Source: Mactra quadrangularis (taxonomy: Eukaryota > Mollusca > Bivalvia > Venerida > Mactridae). From it: 64,000 nucleotides of DNA. A program made the position numbers and the translations under genes. The stretch is from positions 40,873,733 through 40,937,732 of the forward strand of contig CM046299.1 of the NCBI GenBank assembly GCA_025267735.1, given 5' to 3'. The notes under the pieces were generated by a model. It was given only the letters and a program-made list of their open reading frames with translations. It was not told the origin of the DNA and searched no databases. Shown in pieces: positions 1 through 64,000 of the stretch; position 1 is the stretch's first letter, and every line of letters starts with the position of its first letter.

Positions 1-125
1 TCAATTGTTTTTATTTGTATTATTTCTATTTGTATGATTTGTTTGAATTGTATAATTTGCTTAATATATATATTTGCATATGTAACAACAATGGACATTA
101 CGACAAGTAAATACATGTAAATGCA

Positions 126-165
126 TGTTCTGTTCTGTTCTGTTATGCTCTGTTCTGTTCTATTC
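126..165. repeat. CTGTT pentamer microsatellite
   Basis: About eight imperfect tandem copies of TTCTG lie in the intron upstream of the first visible exon. Confidence 0.8.
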
Positions 166-221
166 TTAATAATATTAACAAACCGCTCTTTATTATGATC
201 CATTCTCTTTCTCCATTTCAG

Positions 222-3200
222 ACAAATCACATTTAATGCACGTTACAAGAGAGAACCTATCTATCACAATACTTGGTGGGGTAACAGCGTCGAATGGATT
301 TACAAGTAAGTTCTTCTTGTAAATTTTTATTTTAAAGTCTTTCAGATTTGACCTGAAATTTCTATCTGAACCTTTGCCTTCTTACTTCGCACTAGTAGCT
401 GACAAGGTACTATTGTTTAACGTTTGAATTTCTTACCCCTATATTCTCTTATGTACATGTATATGGCGGGTTTGAACCCGGTCGCGGTAGGTCATAGCCT
501 ATACATGAGTTGTTGGCCTCGTGGTAGGGTAAGTTAGTACTGGTGATAGAAAAGTGTCCAAGAAACCTATAGTATGAAGAGCTGGTCGTCGTATATATAA
601 CATTAATATTGAATACGACGTTAAAAAACAACAACAACAAAACATGTATATGGGGTTCAAATTCGTGTGGGACTAGTGTGTAGGGCTATAGTTTCACATC
701 TTTGAATTTCTTAAGATACACTCCCTCATATAGGAGGGAACCAGAATCGTTGTGGACTTTCGTGCGTATAGTTTAACATAGTTGAATTTCGTACCTCTAC
801 ACTCCCGTGTATATGTGGGAGTCAGACCTGCCAGAGACACGTGTGGGACATCATCTAAACATATTTGAAAGTTTTATCAAACATATCAGCTGGTATTCAG
901 TTAGGGCTGTCACGATACGCCAGAAGCGTATCACAGTATATTGCCATGTGCTTAAACCGTATTGCGATACATACCACGGTATATTTCTTTGCAAACCAAA
1001 GACACGGCTGCATAATACTGTCTTAAAGAACTTATTCAACTGTTCAGTATTGAAGTATGTTTATGATTTTGTAGGGAAAGTGCCTGTAGCAGACAGGACT
1101 GAAAAAACTGGGCCTCTTAGAGTAATGAGAACATAACGAACGGGCCCAAATTCTTTGAACTTAAGCTTTAATCGAATGAGCCACGGAATACTGACATTTC
1201 GCTACTTTCATTTGGCGAAGGGAAATTTTTTTTCAATGAAAATAAAAAAAATATCACTAAATACCGGTACGTTAAATTCGTACCGCGATACATATTGCCG
1301 CAGCTGCATATTGTAATATACCGGTATATCGTGACAGCCCTATATTCAGTTGTACATTTGTCATTGAACAAATTTGTCATCAAAATAACTCTAAGCCAAT
1401 TTAGTGCACTCATTCGATGGTAGTTACTTGCATTTTTGTCGTAGAGCAACAGTGATAAAACGTGCCTATCAAAATGCTAATGTAAAGTATTTTATTTTAT
1501 GGTCCAATTTGTCTTTACCTTTGAAGATGGCTCCAAAAGGCTAAATGACATTTATCATTGTCTAAACCGAAACTATTTATAAATAAATATTCATACTTTA
1601 ATTGTTGATTTAAGGTAGGGGATTTTGGTGCATATAACTGACTCATGAAACAATCAAACCAACAACATTAAAATTATACATGCACAATGTAATTGTATAC
1701 TGCTGAGAGTTATATGAAAACTACTGCTGAAAAATTAATCTTTCAGCCTGCAGCGACATCAGTAAGACTGATCTTACTGCTGTTCTGGCTGTAACTGCTT
1801 ACTTTTTAGACTCCCGGTGATTTCACCGAAAGGCTTAAGTTATACCACAAATTGAAAACTATCGACGAAAATGCCTGACCAGCTTAACCTGCGGAGTGAT
1901 AAATGTGTCTCTTATATACTACGCAGTCAATTTGTAGGCCATAAAAGCAGTTCCGTGATCTGAATCGTCTGTTTCAGTAATCATTTAGAATGGATTTGAT
2001 AGGTTTTAATGTGCACGAAAGTCTTTCTGTATTTCAATACTTTGATTTGTTCATGATCTTATCAAAGATAAGCTTGGGATAATTGTCCATGAAATCGTTT
2101 ATTTGTACTTTCCATGTCTGTCAAAGTGTCATTATCATGCATATACATTTAGTAAATAAATGAAGTTTTGTTTTCAGCGTTGTGAACCAATAAAAGTCGT
2201 TTTGTTCAATTTTCTTTCTTTGTTAGACATTCAATAAAGTTTCATAAAAAATATATTATTGACTTCCTGTTTCAGAACTGTGTATGAACCGGAAGTTCGT
2301 TTTGTTGACTTGATGGGTCCAATACCGACTCATCGCTATGTTTGATCAGTTTTAAACTCACAACTATTTATTAACATATAGGTAAACTGACATTTAGTAG
2401 TGCGCTGAATAGCATTGGTTGCCATGGTTACAGATTTCTATGTTGCTATGGTTACATGTGTAGCCTCTTTGTAGTGGTTGCCATGGTTACATAATTATAA
2501 CCTCGTTTTTGTGGTTGCCATGGTAATAGAATTTTAGCACCATTGTCAAGTTTGTTATGGTTACACAATTCTATTGTCATTGTTTTGGTTGCCATAGTTA
2601 CAGAATTTCAGCCACCTTGTTTTAGCTGCCATGGTTACAGAATTTTAGAGTCAATCATACAACTAATACAAACAGAACTTAATTCATTAACATTATCAAT
2701 GTATTAAAAGTTGGTATAGGTACATGAACATGTATTTGTAGTTATTTTCAGGTTAGACAACTTACAAAATAATTTTATTGTCATGATAAACAGTAAAAGA
2801 CACACAACTTCAATTCCTGGCTTGTCAGATTATACCCTTCCAACAGGAAAATCGGTATCCAAGAAAACGCACTCAAATACGTTGAAATTACAAGTTCGTC
2901 AGTACAATTGCTTACAATTTACACAATTGCCCTAATTGATTCTTTCTCAATAGACAAAAAATATGTCGGCTTCTTGCATATGGATAGGCAAGTACTTGTG
3001 AAAGGAAAGTGTTGAAGAAATCTAGTTGGGCCAGCTCATCACCATACATAACCTAATGTTGTAAAATGTTCTTTTCATTTTTTTATATAACTTTATGTTG
3101 GTTTTGGCTAGGATCATGGCATTCTTGTACCTTGAGGTTATCAAGATTCTCTATCTAACAAGACTCTGGGTACGAGAATGGGATCATGGGTGTAACTGTA

Positions 3201-5062
3201 TTAATACAAAACGTCGTTTTAATCGGAAGGGGTTACTTTATGTTTAGAAATAGACATGGTGTTTTTACTATGTACATACCATTTTACTGTAAAAAGAAAG
3301 ATTAGTTTATATGGGTTGGCAAAAAATTAATTTGGTTTTAGATGAATTAGATGTAACATAATATAACATTTCAGGGCCGGATCCAGGATTTTTTTCTAGG
3401 GGGGGGGGGTCAGAACTTTTCTAGGGGGGGTCCGAATTTTTCTAGGGGGGTGTCCAAACCTCGAACCGAAACCACATTATACACATTTTGCAGAAAAATG
3501 CAACATATTTATTATTAAAACTACATAACCATTAAATCTATGTTAAGCACCGAGAAAAATTGCTTCCTACTACTTAAAAATGACTTACAAGCAAGAAATA
3601 CATTAATGGACCTCCTGACCCCCCCCCCCGGCTGGATCCGCCCATGCATTTTCAATCTGTTTTTTTTAATTATTGCTTAACAATAATGAATTTCTTAAAT
3701 TTCATCTTAATTCTATCTTAACACCACTTAATAGTTCACAAACAAGTTAACACAACTCATTTACTTAATACCGAATCTACTTGTTAAAAAACCTAAATTG
3801 TACATTTATTAACTTCCTGCATTGACTTTGTCACATGTTCGAGCCAACCTACTGACTTCAACCCTAGTTGCTAGGGGTTGAATTTCTATTACTGAACACA
3901 TTCTTGAATACCTTTGCAAATCTGGAATTTTAATTCTTATTTGAAATACAATGGTATCGTTGCACTTGCATTCTAATATGATTCTAGTTATTAAAACTGT
4001 AAATTTTTAGCTGTCAATTGTCTTTACATAATTCAACTCTCATACTATATTCATAGGCTGATCCAGTGGGGGGGAGTGGGGGAGGACCCCCCATAGAATA
4101 TGGAAAATGTACTTGTCCATTAGTGTATTTCTTGACTAAGTCATTTTTAAGTATCACATAGCAATTTTTCTTGGTGATTAATATAGATTTAAAGGTTGTT
4201 ATTAATCTATAGCTTTTTTCTGCAAAATGTGTATTATGTGGTTATGGTTCAAAAGGAAAATCGGCCCCCCCCCCCCCCCCTAGAAAAGTTCGGACCCCCC
4301 TAGAAAAGTTTGGACCCCCTAGAATAAAACCCTGGATCCGCCCCTGATATTGCTAACATTCAATTACTCATTGTGTTTTCAATGAAACATAATATAACAA
4401 CTAATTCCAATTTCTAATTTATTTCTATTAGCTTCTAATTTTGTTCTTATTTCTAACTTTTCTCTAATTTCTCACTCCCATTGATTGTGTATTAAAACTT
4501 ATATCTTTAATAAAACTTCTATCTTTAATAAAACTCGTATCTAAAAAAACTTACATCTTTTATAAAACTTATATCGTTAATCAAACTTATATCTTTAATC
4601 AAACTTATATCTTTAATCAAACTTATATCTTTAACTATTTGTAACAATTTAACTCGATTTCATTGAAGTCTTGCTTGTAAAGAAACAAGCCAACGTATAA
4701 GATAATATAACACTACAATAATCACTAGTCTCATACAGTAATTTGTAGGGGTGGGAAGAGAATGATTGATTCATTAATGGTGTATGAAATACATTTCATT
4801 ACATGCGAAGTGAACTACCTTGTGTTTAACAATGGTCAATATATCAAGTTGATTTAAAACAAGTTATCGCATAGTGATTTCGTCAATTTATAATAAACCT
4901 ACCAGTACCTGTATGAGACTTCTGATGGTGGTTATCTTAACATACTTGAATATTCATCATATCATTTAAACTGGTATATTTATTTATTTCAGGACGGTAT
5001 ACGATCCAGAAGTTAAAATTGTTGACTTACATGGCTGGAGAGGTTCCAACTGGTACGGATAA
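222..5062 (+). CDS. 3' part of an unrecognised gene with two alternative terminal exons
   Basis: Three exons are visible. Exon 222-305 (84 nt) has a pyrimidine-rich acceptor and a GTAAG donor, and reads 27 codons plus AA in phase, including the motif HNTWWGNSVEWIY. It can splice to 2276-2345 or to 4993-5062. Both are 70 nt, accept phase 2, complete a Lys codon and read TVY(E/D)PEV(R/K)(F/I)VDL, then diverge to stop codons. The 5' part of the gene lies before the window. The product is not recognised; the aromatic-rich peptide has no signal or membrane segment in the part visible. Reality is supported by exact phase agreement and by amino-acid-conserving divergence of the two ends. Exon limits are firm; the function is unknown. 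Confidence 0.72.
464..640 (+). repeat. tRNA-derived SINE fragment, family 3
   Basis: This segment is the same family as the antisense copy at 33036-33268. Both contain the blocks GGTCGCGGTAGGTCATA, GCCTCGTGGTAGGGTAAG and GAATACGACGTTAAAAA. This copy has lost most of its tRNA-like head. Confidence 0.7.
902..1342. mobile_element. hAT-type MITE with intact 8-bp target duplication
   Basis: The element starts TAGGGCTGTCACGATA and ends with its exact reverse complement. It is flanked on both sides by TATTCAGT (894-901 and 1343-1350). An 8-bp duplication and short terminal inverted repeats are characteristic of the hAT superfamily. At 441 bp it has no transposase. The intact duplication argues for fairly recent insertion. 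Confidence 0.88.
2276..2345 (+). CDS. Alternative terminal exon A
   Basis: The acceptor TTTCAG precedes 1 nt plus 22 codons and a TGA. The encoded end begins TVYEPEVRFVDLMG and finishes PIPTHRYV. It is the proximal of two duplicated last exons. Because it contains a stop and no obvious donor, using it would exclude exon B. No AATAAA was noticed just after the stop. The following 300 bp, presumably its 3' UTR, holds the GTTGCCATGGTTAC-type repeat. Confidence 0.68.
2401..2645. repeat. Minisatellite of about 37 bp with X-box-like core
   Basis: Seven cores related to GTTGCCATGGTTAC occur near 2418, 2442, 2477, 2514, 2552, 2588 and 2626. Spacing is about 36-38 bp except for the first pair. The block starts about 55 bp after the stop of terminal exon A, so it lies in that isoform's 3' UTR or in the intron before exon B. 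Confidence 0.75.
3374..3643. mobile_element. MITE with GGCGGATCCAG-like ends, copy 1
   Basis: The ends read GGCCGGATCCAGG and its inverse CTGGATCCGCCC. G-runs near one end and C-runs near the other lie just inside the termini. The family recurs at 4054-4345, 38519-38782, 39751-39845 (truncated) and 56359-56626. The superfamily is not resolved. Confidence 0.7.
4054..4345. mobile_element. MITE with GGCGGATCCAG-like ends, copy 2
   Basis: Ends AGGCTGATCCAG and CTGGATCCGCCCCT bracket the same inner blocks as copy 1, in the opposite orientation. It includes a C-run of about 20 at 4264. Confidence 0.68.
4495..4640. repeat. 18-bp tandem repeat
   Basis: Seven or eight copies of a unit close to ACTTATATCTTTAATCAA. 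The 3' copies are most alike and the 5' ones degenerate. Confidence 0.8.
4993..5062 (+). CDS. Alternative terminal exon B
   Basis: The acceptor TTATTTCAG precedes 1 nt plus 22 codons and a TAA. The encoded end begins TVYDPEVKIVDLHG and finishes WRGSNWYG. It matches exon A in length, phase and the first half of its peptide, so the two arose by exon duplication. The last nine residues are unrelated between the copies. Confidence 0.7.
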
Positions 5063-5374
5063 ATAGTTTAAAAGACTAAAAATTCTATATATAGACAAAT
5101 TTTAATCCAATGGTTGAGTACATGTGATAGACAATTCAATGATATTTCCGCAGATGAACTATTCTTATAAAATAGTTTTGATTTGCGATGAATATTGTGT
5201 ATACCTCTTGTATGGTGAATGGAATAATGTTATATAATTATTGTATATTTATCATTAGGTTTATATCAGAGACTTTGATGTCCCTGAGCTGTATTTAAAT
5301 TCGAGGAACATTTTGTTTTTGTATGTTCTTTAATAGTGTGGCAATTTTGAAATTGGTCAAGTGCACTATATAAT

Positions 5375-5782
5375 CAGGACTGTCACGATAAGCCAATAGC
5401 TTCCGCGATATATTGCAATACGCAGTCATCGTATCGCGATATGTACCACGATATATTGTGGGCTTTTAGATTCATTGCTCCTTCACTGTATTTAACAGAA
5501 AAATTGCAAATCTTATAGGCACTTACTGATAGAATCTAGCCTCCTTTAGAATTTATGGTCATTTAGGACTGAGATGCGCCCCAATCGGTTAAATTCTTGC
5601 AATTTCCGGTTAGATGGAATGTACAATGGAAAAACTTACGTTTCGCTACTGTTATTTTGCAAAGTGAAGAATTTTCCGATGAAATAAAAAATATCGCCAA
5701 ATACGGGTACATTAAAATCGTACCACAGTATGTATTGCTGCAGCTGCGTATTGCAATATACCGGTATATCGTGACAGGCCTA
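5375..5782. mobile_element. hAT-type MITE, older copy
   Basis: The ends CAGGACTGTCACGATA and TATCGTGACAGGCCTA are decayed versions of the element at 902-1342. They share the inner block ATATACCGGTATATCGTGACA. The flanks TATATAAT and GATATAAT fit a 7-of-8 target duplication, which suggests greater age. Confidence 0.75.
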
Positions 5783-6474
5783 GATATAATAAACTAGTAC
5801 AAAATAGAAATAAAAGCAGGTAAAAAGTTTCGTACAACATGTATACTTGAAGCAGAGCTGGACATTTATATTTTACTATACATGTATTTTGGTTACTGAA
5901 TTGGTCAACTTGAGTCAAAAAGTCTCGCCCAAGCCCAAACTTAGGTTATCATATAGGATATTCAGAGGAATCTAAGAGTCAAGCCTTGTACCCCTACTTG
6001 TGAATGACATGTACATGTAGTGTACAAAGACAATATTGTGACTGTTACTTATAAACAGAAGTCAATATAATACCAAAAATCAAGCCACATTTACAACATT
6101 AATCGATCTTTATAAACCATCCAATCTGCTTGTTTTTACAAAGACAAACATAAATTTAAGTTCTGTTTATCAAACATGTTGTAACAGCTCTCTTAATGAA
6201 CAGCAGCCAGGTTATGGCCATGAAAAAACGAACAATTCATGGTTTGTTGATGAAATGTTGTGTGAAAAGTTTGGTCTAGTTTCATATTGAGACAGATTAT
6301 GTTCATTGTATCAATTTTCTGATTTCAATATATTTTTTAATGTTTTTTGTTAAATGATAAGCTCTTTGGACTATTTAATGAATTATTTAACTTATATAAT
6401 TTAAGTACTATTTTGTTTTGAAATGTTGTAAAAAAACATAATAAAAATTACAAAATCTGAAGAGTTTTTTTAAC

Positions 6475-6517
6475 CAAGGACCCTATATAACATAATTATG
6501 TATATATAGGGTCCTTG
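6475..6517. repeat. 43-nt near-perfect palindrome
   Basis: A 15-bp perfect inverted repeat beginning CAAGGACCC encloses a 13-nt centre that is itself nearly palindromic (ACATAATTATGT). It lies in intergenic DNA with no recognised gene nearby. Confidence 0.8.
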
Positions 6518-7284
6518 TTTTAACTTAACAACCTTCAGTGTATGTTATGGTTAATAAAGATATCTAACATACATGTAAACACACTGACAATTTACGTCTC
6601 CTAGTTATATAAGTCAACATATTATGACCAGAAATGTCCAAATTTAAGGAATAAGCCTATTTCATGAGTTTTAAATTTGGAATATATGACAACCGTGAAA
6701 CACGATTCCCAATGAATGCTTTAAAGGTTAAAAACTGTTGATACACACAATGGCTGTTTAGTATTTACATTTTACAACTGTAATAACAAAACTGTTGTTT
6801 TACCTAGCCCGACAGTTATTTCCTTTTGTAAAATCTAAATGAAAGTAAATTTTCAGGAGGACACAGTGAACCACTTGTTTTGTTAATGACAAACAATATG
6901 AGAAGGAAATTACCCCACCCACGTATGTCTTATATACATGTATTGTTGTATAGACAAAATCTGTTACGTTTTTCAGAAAATAAAAAGTATTTGAACATGT
7001 ATATTTTAGTGTGTTATGTTTTGTTTTCTCATTTTTTCTCTCATCAAATTTTAACCGTGTTAATCAGTACTATATAAAAGTTATTATGAGTTTATGTACA
7101 GCAGATGACTTGCATAGGCCCCTATATATAGACCATCTTTCCTGGACATTTTTACCAGTACATGTATTAACTTACCCTCTAAGAAAGAAAATTGCAAATA
7201 AATATCATTTTTCACTGGCTGTGGTCAGGAGTCAAACCTTGGACATTAGCTGTTTGCATTTAGTTTTCGAGGTCAAATTCTAAC

Positions 7285-7600
7285 AAGAAAGGCAACGTGG
7301 AAACCACATAAAAGCCAGATTTAAAAACTTAATGTGAAAATTACAAAGGGAAATAATCCATAATAAAGGCAGGTAGAGTTGTGGTTACTTTCTAATTCTG
7401 TTCAACACATGGTATGTTATGTTGTATGAAGTTTCAAAAAGATCTGACAATAAATGGCAAAATATATATGGTAAAGAAACAACTTTAACACAATTGTTAA
7501 CGACATCAGACGCCCGTCCGCCAAACTGCCTGCCCACCTGTGTTTGCCAAACTATTAACCGATTTTTTTCGTTAAAAATTCGGCTAAAAATGTGTGGCAT
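7285..7600. repeat. Dispersed repeat family R, copy 1
   Basis: It contains AAAGGGAAATAATCCATAA, GGCAGGTAGAGTTGTGGTTA and TTCGTTAAAAATTCGGCTAA. Other copies lie at about 8168-8385, 16399-16965 (interrupted), 18176-18475 and 24302-24550. No coding capacity was found. Confidence 0.75.
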
Positions 7601-8167
7601 CACAATTCAGGGCTACAGAAAATTGGAGGAAAAGGATGCAAGTATAACGACAGTTACTTCTACTTCAAGAACCATCGAAATTAGGGGACTTAATAGCAGA
7701 CGGAACTTAATACAGGGACCTTTTTCTTATCAAACAAAGCATTTCAAACATAAAAATCATCAAAACTTGCACATATTTGCAGTTATTAAGGTGGTCAATG
7801 TAGAGGAACTTCACAGTTATTTATTAATAAAAATAAACACCAGAAATATTTCTCATTAACCAACAATTTAATTAATCAAAACAGACCATATGATAACAAT
7901 TAAATAGACATAAACATTTATCTAAGCAGCCAAATTTCACAATTAATATGATTAATAAACAAATAAAGCCACATAAAAATGACATGATACTGTCTTCAAA
8001 CATTTCCTTGACCCCTGGTTGACCTTTTATCGTTTTCTGCTTCAATGTTTACAAGATGTTTTAACACAGTCCAGTAAAACTTAAAGGTCAAATATTGTGT
8101 ACAAAGTTCATAGAGTCAATTATCTTCTAATCAGAGTGAAAATTTATTTACCATCTCAACACTTTCT

Positions 8168-8385
8168 CATTAGAGCCGAATTTAAAAACTTTAACGCAAA
8201 AATTACAAAGGTAAATCCACAATAATCCACAATAAAGGCAGGTAGAGTTGTGGTTACTGTCTAATTCTGTTCATCGCAAGGTATGTTATAATTGTATGAA
8301 GTTTTATAAAGATCTGAAATAAATGGCAGAAATATATGGAAAAGAAAAACTTTAACACAATTGTTAACGACACTGGACGCCCCAC
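8168..8385. repeat. Dispersed repeat family R, copy 2
   Basis: It shares the GGCAGGTAGAGTTGTGGTTA block and flanking sequence with copy 1, in the same orientation. It lies just past the 3' end of ASCC2. Confidence 0.72.
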
Positions 8386-8461
8386 ATTTTATCATTTTTA
8401 TAAAACATAGACAAGAGGACATGCATAGTTCACCAAATAATTTAAGTAAGAACTTTCTACA

Positions 8462-8467
8462 TTTAAT
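8462..8467 (-). promoter_or_regulatory. Candidate poly(A) signal of ASCC2
   Basis: ATTAAA on the minus strand lies about 30 nt after the TGA. It is the nearest signal-like hexamer, so the 3' UTR may be very short. Confidence 0.35.
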
Positions 8468-8496
8468 GCACCAAGAATTAATATTTCATCACCACA

Positions 8497-11400
8497 TCAA
8501 ACTTTTCTCTTCCTATCTGCAGCAGCCCTTTTAAAGTCCCCTTTATGTTGAGTCTTCCAACGCCTATTTTTGACAACTTCAGCACTCTGACCTTGACCTT
8601 TGGGTCCACCTTTGACATCGTAAGATTTTTTAGGTTGACCTTGACCTTGAGCTGGTTTTGCCCTTTGAGCTTTCCATTTTGCTCTATCCTCAGCAGCTTG
8701 ACGTATCACTGCAGGGTCGACTAAAAAATGATCAGGATTTTTAGGAGTCTCTTCATCAGATTCCTGAAATAGCAAATATTTATTAATTAACGAAAAGTTA
8801 AAGAGCAGTTTTTCAGCCCCAGGCAAACATCCCACAATCAAATTGTGACAGGAATATGACTTACTACAAAATATAATTACAAAAGCATGCCAGATATAAC
8901 GATTAATAATAATTTAACAAACCTAAAACTTTTCATCTAGCCGTATGATCACAAAAAGTATGTAAGCATTTTTAATCTAACCTTAGAACTATTACATTTT
9001 GTCTGAAATGGCAATTCAGACACAACTTACAATTATTTATGTCCAAACATACTGCCACTTCGCCAAATTTGTAAAATAAGAAAATCCAATGATTCTAGGC
9101 TCAAAAATACATTTAATCAATATAATGATAAAAATCACTTATTTTCAAAATGACCTACATTTCCTTACTTTCAGTGAAAATCAACAATTTTGATAGAAAT
9201 GTTCAATGGCAGCACCCATGATTATCTGAGAAAAGTGTGAGAAGATCACCAACAATGATAGCGAAAATGTTCCGCATGCAGAGTTAAAATAGAAAATAAT
9301 TCCATAAAGAGCTCAACAACAAACCTCTTCATCTTGATTTGCTCCATTATCATTATTACTCCTTCCTCCTCCCACTACCCTTGGAACAGTAAATGGCCTG
9401 AAATCATATTGATATAATGTTTGAGTATTTGGTCTGAAATCATATTGATATAATGTTTGAGTAAATGGTCTGAAATCATATTGATATAATGTTTGAGTAA
9501 ATGGTCTGAAATCATATAAATATAATGTTTGAGTAAATGGTCTGAAATCATATTGATATAATGTTTGAGTATATGGTCTGAAATCATATTGATATAATGT
9601 TTGAGTAAATGGCCTGAAATCATATTGATATAATGTTTGAGTAAATGGTCTGAAATCATATTGATATAATGTTTGAGTAAATGGTCTAAAATTATATAAA
9701 TATTATGTTACAGTAAATGGTCTAAAATTATATAAATATTATGTCACAGTAAATGGTCTGAAATCATATATATATTAGGTTACAGTAAATGGTCTGAAAT
9801 TATATATATGTTACAGTAAATAGTTTGCAGAGGTTCAATTCAGTTAAAATAACACCTAAGGGAAATATAAAAAGCTGTAGCTGAACAGAGAAATTGTTCA
9901 GCAGAGGGCGGCTCTGCAAAGGTTATACAGTATACTTATTGAAAATATAGTAAATAGACGACAATCAAAACATTTTTAAACTATAATACATGTATTTGCC
10001 CTTTTTTCCTTATATTTAATCAGTTTCATCTCATCTAGATGGGATGCAGTAGCACAGAACAGTACTGGACCAGGACAAAATAAAGCTGGCTGTCCATTGC
10101 ACAAGTTATATTAAAATTGTTGTTGAGCCATGTTGTTTCAAAATCAAGATAAAATAAAACAGTATACCCCCCTCTTCTTCGAAGTGGGGGTATAATAAGT
10201 TAGAACTAACTAAACTAGATAAATAAAGTTATGCTTTCACATATTAATTAAGCAAGAGTTGTCAGCCAACATGTCAGTGAGGTTTATAAACATAATATAC
10301 ACCATTAATTTATAACACATACATTTTGTATGAAGAATATCATGATCTTAAATAACCATGACAACACATACACTGCCCTCCAAAAGTTCCTTCACACATT
10401 CACAATTTACATTGTGCTACATAAAATTTTAAAGTTGTTTGTTTGTTTGGGTTTTACCGCGCACCAACACAGAAAGGTCATATCGCGCTGGTTTTAAAGT
10501 TGTAAAAGCAGTTTATTATAAAATTATTTCAATTTGATTTTTCTAATCAGTACATCTTTCAAATGAATATGAAATAATTAAAACTATCTCAAACTTGATA
10601 GTGGTTCATTGAGATACATTGATCATAGTTTCGGAGGCTGATCGATAACTTTAGCTGCAACTCAAAAAATAAAATGTACCAATAGAAATTTTATTTCCAT
10701 TGCATGAATACTGAATGGAATAAACAATGACATAACAAGTAAATCTGTGAGCTAATGCTCACTAGTGATACCCCCGCAAAAATCTAAAAATATGCGACAA
10801 ACAGGAAGTAGATGAGCAAGGAGCATGAAATCGCTTTACACCACATGGGACTATGGGATGAAGCAATATGCAAAGTATTAGGCTGCTGCATGTTATAGTT
10901 GCTGAGAAAACTGTGACGGAAATTTTGTAACGGACGGATGGACGGACGGACAAGGGTAAAACAGTATACCCCCCTCTTCTTCAAAGCGGGGGTATAATAA
11001 TTCTTCAAATGTGGACATAGAAATTGTAGCAATATAATTAATTGTACTGCGAAGAAACTTTTGGACGGCAATGTAGTATGACATTATGTAGACAGTTGTA
11101 TTTTATATTTCTATAAATCAGGAAGTTTACTAGCACATTATCATATAATGAATCTAGTTGTTATACTATGTAAGTTAATTCAACATTAACCTAAGTCAGG
11201 CTTCCATTAACAATACTTGTAACATTTTAGACCACCCTTTTACAATAAAGTATTGTTATTTCTAATTTAGGCCATGCCATATCGGAATTTTGTTAAGTGT
11301 CCGCGTGCGCGTAGGTTTTAGAGTCCTCAATCAAAATAAAAAACAAAATGTAGGTAAAATTTTCTCAAATAATTCCAATGTTCCGGGATTCGATACGACA

Positions 11401-14400
11401 ATTTAATTCAGGGAAAATTGTGTTGGGCAACAACGTTATTCATCGTAAACAATTCATCATAACCGTGTCGTTATACAATGAACATTTTACGTGAAAAAAA
11501 ACACTAGTCATTTTATATAAGACTCAGAGCATTGTTTTATATTATGAGGATGTTATTCCATTGAAAAAAAAAATATAATGCATTGTTTTTGCCGTAAAAA
11601 TACTTGTGTTTTCTTTTTCGGTTTGTGTTTTTGTGAATAGGTACCTAGGTTTGTCAAATTTGAGTTGAGGCTTAACAGAATTCCAATTTGGCATGGCCTA
11701 ATATGAATTTGCTAGACTGAAAACAGTCATTCAAATCTACAGATTAATAGTCCGCTAATGAAGGAAATAATATATTTTATAAATAGGCAGCCAGCCAATT
11801 CTTGTTGTAAACTTGTACATAAAAAGTATTTTATTCTGAAAATGGTAGTTTTTCACTTGAGTTAAGTGTTAGGTTTCTTTGTCATTAATTATTATTTTTT
11901 ACTGATTCATGCATACACTCATAGCTAAGACTCTGGTTTCAAAAACGAGGCCAACATCATCTTTTGAATATGCCATAGGCATACAATAAATTCACAGGTT
12001 GATTTCAAACACAACACATCAACCATGACCAATTCAGAAATTATAAGAAAGAAATGTGGGACAATTATTTTCAAATTTTAAAAGACTTCAGTCATGAAAA
12101 GTACATCATGAAACATAATTATACAGACACAAAACAATACTGTGAAAGTCAAAATTACACTATGTGTCCCAACATATTTATCCATTAGTAATTGGTAATA
12201 CAATGGAACCCCTCTAAATCGGAAACCCTCCAAACCGGAATTCTCTCCAAACCGGATTTTTTTTCAAGTCCGGAATATTTCTCCTCTTTGTTCATATAAC
12301 AAAAACCTCCTCTATTCCGGAAAACCCTGTATTCCGGAAACCGGACGAGTTTTAGCCTAAACTTCATATTTCGTCACGCAAAATGACCCCTGTATATCGG
12401 AAGTCGAAAGGTGAGAATTGATAACAGCGAGCTGGATATACGACTCTCGTGAAGGTGATTGTTTCCTTTGTTTAACAGGTGTGCGTGAAATTGACTATTC
12501 GTGATAATCGCTATGTAAACATTGAAAGATGTCTTATTGAATGTGTGTGAAAACTATCAAATGTAAGGTAGGGGTTTGTATGATTTTAGCGATAATTACA
12601 CTGATGGATGGAACATTTAATTGATAATTAAGGATTTAATTCGTTCACTAATTGCATTTTGATCTAAAATGAACCAACCTGTGGTAAACTTTGATTGTAG
12701 AAAATGATTTGAAAGACGTATGTAATCGATCAATTACGGCGGTGTTTAATTGATATACGATTGACCAAAATTAATTGTTCTATGTTTGAGTCGTAAAAAT
12801 GACCAATGAAACATATTTATACACGAATTTACAGGTTTTAGTAAAATTATCATGTATTAGTCATAATTAAAGCTTTGTGTATTTATATCTGTTTTCTGTT
12901 ATCTTTCTTTTTATCATATTTTATATTGATGTATCCAGATTTACTCACTATAACTTGCATATTATAATGATGCAATGTGGAATGGTACAATAACAATGAG
13001 TTCTACGAAGTTGTTATCAGCATAATGATAAAGAGCTATAGTTTATGGTGCTATACTTGTTTAGCTTGATTATTCAAAAGTTGTTGTAACAACTTACAAC
13101 CTTCCAGCCAGCATCTTGTCTCTCAGTACTAAGCAATATGATAGAATATAGGTTGTTTTTAATAGAAACAATGATGCCTATTATGGCAAGGATGTAAACC
13201 ACTCTGTAGATGGCTTTCCAATGAAAAATAGTCAAATATTCACTGACTCAGTCATGCCTACAAAGATTTCTAGTATGCATATAAGACATATTAATCTACG
13301 AATATAACTACAGCACAATACTACATCTTGGAATACATGTAGATTGAACTTGTATCAATAGTTAAATATCACAAACACTTAATACAAGATCAATACAGAG
13401 TGCCAACGAACACACATGTTAAATATTATAGTCAGAATGTAAAACCCCTCTATTCCGGAAACCTCTCCAAACCGGAATTTTTGCCCGGTCCGGAACACTT
13501 CCGGTTTAGAGGGGTTTTACTGTATTTTGTTAATATTTAGCTCTTAATAAATAGCTATCTCAAAATGTTATTGCCCTGTTGATCCTTATAGTTTCCAAAT
13601 GTAGAGTTTTGAATTTCTGGCAAAAATTTTGGCGACATTAAATCGGCCCTGTTTTTTCTACCCCATTATGTGACAATAAAACAAACCTCAATCATACCTT
13701 ATATTAGATAGTTCATCAGCAGAGTCTGCGTCATCAGCACCAACAACGTTAGCATCATAAGTGTCGTCATATTCATCATCATACATATTTCTTGTATAGT
13801 CACCAGTATTGTTATCATCATCGTCATATACAAACTCTTTAACAATACTGTAATCTCTACTTATATTAGATTTTATATCTTTTAATTCTGTCTTATCACC
13901 AATAACTATATCTTTTGTTTTATCCCTGTAAATTCAAATAAGTATATTATTATAGTACATGCCTGCCAAAAGATAAAAAAGTAAAGTAATTGGATTTTAT
14001 AGTCTTAGTTTCATGCTTAAGCATGTTCACAGATTTTACAACAATTACCTCTGTTCGTCAGGCTACTGGGATCTATCTAACAATCTCCGTGTGGAGCCTT
14101 TAACTCTGCTTAGTGTAGCCCACATATTGGCAAAATGGAATTTTACCACCCTCACAGGAACACATTTTCACCTGGGTGGAGTACAGCAATTGTATGTAAA
14201 TTTCTTACTCAAGGAAATAAGGTGGTGGTACTAAACCAATTTTATGACTGCACACACAACCGAGTAAAAAGCCTACCCAGGGAGATTGACAGATAGATAT
14301 CAGGGCAGTATATTATCAAAAATCTTACAATAATTTAACAATACAACATAGAAGGATACTGTATAGCGGGTATTATCTGCGGGGGTTTTATTTTGGCTTT

Positions 14401-17400
14401 ATTGGCGGAAAATGAAAATGCGCCAAATATAAACACCGCGAATACAAATCTCCGCAGTATTAAGTCGCCGCCATATTGTTTACTAAGAGACATTACTCTT
14501 AATAAATTGTGTATTCATTAAAATGTGCATGTATCAACTCCCTAAAAATCAAGAATTATGTAGTGAATTTGGTGAGATTTATTATGTAAATGAACAAAAT
14601 TTAGTATTTTGAATAATACAAAGGAATTGATTCAAGTTATGTATGTAGCAACGAAAATACAGACAGACAACACAGTCATTCTTACAACTAGACGACAGGT
14701 TCCATCAAAACTCGGTTACGAAACTCGACGACTCTGCCGCCATTTTGTTTACTTTAATAAACCCGTTTGTCGGTCATTTCCGAATCTTCACGAGTTTAGT
14801 TCAAGCACTTATTTGATTGTCGTAAAAAACAAAGTCATCTTTAGTATTGCAATTAATTTAAGTGCTTGCTAGCAAACCGAAGACAAACTTCTCATCACCT
14901 AATTTAACAAATTGAGTAAAAAGAGCGGAGATAGTGCTTATGTAGCTTATTATTTATTGATTTTCAAAAAAAAAATTACTGTCAAATTTCGTCACGTGAC
15001 AACGCTTTATAATTGATTTTGTCTGTTTAAAGACTACGTGTGTTGTTTATACACTGTTTGTGACAAGCTGTTAATTATAAAAATTGTCGGACTTTGACCA
15101 ATGGATTCAGGTAAATTGGCGATTTTTAAAGAGTGTGTGGCCGCAAACTTTAATACCGATAACTTTTAACAAAGACAAAGGCGTTATCACCGACTATTAA
15201 CAAACATACGAAAATTTTGATTGTTCATTACAACAAATTGTTATTATTATAAGACTCTCGCGAGTATGGCTTACTTATGCAATTTGTCGAACGATCAATC
15301 AATCTTAGCGGCACCCAGGTAATATTTTTAACAAAAACATTCACATTAAATGGCGATTCTTATCACATGATTAAACTTGTCCTGTCAATGCATTGTCATA
15401 GAAATAGATAATCTGCTGTGTAAGCGTTGGTTTTTCACACGTCCGCTAAGATTATACAACTTTGGTGACACTTAGTTAATTCAAAAATTTGAAAAGTCGC
15501 GGTCGGTAGTAAACGCTTATACAGGTAAATTGACCTTTTAGTGTAAATGACAGAGTTATGTACCTTTGACCATCTTTCATCCGGAGGTTTAAAATTGGCG
15601 CTCAGAGTAATTTCCGCCAATATTTAGCATCGCCAATACAAAACTCTCTTGTTTACGCGAAATTTTTGCCCCGCAGAAATAACCCGCTATACAGTATACG
15701 ACTAAAATCGATTGTAAGACGCTTGATAATATGAGCCCCAATACCTTAATAACCAGAGGCAATAGCTTAACAGCTGGTAAGTATGCATTAGCATGAAACT
15801 TACAAGACCACAAACTGCAAATATTTTTATCTTTTTCTAAACCAGCTGTAAAGTTGTAAGCGATGATCATAGACAACTTTAAATAAAAGATTATTTTGTC
15901 TTTTGTCACGCAAAATGTCATTAGAGGTTATAAATGTAATGTTGTTGAGCCAGGTGTAAAAGCAACAGTCACTTAGAATTAACAGACCAAATAAATAAGT
16001 CAAATGCCACCCTTATACTTTATAACCTTACAAAAGGAAAAAATGTCCAAAATTATAATACCTGCCATAACTCACACATTCTGAATTAATAACTGACATA
16101 AAAGTGGTAACTAAGAAGTTTTATGACAGTATCATTATTTGACCTATTAAACCATTTGGTCTATATCAAGATGCAGTCAACCAACACTGACTACAGTACA
16201 ACCTTTTTTTAACCCCACCAACTGGGAGGAACTTATGTGTGTTATCATCAGAGGTTGTTGCTCCGTGGAAGTTAAATTCAGTTAAACTTAATTAAATACA
16301 TATTTTATTATATAAATTGGATTGGATAACAGGCATATAATGCCTATTCACATCCTCTCCATCAGTTAAACTTATGCCTAAGAATATATAGATACAAGAA
16401 ATGTAATGTGGAAACCATATTAAAGCTGTATTAAAAAGCTTTAATGCAAAAAATACAAAGGGAAATAATCCATAACAAGTAAATCTGTGAGCTAATGCTC
16501 ACTAGTGATACCCCCGCCAAAATCTAAAAATATGCGACAAACAGGAAGTAGATGAGCAAGGAGCATGAAATCGCTTTACACCACATGGGACTATGGGATG
16601 AAGCAATATGCAAAGTATTAGGCTGCTGCATAATATAGTTGCTGAGAAAACTGCGACGGAAATTTCGTAACGGACGGACGGACGCACGCACGCACGGACA
16701 AGGGTAAAACAGTATACCCCCCTCTTCTTCGAAGCGGGGGTATAATAAAGGCAGGTAGAGTTGTGGTTACTTTCTAATTCTGTCCATCACATGGTATGTT
16801 ATCATTGTAAGAAGTGTCATAAAGATCTGACAATAAACGGCAGAAAAATATGGTGAAGGAAAAACTTAAACGCAATTGTAAACGACACCAGAAACCCGCC
16901 CGCCCGACTGTGTTTCTCCAAACTATTAGCCAAACTTTTTCTTTGAAAAATCAGACTAATAAAACATCAAAAGATGTTGTTGTACAGAGGGATTTTCTGC
17001 ACCGTGCCACTTTACTGAGGTTATACTGTATTACTAACCCATTATACATGTCATGTCACAACTATTCAAAGAATTTATTGGGATGGTGATCGCAAATTTT
17101 AGTAGAAACAGGAATATGGGTTTTCTACTCTTGGCAGATTTCTTTTCTGGGCTTTTTTTCATAGCATCAAATCTACAATTGGTCAAAGGGGTATTGAAGT
17201 ACCAGCAACAAGCATTTATCAAATGCAAGTAAACATCATGTAATAACATTTTACGAGCTTTAAAACATGTTATGATGAACATAACAACTACATATATTAT
17301 ATATTTACGGTATACAGTCCCTCAAACAAATAAAACTATTTCTAGAATTATTCGGCTGCCATAAAACATAGTTATAGTTTAGAATTTTATACTTAATAAT

Positions 17401-20400
17401 CTAATCATATAGCATACAGGCCCTTAGGAATGGGGAACTAGGGGGCTTAACCTCAATTGTAGAAAGTGATTTATACTAAACCAGACTGAGAAAAACATCA
17501 CAAAAATCTGCCTTCCAAAAATATATTCAGGTAAGACTCCTCATCTAAAAATGCATCCTACGCCACTGCATTAACAATTACTGTGAACATATAAACAATA
17601 ATGATATCACAAAATACTAGGAAAGAATATGAATGAAATAGAATATTCCAAACTTTTGAAATAATATACCAATTTTACTTCAATATTTTAGTACTTCAGA
17701 AAAGGACATTTTCTTAGCTCATTTAGTAAAAGAATCAATCATAATTCAAAATTTAAAAAGTGTCCTCTATAACCTACATTTTTCCTAGTCTAACTTTTTG
17801 TAGATCTATATCAGTTCTATGAAAGACATCAAATTCATCATAGTCATATACGTTCTTTCTTTGATGTACCAAACTAGGTGGTGTCACAGCTCTCTTCTTC
17901 CTATATTTAAAAAAAAAAACATGATAAATAATAAAGATTAAACTAAAAAAATAATTTATTTTAACATGATCAGTCTTTGAATTTAGCCAATGGACCAACT
18001 CCATTGAAATCTTGGTCTAGTAACTTTAAGAATGTGAGTGGTTGAACGGTACATCAACGTTTTACAACTACCACTTTCAATATTCAATGAAATATCATTA
18101 TTTGTTGATGTAGCGTTGATTTAAATTACGATATACAGTATCCACTAAAAGTTTAGACACAAAAGAAATTTACAACAAGAAATGTAATGTGGAAACCACA
18201 TTAAAGCCAGATTTAAAAACTTTAACGCAAAAAATTACGAAGGGAAATAATCCATAATAAAGGCAGATAGAGTTGCGGTTACTTTCTAATTCTGTTCACC
18301 ACAAGGTATGTTATCATTGTATGAAGTTTCGTAAAGATCTGACAAAAAATGGCAAAAATATATGCTAAATTGAAAAACTTAAACACAATTGTTAATGACA
18401 CCGGATGTCTGCCCATCTTTCATCAAACTATTAGCTGAATTCTTTCGTTGAAAAGTCCAGCTAATAATTTATTTTAGCATGATCAGTCTTCAAATTTAGC
18501 CAGTTTACCGACTCTATCGAAATCTTAGTTGGTCTAGTGACTTTAAGAATGTGAGTGGTCGAACGGTACACCTACTTTTTACAACTACCACTTTCAATAT
18601 TCAATAAAAAATTGTTATTTGTTGAAGAATTGTTAATTTAATTTACGATATACAGTATCCACTAAAAGTTTAGACACAAAAGAAATTTACAACAATTCTT
18701 GAATTTTGATGATTTTTTTTGTAGAATCATTATTATTTTAAAATATTTAAGTACGGTTTGTGATAAAATGAAAACAAATTTCATAAATGCAACACATCAG
18801 ATTCAGAATCTGTCATCTTAAAGCCTCCAAAACCATATTTATTGCAATTATTTTCCATAACAAACTTTTTTGCTATTTTTGTAGTCGCAATTATAATTGT
18901 GTTAACCAAAAAATAAAGGAGAACTACAAAGTATTTTAAAATAAACAGTAATAAAATTTTAGATAAAGCTATTTAGTAGGCCTACAATGTGACAAATGTC
19001 TCCAAACGTTTGGTGGGTACCATATATAATGTGTATGCTTACATGTACATGTACTTATCAAAATGGACTGCATATGTTAACAAACTATAAAAATTTTTGC
19101 TTGTTTCATTTTTTATGCTTGGAAGCTGAGAAACCAAATGTTAATAGATATACAAGCATATTAAAATATATGTACATGTATAATTTTTTATATTAAAACA
19201 CTATTATTATGTATGTAATATTGTCAAATGATAATTCTATATATGTCTTTCAACATTATAATATGCATATTTTCATGTAAATGTTATTACAAATGTATGT
19301 ATCATGTTATGGGCCAGTGGCTTCTATCATTATCAAATAAACTGTAAACTGTATATTGTATATTTGTACAACTATTGTACAAGGTGCTGATATAAGTACA
19401 GTCATGATTACCTCCCCTGAGTAACTCCATACAGTAACAATTATCATACCTTGGTAATGTTCTATCAACATTATTTAATGATTCAGGAAGTCTATCTTCT
19501 AACACAGCATTTATAACTTTCTCTAAATTATATCCCATCTCTTCTAAACATAACTGTAACAGTAATAGTTAACTTTATTACAAGGGACTTATAAAGTCAT
19601 AAGATCATAGCAAAATAAACAATCATTTGGTCTTCATTGATACTTGTACCAACATTCCCAATAAATAGAAAAAAATCAGATACAGTACAACCACTCTTGA
19701 ACAACACCCACTGTGAGAATCTAAATTATGTCACTGTTCAGAGGTTGATGCTCAGCAGAGGTTAAATTCAAATAAAATTATGCCAAAGGGAAATATTAAA
19801 AGCTGGCATTGTGCAGAGGATTTGATCCGTAACGGGTCGCTCTGCAGAGGTTAGACTTACTCTCCAATGCATCGGTTTGAAAGATTCACTCCAACTCGTT
19901 CACATTCTACCTCTGCTAAAATACTACGTGTAAACTGATATTTCTATTTTTATACAGAGACACATATACATTTGAATTGCATGACTGTCACATGGTTTTT
20001 AAAAATAGATGCAAAAATTTCTCACGCCTGTAATTTCAAAATGTCGAAATGCAAAGATGTTGGACAGTTTTGCATTAGTTATATAATGGAAAATTAACAA
20101 AAAATGAAAGTGAACATTGATCTTTTTGAACGTGTATCTCCGATCTTTTAACAATAAACATAGAGCAACTTATTGCACCGTGTAGCCACGCTACATATGA
20201 CGTCATACGAGGTTGCCTTCGCCACTAGTATGATCATACCATATAAGGCGTTGTTTACCCGTTCAACCAATGAAAATGTGTATAAAGTTTTTTAACTAAA
20301 TTGGAATTTGGTAAACTTTAATTGGTCATTGAAAGGTTCATAGTAAAGGTCAATATCATAAATCGACACGTTTTAAGGCAGCGGGTGAATGTAATGTATT

Positions 20401-23400
20401 CACTGAGCTGCGAGGGGAGTGTAAGGTTATACTGTAGTGGATAAAATTACTTTTCTTTCTTCCAAAATTGCCCATAATAGAGAGTTATTTGATTTATTAA
20501 TAATTGTAGATTATACTAATTTATTTAGCTTAATTGCTTAACAAGTTTTTACAACTTATACTAATCATTTTTTAAGTCTGCTTCCTAGTCGCCCAGAACT
20601 AAGCTAGTATGATAGGGTTGGTTTCTTGCCCAAGGAAACAACAAGATAAGTTTGGATGTTGTTTAAATCAACTTGGAGCTAGCTATTGAATAGCTTCATG
20701 TACCAGTGCGACCTTGTTACCACTACACAGATGTATTGTAAAGCTTAGGTGAGCTAAAAAACAGTTTAGAATCAATTCTGAGATTTCTCTCCATCAAGGG
20801 GGATAACTCTGACATGACTGTTATATATTTACAACAATGGCTCCTGGATTAACATGCATCTTTCTTAATATACTAAAACTTTTGGGGAACCAGTCACAGG
20901 AACTTCTTTTTTCCACCTAACTTTTAGTCATAAAATAAAGCTTCCACATAATAAATTTACATTTTCACATTACAACAACATTAGATAATTAGTAACCCTA
21001 CAATACCTCCACAAAGCCTTCACCTAGTTCTGGTAGAAGATCTTTAACAGATGAAATCATTGATTCTAATTCTACACCAGTTACTTGGGTAGCACACGCT
21101 CCTAAATCATCCTGTAAGTATAGGTTGAATAGTCATAAATTACAAAGTTAGAGATTATATACAGTTGGTATAGTTTATAAGTGGAATTGACATTTAAACA
21201 TCTGTGACACAAAAATAATATAAGTGTATAAGATTGGAATATTTTACTGGTGTGATTTTAAAGGACTGACCTTTACCTTTGACTGGGGAAGCCAGAAGTT
21301 AAAAGCTTAATTCTTAGTACAATCCAGCAAGCCTATGTTTAAAGTTACCTTTCATTGAAACCATAACACATACATAATTGCAAACTCCCTGCAGCATGAT
21401 GGCAAACTCCTTTATTCAAAGACTAACATGTTTAAGTGGCAATGAGTGACATAACTGCTGTGAGCAGTGCAAGAAGATGTTACTAAGTGAAATCTCATCA
21501 TGCTTATCTGTGATTTGGCTTCTCGCAAAAAATAGTTTGGCTTTTAGATGTCAGAAATTATTACACTTATCATAGAAGACAATCTGTTAGAATTGCTATT
21601 TATTTTCTGCCAGAACTGTTAGCTGATACCATACCCAAGGATTGATAAAGGCTGAAGTAACAGTAGATATATATGTTTGGACTGATAGCCCTAAGCAATT
21701 AAAAAGTAGACAAAAAATGACAACTGAAAACAGAACATACAATACTTACCATATCCTCAACTTGATAGGCATCATTAGGAATACCACCACTGGAGGCTGA
21801 CACACTTGTTGCAGAAGTAGACGTAGCCCCGCCTACGGCTCCTTCCATTTCCCCTGTAGATCCATCGGGGCTACGTCTACCTCCTCGGTTCATGGCCCCT
21901 TTTGGAGCCTTCCTTTTACCAAATGTAGCAAATGCCAAGTTGACAGCATCTTGAATATACTGCAGTCTAGTTTCATCTCTGAGTAGAGTTAAGTTAAATA
22001 AATGTTAAGACCAAATCATTCTTAGAATTTAGCCAGTGGACTTAAGACCAAGTCCATTAAAATCAATGTCATTCCAGTGACTTTTAGAATGTTAGTGGTC
22101 TGTCAGTCCACCAACTGCTTTCAGCCATCATTTTCCTAATTCAACACAAAATCATTATATGTTGTCATATTGTTTTACAATTATAGGATATTTCATTGCT
22201 GGGCTAACCAGGCAGGTATAAGTATAGGTAAGAAAGAGACTACAAGCAATATCATCATCAAATATGTAAAACAATGCTACAAAAAAAGATACACTTCGCT
22301 TGAAGCTTGTGATAGTATTTCTAGATCACCTTGAAAACTGTGTAAACTTTCATAATCTGCAAGAAACCTGGAATAAACATGTTAAAACAGTTATTCATAC
22401 AACAATTATTTAACAAGATTAGGAATTTTTTTCTTGAAATTGGGAAAAATGGTCATTATTTGGCTTTGGGAATGGGGCCCATATTCGGCCCTTTGAGATA
22501 GGCAGAAAAAGCCCTGTTTCTATCTAATTTGTTAATTGCAGTAACACTAAATTAAGGTAAAATTAAACTTAAACTTATTGTACTAAGAATTAAGCTTTTA
22601 ACTTCTGGCTTCCCCAGTTAAAGGTAAAGGTCAGTCCTTTAAAATCACACCAGTAAAATATTCCAATCTTATACACTTATATTATTTTTGTGTCACAGAT
22701 GTTTAAATGTTAATTCCACTTATAAGTTTAAAATAATTTTTTAAGTTTATGAATATACCTTCTCTCTGATAAAATTGATCCAATGATATGTAAATAGTCT
22801 TCAACATACTCCATTACATTGTCCCTGAAAAACAACAAGTGTGGCATTTATCTTAAAAAGTTTGTTTGTTTTGTTTTTGTTGGGTTTAACACCATAGCAA
22901 CACATTGTATAGGTCATATAATGGCGGTCAGTCTACTCACTTCTCCTGGAAAGGCTAAATCTCTGGATTTAGCTGTTAACCAAATACTAAGCGCATACTT
23001 TCATCAGTGACTGACATCTGCCCTACATAATATAAAATCTATGGTAGGAAGAATGGCTGTAGAAATAATTTCATGACCAAACTCCACAAAGTATGCCCCT
23101 CCCGGGAATTGAACCCATGACCCCTCAATCAGTAGACATGCAAGCTACCAACTGAGCTAGCCCAGCGGCATCTCATAAAGAAATTTTCATTTCAGGCTAC
23201 TCCTACTAAGCAGTTTACAATTTTCTGAAGGGTGTAGATAGTTTTAAGACTTCAGCAGTTCATAGACAGATTGCTTGGTTATTTGTGTTGCATCATAATT
23301 ATGATTGAGTTTTTTTAGTCTGAAGTGCAAACTTTCCTAGGATGAAGTTACATAAAATTTGCATGCTAAGTAGAGAAATTCTAAGTAAAAAAGCATTATA

Positions 23401-26400
23401 ATTCAGTCTGCAATAGTAATACAAATGGAAAAAACCTCAATTACAGCTGTAATAAAGCTATTATTTTGAACTACACTAGCCAAAAAAAGTAGATAAGGCA
23501 ACTGAAGAAATCAGAATTATCTTCCTTAGTAAATTTACTTTATTTCTAGAGTTCATTATCTCGACTATTTTCAGCAGTCCCAACAAAGTCAAGATAATAA
23601 GAAATGACTATCTATAGTACAATGTTACATACAACAAAATATTGAACAAGTAAATCTGTGAGCTAATGCTCACTAGTGATACCCCCGTAAAAATCTAAAA
23701 ATATGCGACAAACAGGAAGTAGATGAGCAAGGAGCATGAAATGGCTTTACACCACATGGGACTATGGGATGAAGCAATATGCAAAGTATTAGGCTGCTGC
23801 ATGTTATAGTTGCTGAGAAAACTGCTATAATAAGCAGGACAAGATAATTTCTCAGGCATCCATGAATAAGTTTATTTATTTTGTTGGGTTTAACGCTGTA
23901 GTAACACATTGTATAGGTCACATAACGGCATCCAGTGCACCTAGCTTTCCTGGACCCTTGTCTATAGCCAGTACTCACCTACCCTTCCATAAGGCCAGAA
24001 ACTTCTCCATGCACCTTATTAATGGAGGAAAATTGACATTGTTGTCAAATTTTAATAGAAGGGTATAACCTCCGTTATATATGAACCCGTACCCCCTACG
24101 GGACACTAGATTCGAAATCAAGACGCACTACCAACAGCGCTACCGACCCAGGTTTCCATAAATAAGAGCAAACCTACCTTTTCTCCAGTATTGGTTGAAT
24201 ACAACATACTGATATAATAGCCTGGTAAACAGTTAATAAACTTTTCTTTGCTTGTAATACTTGCTGTTTTAATATCTGTCTTTCACTAGAACAATGATAA
24301 AACAAGAAATTTAATGGGGAAAATACATTTAAGCCGGATTTTCATCAAGATATGACTATAAATGATCGAGATATCCTACATATAAGAAACTTTAAAGCAA
24401 AAACTACAAAGGGAAATAATCCATAATAAAGCCAGGTAGAGTTGTGGTTACTATCTAATTCTGTTCATCACATGGTATGCTATCAATGTATGAAGTTTTA
24501 TAAGTTTTCGCCAAACTAAAAGCCGAATTTTTTTTGTTGAAATCCGGGTAAAAACCAACGATAACTAGAGACAATACAGCAAATCAGGATTTTTTGGGGG
24601 CGGGGATGGGGGCTATCAGCTTCCATTGGAATAACAAAAATGGACATCTTTAAAGGTCATTATGGAATTGAAAGTCTCAGGTAAAGAATCCAAATCAATT
24701 ACCACTCCTTACAATCAACTAATGACAGATGGAAATGTTGCGGTCCTAAAGCTAAGAAGAATAATGTAATAGGTTTGTTTGTGTCAGAATCCTCTGGGCT
24801 GAACAAAGTTATCTTTACATTTTATTGCTGAAAAGCATGCAACCAAAAGAGATAATATTCTATTGTTCTGGGTACAAACATTTTTAATCCAACTTAGTCA
24901 CACACAGATATATCTAGTACAAATAAAGTTTATTTCTGCTGAAAACCCCATCAACTTGAGATTTGAATCCAATCTATTATCAAAGTAGGTAAGTTTGAGT
25001 TAATTCTCTGTGACAAGTACAATAAAAAACTTAAATGTGGCTTACCTCACATCCATATTTCTTAGTTTCAACGCTGACAATAACTCAGGAATAACTGACT
25101 CATAAAATGCTGGCAGTCTGTATAAATTAAAGAAAAACAAAAAAATAAAGTAATTTTTGACCCATAAGAAATCGATGAAGATTAGGGGTCCATATCATAA
25201 AAGGTCTTACGATCAATTTTAACTTGTACACTATTCTATATTGTACTGTTAAATTATCTTTAATATTTTTGAAAACATGCTGCCCAGATTCAGAGTTCAA
25301 AGGACCATTTTTTAAGAACAAAATGCCCTGATGATGATGCCAACCATACATAAAAAAGTTTAAGGCAATAATCAGAACATAGATTCAGTCAAATACAGAT
25401 TTTTACTTTTTTTAAATTGTTGTCCAGTCTACACTCCTTCATGGCAGTGAATCCTGGGCACCGTCCACTTCAGACCTACATCGTCTACAACGTAATGATA
25501 GAGCCATGGTCCGTTGGATCTGTGGTGTTAAGCCTAATGATAATGTCACCAGAGATTCTCTGTACACCAAATTAGGAATTCAAGAGGTAGCCATAGCTCT
25601 CCGTACCAAACGCCTGAGGTGGTCTGGCCATGTTTCTCGTAACAATTGTACCAACACCATTATGAACATGGTTATTCCAAGCGCCCGTGGGCGTGGAAGA
25701 CCTAGAAAATCGTGGTCTGACTGCATCAAGACCGACTTAAGTGTATGTGGTATGGGCAATACCAGTCTACACAAAAGGAACGGATGGAGAGCTGGTGTTA
25801 GACGTTCAAGCCGCCTGCTGCCTACCTCAGTATCTAGGACACCCGCAGCAGATGACAAATAAACTCAGGATATGTATGTATGTATCGAAAAAAATTAATC
25901 AGCTGTTAGTGATGCATACATTAACCCTGCTGATTTAAATATTCACAACAGTTTTTCAATAATTACCATAGATAATTGCATGCAGGGCATTTTTTACAGT
26001 ATGTGGGTAAGGGACAGTGGGGGAAATTTATTGCAATTTCATTGATAGGGGAATGAAAAATCAAAGTTAACTTTCAAATTTGGGGAAAAGTGCATGATTT
26101 CAAGGAAACTTTAGAAGGGGAAGGCACTTGTAAACGGCCCCTGCTATATAAGGGAAAAAGCCTTGGCATATATATATCAGTGGGGTTGAGTATTTAAATC
26201 AGTGGGGTTAATGTCAGCAGCACTAATACTAGAATAAAATTTATCAATATTGCATTATATGAAAGTTAATGTAAAAAAGAAAACAAATAAAAATAAAGTA
26301 ACAAACAATTAACAAAAACAAAACATTTTAGTGACCTACCTCATTAAAAACTCACTATCATGAAAAGATTGACATGCAGCAGGATAAACTTCCAGGAAAG

Positions 26401-29400
26401 CATTCAAGGTCATTCCAATATCACATAAATATAATACAATATCTTTAAACTCTACAGAATCCATGACAACTAAAGCTTGTTTCTTGTTACCATGGTCACT
26501 AAGTTTCTGGGGTGAATCAGAGTCTAAATAAATACCACATTTACCTAGAACACTGTCAAATACCTGAAAATTGGTTCCAAGATATAATATGATGTACAAA
26601 TACAATGCAGTGTTCTCATTAGAAACCGGATGCAAACCTAAAATGTCGGCTAGAAAGACCATTAACTAAAAGGCCTGTTAAAATTGGGAAAAAACAAGTA
26701 AATCTGTGAGCTAATGCTCACTAGTGATACCCCCACAAAAATCTAAAGATATGCGACAAACAGGAAGTAGATGAGCAAGGAGCATGAAATCGCTTTACAC
26801 CACATGGGACTATGGGATGAAGCAATATGCAAAGTATTAGGCTGCTGCATGTTATAGTTGCTGAGAAAACTGCGACGGAAATTTTGTAACGGACGGACGC
26901 ACGGACAAGGGTAAAACAGTATACCCCCCTCTTCTTCAAAGTGGGGGTATAATAAAGTAAGAAAGAAATTGCCCCCAGGCTTCCCTAGAAAGCCTATTAC
27001 TTTTCTATTTGAGCCTATTTCACAAAATCTTACAGAGAACACTGCAATGCCATCCAATATTACATAAAACACTCGTAAAAAGATGGTTTAGTTTAACAAT
27101 TGAAATTTATTTCAGACATATTTACCCATTAGGATGTACAGTGGATCTTGTGTTAAGCGACCATACAAGGGAGAGACAAAAAGTGGTCGTTTAAGACAAT
27201 GGTCTCTTAAGACAAATGTTGATTACCGACATTGAAGCCGTTCTGACAATCTAAAATTCGTCATTTTCATAGAACATTTTCTGACAACGGGACGATTTTA
27301 ACTGCATGGGCTTTTATTTAAATGTCGTCAAATGCATACAAATAATGGGCAAATCGATTTTTCTTTATTCAAAACATCATAAATTCAGCTTCAAATTGCA
27401 ATAGTTTATTTCAATTAAGTGAAACTTATGTTTAAAAAACGATTGCGAAACGGCCGTTTTTGTTTACATACATGTTAAAATCCGTTATTCCCGGACATTT
27501 TCGCCATAAAAACAACCAATATTTAGGTCATCAGAGTAAATGCTGTTACAGTTAAAACTGTGAAATTCACACAATTTATAAGAATTAATTGTGACAATTG
27601 TCCAACACGCCAGCTAATTCTTTGATCTAACGAGCGCTGCAAACTACATGCGTAAAAATGTTGACCTCGTTTGATATTAGAACGTGACGCTATTTTCGGA
27701 AAACGTGTCTATAATGTCCTCAATATTGACCTTTCTTTGTTTAAATTTACAAATTGTTTCTGTTTACGTTTTTTTTAATGAATATTACTTTACACGTTCT
27801 ATGCACTATTAAAAGGCAAATTTGCAGACTTGAAATGTGTAAGAAAACAATAACTCTCCACGGTGATTGAGTGGTAAGAACGGATGTTTTAATCGACCCT
27901 GATATGGGGCTAATTGTCCAATGTGTATTATCATATTAGTGTCACTTAGTTGATTGTTCCCACTTACCCCTTTATCTTACAGTATTTATGACTGTCAATT
28001 ATTGATTTTTAGAGCCTGACATACGACTTTATAGGTGATAGACATTGAGACGACGTACTCCCGGTGTATATTTCTAATTACCGATTTTTATCGATTTTTG
28101 CCAAATACGATTTATTTGAGCCGGTCGTTTAACACAAATAAGTCAGTCAGTTTCGGCCAAAACCAGTGGCCGCTGGTCGCGTTAGACAAAAGTCGCTTAA
28201 GGCAAAGATTTAAAGAGTTAAAATGGTCCGTGGGAACTAAGAGTGGTCGCTTAGTGCAAATGGTCGCTTAGGAGACGTGGTCGCTTATGCAAGATTAACT
28301 GTAGTTATAATACTTCATACAATCTAATTGTTATACATGCAGCAACTGTTGGTCTTTTTTTATATATACACATAAAAGGTTATTTCACAAACAGAAAGTG
28401 CTAGAAAACAGCTTTACAAACAGTTAAAATTTTGAAAATATCTTTACTATAACTAAAGTTATGACAATTTCAATATCAAAATTTCATACCAATTTTTGGA
28501 AATAAATTGTTATAAAAGTATTGCACGCGCCTGAAAATTAACGGAACTCTCCCAAGCCAATTTTTCACCATTTTTGTCTTAACATTTACGTGCATGTGTC
28601 TCTAAAGACAGGGTTACAATTCGCCAATTCCGCAAATGGCAAAAAAACTTTGAAAGTGGTGAAAGTTTTTTAAAAAAAGCATATTTTCATCTGTAAAACT
28701 GAAATGTATCTATGTGTCTGACCCTGACTCAAACAGAAAACAATCAATGAATGGTTGCTATTATATAAAAAAATTTAGATTTTTATGGCTCAAAATAATC
28801 TGCTATTAGTATATTTAAGTATTATTCGTGAAATTTTGGTCACGTTTTTGTGAGTTTTTATCACTTTCTTTTATGTGGTAATGCCTAATTTCAGTCACAA
28901 CTAATTAAAGGCAAAAAAATCACTGGCAACCTATATGGATAACTTAAACTGCTTACTTCTGATATGGTACCAACTGTCTGTGCCAAGTCATCTTTATATT
29001 TAGGTTGTTGTGTAAATATATTATCAATCATTTTAGTCAACAATGTTCCATTTCCTCTTCCATACAATACACATAGATCCATTAGTTTTGGTATATCAAA
29101 GATAAAATTCTCATATAGTATATCACCAAACACTTTTGGGGTTAGATGACATTCCTGTAATTACCAGAAAGTAATGCAAGATGTATAAAGCAATAGCTCT
29201 ATCTCCGATATTTGTTTTGTTTGGGTTTAACACTGTAGCAACACATAGTATAGGTCAGATCACAGCAGTCAGCCAACCTACTTACACTTCCTAAAAAGGC
29301 TAAACCTCTGGATGAAGGTTTAGAAGCCAAATAAAATGCCTCACAATCTTGAATTTGATCCATTTCACCCCTTTTTATCTTAAGCAGTCATTTTTGTGAT

Positions 29401-32191
29401 TCTTTGACAGGATGCTAAAACTAACAGAGTTATAAACAAAATTGGGCTGTTATCAACAACACATTTTACCATAAAACACAAGCATGAACAAATTACACCA
29501 CGGTATATTTTGAATGGCAGAGGTCATATAAAATAGTCTAAGTCTCTTCACCATGGGGATACAACTCTAATGGAGCTGCACAGAAACCAAAAATTTGCAG
29601 GGCAGCGGGGCTTGATGTTATATGTCATTCTATTGACCTGACAATCTATTTTTGGGTTAGGGCAACTCCTTACTGCTAGTAAACATTTGGTTCTGGCAAG
29701 TAAAATATATATAGCTGGTTGTTCAACTTGGCAACTTACTTTAGAAATTAATGCCAAGCCCTGTTTTGGTAAAAACATTAAACTGAGATTTTTCAATTTT
29801 AAAGAGTTTTTATTCTATTACCTTTGATTCCTTGTAAGTAGCCATTCTTAAGCATGTCATAAATACAAGTCTATGGACCTCATTGTGTCTGTCTCTAGCT
29901 TCCTGAGGTAAGTGTTGTAAGACATGACAAGATCTTGGAGCATGACGTAAATACGAATCCAAGAAACGATGTAAAGTCTCATCAAAGATGGCCTGCCAAT
30001 AAAATGAATATTTACAATAAATACATTTTTATTTGTTTTATTTTGGTTGGGTTTAAGGTGGTAGCAAAACATTGAATAGTATACATAACAAAAATTATAA
30101 TATAACAGCAATTAGTCAACCAACTCACTATTTCTTGAAAGACAAAATCTCTGGATTTAGTTTTTGTCAGTGACTGACAGCTGCCTAACATGATTTAAAA
30201 TCAGTGGTAGGAGAGAAAATGGCGGTAGAAATTACACATACTATGTACAGTAGGTAGGCAGCAGGTTCCTAATGCAACAAATGCATGTCGGTAGCTTATA
30301 CAATGAACTACCATTTTCATATTGGAGTAAACACGGTATGTGAGAATCTGACAGTTAAGTCATGGCTGATGTCATAATATCTGTATTAATACTGTATTAT
30401 TATATTTTCTAAACCAATTTGAAATTTCATTTAAAATCATTTTAGTAATTCTTTCACAAACTAACCTGACACCAAAACTTATCATGGGGTAGCTGTAACA
30501 ACCAGTGTAAGTCATCTTCATTAAACTTAAGCCTTTCCATCCAAGCTTCATACAGACCCTTATCACTGACATCTGGGGGTGGAGCTAAATAGATAACAAA
30601 CTGAACTTCTTCAATCCATCTTGGATCCTGTAATAATTAAAAATAACTGCAAAGTGTCTACTGTTATTTTTCAGCTGTATATAGCTATATATCTGCATTT
30701 TTTATTCCAAAAACTTGCACCACGGCCTGTAAAGTGAAATAGTGAAAATTAAACTGAAAACGTTTTAGTACATGTGCAGGCTCTAATATTGCAGCAAACA
30801 GTATATAATGTCATTTTTCAGAATCAATTCAAGTCACATTCATGAGCAAGACACAAGTTTTTCTTCTTTTTCATTTGATTAAGTACTTTATGCTAAACAA
30901 TCAGAAACGTAGATACATGTATGTGCTGCTAAATTTAATCAACTGTAAGTGGCACATGCATTTATCCCCCTGATGTAAGTATTCACTAAATAAAGTACTT
31001 ATAAACTCACAATTGATTTAAATTGAGTTAACAGTATCCCATGCCCATGTCTCCGGGTTAGTCCTAAATATAAGACCCTACGTAACTTTTTTTATCATTT
31101 TGACATTTCTCTGTTACGTAGGGTCTTAACGGATAGCTTCAAAAACGCATAGCAAAAATTTTAGTGTACAGACATCGAATCAGGTCTGAACGTTCTACTC
31201 GTTTTAATTCGAAAAATTTGCAATAAAACGATACACCAATAGAAAGATAAACGAAAAATGCACATGATGAAAGTAAAATAATTTCAAATTCTAACCTTAG
31301 ACAGTCAAAAAATCCATTTAAAATCCTTTATGAACGAGTACTTTCAGTTTGTCACAATAATCGTGCAATAATAGCCAAAGCAATCCGAATTTAAAATGGG
31401 TCACGCCATTTGTAAGAAATGATTTTGAACGAATATATTAGGTACAGTATAAAAGCCAGTATCCGGACCGTTCCGTGTATACTTTTGACTGTTGACAGTA
31501 AGAACGACTACTCTTGAGAGATTAAAATTCGTTTAAGTAAACTGTAAGCGATTCGAAACTTTATTTACCGACACGAATTCAGTTCAAAATGGATGCAAGC
31601 GGCGACAATCCTGGATAGCTGGAAAAGTAATTGGTGTTTTCATATGGGAAAAAACTGATTTTCATCTTTTGCTTTATGGAAAGAATAAAAGTAAACTTTT
31701 ATCTATCGATTGGTGCTAATTTGACCCTCATTCATTTACTTTTTGAAAAAAATATTTTGCTATGCGTTTTTGAAGCAATCCGTTAAGACCCTGCATAACA
31801 GAAGAACGTCCGTATGATAAAATAGTTATGAAGGGTCTTATATTTAGGACTAGTCTCCGGGTATGATAAAATAGCCAGTATAATAGGAATGAAATATTTA
31901 GTATGGCCCCAGCTATTCCGTTTCCTAAATTTAGCAAACTTAATTTGGATCAGTCTTCTGCCTATCCACAAGAAGTAAATTCACTTTATAACACCGTTCT
32001 GAAACTGAAGTCAATGTGGTACAAAATGTCCGAATACTTATATATCCGACTTCAACTGCACTTATTACATTTTCAGTCATATAAGTTAACTAACAGATAG
32101 TGTCGTGATATTTACTTACTAAGGCAGGAATTGAAACTTTTCCTTTGTCAGTGACTTGTTTCACATACAATTTGTCCAGAGGAGGGCTCAT
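8497..32191 (-). CDS. ASCC2: Activating signal cointegrator 1 complex subunit 2 (ASCC2), 16 coding exons
   Basis: Coding exons in order: 32191-32120, 30627-30466, 29992-29822, 29154-28957, 26563-26340, 25117-25046, 24285-24178, 22824-22759, 22367-22293, 21978-21750, 21111-21007, 19553-19450, 17900-17778, 13925-13698, 9397-9325 and 8763-8497. All junctions are GT-AG with matching phases. They sum to 2277 nt, or 758 residues, against about 757 in the human protein. The N-terminal two thirds has family landmarks such as LPHDKFWCQ, NFIFDIPKLMDLC, NIFTQQP and KDIVLYLCD. The CUE ubiquitin-binding domain is about residues 472-515 (exons 11-12). An acidic stretch with YDDEYDDTYD follows at about 600-642, then a basic tail. 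In characterised animals ASCC2 binds K63-linked ubiquitin and works with ASCC3 in alkylation repair and in the ribosome-quality-control trigger complex. Residues 383-459 are a Gly/Ser-rich linker, less conserved. The exon 15 start is ambiguous (see 9391-9817). Confidence 0.96.
9391..9817 (-). repeat. 36-bp tandem repeat carrying copies of the exon 15 splice acceptor
   Basis: About twelve units start at 9391, 9427, 9463, 9499, 9535, 9571, 9607, 9643, 9679, 9715, 9751 and 9787; the last is shortened. The first unit contains the acceptor and first bases of ASCC2 exon 15. On the minus strand almost every unit holds TGATTTCAG followed by RCCATTT or a close variant. Units 1-8 are open in the exon 15 frame, reading TQTLYQYDFRPF with small changes; unit 9 introduces a TAA. 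Upstream acceptors could thus lengthen the exon by multiples of 12 codons. Confidence 0.88.
10161..10197. mobile_element. Terminal fragment of the 265-bp element E
   Basis: Only the hairpin end is present, with TATACCCCCC and GGGGGTATAATAA. It corresponds to the right end of the copies at 10734, 16474, 23645 and 26693. Confidence 0.65.
10433..10495 (-). mobile_element. 3' tail of a LINE, minus orientation
   Basis: The segment TTTGTTTGTTTGGGTTTTAC, then GCGCACCAACACAGAAAGGT, is the reverse complement of the 3' end of the LINE fragment at 55560-55925. It is truncated to the tail only. Confidence 0.65.
10734..10998. mobile_element. 265-bp nonautonomous element E, copy 1
   Basis: Starts AACAAGTAAATCTGTGAGC and ends in a hairpin (ATACCCCCC, loop with CTTCTTC, GGGGGTAT). 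It has no coding capacity. Four long copies and one end fragment lie in ASCC2 introns, all in the same orientation. The superfamily is unknown to me. Confidence 0.78.
11270..11698. mobile_element. MITE with GGCCATGCC ends and TA flanks
   Basis: Terminal inverted repeats of about 28 bp (GGCCATGCCATATCGGAATT versus GGCCATGCCAAATTGGAATT) are flanked by TA on both sides. This is consistent with a Tc1/mariner-type nonautonomous element. It lies in ASCC2 intron 14. Confidence 0.75.
12201..13522. mobile_element. 1.3-kb nonautonomous TA-flanked element
   Basis: Ends CAATGGAACCCCTCTAAATC and, inverted, CAGTAAAACCCCTCTAAACC, each next to TA. Subterminal CCGGAA motifs repeat near both ends. The pattern resembles pogo/Tc1-like elements, but no transposase frame is visible. 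Inside ASCC2 intron 14. Confidence 0.75.
14359..15694. mobile_element. 1.3-kb nonautonomous TA-flanked element
   Basis: Ends CTGTATAGCGGGTATTATCT and, inverted, CTGTATAGCGGGTTATTTCT, flanked by TA. The interior has further short inverted blocks with GGCGGAAA and TTTCCGCC. No transposase is seen. Inside ASCC2 intron 13. Confidence 0.78.
16399..16965. repeat. Family R, copy 3, split by element E
   Basis: The R sequence stops at CCATA near 16473 and resumes as ATAAAGGCAGGTAG at about 16747, exactly where other copies are continuous (AATCCATAATAAAGGCAGG). The intervening 16474-16746 is element E. Confidence 0.82.
16474..16746. mobile_element. Element E, copy 2, nested in repeat R
   Basis: A full-length copy with the same ends as at 10734. 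An internal GGAC/GCAC tetranucleotide tract is expanded. The empty site is recoverable from other R copies, which limits any target duplication to about 2-3 bp (TA or ATA). Confidence 0.82.
17952..18693. repeat. 225-bp direct duplication flanking repeat R copy 4
   Basis: The segments 17952-18179 and about 18471-18693 share ACATGATCAGTCTT-like, ACTTTAAGAATGTGAGTGGT and GTATCCACTAAAAGTTTAGA blocks. Between them lies R (18176-18475). A more diverged relative occurs near 22010-22160. Confidence 0.75.
20574..20735 (-). repeat. tRNA-derived repeat, family 4
   Basis: It shares GCTTCCTAGTCGCCCAG-like and TTTCTTGCCCAAG blocks with 45008-45190, which has a clearer tRNA-like head on the minus strand (GGCTGAGAGGTTA and GGTTTGAATCCC). 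Confidence 0.55.
21175..21323. repeat. Left arm of an inverted repeat around ASCC2 exons 9-10
   Basis: About 149 bp, the reverse complement of 22577-22726 with only a few mismatches by eye. It lies in intron 10. It could pair with its partner in the pre-mRNA and loop out exons 9 and 10. Confidence 0.88.
22577..22726. repeat. Right arm of an inverted repeat around ASCC2 exons 9-10
   Basis: About 150 bp in intron 8, ending about 33 bp from the exon 8 donor. Near-identity with 21175-21323 points to recent duplication or sequence homogenisation. Confidence 0.88.
22857..23168 (-). mobile_element. tRNA-derived SINE, family 1, near full length
   Basis: On the minus strand it begins with a tRNA-like head containing an A box (TAGCTCAGTTGGTAG) and a B box (GGGTTCAATTCC). 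A body with the hairpin GCTAAATC/GATTTAGC follows, then a tail ending GGTGTTAAACCCAACAAAAA. It lies in ASCC2 intron 7. Confidence 0.88.
23645..23832. mobile_element. Element E, copy 3, internally deleted
   Basis: It matches copies 1, 2 and 4 to AAAACTGC, then jumps to TATAATAA. The GGAC tract and most of the terminal hairpin are missing. Confidence 0.75.
23868..24154 (-). mobile_element. tRNA-derived SINE, family 2
   Basis: On the minus strand a tRNA-like head (GGTCGGTAGCGCTGTTGGTA) is followed by GGTTATACCC and a body with CCATTAATAAGG. The tail is close to that of family 1. It is adjacent to ASCC2 exon 7. Confidence 0.78.
24302..24550. repeat. Dispersed repeat family R, copy 5
   Basis: It contains CAAAGGGAAATAATCCATAA and CAGGTAGAGTTGTGGTTACT, in the same orientation as the other copies, in ASCC2 intron 6. 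Confidence 0.7.
25420..25885 (+). pseudogene. C-terminal fragment of a non-LTR retrotransposon protein
   Basis: A frame at 25506-25862 reads WICGVKPNDN, then LRTKRLRWSGHVSRNN, then GRGRPRKSWSDCIKTDL. The RWxGHVxR and RGRPxxxWxD signatures are typical of the C-terminus of LINE endonuclease/reverse-transcriptase proteins. The upstream enzyme domains are absent, so this is a 5'-truncated copy. The sequence ends in an ATGT-type tail near 25875. It lies in ASCC2 intron 5, antisense to the gene. Confidence 0.82.
26693..26955. mobile_element. Element E, copy 4
   Basis: Full-length copy with the AACAAGTAAATCTGTGAGC start and hairpin end, in ASCC2 intron 4, in the same orientation as the others. Confidence 0.78.
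27139..28301. mobile_element. 1.16-kb nonautonomous TA-flanked element
   Basis: Ends CAGTGGATCTTGTGTTAAGC and, inverted, CAGTTAATCTTGCATAAGCG, each followed by GACCA and flanked by TA. GTCGCTTA motifs recur near the right end. It fits a Tc1/mariner-like nonautonomous element, in ASCC2 intron 4. Confidence 0.75.
29209..29332 (-). mobile_element. SINE family 1 fragment (3' half)
   Basis: Tail block GGGTTTAACACTGTAGCAAC and the CTAAACCTCTGG block of family 1 are present; the head is missing. ASCC2 intron 3. Confidence 0.65.
30033..30290 (-). mobile_element. SINE family 1 fragment, diverged
   Basis: GGTTGGGTTTAAGG, ATCTCTGGATTTAG, GTCAGTGACTGACAGCTGCC and AATGGCGGTAGAAATTA occur in the family order. 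The tRNA head is lost. ASCC2 intron 2. Confidence 0.65.
31059..31852. mobile_element. Mutator-like nonautonomous element with long terminal repeats
   Basis: Ends TAGTCCTAAATATAAGACCC and its inverse extend into terminal inverted repeats of about 100 bp, reaching GCTTCAAAAACGCATAGCAA on both sides. The element is flanked by identical 10-bp copies of GTCTCCGGGT (31049-31058 and 31853-31862). Long terminal repeats with a 9-10 bp duplication are characteristic of Mutator-like elements. Each end also holds an inner inverted block around AGGGTCTTA. No transposase is seen. ASCC2 intron 1. Confidence 0.82.
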
Positions 32192-34104
32192 TATTACAAA
32201 ATTGATATTGTGCAATCAAAAATGAAAGTTCCCGTGGAGTGGATAAATCCCAAACCTTTCTGAATAAAAGGAATGTCAGAGTATTGTCCCTTTGTAGATG
32301 TTAATTGCATTGTACTTAGTGTCAATTAAGTCACGCGAGGCCACCGAAATTTGCTATTATATGTGTAGATATATGCATAAACATATGTTATTTAAAGTTT
32401 GAGATCAATTTTCTTCTTCTTTTAATGGCATTAAAGTGCTGGCCCCACCCTGGGGGGGGGGCATCAGCTCCACTGCCTTACAATTAACGTGTGTTGCGAG
32501 CAAACGTACACTGAACTATGGCTTACTATAACACATCACTTGACAACATGTTCTTGGAAACACACCGTGGCTTTACATATTTTCATTTTGAAAAAAAACT
32601 TCCGTGACTATAATCAATCTCATACTTTCTTGTTGAATTTAATAATTTAATATACAAAATGAAGATATTCGCATATAGGGCCTACATATACAGCAAAAAT
32701 GCTGCTTGTTTAGATCCTAATGAAAAGACTTTCCATTTCCCATTTTCATTCTAGTACCCAGAGGGTATCAAGATTCTCGTTCTAAGATACCTTTTGTTAA
32801 TTTTTATTCAACTGATTCATTAAATCAGCGGGGCCAAGACTGTGATTGTGCTACCAATGTCAACAGTTGAATAAGACTTAATGATAAACAGTATGATTCA
32901 TGAAATGGTCTTGTGCAAAAACTAACAATTAAAAGCCAGCATATCCAAATTTTGTCATAACTCACTATTAAATTATGTCATTAATATAAATTTGTTAAGA
33001 CAAAATTGTTGTTCAAAGCCAACGCATTTCTTTTTTTCTTTTTTTAATTGGTTTTTAACGTCGTATTCAACACATTTTAAGGTTTTATATACGACGGCCA
33101 GCTATCCCTTCTATAGGTTTCCTGAACACTTTTCTGTCACCAGTACTAACTTACCCTACCACGAGGCCGAAAACTAATGTATAGGGTATGACCTACCGCG
33201 ACCGTTCTCTAACCCGCGATCTCCGGATTCGAAGTCAGACATGTTAACCACTACGCCACGGCCGCGGCTTTCAACGCATTCTCGTACCCAAAAGTTATCG
33301 AGCTATTATAGAAACCTCCAGTCAACATAAACACGATTGAACATTCACTGGTGTAAACATACAATCAATTTAAAAGAAAGAGACTCTTTACTTTAACGTG
33401 GGCTATTTTGTTTGAAGCGGTTAAAGTCACGTGACCTCTTAACTTAAGGGGATATGCAAGAAGTCGGACATCCGTCGAAATCGCTATCTTCCTTAAAACA
33501 GGCCAAACCAATCAGAGAATAGTTTCACAGTCTAAACGACTTTGTTACAATCATTACCATTGGTTGGCTAGCATTATCGATAAAAATCAATTTTGTTTAA
33601 TGGCCTATCAATTTTAAAAGGTAGTAGCGCCTAATTTCCAAACCAATTAATGCATGTAACACATCAAGTGTTCGTACATGACTGTAGATGACAATGGATA
33701 TGGATTGGCGTCATCAATATATAAGCATGGCCTTCTGAAGTTTTCATCATTTATGGATTGGATATAGGGCATAACTTTAGTGTCACTCATAAATTTATCA
33801 AATAAAACAAAAGAAATATCACACTTGTATAATGAAAAAGAACTTTTGTTTAAAAAGGTCTTGTAGATAAGTGCTGCTTTTTACAAGTGAAAATTCAGTG
33901 GACACGTCAAACAATCTCGACCATTTACGTGACAATGTACGAAAACAAACTAATGTTAATTTACGATTTAATAGTGCTTGGAATGTTAATTGCTGAATGA
34001 ATGGATATGTGTTTGATATTTTTGTAAATATTTTTACGAGGATAGCTATATACCATACAGTGATCTTGAAACCCAACTCAGTCTCTTTCAGGGACTTCCT
34101 GACT
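32192..34104. promoter_or_regulatory. Divergent interval between ASCC2 and the receptor gene
   Basis: The two start codons are 1.9 kb apart and face away from each other, so promoters of both genes should lie here. A CACGTG-containing stretch is near 33428 and a TATATAAG at 33718-33725 faces the receptor gene. A SINE occupies 33036-33268. No transcription start can be fixed by eye. Confidence 0.35.
33036..33268 (-). mobile_element. tRNA-derived SINE, family 3
   Basis: On the minus strand it starts CCGCGGCCGTGGCGTAGTGG, an A-box-like tRNA head. GCCTCGTGGTAGGGTAAG and GAATACGACGTTAAAAACC follow. Same family as 464-640. Confidence 0.72.
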
Positions 34105-37100
34105 ATGGAATTACGTTACAATCTCGCTGTGTTTTTCATTAGCATGGTTTTAGTGCTGTGTCAGAAAAAAAACAGAATGGAGAGTAAAGGTGGAGAAGTA
34201 GGTGAGTAAACATGACAACAAAGCATGTCATAGCTATATAGTGGAATAGAGGAGCACATAAACATGTTTGAAAATTTTATTATTGGCCTTTAGTTCAGAG
34301 GTTTGGAAATTTGGGAAAATGTTTTCCTGTAAAATGTTGCTAAATCATGAAGTTTTTATGGGTGTCAGGATTTTAAAAATCTTTCAATTTCACTCAATCC
34401 TTAATTGTATCTATAGTGCCTCCTGACAAAACTAATGTAAGTGACGATCTCACTAACAAAGAGCGTTACAAAAACGGATATGTACGTTTTCTATTTACAT
34501 TTTGAGCACATTTTCAGTTACATTTTCATTGACATGCATGTTTTGCGCTGAAAAAAAGAGTGGACTTCTACAGCTTTGAATATTTCAAACCATTAGCTTT
34601 TGTAAGTTGGGTGTGGTATATTTCCCAACCATCCTTTCGAATTTTTCAGTTATAAGTTCCGTGCAACAATTTATGTCCCTGTCTGACGTCATATGTACTT
34701 ACATTTTAATTACATGTGTCCAGCACTGCGCCTTAATACTCCATAGTAGTCTCTGGTCGATCAGGACCCTGTTGGTCCCCTTTGTTTAAGACAAGGGAGC
34801 AAATTGCCACAAGAAAATATTATTGGTATCCGAATTCATCGTTTTGCGAACGTAATTGGAATCATCGAGTACGGCCCTTTCAAAAGTATGACAAAAGAAT
34901 TAAAATGAATGTGAAGTTATGAGAAGTTCAACTATTCTATGGGCATAAATTAAGCTGACTGCCTAGAAATAATTTGGCAGAAATTTACTCAAAGTATTAA
35001 CATACATGCTATAAAAGGAATAAAAAATTTTTGTATATGGTCAATCTTATGACGTAAATGGAATAGTTCCGCTGTACAAACTTTAACTTATGTGCTTTTC
35101 CAAAGAGAGTTCGTATACATATTACATGTATAAGCATAACATGCTTCAGAATTTAGCAGTGGGTGCATGGGCATTTAATAGTACTACTAGTTGTAGTTTA
35201 CTGGGTGACCACTAAACAAAAATTTTATCACATAGATGACATGTACATCGCATATTCTTTCAGCTGTTACGTGCAATTCTTTACCTTTAATAGTACGTGT
35301 AAAAATGTTACGGAAGCTTATTCCAAAACACTGATATTGGGGGATATGTTGTTCAGTGTACACAATAATGTTGTGTAGATACAACAATAAGATAACTAGA
35401 ACAAGACAAGTTTATGTCTAAGGCTCATAATCATTTACTTGTTACTTTTCAAACCATGCTTGGCTCTAATTTGTTTACTTTTTTTAATTACCCGTTTGAA
35501 GCAGAACAAGAACCTGAAGTTTTAAGAATTCTCTGATATGAAATGACACCTGGCTATGATAATCCTTAACAGTAATCGCCTTAACCCAATAGGCCTTAAC
35601 CTAGGAATAGTGAAAGTGACTTTTTTATTAAGATTTCCATACTATACAATCCCACATATAACATAGTATAACATAAAAAATATACAAGACTACATGACTT
35701 GGAATGTGTACAATATGTTAAACAAAATTATTGAAAGATAGAAATGATAGGTAATTTGTAGGTTAGTACAACAGTTACAAAGATTATATAACTAAGACTA
35801 TATATACAAGGTTAAACAAAAAATATTCAAAGATGGAGATGAAAGTTAAGAAGTATATCCGTTTAGGTGGACGAGTATTTTTTATTATAACAATAGTTCA
35901 TATTTGGTTTTAAATTTGTTGTATTTGTCATTATTTAATGCAATATTTAGTTCAATATCAATTTTATGATCTAGAAAGGACAAGAAAGTGCTAAAGTTTG
36001 GAATAGTTTGTCTTGATTTGCATTTGAATATTAAGTATTTCATTAGTAAAATGGCAAAATTGATAGCATCGTATTGGCTTGATTATTCTAGAACTCAAAA
36101 GATAATCATATTGAAGGTAAAATGTATGTGTACATCTTTAGTGGCAAAAAATGTGATAATCTGTTCCACATGTGTTGTGAAAGACAGCGGAAAGTTACTT
36201 TATGTTAGTGAAAATTACTGATTTTCTATTGTCAAGTTAGTTAACAATTTGCGAATCACTATGCTCATAGTCTTTTCAGACGTTGGCTGCAAAAGGGCTT
36301 TTGAGTCAGTACCATCATATGCAATACTTAACTTTTTGAAGGAAATAAATACATATAATAAAATATAGGATTTTAAATCATTATTATCGATTGAATTAAT
36401 AGTATCACCAAATGTTTTCGGCACGATATGACCTTTTTGTGTTGGTGCGCCGTAAAACCCAAACAAACAAGACTGCAAAAGGGCAAGAAATAAACACTAT
36501 AATCGCCATTTCAAACAGTGCATAAACGACAAAATTTATTTTAGCCAAATTGATTGCAGTGTTTCTTTTAAGTAAATTTTTAATGTTTAGGGACTTGTGG
36601 TAAATGAACATCAAAGGTTACTCTCCTTTTTCCGGTTCCGGTTGCCTGTACTTGTATAGTTATAGGTTATATACATTAAGTATGTCATGATGAGTATCTA
36701 CAATGTCATGAAGCTGTAGTGGTCGTACCACACATACATATATCTACATGTGGCTTTATACATTAGCTGTGGTGACATTTCTTAGTATTTCTATACGGAT
36801 TCCAGAAAATTTGATTTATTGCATCACGAATAACGTTTTCATGCCTAGTATTCTTCCACTCAATAACATTACTAATTTTGTTTCGGTAATGATGTTATTA
36901 CACATGGCATATACATTTTTTGTTTATATATCTGCATACATGTATATGCTGCTTTCTTGGAACTTAGTCATGAAGATATTTCCTCAGGCATTCTTCCTAC
37001 TACCACTGAATGTAAATCGCGAAGGGCAGTTTTCATTCACTGACACATGCGACCAACAACTGCTTAACAGTTAAATCCTGAGACGATTTAGCCTTTCAAG

Positions 37101-40100
37101 AAAGTGGATTGACTGACTGCCATGCTATGACCTATACAAGGCGTTGCTACTTCGTTAGGCCCAACAAAAAACGTGACCAAGAGGTCATGGCGCTAGATTA
37201 TAAATCAATGATATCTATCTCATAGTCGATCAATTCTTATCCGATACCCATCATATTGTTTCTTTGGGCTATACGCCATTCCATGTCTTTGTCCACATGT
37301 ACCTGGAGACCAGAAGATGGACATAAGTGATCAATCTTAGTTGTTAGAACATAAAGTAATTCAACCAATTCATTAAAGGTTTAATGAACGTCACGCAAAT
37401 TATTTTCTTCTTCGGTCATCCCTCACACAGAGTTGCTATGCTTCCTTCGCAGCTCAGTGAATACCGTTACTTCACAAAGTACCGAGAAAGAAACATTAGC
37501 CGATGCACAGGAGAGGACGATAGTTGCCAAAAAAGATGTGTATAATAAACATGTATTCAATGATATTATTCTTGCGAAGATAAAATGAATATGTGGTTGC
37601 TATTATGTTTGTTTATTTGATGCGTATTATGTGTTGATTGAATGAGTTTTATGGAGAGAGCGGGAAAGAAAGAGAGAAGGACAAAATATGTGTGGAAGAG
37701 TCTGTGTAGAGATAGATAATGGGGGAAGAGTAGTGGAAAGAAATTGGTGAGATGAGAGTTGGAGAGAGATAGAGAAAAAGGGGATAGAGAGAGGGGGAGA
37801 GGGGGAGAGAGAGGGGGGGAGAGAGAAGGTGAGACAGAGAAAAGGGAGAGAAAGAATGGAATGAATATGGCACAAAAGATGGCATATAGAAAAGAGAATG
37901 AGAAAAATAGAATCGTGGAAAGAGAGACAATCACCAGCGAGAGAGGAAGGGCTATGAAAATACATGTATACAGAGGTATATAGAAATAGAAAAAGTTGGG
38001 AGAGAGACGGCGTAAGCAGAAGATAACGGGAGGATGTAAGGAAATACATGTCGTTTTGCATAATTACAGTTTTATGGTAACATCTTTCATTTTGATCAGT
38101 TAGAAGAGGCATCGACGTACGCGTTTCCTTGCTCGATGTTTCGTCTTATTGTTTGATCAGGAAGTTTAATATTATATGATTACATCTGTAAACATGTTAT
38201 GTATGTGCATCCTAAATGAGGTTGTGACCTTACATGCGATCTAGAGAGTGAAAAGAGTGAAACCTAGTACTTAAATATACTATATAAGTATCCTTCTAAC
38301 TTGTATACATACGTTGTATAGTATTGTATTATAACTTTTATACGTTATTTCCTGTAATCGAACGTGAAAATTTTATGATAAGTAGAATATCTTCCTTGTT
38401 CTAAAGGTCATACATGTATAATATCTATTATAATAGTTATACAGTTTTACTTTATAACGACATCAAAACAAACTGCGTTATGTGACATCCTTTTGTTATG
38501 ATTGTGATATAAACACCATAGGCGGATCTAGCGGTGGGGGTGAGGGGAGTCCGGACCCCCCTGGAATTTTCAAAATATACTTGTTCATAAGTGTTATTTT
38601 TCTGTAAACCATTTATAAGTAGCATGAAGCTATGTTCCTTTGTGCTTAATATAGATCTTATGGTTATGTAGTTTTTAATTTTTAGTAAAAAGTGTATAAT
38701 GTAGTTGTGGTTCGAAAGCTAAGACCCCCCCCCCCTAGAAAAGTTCGGACCCCCACCCCAGGAAAAAATCCTGGATCCGCACTGAACACCATTTTGTACC
38801 AAGAGGATGTCAAGATAACTACACACATAAGTGCTTGATATCTGATCCTGAGCTTGAATGCACGAATACATCTATATAATACATGATTTGATAATTATAA
38901 TATTAAATGCACGTCATTGTGTACGTCACTAATTGGTGACAGGTTAGATGGGTGTGTGCATAAGACGGTGGTTGGTTGCACTCTTCTGGCTTCAACGTCA
39001 GGATCGTGCAAACAATGTCATGTAAATAGATGATGTAAACATCTCTAAATAAATACGCACAACGAAATGCACCAATCCGAATGTTGTTTTCCGCACAGGA
39101 ACTGGATCATATGTCTGTTAGAAGCTTAGAAATTCTTGTGTCTGTCGTAGCAGACGATCTGGTTGAATTCTATCCATAGAATGACGAAACTATTTGCAGA
39201 CTTTGTACATAAGAAGTATTAGAGTCTCAAATTATGATAGGTATTTTTTGTGTGGCCTATAATCCCATATTATTATGTTTGTGTGCTGTTTAAGGTACGC
39301 TTTCACAGATTTCAACTTAAATATCAACTTTTTCTAAAACTATCACAATTGTTTGGAACTATTTTTGTAAGCAGGAAAGTAGTGTTCTGATAATGAAAAT
39401 TGGAGTGCAAATTGACATACAGCTACAAATGATGGTGTTTCATCCCGGTATAGACTTTTAGTGCATTTTTGTGACTTTTATTGTATATTTCTTGCGACAT
39501 ATAGGTCAATTTGTCTTAAAATAATTGGAATCAATATTTTTTACACAATCACTAAAGGATATTTTGAAAATATAGAAAAAAATCTGTGAACTAGTACCTT
39601 TAAACCAAATACAGCTTAACGTTCAAACTGCATAGTTTACAATAAATTTTAATTATTTAAAGACCAAGTGCATGCACACACACGTTAACTTTCCTACTGC
39701 TTAAATTTTCATTATTATTTGAAGACATGTGTGTGTTCAAACCCCTTCATAGGCGGATCCAGCGGGGGGGGGGGGTCAGGGGGGTCAATTCTTTTCGGTG
39801 CTTAACATAGATTAAATGGTAAGCATCCTTTTTGCATAAATACACATTATTCTTATTAATTAAGCAGTTCAAATACTTAATACTGCATACAGATACATTA
39901 TTCCTTGCATGCATTTTGACATTAAGCCTTTGGTAGCAGACCTGCTTCATAAATAAACATTTTTTATATGTAGCACTCATATTGTACACATTATCCATCA
40001 ATTGATAATATTAAAATAGGAGTTCATAAACTATTTTTAGCATTCATACTGCATAAACATACATGTGTACAATAAGCCCTTCGTAAGCATTCATTCTGTA

Positions 40101-43100
40101 CTAATGCTAATTATTACAATAACGTATGCCTAATTTACCATTCGTTCTGCATTTATACTGCATCATTACGCATTATGCTTTAAGTTCTTTAATTTATAAA
40201 GGTACTGCATGTAGTTCACAGATTTGGTTTTTTATATAATTTCAGAATACCCTTTAGCGTTTGAAATTGTGTAAAAGATATTAATTCTTATTATCTTAAG
40301 ACTAACTTACCTATATGTTGCAAGAAATATTCAATAAAAGTCACAAAAATGCACTAAAAGTGTCTATACCGTGACATACGGGGTAGATATTTATTACATG
40401 AAACACCATCATTTGTTGTTATATGTCAATTTGCACTAAAATGTTCATTATCAGAACACTTGATTCCTGCTTCCAAAAATATTTCCATACAAATTTGATA
40501 GTTTTAGAAAAAGTTGATATTTAAGTTGAAAACTGTGAAAGAGTACCTTTAATATCTAAAACGTGTTCGAAGGGAATATATTTGTGCAACCCGAATGGAC
40601 GTGATATCCATTTTTCTGTTCTTGCAGGTGAGATCACGAGTCCAGAATTCCGACTTTTCAAGGGATTGCAAGATTTTGAAGGAATTGTACAAGTAAAGCT
40701 TTATAAAGATTGGTTTAATATCTGTGCAGAGAATTTCACGGAAGAGCATGCAAAAGCTGTCTGTAAACTCACGTACGTATATTGAAGAAAACTGTTTTGT
40801 AATTAAAACAAAAAGAATAACCCAATAAGCCTTAACATTGTTGTTAACGTTTATGTCATTTTTAATTGTTCGACTTTGTCCGACAATTATATATACCACT
40901 TTTGAGAAATCAGTATAGCTTAACTACAAAAACTACTTTTTGAGGTACATGAAGGAACTCAACTCTTCAAGCATGTGTATATTACTGAGAAAAAACTAAT
41001 ATGTATAGGAATATCGTAATAATCACATAAATCAAACACTGAAATATATACAACAGTGAAGATTCCCTGTGGTGTGCCCCATTTGGAAGGACGTGATGCA
41101 TTGATCACAACCTATACGTAAACGATAAAACATATCTTGGCTAAGAGGCTTCACTCATCGCACAAATCGGCTACGCACAGAAAGTAGTGCGGTGTATGCA
41201 TGAACATAAAAAATCGTTGTATGTTTTTTTAATTATCATGATAAAATTGTAAGAAAATGCTGGCTTATAACTAAAGGAATACTAATCCATAGATAAAATG
41301 TTTCATTTAACGTGCATACTTTATTTTGGATAGTAATATTAAATTGCGAAGTTACAAAATCATACTGAATTTATTTAGTACTAAGTCTTGTAAAAATTGT
41401 CGCGTGGATTCGGGTATTTAGACATTTTGCCCATGATACTTAGCGTAGTATCGTACGGACCAGTTAGTATATGAGCATAATGTTGAACTCTAATATAGAT
41501 CTATAGAGTCAAATAGTTCCGCGTTGTATTTTTCTCATAGCTCTGATATGGTAATGAATTGAAGTAAAAAATTATGTTGCAAATTAAAAAAATATCATTA
41601 CCTGATAATTACTCATTAAATGTTTAATGGAATAAATATTAACAAAAGTTGTAGATCTTACGTCGTGTGTGACACTATTGAATGTAAACACGTTGTTCTG
41701 TTACATTTAGTAGTATATACAATTAATTTGTATGCACATTCAATTTGTACATTTCATACAACGAAAGCCCTGCAGTCTATGTTTCAAGAAACGAAATTTT
41801 ATTCCTCTTTTTTTCTCACATTTTAGCACATTAAGTGACCGAAGCACAACATGATTTCTATGTCGAACAACTCCAGTGCCTTTGGTGCTTTGATTAATAC
41901 ATGTATACGTTTGCTTCGAATCATTTTAGATTAGGTTTCATATTTAAATCCCTTCTACGAATAATTTTTAATCATGTAGGGCAGTTGTCAGTCACTGACG
42001 AAAGTATGCGCTTAGTAGTTGGTTAACAGTTAAATCCAGAGATTTAGCCTTTCTAGGAGGAGTGAGTAAGTTGACTGACCGTCGTTATATGACCTATACA
42101 ATGTGTTGCTACGGCGTTAAAGCAAACAAACAAACAATCTTTAATTATACACTTTCAATGGAGAAAATCAAACAATCGCTTCCTAGTGATAAATTGTTGT
42201 CAATAGAAATCTAAGACATCTTATTGGCAAATATATAATGTCCATCATTATTCTTGCCGCATGTATAGTCTATTAAAGTGTGTTACATAACACTGATGTT
42301 GGAAATATGATGTTTAGTTTACACATTTAAAGTGTGTAAATATACGAATAGATTAATTAACAACAAGACAAGTTTATTTCAAAGAACATCAATAAAAACA
42401 CACTATTCTATAAAGTACACTATATTTATGGCAAACAAACCGATTAATAACCTATTGTTTGGGCAAGTCCATTGTTTAAAGTACATAAACACGCATGACC
42501 TAGAATACAACCTGTAGTACTGGTTGATATTGAATAAAATCTTTAGTGACAAAACAGTAATACAATGTTTACTTCAATTTCTGCTACAGATCCAAAGCCA
42601 CTCGTTCTTCTAATGACCCTATACATGTATCTCTAGATGCGATAAGTTATTATTTTTTTATAACAGTACTTACCAAATACCCCGCCAGTGACCGAAATCT
42701 GTCCAACATGATACATTTAGGTACATTTGGGAATGACCAAATTCCAAGACGACATGAATGTCCTGCTCGTACAGAAACCTTAGCGGACTACAGAATTTGA
42801 CATTGTTGCTGTAATCCAAGAACGATTAGACCGTACCTATTCCCTAATGTTTTCAGTGTAATTAGGCATGAAATTGATTTATTTTAGACCTGATACTAGT
42901 GATTCAGATTCTGCTGAAGTTCTGGATGCAACAGAAGAAATAAATAAAACAGTGTCAACTGATGATCTTTGTTTACTTGACAAATATGGATGCGATGGTA
43001 TAAAAAGCAAAACCGACATAGAAACTAGTTACTGTAAAAGTGCTGTCATTTGTTGTCTTAATGAATTTAACTACGAAGGTAAGTCTTGATTACTACTTTT

Positions 43101-46100
43101 CTGTTGATATATAACTAATGAATTATAGCGTACTATAACATAAAATAGCATATCGACTGTACATTCTATGGAGGGTTTATGTTTGGATTGGTGAATCTTA
43201 TATCGATCCAAAGCTAACAACGGAGTTTAAAATAATTCTTTTCACACTCTAATTATTTTCAACAGAGATAAAGAAGCGTAGTTAAAGCGTATTATCTAAT
43301 TTAACTATAGCTATGCTGACTTATGTTATCGCCCTTTAAATCTTTAACAGACGTATACTGTCAAGCAATGCCACACTCACTAGGTGGAGCTGTCGACCGA
43401 TCACACATCCGCGTTCTATTTTACAAACTTAGCCTTCTGTACTGATGTCTTGGACAGACATTGTCGATTCGAAGATTCAAGAAGAAATTGTTAAAAGATT
43501 ATACATTGAAAAACTGTCTAGATATCATTACTTATAAATTTGCAACAAGGTTGTGCAAACATAACACTTATTACACTGTTTTTTTTTGATAAACGAAACG
43601 TTGACCTAGTTACGCTTCTTTCAATGTGTATGACTAAAGCACAAAATTGAGCAAAATGGAGCGAAAGAAATAGTAAGAAATATTTCCATTTTACTCAACT
43701 TATGAATGGGAACATGATGCCCAGTATTTACCGAAATATTAAATAACTTCAAATCATTCTTCCTCCAGGACTGCTTTGCTTTGATTTAATTGTGTTAATG
43801 CGGGCATGGAATTTGCACCTTAATTATTCACCATACAAATTATCTGTTTTGAATAGAAACTTTTGTGCAATGTGATCATGGGTTGAATTAGGATTAAATT
43901 CCATAGTTTTGAATCCTGTGGTTAGATGTTCCGGCAACTGCGATTCAATTAATAATTTATGTTATGTAATTTAATAAAATTGATGTATAATTTGAAAATC
44001 TAGAAACATAGCAAAAAAGCAAAGCACAGCTAAAGGATCACTAAATAAACAGTTATTTAATTTTCGATCAATGGTGTTTCTAATTAGGTCTACAAAGCAA
44101 AAATATCTCTCCACACTTCTAATGGGCTATGCATTATATATCAAATTTACAATACTTATATCATAAGCTCAACGTTTTGCTTGCGGAAGATAAATGAATT
44201 TCTCTGAAAGAAGACAAGCTTAATTAGAGACTTTAGTTAGTTATCTTTCCCTGATAAAATCTGAAGCAATCCAATTGGTAAGTTGGTCCTTACAGTTGGA
44301 ATCCTCGGATTTTATGCTTGAATTGCTATGTAAGGATAACATAATATTTCACCTAATATCTTTATTGTTAATGAAGATATTATAGAAGTGATCACATTTA
44401 GATAGTCCTTTATCCTAAAAATACTTAGCTTGAATTTCAAACAAATTAAATGATCTACAAAAAAGTTATTTAAGATTAATTTTGGCCAATTCACATTGAA
44501 AAGTAAGGGTAAAATCCGAATAATCCAACTAATTGGACCTACCTATTTAAGGAGTATACAAGGGGAAATAACTGACTGAAGTCCCTTTTCATATAAGAGT
44601 ATGTAAAGATAAAATATACAGTGTTTATAGTATAAGCCGAATGTTATGACATATTTTAAAGATTAAATAAGATGCTAGTAAAATATGGAAAATGTCTTTT
44701 TTGTAGTTGAATAAATTTATGAATAAATGACATTCCATATTATATATTGCAGTTGGTTGCAGTGGAAACTGGTTCTACGTTCACGAACAGGCTGCACATC
44801 GCACGGTTATGAAGCCGACGAGTTTTTCTTTGCTTAACAAATATAATTTTACGAATGATAGTAACTTTGATAAATTTTGGACAACCTCAGCACTAGCAGG
44901 TAATTTTGCGAATTTACAACAACCCTCTCTGTTTCACCTGGTGCTTGAGGTGACTGGGTTTTATTGGTTTTATACTTATTTATTTTAGCTCGATTGTGAA
45001 ACTAGTTCTTCCAACTTAGATTAATCACTTTAAAGTCCGCTTCCTGATCCCCCAGTTCTGAGCTAGTAGGATAAAGTTTCTTGCCCAAGAAACAACGGGG
45101 TAGGGTTTTGGATGGGATTCAAACCAACGCGGAGCTGGCTGTCCTATGATTACCAGTCCACCGTCGTAACCTCTCAGCCATGCCAACTCATGAAGAGAGT
45201 GCAGAGGGTATCTATATGGGCTAGCTTTTAGCTTTACAGCGCGCCGTTTCTATTGGCAGACCATACGTTTAAGGACCCTTTTGAACGGTTGGCTCAACCA
45301 GTTGATGTATTTGTATTTGTAGGCGTTTACGTGGTAAGTATGGATCTACGAAGTAGGATTGCTACCGAAATCTTTTCAGTGCTACATTTTCATTCAGGCA
45401 CCGACCGGGCAATACTATGGCTCAACTATTTTCGAAAATGTTTGTTAGTGGACTTAACAAAAAACGAACTTGTTGTAAGATTGATTTACGCTTCGTTAGA
45501 ATCTGACATTGTGTTCTCATTTGTAATAGTATGACGAGATGCCATTCTTAAATGGTATAGGCTATGTCACATTCAATTTCTTTTATCTAAAAATCGAATG
45601 TCCACTGTGTATGAAAGCTTTAGGACAGTGCATCTTTAACATTATTGGCTTAATTGTAGCAAAATAAATTTACAAAATATTAGTTAAAAAAGACAGACAG
45701 CTGAATATCGATAAAATAAATTATATTTTGAATGCCATAAAATGCAATTGTCTGTATTTTAATAGACTTTTAATATATTTAAGTATACAGTTGTATTTAC
45801 GTTTACGCTTCTTCCCAAACACTGGTATAAGTGGGACGTGATGTTTGGTTTATACGGTTAAACCGTGTAGATACACAATTCGAATTACCTTATGACAAGG
45901 CAAGTTTTTTAAGAACAAAATATTCAATTTTACGAGCTATGCATATTTCAAAGGTTAAGAAGTAAAGAGTACACAGTATGTATTATTGTGATTGGCGTGA
46001 CCCTAGTCGTGTGCAATGATCCTTAGAGTTTTATAAATACTTATTCTGTCAAGCAATTTATTATTAGGTATATACATTGTATTTATACAATTTAGGTTAA

Positions 46101-49100
46101 ATCTCGGTGATATAAAATGGGAATAATCTAAATACGAATAAGCTTATGCTCCATCCAGAATACATCTTTATTGTTCACATTTAATACCCAATGGCTTTCA
46201 ACTATCTTAGCAGACGTATTATATGCTACATTGTTTAAGTGTTTAAATAAAGCCACTGATGAATGCAATATGACTGAAAATGTCGAAATACGGTAAAAGC
46301 ACCAAAAAACTTTAGTTTTTAAACATTACAACGTGTGTTTGATTTTTAAAAATTGTACATATATTTGCAGAACTGCCAACTAACATTAGCTATAATTTAC
46401 TAGATGACGATAGGGTAATGAAGTGCACAAATGAATGTCTTCTAAGCAATAAGTTAGATCTTGTTATTGTAAAGGTAATAATGTGATTTTATTTTTTACA
46501 TAAGTGATACTGATTCCTATGCAAGTGATACTGATTCCTATGCAGAAATATATTCAAAAAGTAAAATTCTTTGTCAGAATTCTTTTTTTTTCAAAATCGC
46601 AGTAAAGCTGTTTCGCAACAGTTGGCAAATAAACATGAATATATTATTTTCACTTAAAGTACCTTATCATAACACTATAAGCTCTTTTGTAGACTTTGTT
46701 TTATATCATCTACTGCGGCAAATTAATGCACATTTATTACATATCATAAATACGACTCTTTATCTCTAAACTTTCAGTTTGACTCATGTGAGTGTACAAA
46801 CAGTTCTACAAATATCACAGATTCAAGAATATTTGAGATTGTTGATATAAACAAAGACTATACTGTAAATATATGTATAGCAGCTACCGTGAAAGGGAAA
46901 AATATTACCTTAGAAGCCGAGTACTGTAACAGAACAAACCGAGACCAACGATTTAAATTGAGTAAGTTTTATAGAAGCCAATGACAGTTAAATATTTATT
47001 GATCATTAGTTATAGTACATGAATTTTTTCCATTGCACTGATATATTAATAAGATGTATTTGAAAGACCCGGACCATTAGCGCAGTTGGTAGTGTGCCTG
47101 GATTTCAAATGTAGTACGGATTTGAATCCAGCCCTTGGCGGTTATACCCATCTATAGAATTTATACAATAATGTCAATTTTCATCCATTAATAAGGTATA
47201 TTGAGAAGTTGCTAGCCTTGTTAAACATTGAAAGACTCTTAAACTTATACTTAAGTAAAATACATTTAAAGGAAAATTAAAATGTTATAAATTAGCTGCC
47301 TGATAAAAGAGTAATGCAAAATTTTTCATGGATGTTTATTACCAATGCGAGTCAATTTTTTTCAAGTGAATTTAAGTTCACAGACAGTCAATTTGAAGCT
47401 ACACGTACACAGATTTAACTAAGTAATTAACTTTTTCTAAACCCAAAATATTGTACGGAAACATATTGGGACCAGTAAAGCTGAGTTTTTATTATAACAC
47501 TAATGTTTAAATCGAAAGATAAGCGAGTTCATTTTACGAACTTAAATGCTCAAGAAGTTGTAAATTGGAACATGTATGGAAACAATAAGCCTTACTAACA
47601 TGGGTTTGGATTTTTAAAAGGTTAAGACTTAACAACAGAATCTGATGTGTTATAATTTTGACAATCATTTCAGGCTTACTACGTAAACCAGACACTTTCA
47701 AGACGACAACAAAGTCACTGTCAAAAGTATCACCAAACGGAGATATGCCAGCACATAGGTATGTTAACTGTCAAATACAATATCGCTGATGAAATTGCAT
47801 GTGTAAATGAAATGACAGAACAATACAATACTAGATATATTTTATTTCAATTACGATCACATATCTCATGAGAAATGTTGTCTGAAGACATCTAGCTATT
47901 ATTATTGTTTATTGATATTTGGGGAAAAAAACACTTAAAATAATAAAACACAATTTTTCAATTCCAGTGACACAATTACACTATTTTGTAATTGTATTAA
48001 TAAAGCCACACTTCAGGTACACGCATTGGGATTTTGTACATTAGTGTAAAATGTAGTTTCGAAAAATGAGATTCAGTTATAAAAATGTCACAGTCATGCA
48101 AAAGAATCCATATTGGGTATTTGGTATCGGCAGAGGCTTTGTTGATAGACGGTTTAGCAACTTTATCAAATATTTATATATATATTTCTTTGTAAGAATG
48201 TATACCAGCACACTAACATATCAAATGACCAGTTTCTTAAACATATTGCTAGCTATTTCTTTGCCCCCCGGTACCCTTGGTTTGTTATCACATACTTACT
48301 TTTGGTGTAGCAAAGATACCAGAGGACAAAGCGAAAGTTAGCAATATCATAAGGAAACTGACCTAAGGTTACATCGTGCCGTTTAAAGATGTTCTAGTTT
48401 TCTTTCTAACAAGAATGTTTCTATTTATATGTTCTACATCTAAAATCATTAAGGAAAATAATAAGTTTTATAGTTTAGGGCGTTTGCTTAATTTGTGATT
48501 GGAGAGGACTTGATTCTCCTTGTCAATGCGGAAATTAAATAAAGTGAAGTTCAAGTAATACTACATGTATATAAGCCCCGGTTTTACATGCTTAATGATA
48601 TATGATCTGTCTAAATATAATTTATTTTATATGAACAATTAATTAACTACTTATTGTAAAGCGACAGATTTTTGGCGTATCGGATACTAAACAATTAACT
48701 TTTAAGTGGCTTTATCAAGTGTCTTTATTGTCCCTTTTGCTTTCCTTGAAATGGTTGATAGTTCAATTATGATAAACACGTTACTATGACATCTGGCTTC
48801 AAATAGAACATTGTATAACTATTTCTGCTTATTTTTGCAGGACAACAGCAAAAACTACCGTGTCAGTTAATGCTGAAACAACGATTAGTCAAACTGTGTC
48901 TAGTCCACTTACTACCCCAATTGACTCCGCTGAAAGTAACGGTTAGTCTATTAGAAAATTTTAAAACTTATTCAATCTCCAGTATTTCTATGTATTATTA
49001 ATGTTAAACTAAATGTTAGCAACGAAGGTGGTGGTTGTAATAAATAGCGGGCGTGACCAAGTTGTAACGATGTTGGGCAGGTAATCATCGGTTAGCAAGC

Positions 49101-52092
49101 TAAAATCACATTATATTCTTACCTCAGTGATTCCTTGAGCATAAAACTTTATCTTGCTGGCTCACTATTAGGGCAACACCTAAAACGTGTATCACGCATA
49201 TAAAGTTTAAGAATTGTAAGCTGGAATTTAAAACAAAAAATCGCTTTTATATATACAGTCTGACGCACGTACATTATTATAAAGCGATGGACAATCGGTT
49301 TCAAAACTCTGAACATTGACAAATGGTTTATGAGTAAAGACCAAACCATTTCGTTATTGATTATGCATTCGTTGTGTATGCTTCCATTCTTAATGTCTTG
49401 ACAATCACATTCTATGAAAGCTTGAACGAACACGTTTGACCTTTTGATTAAGACGCTGGACTTGGAATTATTTAAAAGCCATCCTTGAGTTAGTTCGAAT
49501 CATTTCTAAAACCCACTTAGTTACTCCCCTAATCAAGATACTTTATGACAACCTCGCTGCATTGGACTATTTACTGATTATTATAAAACAAAACCTGTTT
49601 TACAATCACGATTAATAATATATTTGTGTAAAAGCTTTCTTTTCAGAACAGTTGTTTTTACATTGTATGTTTGTTCTGCTATATATACATGTAAATTGAA
49701 TTTGATTTTATTTTTTCTGAACAGAACTATAACTTATCACTATCATATTAACTTATCTGAAACCAATTGCAATCAACTGGGTATTGTGACAACCGACTGT
49801 TTTTAGCCTAGGATGTATAGCATCCAGAGTTCTTTTAGAACACTTTTTATGTCAACATAAAAGCTACCTTGAAGGACAAGGCATCACCAGTTCTTCTGTG
49901 TCTGTAACATTTTATTGTGTATTTCAGGGAGTTTGCTATCAAAAGAGAACATCTTTTTGGTTACAGGCATTGCTTTAGTATCAATTATAGTCGTTATCAT
50001 CATCATCATATGCTGTGTTGTCTATCTTTACAGGTAAATCTATGTTTAGTTAACGTTGCAGTGTAGATATATTTGAATTACTCTACTAAATAACCCATAA
50101 ATACATACATGTAGACATGTGCAATGTATCACAAGTATAAACTTAATTGGAAATCACAAGTATAAACTTAATTGGAAATCTTATCTAATGAGCATTAAAT
50201 TTATGAAACATTACTTCCGAATGATATACTTACTAAAAACCAGCTGATATTTCCACGAACTTCACAAACTTTGAAATATACACGTTATCGGAGTTCTGGT
50301 CTACAGGTAGAACGTCCTTATAGATTTACAAGTTACGAATGCGAATTCAACCAGAAGCACTGCCTATTACAACAATCATGAATGTCTCTACGATTGCTTT
50401 ACCCACATAGGTGTTATTTCGTACTTCGAACGTTGGCTGTTTGAAGGTGAAGTCATTGAACAGGATATATCGTACAAGAATGTTATGTCAAAATTAAAGT
50501 TAAAAAAGTGCGGTTTATAGTCAGTTCCCATATATATATGTTCAGCTGACTTAATAATCAATTTTGTACGATAACTGCTTATCATTGAAATCACACAATA
50601 CTAGATGACTCCTCGAAGCACCCATTTTCACCTGATTGGAGAGGCACAACTTTAAGCATATTTATTGCAGAAAGTTAGAAGTACCTCTAGTAGGATTCTA
50701 ATCCGGAACCTATCGATCCGTAAGCGCACGTTCTACCATTGAACCTATGATTCTACCATCCGGCAGCAGATATAAATTTGCATTTTAACTTTACATTTGT
50801 TTTTCAGGAAAGTTAGGAAAGGCCCACGTGAAGCATCCGACAACGTGGTTAACAACCGAACATACAGCAAAAGAATGACACTAAATCATTGCGACATGGA
50901 TGAAGAATATGCTAATATACTAGATAGTGACGTAGGCATTTCTGACGTCACATCCGTGTCATATAGACCGCAGTTACCAAGTAGAGAAAATGATAATTAT
51001 TCAGGAGAGTTTAAAGGCCATGATATCATTACACTTGATAATTATAGCACACCACGTGATACTCTAAAAATCTGCATACAAGACGAGTATTCAATAACTT
51101 ATGATGATCCAATACGGATAAATGTTACACCTGATGAAACAAATAACAAAGTTGAATGTAATTTGAAACCCAAAAAGAAGTCAGAGCGTAAGTTATCAGA
51201 TAAAACTGTCTTAGAACGTAAGGTATCGGACAAAACTGTCTTAGAACGTAAGGTATCGGACAAAAGTGTCGCACAACGTCAGGTATCGGAGAAAAGTATC
51301 ACTGAACGTAAGATATCGGACAAAACTGTCCTAGAACGTAAGTTATCGGACAAAACTGTCCTAGAACGTAAGTTATCGGACAAAACTGGCGTAGATCAAA
51401 GGGTATCGGACAAAACTATTGAAGAGTGCGATAAAGAAATAGATAAACCAGTTGATACAGAAACTGTCGACAACTCTGATGACATTAAAGGGGATAATAA
51501 GAATCGAGTAAGTGATTATGAAATAACAGATTTTGCAAATAAAATTACTGTATCAATCGACGATAAATCGGATTCAGAGAACAGTGAGTATGAAATCACA
51601 TTTGTCGATAATGGTAATGACAACTTAAAGAAAACGTGTATATTAAGTGAACATGTTTGTCTCGATTGCTTAACACCAGAACATTTGAAAGCTCTGGGTA
51701 TTACTATTGTGCCAGATGATAATGAGTATTCAAAATGTAAAGACTTATCAAGGAGATTTTCTGCGCCTTGCAGAGCGTGTCATTGTGATACAGAAGCATG
51801 CTCAAACTGTGAAATACAACTTGAAGAGATGCCAAAACATTCTAATGACATTGAAACATCTACTAATCATTCTGATAAAATGAAATGTGCAGGAAATTCA
51901 GAGACATGCGTTGAAAAAGATGGAAATAAAAGAAAGTGTAGTGTTTGTCATTCAGAGTATGACAGAATAGGAAAATATGATAGAAAAGATTGGATAAAGT
52001 ACACTGAGAATGTTTACGAAAAGTTTGGTCACTTTACTACTTTTAATGTTCGAAACAATAATGGAACCATTAAAAGGATAAATTCTACATAA
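34105..52092 (+). CDS. Type I membrane receptor with SRCR-like ectodomain and repeat-bearing cytoplasmic tail
   Basis: Ten exons: 34105-34201, 40628-40772, 42888-43078, 44753-44899, 46371-46474, 46778-46961, 47674-47758, 48841-48941, 49928-50033 and 50808-52092. All are GT-AG, all phases match, and the sum is 2445 nt (814 residues). A signal peptide (MELRYNLAVFFISMVLVLC) is followed by a divergent SRCR-like domain at about residues 35-138 (FRLFKG, EGIVQVKLYKDW, NIC, AVCKL, then SYCKSAVICC). A region at 145-289 has a CTNEC...CEC pattern that may be WSC-like, with several N-glycosylation sequons. A Thr/Ser stalk spans about 290-351, one transmembrane helix about 360-386, and a cytoplasmic tail 387-814. 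The tail has eight RKxSDK repeats at 514-593, RRFSAP at 702-707 and Cys clusters. Ligand and function are unknown. An upstream in-frame ATG (33997) exists, but 34105 places the hydrophobic signal at the N-terminus. Further small exons could have been missed. Confidence 0.82.
36240..36475 (+). pseudogene. 3' end of a LINE
   Basis: It parallels 55680-55925. Shared blocks are TCAGTACCATCATATGCAAT-like, CTTAACTTTTTGAAGGAAAT, CGATATGACCTTTTTGTGTT and GGTGCGCCGTAAAACCCAAA. The coding end is degenerate. Intron 1 of the receptor gene. Confidence 0.75.
37027..37172 (+). mobile_element. SINE family 1 fragment, diverged
   Basis: AACAGTTAAATCCTGAGACG, GATTTAGCCTTTC and ATGACCTATACAAGGCGTTG follow the family 1 order. 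5' truncated; receptor intron 1. Confidence 0.65.
37650..37960. repeat. Purine-rich GA tract
   Basis: About 300 bp of mostly G and A on the plus strand, with GGGAGA and GAGAGG repeats densest at 37750-37860. Open frames on either strand here are by-products of the composition. Receptor intron 1. Confidence 0.88.
38519..38782. mobile_element. MITE with GGCGGATCCAG-like ends, copy 3
   Basis: Ends TAGGCGGATCTAGCGG and CCTGGATCCGC, with inner C-runs. Receptor intron 1. Confidence 0.7.
39294..39608 (+). mobile_element. AAGGTAC-ended MITE, copy 1
   Basis: Begins TTAAGGTACGCTTTCACAGA and ends CTGTGAACTAGTACCTTTAA, an imperfect terminal inverted repeat. Blocks CAACTTAAATATCAACTTTT and AAATGATGGTGTTTC are shared with 40195-40551 (inverted) and 52141-52487. 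The flanking TTAA suggests piggyBac-like insertion but is not consistent in all copies. Confidence 0.72.
39751..39845. mobile_element. MITE with GGCGGATCCAG-like ends, truncated copy 4
   Basis: AGGCGGATCCAGC and a G-run are followed by the family block GCTTAACATAGATTAAATGG; the other end is missing. Confidence 0.6.
40195..40551 (-). mobile_element. AAGGTAC-ended MITE, copy 2, inverted
   Basis: This is the reverse complement of copy 1 across most of its length, ending CTGTGAAAGAGTACCTTTAA about 75 bp before receptor exon 2. With copy 1 it forms an inverted pair. Confidence 0.72.
41975..42143 (+). mobile_element. SINE family 1, 5' truncated
   Basis: Starts at GGGCAGTTGTCAGTCACTGA and runs through the ATCCAGAGATTTAGC hairpin to ATGTGTTGCTACGGCGTTAA and AAACAAACAAAC. 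Receptor intron 2. Confidence 0.82.
45008..45190 (-). repeat. tRNA-derived repeat, family 4
   Basis: On the minus strand GGCATGGCTGAGAGGTTAC (A-box like) and GGTTTGAATCCCATCC (B-box like) are spaced as in a tRNA with a long variable arm. It resembles 20574-20735. Receptor intron 4. Confidence 0.6.
47067..47222 (+). mobile_element. SINE family 2, 3' truncated
   Basis: Head ATTAGCGCAGTTGGTAGTGT and B-box-like GGATTTGAATCC are followed by GGTTATACCC and CCATTAATAAGG. Receptor intron 6. Confidence 0.7.
50690..50765 (-). repeat. tRNA-like relic before the last receptor exon
   Basis: On the minus strand TAGGTTCAATGGTAGAACGT and GGATTAGAATCC sit at A-box and B-box spacing. No proper acceptor stem was identified, so a SINE head relic is likelier than a tRNA gene. 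Confidence 0.4.
51187..51426 (+). repeat. Eight coding 30-bp repeats, RKxSDKTVLE
   Basis: Eight uninterrupted 10-codon units read RK(L/V/I)SDK(T/S)VLE with variants RQVSEKSITE and QRVSDKTIEE. The Arg-Lys-x-Ser core matches basophilic kinase substrates. Units are close at DNA level, so copy number may vary between individuals. Confidence 0.93.
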
Positions 52093-52140
52093 ACAATTCT
52101 AACTTGACTTTTCTTGATTTAGTGTGACATTCATGCTCAA

Positions 52141-52487
52141 AGGTACTCATTCACAGATTTCAACTTAAATATCAACTTTGTCTTAAACTATCAAAATTGC
52201 ATGGAAACATTTATGGAAGCAGGAAAGTAGTGTTCTGATAATCACAATTTTAGTGCAAATGGACATACAACTACAAATGATGGTGTTTCTAAAAAATCTA
52301 CCCCGTATGTCACGGTATAGACAATTTAAGTGCATTTTTGTGACTTATATTGTATATTTCTTGCAACATATAGGTCAGTTTGTCTTGAAATAATACAAAT
52401 GTTTGTTTTGACATGATTACAGACACTGAATGGTATTTTGAAAATATAGAAAAATCTTCACCAAATCTGTGAACTAGTACCTTTAAA
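52141..52487 (+). mobile_element. AAGGTAC-ended MITE, copy 3
   Basis: Runs from AAAGGTACTCATTCACAGAT to CTGTGAACTAGTACCTTTAA, collinear with 39294-39608. It starts about 50 bp after the receptor stop codon, so it may form part of the 3' UTR. Confidence 0.75.
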
Positions 52488-52489
52488 TG

Positions 52490-53390
52490 GTCGTTTTACA
52501 TTTACAATATGGGTAATATTTGATACACATTGAGTTTTTTTTAATTTGTTTTCTCATACCATAAACATATTCACATTGACCTTATGCATGAAATACAATC
52601 TAAATTCATTTAATTACCAATTGTTGCTTGTTCACATTCACCTGGGCTGCATATTATCAATCAAAGCACTGGAGTGCTGGAGGAACGATGTCCTGAACTT
52701 ATTTTTTGATTAAAGAATATATAATTATGTACATTATCTATAAAATAATGTATTAAGTATCAATTAACGGAATTTAACAAAATGATAGCACTAGACTTTT
52801 CAAGTGGTTTGCTCATGGCAAGGTTTATCTTACTTTATCAAACAAAATAAACCAGTCAAAGAATTAATTTTCATCAACACATTTTAGGGTCATGTACAGC
52901 AGCCATCTCACCAAACCAAATATTATTCTGGACTATTTTCTTTAACCACAAGGAGCTGACAACTTCTCATTTTTTGTTATCAGTGGGTATTTTTTAACGA
53001 CATCGTTAATATTTTCGTTAAAATTTTAAAGATATGGTGTGGAATGACAAGCTGAATTTTTTCACAAAAACATCGACTTTCTATCAATTCATTTAAAGAT
53101 TTCCCCCAAGTACTAAGCTCTTTTGCATCAAGCTACGTTCCATTTTTGTTCACGAAATTTAAGTCAAATTAACGTTTTGCACTTGCAATTTATTCACAAT
53201 TAAAATTACTCTAAGAATCGTCTATTTCCTATAAACATTTGCTTAAAATTCCGTAAAAAATTATACATATTCATTCCAAATTATAATCAAACTCTATAAC
53301 TTAAAATCGCTCAAGTAAATCTTTAATGTGACACTTTGAAGACGACAACGTCATATCGCCGTATATTAAACATCCGGTAAGTGTATTAGT
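52490..53390. other. Intergenic stretch without recognised features
   Basis: AT-rich DNA downstream of the receptor. An ATTAAA near 52710 could serve as a poly(A) signal. Nothing else is supported. Confidence 0.45.
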
Positions 53391-53400
53391 CATATCCAAA

Positions 53401-53436
53401 ATGGCGGGTGTAATAACAATTGGAAAAGTCACGTCG
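53401..53436 (+). CDS. Possible short first coding exon with TISU-like start
   Basis: CAAAATGGCGGG resembles the TISU/YY1 type of start found in genes with very short 5' leaders. The frame reads MAGVITIGKVTS and meets a GTAAAT donor. No phase-0 partner exon was found, so this is only a candidate; a minus-strand frame also crosses it. Confidence 0.25.
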
Positions 53437-53520
53437 GTAAATATTTGTTTATTTCGAGTAATAATGAATTTAAACAAGTTTAAAAGTTGAAACATACTAT
53501 GTACGCATGTTAATTGACTT

Positions 53521-53615
53521 CCGTAACCCTAGCCAACCCTGGCAGGGCTATCTACGGTTACGGAACTTCCGTAACTCTAGAACCTGGGTCTAGAGTTACG
53601 GTACCGTAACTCTAG
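53521..53615. repeat. Palindrome cluster built on CCGTAACTCTAG
   Basis: Copies of CCGTAAC(T/C)CTAG occur at 53521, 53569 and 53604, and an inverted one ends at 53601. 53590-53615 is a perfect 26-bp palindrome. 53569-53601 is a 13-bp stem with a 7-nt loop sharing one arm with it, so alternative cruciforms are possible. Confidence 0.88.
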
Positions 53616-54860
53616 CCACTGCCTTATTTGTAGCGTTGACGTCGTGTTTGTTTTAGATATGCACAGAACGGTGCTCCCAAAAACTACCAAAATCATCCTT
53701 AATGTATTGACATAAGTGCCATTATATAATACGATCATTTAATATTGTTTATTACTATCGAATGATGTAATTATGCTACGCATATAACAGGCATTGTCAA
53801 AAACACCGTAGGCCCTTTTTACTCCAACAAGTAATCATTGCAGTTGTCACGGTTTGAGTTGTCTACGGGTTGAGTTGTCCCGTCTCCATTGCAAAATTTG
53901 TATGTCCTGAGAGTAACATCCCTTTTCCTGAAGAGTTTCAAGAACGACAACACAAGCCAGCGTTGTATTACATTTAAATGAGATGTTAATGAGTTTCACG
54001 CTTGACCTACGCCTCTTTGTCTATGTTGAAAATTGTTGAAGCGTGAAAAGAGTAATCTTATACTTTCTTGTTACCATTGGAACGATGTCTTAGGACATCG
54101 TTCCAAAAATCTTACGATAATTTGACGGATATACTACTAGAATCGATCGTAAGACGCTTGATAATACAGGCCCCTGGGTCGTAAAATTGAAATATCATTG
54201 GTAATTTATTTACGATTATAACTGTTTAAAGAACATGAAAAAAAACATCATAACCTGTCACAAAATACATGTGAAATAATACTTATAGTTTATTCACAAT
54301 TACATGAAAATAAGAATTCAAATCAATATCGAATGTATGCATTGAATATGTAAACTATTGTAAGCCTACAGGAGCATACAAATGTGACTAAAAGTATAAA
54401 TGGTATCACAAAACATAGTACTTTTATATGTGCTCAACAATCATTCCAAAATTGCCGGGCTAGGCCTTTATAGTCACATGATCTACAACAACAACTGATG
54501 ACGTAGTGTATTTCTTATTTTTATGCCCGATTTTTGAATTATATTGAATCTAAACTTGTACGTGTATGAACAATTAAGATTTAAGATATTTTGATATCAA
54601 AGGGAGATAATAATTCACTTTGATTAGCATTTTCATTAATAATTTTGAAACATAATTTTGTTTTATAGAATTCAATCCACATGATGAAATGAACCACAAG
54701 TGTTATGTTCTGTAATATTTTTCATGGTGTTCAAATACATATCAGAAAATTGGTTTTAGAGAAATTCAACTTTAAAAGATGATCCTAAGCAAAGGTTTGC
54801 ATATAAATTAAGTAAAACTAATTTCATTTCGGCTCACTTAAAACAAATACAAAGTATTAT

Positions 54861-55178
54861 GCCGCCCGGCTAGCTCAGTTGGTAGCACGCAAGTCTACTG
54901 ATCGAGGGGTCGTGGGTACGATTCCCGGCCGGGGCATACTTTCGTGGAGCTTGGTCATGAAAGTATTGCTACGGCCATTTTCCCTCCTACCAATGGTTCT
55001 CAATTTTGTAGGGCAGTTGTCTGTCACTGACGATAGTATGCCCTTAGAAGTTGGTTAACAGCTAAATCTAGAGATTTAGCCTTTCCAGGAACTGTGAGTA
55101 GGTTGACTGACCGCCGTTATATGATCTATACAATGTGTTGCTACGGCGTTAAACCCAACAAAACAAACAGAACAAAGA
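54861..55178 (+). mobile_element. tRNA-derived SINE, family 1, full length
   Basis: The best copy in the window. The head has an A box (TAGCTCAGTTGGTAG) and a B box (GGGTACGATTCCC). The body contains GGGCAGTTGTCTGTCACTGA and the AAATCTAGAGATTTAG hairpin. The tail is ATGTGTTGCTACGGCGTTAA, then CCCAACAAAACAAAC. Confidence 0.9.
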
Positions 55179-55559
55179 CAATAATTTAGTAACCATCATG
55201 CAAGTCAACTGTCCTCCTCACTCGCCATAAGGAATCGTTAATGTATGGGAAGCAAATCTTCATGAACGACCGATTTATTCTAAAATTTTCGGGAAAGTTT
55301 ATATATATAAAGGTCATTATGTAATTCAAATGTCCTCTCCACGCACCAAAAGAAATCGTCAATGCAAGGGAGGCAAATCTTCATGAACGACATATTTATT
55401 GTGTAATCCTCGGCAATTATCTGCCCAAATATACCTCTGACATCATAAGTTGAGCATGTAGTTTTAACATGAATTCCGCGGTAATAACGTGAATTTCGTT
55501 TTACATGGTTTCTGTGGAAATATAGTCTGACTTATCAGGAAAATTTTTGACAGAGTATT

Positions 55560-55925
55560 TAGTAGTAATACATTAAAAGGTTTTTACCTTCTCAAAAGAG
55601 AGGAAGCACCTAAATGTATGCCCTGTGACGAGCATTTCAACGTCAAACACGTTCTGCTTGACTGTCAGGATCTTAAAGACATCCGTGACAAACATTTTAA
55701 AGTTAAATCACTTAAAGAACTTTTTGAGTCTATACCATCATATGCGATACTTAACTTTTTGAAGGAAATAAATGTATAAAATAAGATATAAAGCTTTACA
55801 TCATTAATATCGTTTGAATTAATAGTATCATTTGTTGCTTTCGGCGCGATATGACCTTTTTGTGTTGGTGCGCCGTAAAATCCAAACAAACAAACAAACA
55901 AACAAACAAACAAACAAACAAACAT
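55560..55925 (+). pseudogene. C-terminus and 3' tail of a LINE
   Basis: A frame ending at TAA 55777-55779 reads KREEAPKCMPCDEHF, KHVLLDCQDL, then ESIPSYAILNFLKEINV. The CxxC...H...C pattern is the zinc-binding end of many Jockey/I-group reverse-transcriptase proteins. The 3' UTR ends GTGTTGGTGCGCCGTAAAAT and a run of CAAA repeats. Only this end is present, so it is a 5'-truncated insertion. The tail resembles the SINE tails nearby. Confidence 0.82.
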
Positions 55926-55948
55926 AAAAAGGTTTAATCGTCATCTGG

Positions 55949-56178
55949 TCATTTAACATAGTTGAACGTATGTGTGTATTGGGTACGTATAAGAAACGTA
56001 AGCTTGATATTTCTGACTATGTCTAATGAAGTATTGATGACTTCAATCTCCATAAACAGATATCCTGAGCAGTGTTGTCGTACAGGATGTCTAAGGCTTC
56101 CATGAAGGGTCACGTCGAGATGACCTTTATGTCGACCAATCAATGCGTAGCTTTCATCTAGACGAAACACTATTTATA
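55949..56178 (-). other. Coding-like minus-strand segment with TATA-like box
   Basis: A frame at 56167-55949 reads FRLDESYALIGRHKGH, then LRHPVRQHCSGYLFMEIEV, to a stop. It has a coding-like residue mix and retained CpGs. TATAAATAG lies immediately upstream at 56178-56170, and CCAATCGCAG further up. No clear start codon in that frame and only a weak acceptor. It may be a promoter with first exon, a gene fragment, or chance. Confidence 0.25.
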
Positions 56179-56207
56179 GCATTTTGTTTTCGTAATTTCT
56201 TTTTTAG

Positions 56208-56329
56208 ACCACGATTTGCGAGCTGATTTGACAGCGGTATTATTTACAGTCTGCGATTGGACGGCTCGTTTCAAATTGCGCGACGTAGACGATGTAAACA
56301 AGATACTAAACATAGCGATTTCGTCATGA
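56208..56329 (+). CDS. Possible terminal exon, plus strand
   Basis: A strong pyrimidine tract and TTTTTTAG precede 2 nt plus 39 codons and TGA. The frame reads HDLRADLTAVLFTVCDWTAR, then FKLRDVDDVNKILNI. Only this of three frames is open. No upstream partner with the right phase was found, and the opposite strand is also open. Unrecognised. Confidence 0.3.
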
Positions 56330-56358
56330 ATATTATAATGTGTAAAGGTCACCTGAAC

Positions 56359-56626
56359 AGGGGCGGATCCAGGAATTTTTCCAGGGGGTCCGAATTTTTT
56401 CTAGGGGGTCCAAACTTTCGCATCACAACCACGTCATACACATTTTGCAGAATAATGCAAAATATTTATAATAAACTAAATAACCATTAAATCTATGTTA
56501 AGCACCGAGAAAAATTGCTTCATGCTACTTAAAAATGACTTACAGTCAAGAAATACGCAAATGAAAAGGTACATTTTGGAAATTCTAAGGGGGTCCGGAC
56601 CCCCCCCCCCCTCCACTGGATCCGCC
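56359..56626. mobile_element. MITE with GGCGGATCCAG-like ends, copy 5
   Basis: Ends GGGGCGGATCCAGG and CACTGGATCCGCC, with a C-run of about 12 near the right end. Inner blocks match copy 1. Confidence 0.72.
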
Positions 56627-56629
56627 TAT

Positions 56630-57480
56630 GTTGATCGTGACCCTCGTATGAAAACGGCCAGATCTAAATTAGCGAGTACACGAGCGAAACATTAGTTCTA
56701 TCATATTTCAACCAACAGTTCTGTTTTAAACATCAAAATGCCTCTTATGAAACGTACAAAGTGATGCTGGTCATCAATTACGACAAAAATATTTAACAAA
56801 AAAACGTATTTGCAAAATTTATGTTGCATAAATAAAAATACTAAATTACATCAAAATTTTCTTACAACAAAATTTGTTATTAAATCCTTTACAGAACCTT
56901 ATAGCACATATTCCAATGAAGGTAGGGCAATATCAATAACCTCAATAAATGTTAAAACACAACTAAGACTATTGAAAAACTAAAGTGAAAGTAGAAACAG
57001 GGTCGTGAAAACCCATTACACTTGTATCTGTCAAAATGTTTTCATTTACCTTAGTTTTGTTTTAACATTTATTTAGGTTATAAATATTGGAGTACTTTCA
57101 TTGGAATATGTACTATAATGTTCTGTAAATGATTTAATGTTAAATTAGTTTGTAAAAAATTCTCAATGTCTTTTAGTATTTTCAGTTTTACAGCATCAAT
57201 TTTGCAAATGCATCTTTTGGTAAACGTTTTATCTGAATTAATTACCAGCATCACATTGTATGTTTCTTAAGGATCATTTTTATATATGAAACACTGCTCT
57301 TGACGGTAGTATGAAAGAGTAGGGCATTTTTTAAATTTACTATTTTTAATGCAAACAAAGACTTTACTTGAACCTTAACATTTAAACTAAACACACTTTT
57401 TATGTTCATTTCTTGCTTTAGTTGATGTTTTCCATCAATATTTCCAATTCTGATTTCCTAGGTTTTACGGAATAGAAGGC
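56630..57480. other. AT-rich intergenic DNA
   Basis: I see no supported gene, repeat family or structure in this stretch. Confidence 0.5.
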
Positions 57481-57496
57481 CGCAATGGTGTTTTTT

Positions 57497-57775
57497 AAAG
57501 TGGGTTTAACGCCGTATTAACACATTTTAGGTCATTTTACGGCGTCCAGCGCATCTAACCTAGCTTTCCTAGATCATTGTCTATAACCAGTACTCACCTA
57601 CCCTTCCACAAGGCCGGAAACTTCTTATACCATATTAATGGAGGAAAACTGACACAATTGTCAAGTTTTCATGAAAGGGTATAACCTCCTCGGGTGTGAT
57701 TCGAACCCGTACCCCCTTCAGGCATGAGATTCCAAATCCCGGCGCGCTACCAACTGCTCTATAGACCCGGGTTGC
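57497..57775 (-). mobile_element. tRNA-derived SINE, family 2
   Basis: On the minus strand the head has TAGAGCAGTTGGTAGCGCG and GGGTTCGAATCAC. Then come GAGGTTATACCC, CCATTAATATGG and the shared tail GTTAATACGGCGTTAAACCC. It is the best copy of this family. Confidence 0.85.
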
Positions 57776-57799
57776 AATGGTGTTTCGAATGCTACCAAC

Positions 57800-59460
57800 T
57801 GTACTAGAATACTCGTACGAGTTATTCTAACACAGTGCAGTTTAAGAATTCCAAACCCTGGGGAAATCTACAATACGATTTAGAAAGCTGCCTTGTCTTG
57901 TCTAAACTTCAATTCAAGTATTTCAAAGCCATATTACTTGTGAAATCATACACCTCATTTAAATTAGAACTTTGTTTTCGGTCTCAAAAAGGGTATAAAA
58001 AACTTGAAGTGATACTTTATCCCAATGTTCGATTTTATTAAAATTCGTGTTGCAAACTTTCATTCAAATTTCTGATAACATTTTTTAATTAGATTTTTAA
58101 CAATTAACAAAATTCGTTCTTTTATAACAAAACGGGCTGTTCCATATTAATAATGATTGTTGTATGGTGGTTATTAATGACCAAATGTGTATGAAAGATG
58201 TAACTCTATCAAAACTTGCATTTCAACATTATACTTCTTCAAATCAAACGGGTTTTCGTTTTGGTACCACATCAAACAAGACACTTACAGTGTGAGTAAT
58301 ATGTACCTCAAGAACCAGGATAATAACATGATTGTACTACACATCGTTATGTCATTGCAAAACTAGTTTAACTTGGAGGAAATAAGTAAGGATTTGGAAT
58401 AGGTATGCTCTGAGCAACAGACATGTTTCTATAAATAGAGTTACAACTTGTTCGTTATTGTGATTGGTAAACAAAACATTGCGCAAGAGGAATTCCTGGA
58501 CATCATAAATGATTGCATAAGGTTGAAGCTGATAAGCGATGTATTGGCGTCACCAAAGGGATTATCAAAGATGATTACAATTGTTTACGATGTATACTTG
58601 TAAACAACCCATTTCAGGAAACAGGATATTACAACAGTGATGTAAATATACAGTACATAGGACAACCACAGTGCAGATATTGATAATATATCATTATTAC
58701 ATCAGCTTAAATCAATGACACTGTAATGAGCTCCTCTCAAGTCTGTTTCATTTATAGCGTCAAGCAAAATGGCTTCAGTCTAGATGCATCTACCGTACAT
58801 CGGAATGTAAATACATGTCAGCATTGGGTCGAATGAAACTAGTCGGCCTGTTTGTTACACATGTTAATTACATAATATTCGTCAAACTCCTGCAACATTC
58901 ATAGAATAGAAAAAAAACAATAACAAATTTTCTGTGAGCACAATACCTTTCCATTCAGTTAACACTGTTTGCCTAGCTGACGATATCAGCTACCATAAGC
59001 TACCGTAAAGGGGGTTGTTGAACTCACTTCAAAACTTCCTAAATCAATAATTATACCACGTGGGCATATTGACAAGAAGAAATTATGAATACACTGTACA
59101 AGTGACATGTATCTTCATTCATTCAATTGTTGCGGAAGCGTTTTAAGTGGTTTCAAACAAATTTTCTATATGAATGTAAACAATACATCCACCATGCCCT
59201 CCTTAAGACATTGGACAAACTCCTATGTTTATGATAAACCAAGTCAACTTTACCCATGAAAAAAGCAACAAAGTCGTCTGAGCAATTCCAAACTCAACAT
59301 GAGTTAGTTTGTCAACATTAAATTTAGACTAAAGCTGAAGTATACATCGAAGTATGATAATAACAGAATAGATTACATATCAAAGTGCAGGAACCAACCA
59401 TGCATCTTTAAAACTATAAACAACAAAAACATAACTATTTAAAGCAATGTGTTTTAAGAT
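57800..59460. other. Intergenic DNA without recognised features
   Basis: Short open frames lack splice context or protein character. No repeats shared with the rest of the window were noticed. Confidence 0.45.
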
Positions 59461-59469
59461 GTAACGTAA

Positions 59470-60033
59470 AAAACTGTGTCGACAGTTATACAATACAGCA
59501 ACATACAATGTACTCGTAAAGGATGTGTTAGTTTAAAGGAAACTAAGTACATAGTAGAAACTGCCACAGTAAGCAACGAAGACCTCCCATACAGACAAAC
59601 AGCAGAAGAAATTTAGATCTTTTACTACAGAATTAAAACGCCACAAAAATGACAAAAAAAAGAACCAGTGGTTTTGATTTTGAAACAAACAGTGACGAAA
59701 TAATTGCCAGTGGTGGTTTGAACCACGATGCATCAACCAACCAACCACACACTCTTGTCCTGACAGTTTGTAACAAATTGTTTGCCGAAAAATCTTCAAC
59801 CCACCCTTCACTTGACACTTTTGAATTGCCAATTTGAAAGTAAAAGACAAGTTCACAATGACATTCAATAGACTAGAGCACCAAAAGAAAAACATGCAAG
59901 AACACGGCAACAGATTTTTGAAAATGTAAACTTGTGTGCTAGATGCTTTGATTGCAGCAGGCAATGGATTTCTTAATTTTGGAGAAACAATTGCAGGGTT
60001 AGCTACGATCGCCATACCTTCTACTGTAAGATG
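59470..60033 (+). pseudogene. Frame-broken coding-like region, unrecognised
   Basis: Successive plus-strand frames look coding but are broken. One frame, 59470-59616, includes KETKYIVETATVSNEDLPYR and ends TAG. Shifted frames continue with FRSFTTELKRHKNDKK, then a stretch with PHTLVLTVCNKLFAEK, then LKVKDKFTMTFNRLEHQKKN to TAA near 59930. A further frame with LIAAGNGFLNFGETIAGLAT reaches a GTAAG near 60025. The pattern fits a decayed gene or retrocopy. Alternatively it is chance in a less AT-rich stretch; the minus strand also has a 160-codon frame. Confidence 0.3.
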
Positions 60034-60117
60034 GTTTTATTTGGATTTCAGAGCCTGAAAATGTTTAATGCCTGGATTTAGATGTTAACCAGTTACTAGG
60101 CGCATATTACAGTAGTC

Positions 60118-60252
60118 GCTTGACACTCTTAGATGATTTAGAATCAGTGGTTAGAGGGAGAATGGTCGTAGAAATTAGCTCCACGAAAGTATGCCCAGCC
60201 CAGGAATCGAACACATGACCACATGGCGCTACCGATTGAGCTAGCCGGGCGG
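60118..60252 (-). mobile_element. SINE family 1, head half
   Basis: On the minus strand GCCCGGCTAGCTCAATCGGT and GTGTTCGATTCCTGG give the A and B boxes. GGGCATACTTTCGTGGAGCT follows. The tail is missing. Confidence 0.8.
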
Positions 60253-60259
60253 ATTCGGA

Positions 60260-60890
60260 TCTAAGTTCACATTGAGATAGAATTCTGTGACAGAACTGAG
60301 CAGTTCTACTCTGTTCTAAATTTTGGACAGTAATCAAAGTAGTTGAATAATTATGTTAAAGTTGTATCAGCTAATTTCGTCCGCTGATCCAAGTTCACAT
60401 ACCGGCAAACCCAAGATAATAGCGAAAATAAACAAACGCTAATTATTTGTGAGGTCGATAGAGGACGTTTATATTTAATAACATACAATGGTTAGCAATT
60501 GTTAAAAAGTGTGTAGGCTTTTGTCGGAGATGTACAATTTGCCATTTCCGTCCGGTGTGTTGACACTAAACGTTTGCACGTTTCGTAATTATTCAGTGTA
60601 AACAGGTTTCAAAATCTGTTGCGCGTATTTAAATGAGCGAATTTGTTGCGAGAAAGTTAATATAGAAAATGTTGTTCCGACATTGTACGTATAGAACACT
60701 TGACGAAAATTAATGGCAACAACTCCCCACCATAATTGATATCAAAACATGACCATCTGATAGTGAAGACGTGCTTCCTGTGAATGAAACACTCACAAAG
60801 GGGAAGATAAATTGTCACAATGTTTAATAATGTATCATATGTATCTTGCATAGTAGTTTATAGATAGTGGTGGTAACTTTACATTTGAAA
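60260..60890. other. Intergenic DNA upstream of a candidate signal-peptide exon
   Basis: No gene or repeat is recognised. The promoter of the exon at 60893 would lie here if that exon is real. Confidence 0.4.
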
Positions 60891-60892
60891 CA

Positions 60893-60971
60893 ATGGATTT
60901 ATGTAACTACTGTTTAAATATAGTGATATTCCTCATCATTGTGGTCAATAGAACAACACGGGCATCTAGAA
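60893..60971 (+). CDS. Candidate signal-peptide first exon
   Basis: ATG opens a 26-codon frame (MDLCNYCLNIVIFLIIVVNR, then TTRASR) with the charge and hydrophobic core of a signal peptide. It runs into a consensus GTAAGTAAC donor in phase 1, typical of secreted and receptor proteins. The second exon was not found and may lie beyond 64000. Confidence 0.4.
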
Positions 60972-61189
60972 GTAAGTAACTTGTGTCATTTATCCAAGAT
61001 TTCTTTGATCTTTTAAAGATTGTAAATGTAATCTCGCCGCGGAACTGGACTTCCTAAGAATATGTAAATAGATTAACCAACTTACTACATCATCATCAAA
61101 AGCAACAAGCGTTTACGTTTTTAATGTCAGTATGAATAGCTATTCATAGCTAATGTTGAATTGTATTTGTTACAAATTGTCCGACAATA

Positions 61190-61330
61190 AATACAGTTTG
61201 TATTGTATTGTGTTGTTTTGTGTTGTATTGCATTGTGTTAATTAAGTCGTGTCGTGCCGCGCCGTGCCGCGCCGTGCCGTGCCGTGCCGTGCCGCGCCGT
61301 GCCGTGCCGTATCGTATCGTATTGTAAAGC
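61190..61330. repeat. Pentamer arrays TGTAT and CCGTG
   Basis: TGTAT-like pentamers at 61196-61245 change into CCGTG/CCGCG pentamers at about 61245-61310 and back to TCGTA. The GC-rich core is striking in this AT-rich window. Confidence 0.9.
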
Positions 61331-61499
61331 AACACAATGTTAATATCGTACTACACAAACGGCCTAAATGTAAAGTTATACATGTATTTTATTTCTGATA
61401 TTTTTTATACATGTTTAGTGTTAGTTGTTCTTGATAATAACACATCTGTTTATATATTGTTTGTAGTTGATGTTAATGTTGAGACATTGTTGTAAATAA

Positions 61500-62168
61500 A
61501 TTCTTTGTTGCTGCTGTTGTTATTGAACGATTGTTTAATGTTGTTGTTTTTATTGTTTATGTCGCTGTTTATGTTGTTGTTGTTGTTGTTAATAATGATG
61601 CTGTTGTTGTTGTTGTTGCTGTTGTTAATGTTGTTATTAATGTTGTTGTTGTTAATTTTGTTGCTATTGTTGTTGTAGCTTATATTGTAGCTAATGTTAA
61701 TGTTGTAAATGTGTATGTTGTTGCTAATGATGCTGTTGTTCTTGTTAATGTTAATGCTGTTGTAAATGTTGTTATTCATGTTGTTTATGTTAATCTGTTT
61801 GCTATTGTTGTCGTAGTGTGTAATGTTGCTAATGTTAATGGTGTTATTGTTAATAATGTTGTTAATCTTGTTGCTGTTAAGTTATTCATGTTAATGATGT
61901 TGTTGTCGTTAGTGTTGTTGTTGTTATTGTTATTATTGTTATTTTTGTAGGTGTAATTGTTATTGTTGTTGTTATTGTAGTTGTTATTGTTGTAGTTGTG
62001 GTTGTTGTAGTTGTTATTGTTGCTATTGTTATTATTGTAGTTGTTAATGTTTTTGTTGTAAATGTTGATGTTGTTGTTCTTAATGTTAATGTTACTGCTA
62101 ATGGTGTTAATGTTGCTGGTAATGCTGTTATTAACGTTGTTGCTAACTTTAATATTTTTGTTGTTAAC
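61500..62168. repeat. Degenerate GTT trinucleotide block, about 670 bp
   Basis: Mostly GTT, ATT and AAT trinucleotides kept in register, so frames stay open on both strands (Val-rich plus strand, Asn-rich minus strand). I treat these as repeat-derived, not genes. Confidence 0.9.
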
Positions 62169-62675
62169 ATTCTAAATCAGTAAACCATTTCTTACATGAA
62201 GCACAACTTCTTCAGCCTTAAACGACCCGAATTGCGATAAAAGGGACACCAACATAGTGGATACAGACTTATCTATGCTTAGATCTGGATTATGAATATA
62301 AATAAAAGAAACAACATGAATATTGTTAGGATTTTATATAATTAATTATGAACAAAGTGTCTCTCTTAAGTATGGTGACTCGACTCTCTCTCTCTAAATC
62401 TATAATTATGTTAACAGATAAACAAATACTATCTTATGTGTTAAGACAATGTACAATGTTGGTCAAAATACTAAGTGGATGTTCGGGGTTGTTATCTTTT
62501 TCATTTACATTATAGAGCTGAAACAATTACACTACTTATCTTTGTTATGCACAATTTTTAAATAATTTCCTGCACTTGTAATTATAAATTTTATGTTAAG
62601 TATAAGTGGTTTCAATATTATATCAATTCAACTCCTTAAGTATCGTCATTTCCAACGTCAGTAACACATCACTAC

Positions 62676-62975
62676 CTTCATTACCATCTAATATCACTAC
62701 CCAAAACATAATGTTCATCATTACTATCATCATCATCATCATCATCTTTACTATCATTATCATCATCATCACCACCAACAATATCATTTTGATAATTACT
62801 TATATCAATATCAACATCAGCACTATCATTACCAACAATAATATCATTATTATCATCATCATCACCACCAACAATATCATTTTGATAATTACTTATATCA
62901 ATATCAACATCAGCACTATCATTACCAACAACAATATCATTATCATCATCATCATCATTACCAATAATATCAATT
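62676..62975. repeat. ATC-rich block with a duplicated 96-bp unit
   Basis: Two nearly identical copies (about 62749-62844 and 62845-62940) contain CACCACCAACAATATCATTT and ATCAATATCAACATCAGCAC. They lie inside ATC microsatellite. The minus strand reads an Asp-rich peptide (ADVDIDISNYQNDIVGGDDD), but no ATG opens that frame. Confidence 0.85.
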
Positions 62976-63068
62976 TTAACATTCTTCAACTTCCCGTTTC
63001 ATGGAAAAAGTACAGAGTTTTAATAAACATTTGACTTACACTGATCACAAAAAAGTCACTAAGTAAAT

Positions 63069-63368
63069 GCTTGGTTTGTTTTTGTTGGGTTTAAATCCGT
63101 AGCAACACATTATATAGGTCAAATAACGGCGACCAGTCAACCTATTCACTTCTCCTGGAAAGGCTAAATCTCTGGTTCCAGCTGTTAACTAACTACTAAG
63201 CGCATACTTTCGACAGTGACTGACAACCGCCCTTCATAATTAAGAATCATTGGTAAGAGAATGAATGGCCGTAGAAATTATTTCATGACCAAGCTCCACT
63301 AAAGTATGCCCCGTCCGGGAATCGAAACTACGACCCCTCGATCAGTAGACTTGCGTGCTTCCAACTGA
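63069..63368 (-). mobile_element. SINE family 1, head-truncated
   Basis: Tail GTTGGGTTTAAATCCGTAGC, hairpin GCTAAATCTCTGG, B-box inverse GGGAATCGAAACTACGACCC. The outer A-box part is lost. Confidence 0.78.
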
Positions 63369-63462
63369 ATGCACAATGCTTACATGCTTCTTCATTGAGA
63401 AAAAAACATTGAGAAATGTTTAACATGATTATGTCATTGTAACAATGTTTATGTATATACGT

Positions 63463-63468
63463 TTTATT
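63463..63468 (-). promoter_or_regulatory. Candidate poly(A) signal
   Basis: AATAAA on the minus strand, about 100 nt after the stop at 63567, in the right place for the exon at 63567-63867. Confidence 0.5.
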
Positions 63469-63566
63469 TACCAGAGTAATTAAAATGTGTTACGTACTAG
63501 AGTCATTTAACAAATAACTTACAATTTACGCAACGATGAAACACGGTGCTGTTGAAATTAATCACC

Positions 63567-63867
63567 TTACGCAAATATCGAAAACAATTCGTATTTCAAA
63601 GCCCATACAAATAAGCATTTATTGACAATTTTATAACAAGCATCCAAGTCCCTGTTAATGATTCTCTTGTATAAACTGATCGCACTATTTTCATCGTCGG
63701 CAACCACATTACTTTCTTCCGTTACACCCCATATGTACCGTGGACAATTTGACTGGCAAGTTTGCATGAATATGCATGAGTCAGGGAAGACCAATCTTCT
63801 TCCAATGAAATCGCGTGTTACAATTAAATACTCTTCAATAACAATGAGATCATACTGGGTTTCCCCA
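63567..63867 (-). CDS. Last exon of an unrecognised minus-strand gene
   Basis: The acceptor CTATTTGTAG is followed by 1 nt, 99 codons and TAA. It begins GETQYDLIVIEEYLIVTRDF and contains CIFMQTCQSNCPRYIWGV and RIINRDLDACYKIVNKCLF. The frame is open across the whole segment, has a coding-like residue mix, and an AATAAA follows. It needs a preceding exon ending in phase 2, which would lie beyond 64000. The family is not recognised; the Cys pattern suggests a folded domain. Confidence 0.6.
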
Positions 63868-64000
63868 CTACAAATAGAAACAAACGCACATGTTTATTTT
63901 AAATAAAAAAAATGTTGCTAAATTCCATTGGCTAGTTTTCCGCAGTGGTTTCCTTGTGGAACCAATGAAACTGCCTCATTAATTATTCATGATTACGAGG

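What the first reader, a model, noticed from the sequence alone, without database searches (positions are those of the whole stretch)
9325..9817. In-frame ladder of duplicated splice acceptors in ASCC2
A 36-bp tandem repeat was born across the intron 14/exon 15 boundary, so nearly every unit carries a TTTCAG-type acceptor followed by CCATTT. Eight consecutive units are open in the exon frame, each adding 12 residues such as TQTLYQYDFRPF. ASCC2 could exist as a size ladder, and repeat copy number would set the range. Because 36 is a multiple of 3, any choice keeps the CUE-containing protein in frame.
Basis: partly seen in the sequence, partly recalled or inferred. Interest (0 to 1): 0.75.

Follow-up and report, generated by a model that had tools for sequence, protein, structure and literature searches.

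The report
Repeated splice acceptors in clam ASCC2
In a clam gene, a 36-letter piece spanning the end of an intron and the start of an exon is repeated twelve times, so the gene carries twelve possible splice points, of which nine would give full proteins differing by 12-residue steps and three a broken message; similar arrays are known in lancelets, where the extra sites are reported not to disturb splicing.

Summary
The array is real. On the minus strand of a bivalve window (closest ASCC2 found: Mactra antiquata), a 16-exon ASCC2 gene carries 12 units of exactly 36 bp across the intron 14/exon 15 junction; all 12 end in an AG acceptor (10 TTTCAG, 2 TTTTAG). The exon start codes a widely conserved motif (RPFTxPxV), so the repeat came from the exon edge. 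In silico, 9 of 12 acceptors give full-length proteins of 758-854 aa in 12-residue steps; the 3 upstream ones hit a TAA and predict nonsense-mediated decay, so "any choice keeps the frame" is wrong. Openness of 8 units is weak evidence for coding: it is expected in 39-66% of comparable random units, a second frame is open too, and three of four variants change residues. Of 120 listed homologues, 118 have no insertion there (2 not measurable); two searches aimed at the repeat peptide found no protein carrying it. This fits the known "mirage" structures of lancelet (compare human CBS), where regular splicing is reported. Most likely the last acceptor dominates with minor leakage; a true isoform ladder remains possible, and RNA would decide. 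No RNA or population data could be reached.

The parts
8497..32191 (-). ASCC2 gene, 16 coding exons, all introns GT-AG, 758-aa product with the canonical exon 15 acceptor
   Evidence: tblastn of P0001 (Mactra antiquata) finds all 16 exons; splice joints and translation with no internal stop; PDB match to human ASCC2 6yxq_B, E 3.5e-12, for exon 5; CUE domain at residues 475-514
13698..13925 (-). exon 14, ends AG|GTATGA in phase 2
9398..9829 (-). array of 12 units of 36 bp, each ending in an AG acceptor; unit 1 (9829-9794) is divergent
9686..9829 (-). units 1-4, older type (ACTGTAAC...); units 2-4 carry TAA in the exon frame, so acceptors 9794, 9758, 9722 give a premature stop 450, 414 and 378 nt before the exon 15 end
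9398..9685 (-). units 5-12, open in the exon frame, each adding 12 residues of the type FTQTLYQYDFRP
9325..9397 (-). canonical exon 15 (73 nt, 70% purine), codes (R)PFTVPRVVGGG...; the repeat reaches to 9388, about 10 bp into it
   Evidence: motif in homologues
8497..8763 (-). exon 16, last coding exon

Best explanation
A minisatellite of the 'mirage' type was born by tandem duplication of the last ~26 nt of intron 14 together with the first ~10 nt of exon 15 of ASCC2 and then expanded to 12 units. Most units look like a small complete 3' splice site (branch-point-like motif, AT/T-rich tract, AG). Shown: the anatomy, the origin from the exon edge, and the reading of each possible product. Inferred: the last acceptor (9398) makes most mRNA, because it shares the best matrix score with 9614, is closest to the exon donor and to the purine-rich part of the exon, and gives the conserved protein; upstream acceptors leak at low level, giving minor +12n-residue forms (acceptors 4-11) or premature-stop messages for decay (acceptors 1-3). 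The longer forms could well be tolerated, because the insertion lies after the CUE domain and leaves RPFT or a close variant (RPYT, RPNT) at the exon 14 joint and RPFTVPRV at the exon 15 side.
For: Repeat and acceptors. Gene and products: (9 of 12 full length, 3 of 12 premature stop). The spacing from DDTYD to P(R/Q)VL is kept, without insertion, in 118 of 120 listed homologues, 2 not measurable (sequences). A matrix from the gene's 14 other acceptors gives 9398 and 9614 the top score (8.54; leave-one-out median of real sites 7.68; 0.8% of 974 other intronic AGs score as high), the rest 4.5-7.0 (first version). Canonical exon 15 has 12 GGA/GAA/GAG triplets in 73 nt, the array 0 in 432 nt. Precedents: lancelet mirages are reported to keep regular splicing (PMC3087553 and PMC3902484, passages); in human CBS 844ins68, a duplicated intron 7/exon 8 junction, the distal site is strongly favoured (PMC2630376, passage), with traces of a second transcript (PMC1334203, passage).
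Against: No RNA was available, so site use is not shown. The lead of 9398 comes from its first exon base: when exon bases are left out, units 5-8 and 10-12 tie at 7.67 and units 9 and 1 score higher (8.56, 8.23). The leftmost acceptor (9794, premature stop) is thus among the better ones, and scanning from a branch point upstream of the array would pick it first. Unit 12 has lost the TTTAC branch-point-like motif that 10 of the 12 units have; 5 of the 14 other introns also lack any yTnAy motif in that range, so this weighs little. PMC3087553 itself notes that the copied signals could act as cryptic sites. The matrix rests on 14 sites.
Confidence: 0.6

Rival explanations
1. True isoform ladder: several of the nine in-frame acceptors are used at a sizeable level (say 10% or more of messages together), so ASCC2 exists as a series from 758 to 854 aa, and the range follows repeat copy number.
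For: 12 similar acceptors at 36-nt steps, 9 keeping the frame; 10 of 12 units with a TTTAC motif 24-29 nt before the exon start; array acceptors lie within the range of the gene's real acceptors in all four matrix versions; seven of the nine choices leave RPFT at the exon 14 joint, the other two RPYT (9578) and RPNT (9434).
Against: Openness is expected by chance in 39% (shuffled unit) or 66% (intron-like middle) of units, and another frame is also open; of the four variants among units 5-12 one is silent and three change the residue (F to Y, Q to L, F to N), so no sign of coding constraint; none of 131 listed proteins has the peptide; lancelet mirages are reported to splice normally.
Confidence: 0.25
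2. Poison array: upstream acceptors (9794, 9758, 9722), met first in transcription, are used often and send part of the ASCC2 message to nonsense-mediated decay, so the array lowers expression.
For: Three acceptors give a TAA 378-450 nt before the exon 15/16 joint, far enough for decay by the usual 50-55 nt rule (recalled); 9794 is well scored; units 1, 2 and 4 carry TGTAAC, a branch-point-like sequence.
Against: Far from the exon donor and the purine-rich part; 9758 and 9722 are among the weakest acceptors in the first matrix version (4.53, 4.70); precedents favour the authentic site.
Confidence: 0.08
3. Units 5-12 have become a constant part of exon 15 through the 9686 acceptor, so the normal protein is 854 aa.
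For: All eight units are open; the TTTTAG at 9686 is the first acceptor after the last stop.
Against: 9686 is one of the weakest acceptors in the first matrix version (4.70); no insert in 118 of 120 listed homologues, 2 not measurable; no coding constraint between units.
Confidence: 0.03
4. Copy number, or the array itself, is an assembly artefact.
For: Near-identical short repeats are easily mis-assembled (general knowledge); no reads were available to check.
Against: Units differ in an ordered way (older type upstream, newer type downstream, 12 of 36 columns variable in units 2-12), exact 36-nt phase throughout; the whole array is only 432 bp.
Confidence: 0.04

Closest known systems
'Mirage' minisatellites of amphioxus (Adh3; globin BflGb6 and BflGb9; TnC; PGBD5)
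   Same: Tandem repeats over an intron-exon boundary that copy the splice signal; BflGb6 copies the 3' end of an intron plus the 5' part of the next exon, as here; concerted inner units and excluded edges in BflGb6 (PMC3087553, PMC3902484, passages).
   Different: Here 36 bp, a multiple of 3, against 150-160 bp (BflGb6), 157 bp (BflGb9) or 10-72 bp (Adh3); a mollusc, another gene; 8 units are open in the exon frame. Length instability and somatic instability, reported in amphioxus, were not tested here.
Human CBS 844ins68
   Same: Duplicated intron 7/exon 8 junction gives two splice sites; the distal one is strongly favoured (PMC2630376, passage; that passage calls them donor sites, while the title of the cited Romano 2002 says 3' splice site). 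Traces of a second transcript, seen only in the nucleus (PMC1334203, passage).
   Different: One extra copy of 68 bp, not a multiple of 3 and not an array.
Human CBS 31-bp VNTR c.1444_1467+7
   Same: Polymorphic tandem repeat named as running from the exon to intron position +7, 16-21 copies (PMC2630376, passages).
   Different: At the donor side; 31 bp is not a multiple of 3. Its effect on splicing is recalled, not seen in a call.
NAGNAG / tandem acceptors
   Same: Neighbouring acceptors that change the protein by whole codons (PMC3250501, search listing with start of abstract).
   Different: 3-nt spacing; here 36 nt, with branch-point-like motifs of their own in most units.

Membership tests
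Mirage minisatellite (tandem duplication of an intron-exon boundary) | Tandem repeat unit spans an authentic intron-exon boundary | tested here: met
   Array reaches 9388, ~10 bp into exon 15, whose start is conserved coding sequence; the boundary rests on homology and GT-AG fit, not RNA
Mirage minisatellite (tandem duplication of an intron-exon boundary) | Units carry copies of the splice signal | tested here: met
   12 of 12 units end in AG of TTTCAG/TTTTAG type
Mirage minisatellite (tandem duplication of an intron-exon boundary) | Homogenised inner units, diverged edge units | tested here: inconclusive
   Upstream units 1-4 diverged, units 5-12 differ by 0-4 nt; on the exon side unit 12 differs from the common sequence by 2 nt, no more than the inner unit 9
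Mirage minisatellite (tandem duplication of an intron-exon boundary) | Length instability between alleles | not testable with these tools
   One assembly only; the genome search did not complete
Mirage minisatellite (tandem duplication of an intron-exon boundary) | Regular mRNA splicing not disturbed | not testable with these tools
   No RNA data
   No RNA; no listed protein with the repeat peptide
   3 of 12 give a premature stop
   Of four variants in units 5-12 three change the residue; openness near chance. Four variants are too few to exclude weak constraint
ASCC2 | Sequence relation over the whole protein and a CUE domain | tested here: met
   P0001 aligns exon by exon; CUE E 1.2e-07, 31.7 bits against a cutoff of 21.1; 6yxq_B for one exon

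The most novel reading that the evidence does not exclude
A minisatellite has turned a single acceptor into a running array of complete 3' splice sites, so that ASCC2 in this clam is made as a ladder of up to nine proteins in 12-residue steps plus a poison class, with allele length setting both the size range and the share lost to decay; copy-number alleles would then act as a natural test of how the spliceosome chooses among near-identical sites.
Probability: 0.15. Interest if true: 0.7.

Novelty: new member of a known kind. Interest (0 to 1): 0.4.

Why it matters
Twelve similar acceptors at exact 36-nt steps, nine of them in frame, form a natural test of first-site against last-site choice by the spliceosome. 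It also shows that boundary-spanning minisatellites, which the papers seen here describe in lancelet and at human CBS, occur in a bivalve too, and gives a case where the unit length makes most outcomes survivable. If only the last acceptor is used, the case is an example of how an authentic site wins over near-exact copies.

Tried and rejected
Considered and rejected: that the repeat is an intronic satellite that met the exon by chance. The exon-side part (CCATTTACT) codes the PFT of the widely conserved RPFTxPxV, so the exon is the likely source; no other ungapped copy with up to 9 mismatches lies on either strand of the window.

Rejected: the open frame as proof of coding (controls). Rejected: 36-bp constancy as proof of frame selection, since the stop-bearing units 2-4 are 36 bp too.

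Led nowhere: the genome search on the window's own assembly did not complete (8 tries), so copies elsewhere in the genome, other boundary repeats and allelic forms were not examined. A first acceptor matrix with small pseudocount was too noisy (leave-one-out scores of real sites from -5.33 to 14.9) and was replaced. Literature searches listed no paper on such an array in ASCC2 or in a bivalve; for most only the best 8-20 papers were listed, the library holds open-licence papers only, and held none at all. The lancelet Adh3 paper was not held under a DOI tried from memory. Passages of two ASCC2 papers (PMC8800115, PMC7608686) and of PMC2427040 (a reference entry) said nothing on this segment.

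Limits: homologue counts rest on the 120 listed of 1062 proteins. RPF is not in all of them: P0023, P0027, P0063 and P0081, for instance, have another form there. The protein collection is clustered at 90% identity and listed nothing closer than Mactra antiquata, so absence of the peptide says little about this species. The full-length region search scored residues 640-760 alone and returned nothing, ASCC2 homologues included, so it has no positive control; the fragment search did return 11 proteins; I read 5 of the 11, and a script checked all 131 listed proteins for QTLYQ or YQYDF: none.

Full report
What is there. The window is from a bivalve: the best match of the ASCC2 product is Mactra antiquata ASCC2 (P0001), family Mactridae; the species itself is not named, so 'mactrid clam' is an inference. 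P0001 places 16 coding exons on the minus strand. Joining them at GT-AG sites gives one open frame of 758 aa from 32191 to 8497, with a CUE domain at residues 475-514 and a PDB match to human ASCC2 for exon 5.

The array. At the 3' end of intron 14, twelve units of exactly 36 bp run into exon 15. Every unit ends in an AG acceptor, ten TTTCAG and two TTTTAG. Units 1-4 belong to an older type (ACTGTAAC.., unit 3 ACTGTGAC..), units 5-12 to a newer one (ACTCAAACATTATATCAATATGATTTCAG); unit 9 shares the TTTAT piece with units 3 and 4. The last unit joins canonical exon 15 at 9397.

Direction of origin. The exon starts with (AG)G CCA TTT ACT GTT CC, which codes RPFTVP. This motif, with small changes, is found in molluscs and vertebrates among the listed homologues, though not in all (P0023, P0027, P0063 and P0081 differ). 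The spacing from DDTYD to P(R/Q)VL is 25-31 residues in 118 of the 120 listed homologues, could not be measured in 2, and is 28 in the window's canonical form against 124 in the eight-unit form. So the exon is ancestral and the repeat was copied from its edge; units 2-4 still match exon 15 for CCATTTACTGT.

What each acceptor would give. I spliced exon 14 to each of the 12 acceptors. Acceptors at 9686 to 9398 (nine) give full-length proteins of 854 down to 758 aa. Acceptors at 9722, 9758 and 9794 (three) run into TAA codons of units 4, 3 and 2, 378, 414 and 450 nt before the end of exon 15, and should be decay targets. A neat property stays: with seven of the nine, RPFT stands at the exon 14 joint (RPYT and RPNT with the other two), and RPFTVPRV stands at the exon 15 side in all nine.

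Is the open frame evidence of coding? Little. In 20,000 random draws each, the unit is open in the exon frame in 39% when its letters are shuffled and in 66% when the middle 20 nt are drawn from the intron's own statistics; a second frame of units 5-12 is open as well (also visible). Variants among units 5-12 are one silent change (AGA/AGG) and three residue changes (F to Y, Q to L, F to N). The older, closed units are 36 bp too, so unit length was not kept by the reading frame.

Are the acceptors good? With a matrix from the gene's other 14 acceptors (20 intron and 3 exon bases), 9398 and 9614 score 8.54, the others 4.5-7.0; real sites have a leave-one-out median of 7.68 and range 1.4-12.4; 0.8% to 8.4% of 974 other intronic AGs score as high as a given array site. 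The two best ones are those with G as first exon base, as in 10 of the 14 other acceptors. When exon bases are left out, units 5-8 and 10-12 tie at 7.67, and units 9 (8.56) and 1 (8.23) lead, which speaks against a simple win of the last site. Ten of twelve units have TTTAC 24-29 nt before the exon start; units 8 and 12 lack it, but 5 of 14 other introns lack any yTnAy motif at 15-45 nt as well. All branch-point talk here rests on the recalled consensus yUnAy.

Most likely mechanism. Scanning from a distant branch point takes the first AG downstream (PMC1431707, passages on human introns), so if each unit has its own branch point it is a module, and the choice of branch point decides. The canonical exon has 12 GGA/GAA/GAG triplets in 73 nt and the array none in 432 nt; as purine-rich stretches usually help exon definition (recalled), the acceptor next to it should win. 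[quoted passage not shown] I put 0.6 on dominance of 9398 with minor leak, 0.25 on a sizeable ladder, 0.08 on a strong poison effect.

Search for direct evidence. The listed proteins include no close copy of this species' ASCC2, so this is weak. The genome tool did not complete (8 calls).

Known or new. It meets the features of a mirage, a minisatellite over an intron-exon boundary, that could be tested clearly. Allele length variation and regular splicing could not be tested. I therefore file it as a new member of a known kind, with an in-frame unit as its special feature.

Noticed in passing
window 51183-51417 (+): A 30-bp tandem repeat (7.8 copies) lies inside a long open frame (at least 50791-52089, + strand) and codes 10-residue units of the type ERKVSDKTVL; six units carry GTAAG after AGC or AAC and one GTCAG, so most have a donor-like sequence: a possible mirror case of repeated donor-like sites in coding sequence.
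   Followed up: partly
window 9930-9850 (-): Two further acceptor-like AGs lie just upstream of the array in intron 14: TTTGCAG (AG at 9915-9914, matrix score 7.44) and a T-rich stretch ending CCCTTAG (AG at 9857-9856, not among those scoring above 2).
   Followed up: no
window 10762-10980, 16502-16786, 23673-23978, 26721-26984 (-): Related open stretches (VFSATI-CSSLILCILLHPIVPCGVK) recur in introns 14, 13, 7 and 4 of ASCC2, as expected for copies of one mobile element.
   Followed up: no
window 61500-62980: Long TGTTGT-type and TCATCA-type repeat fields, with a 93-bp unit at 62756-62977 at 95% matches.
   Followed up: no
P0122, P0129, P0131: Proteins of unnamed sources run past the end of this same exon (DELTNRR, DELTQRR, DELLARR) into unrelated residues, which suggests that the intron position is old.
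   Followed up: no
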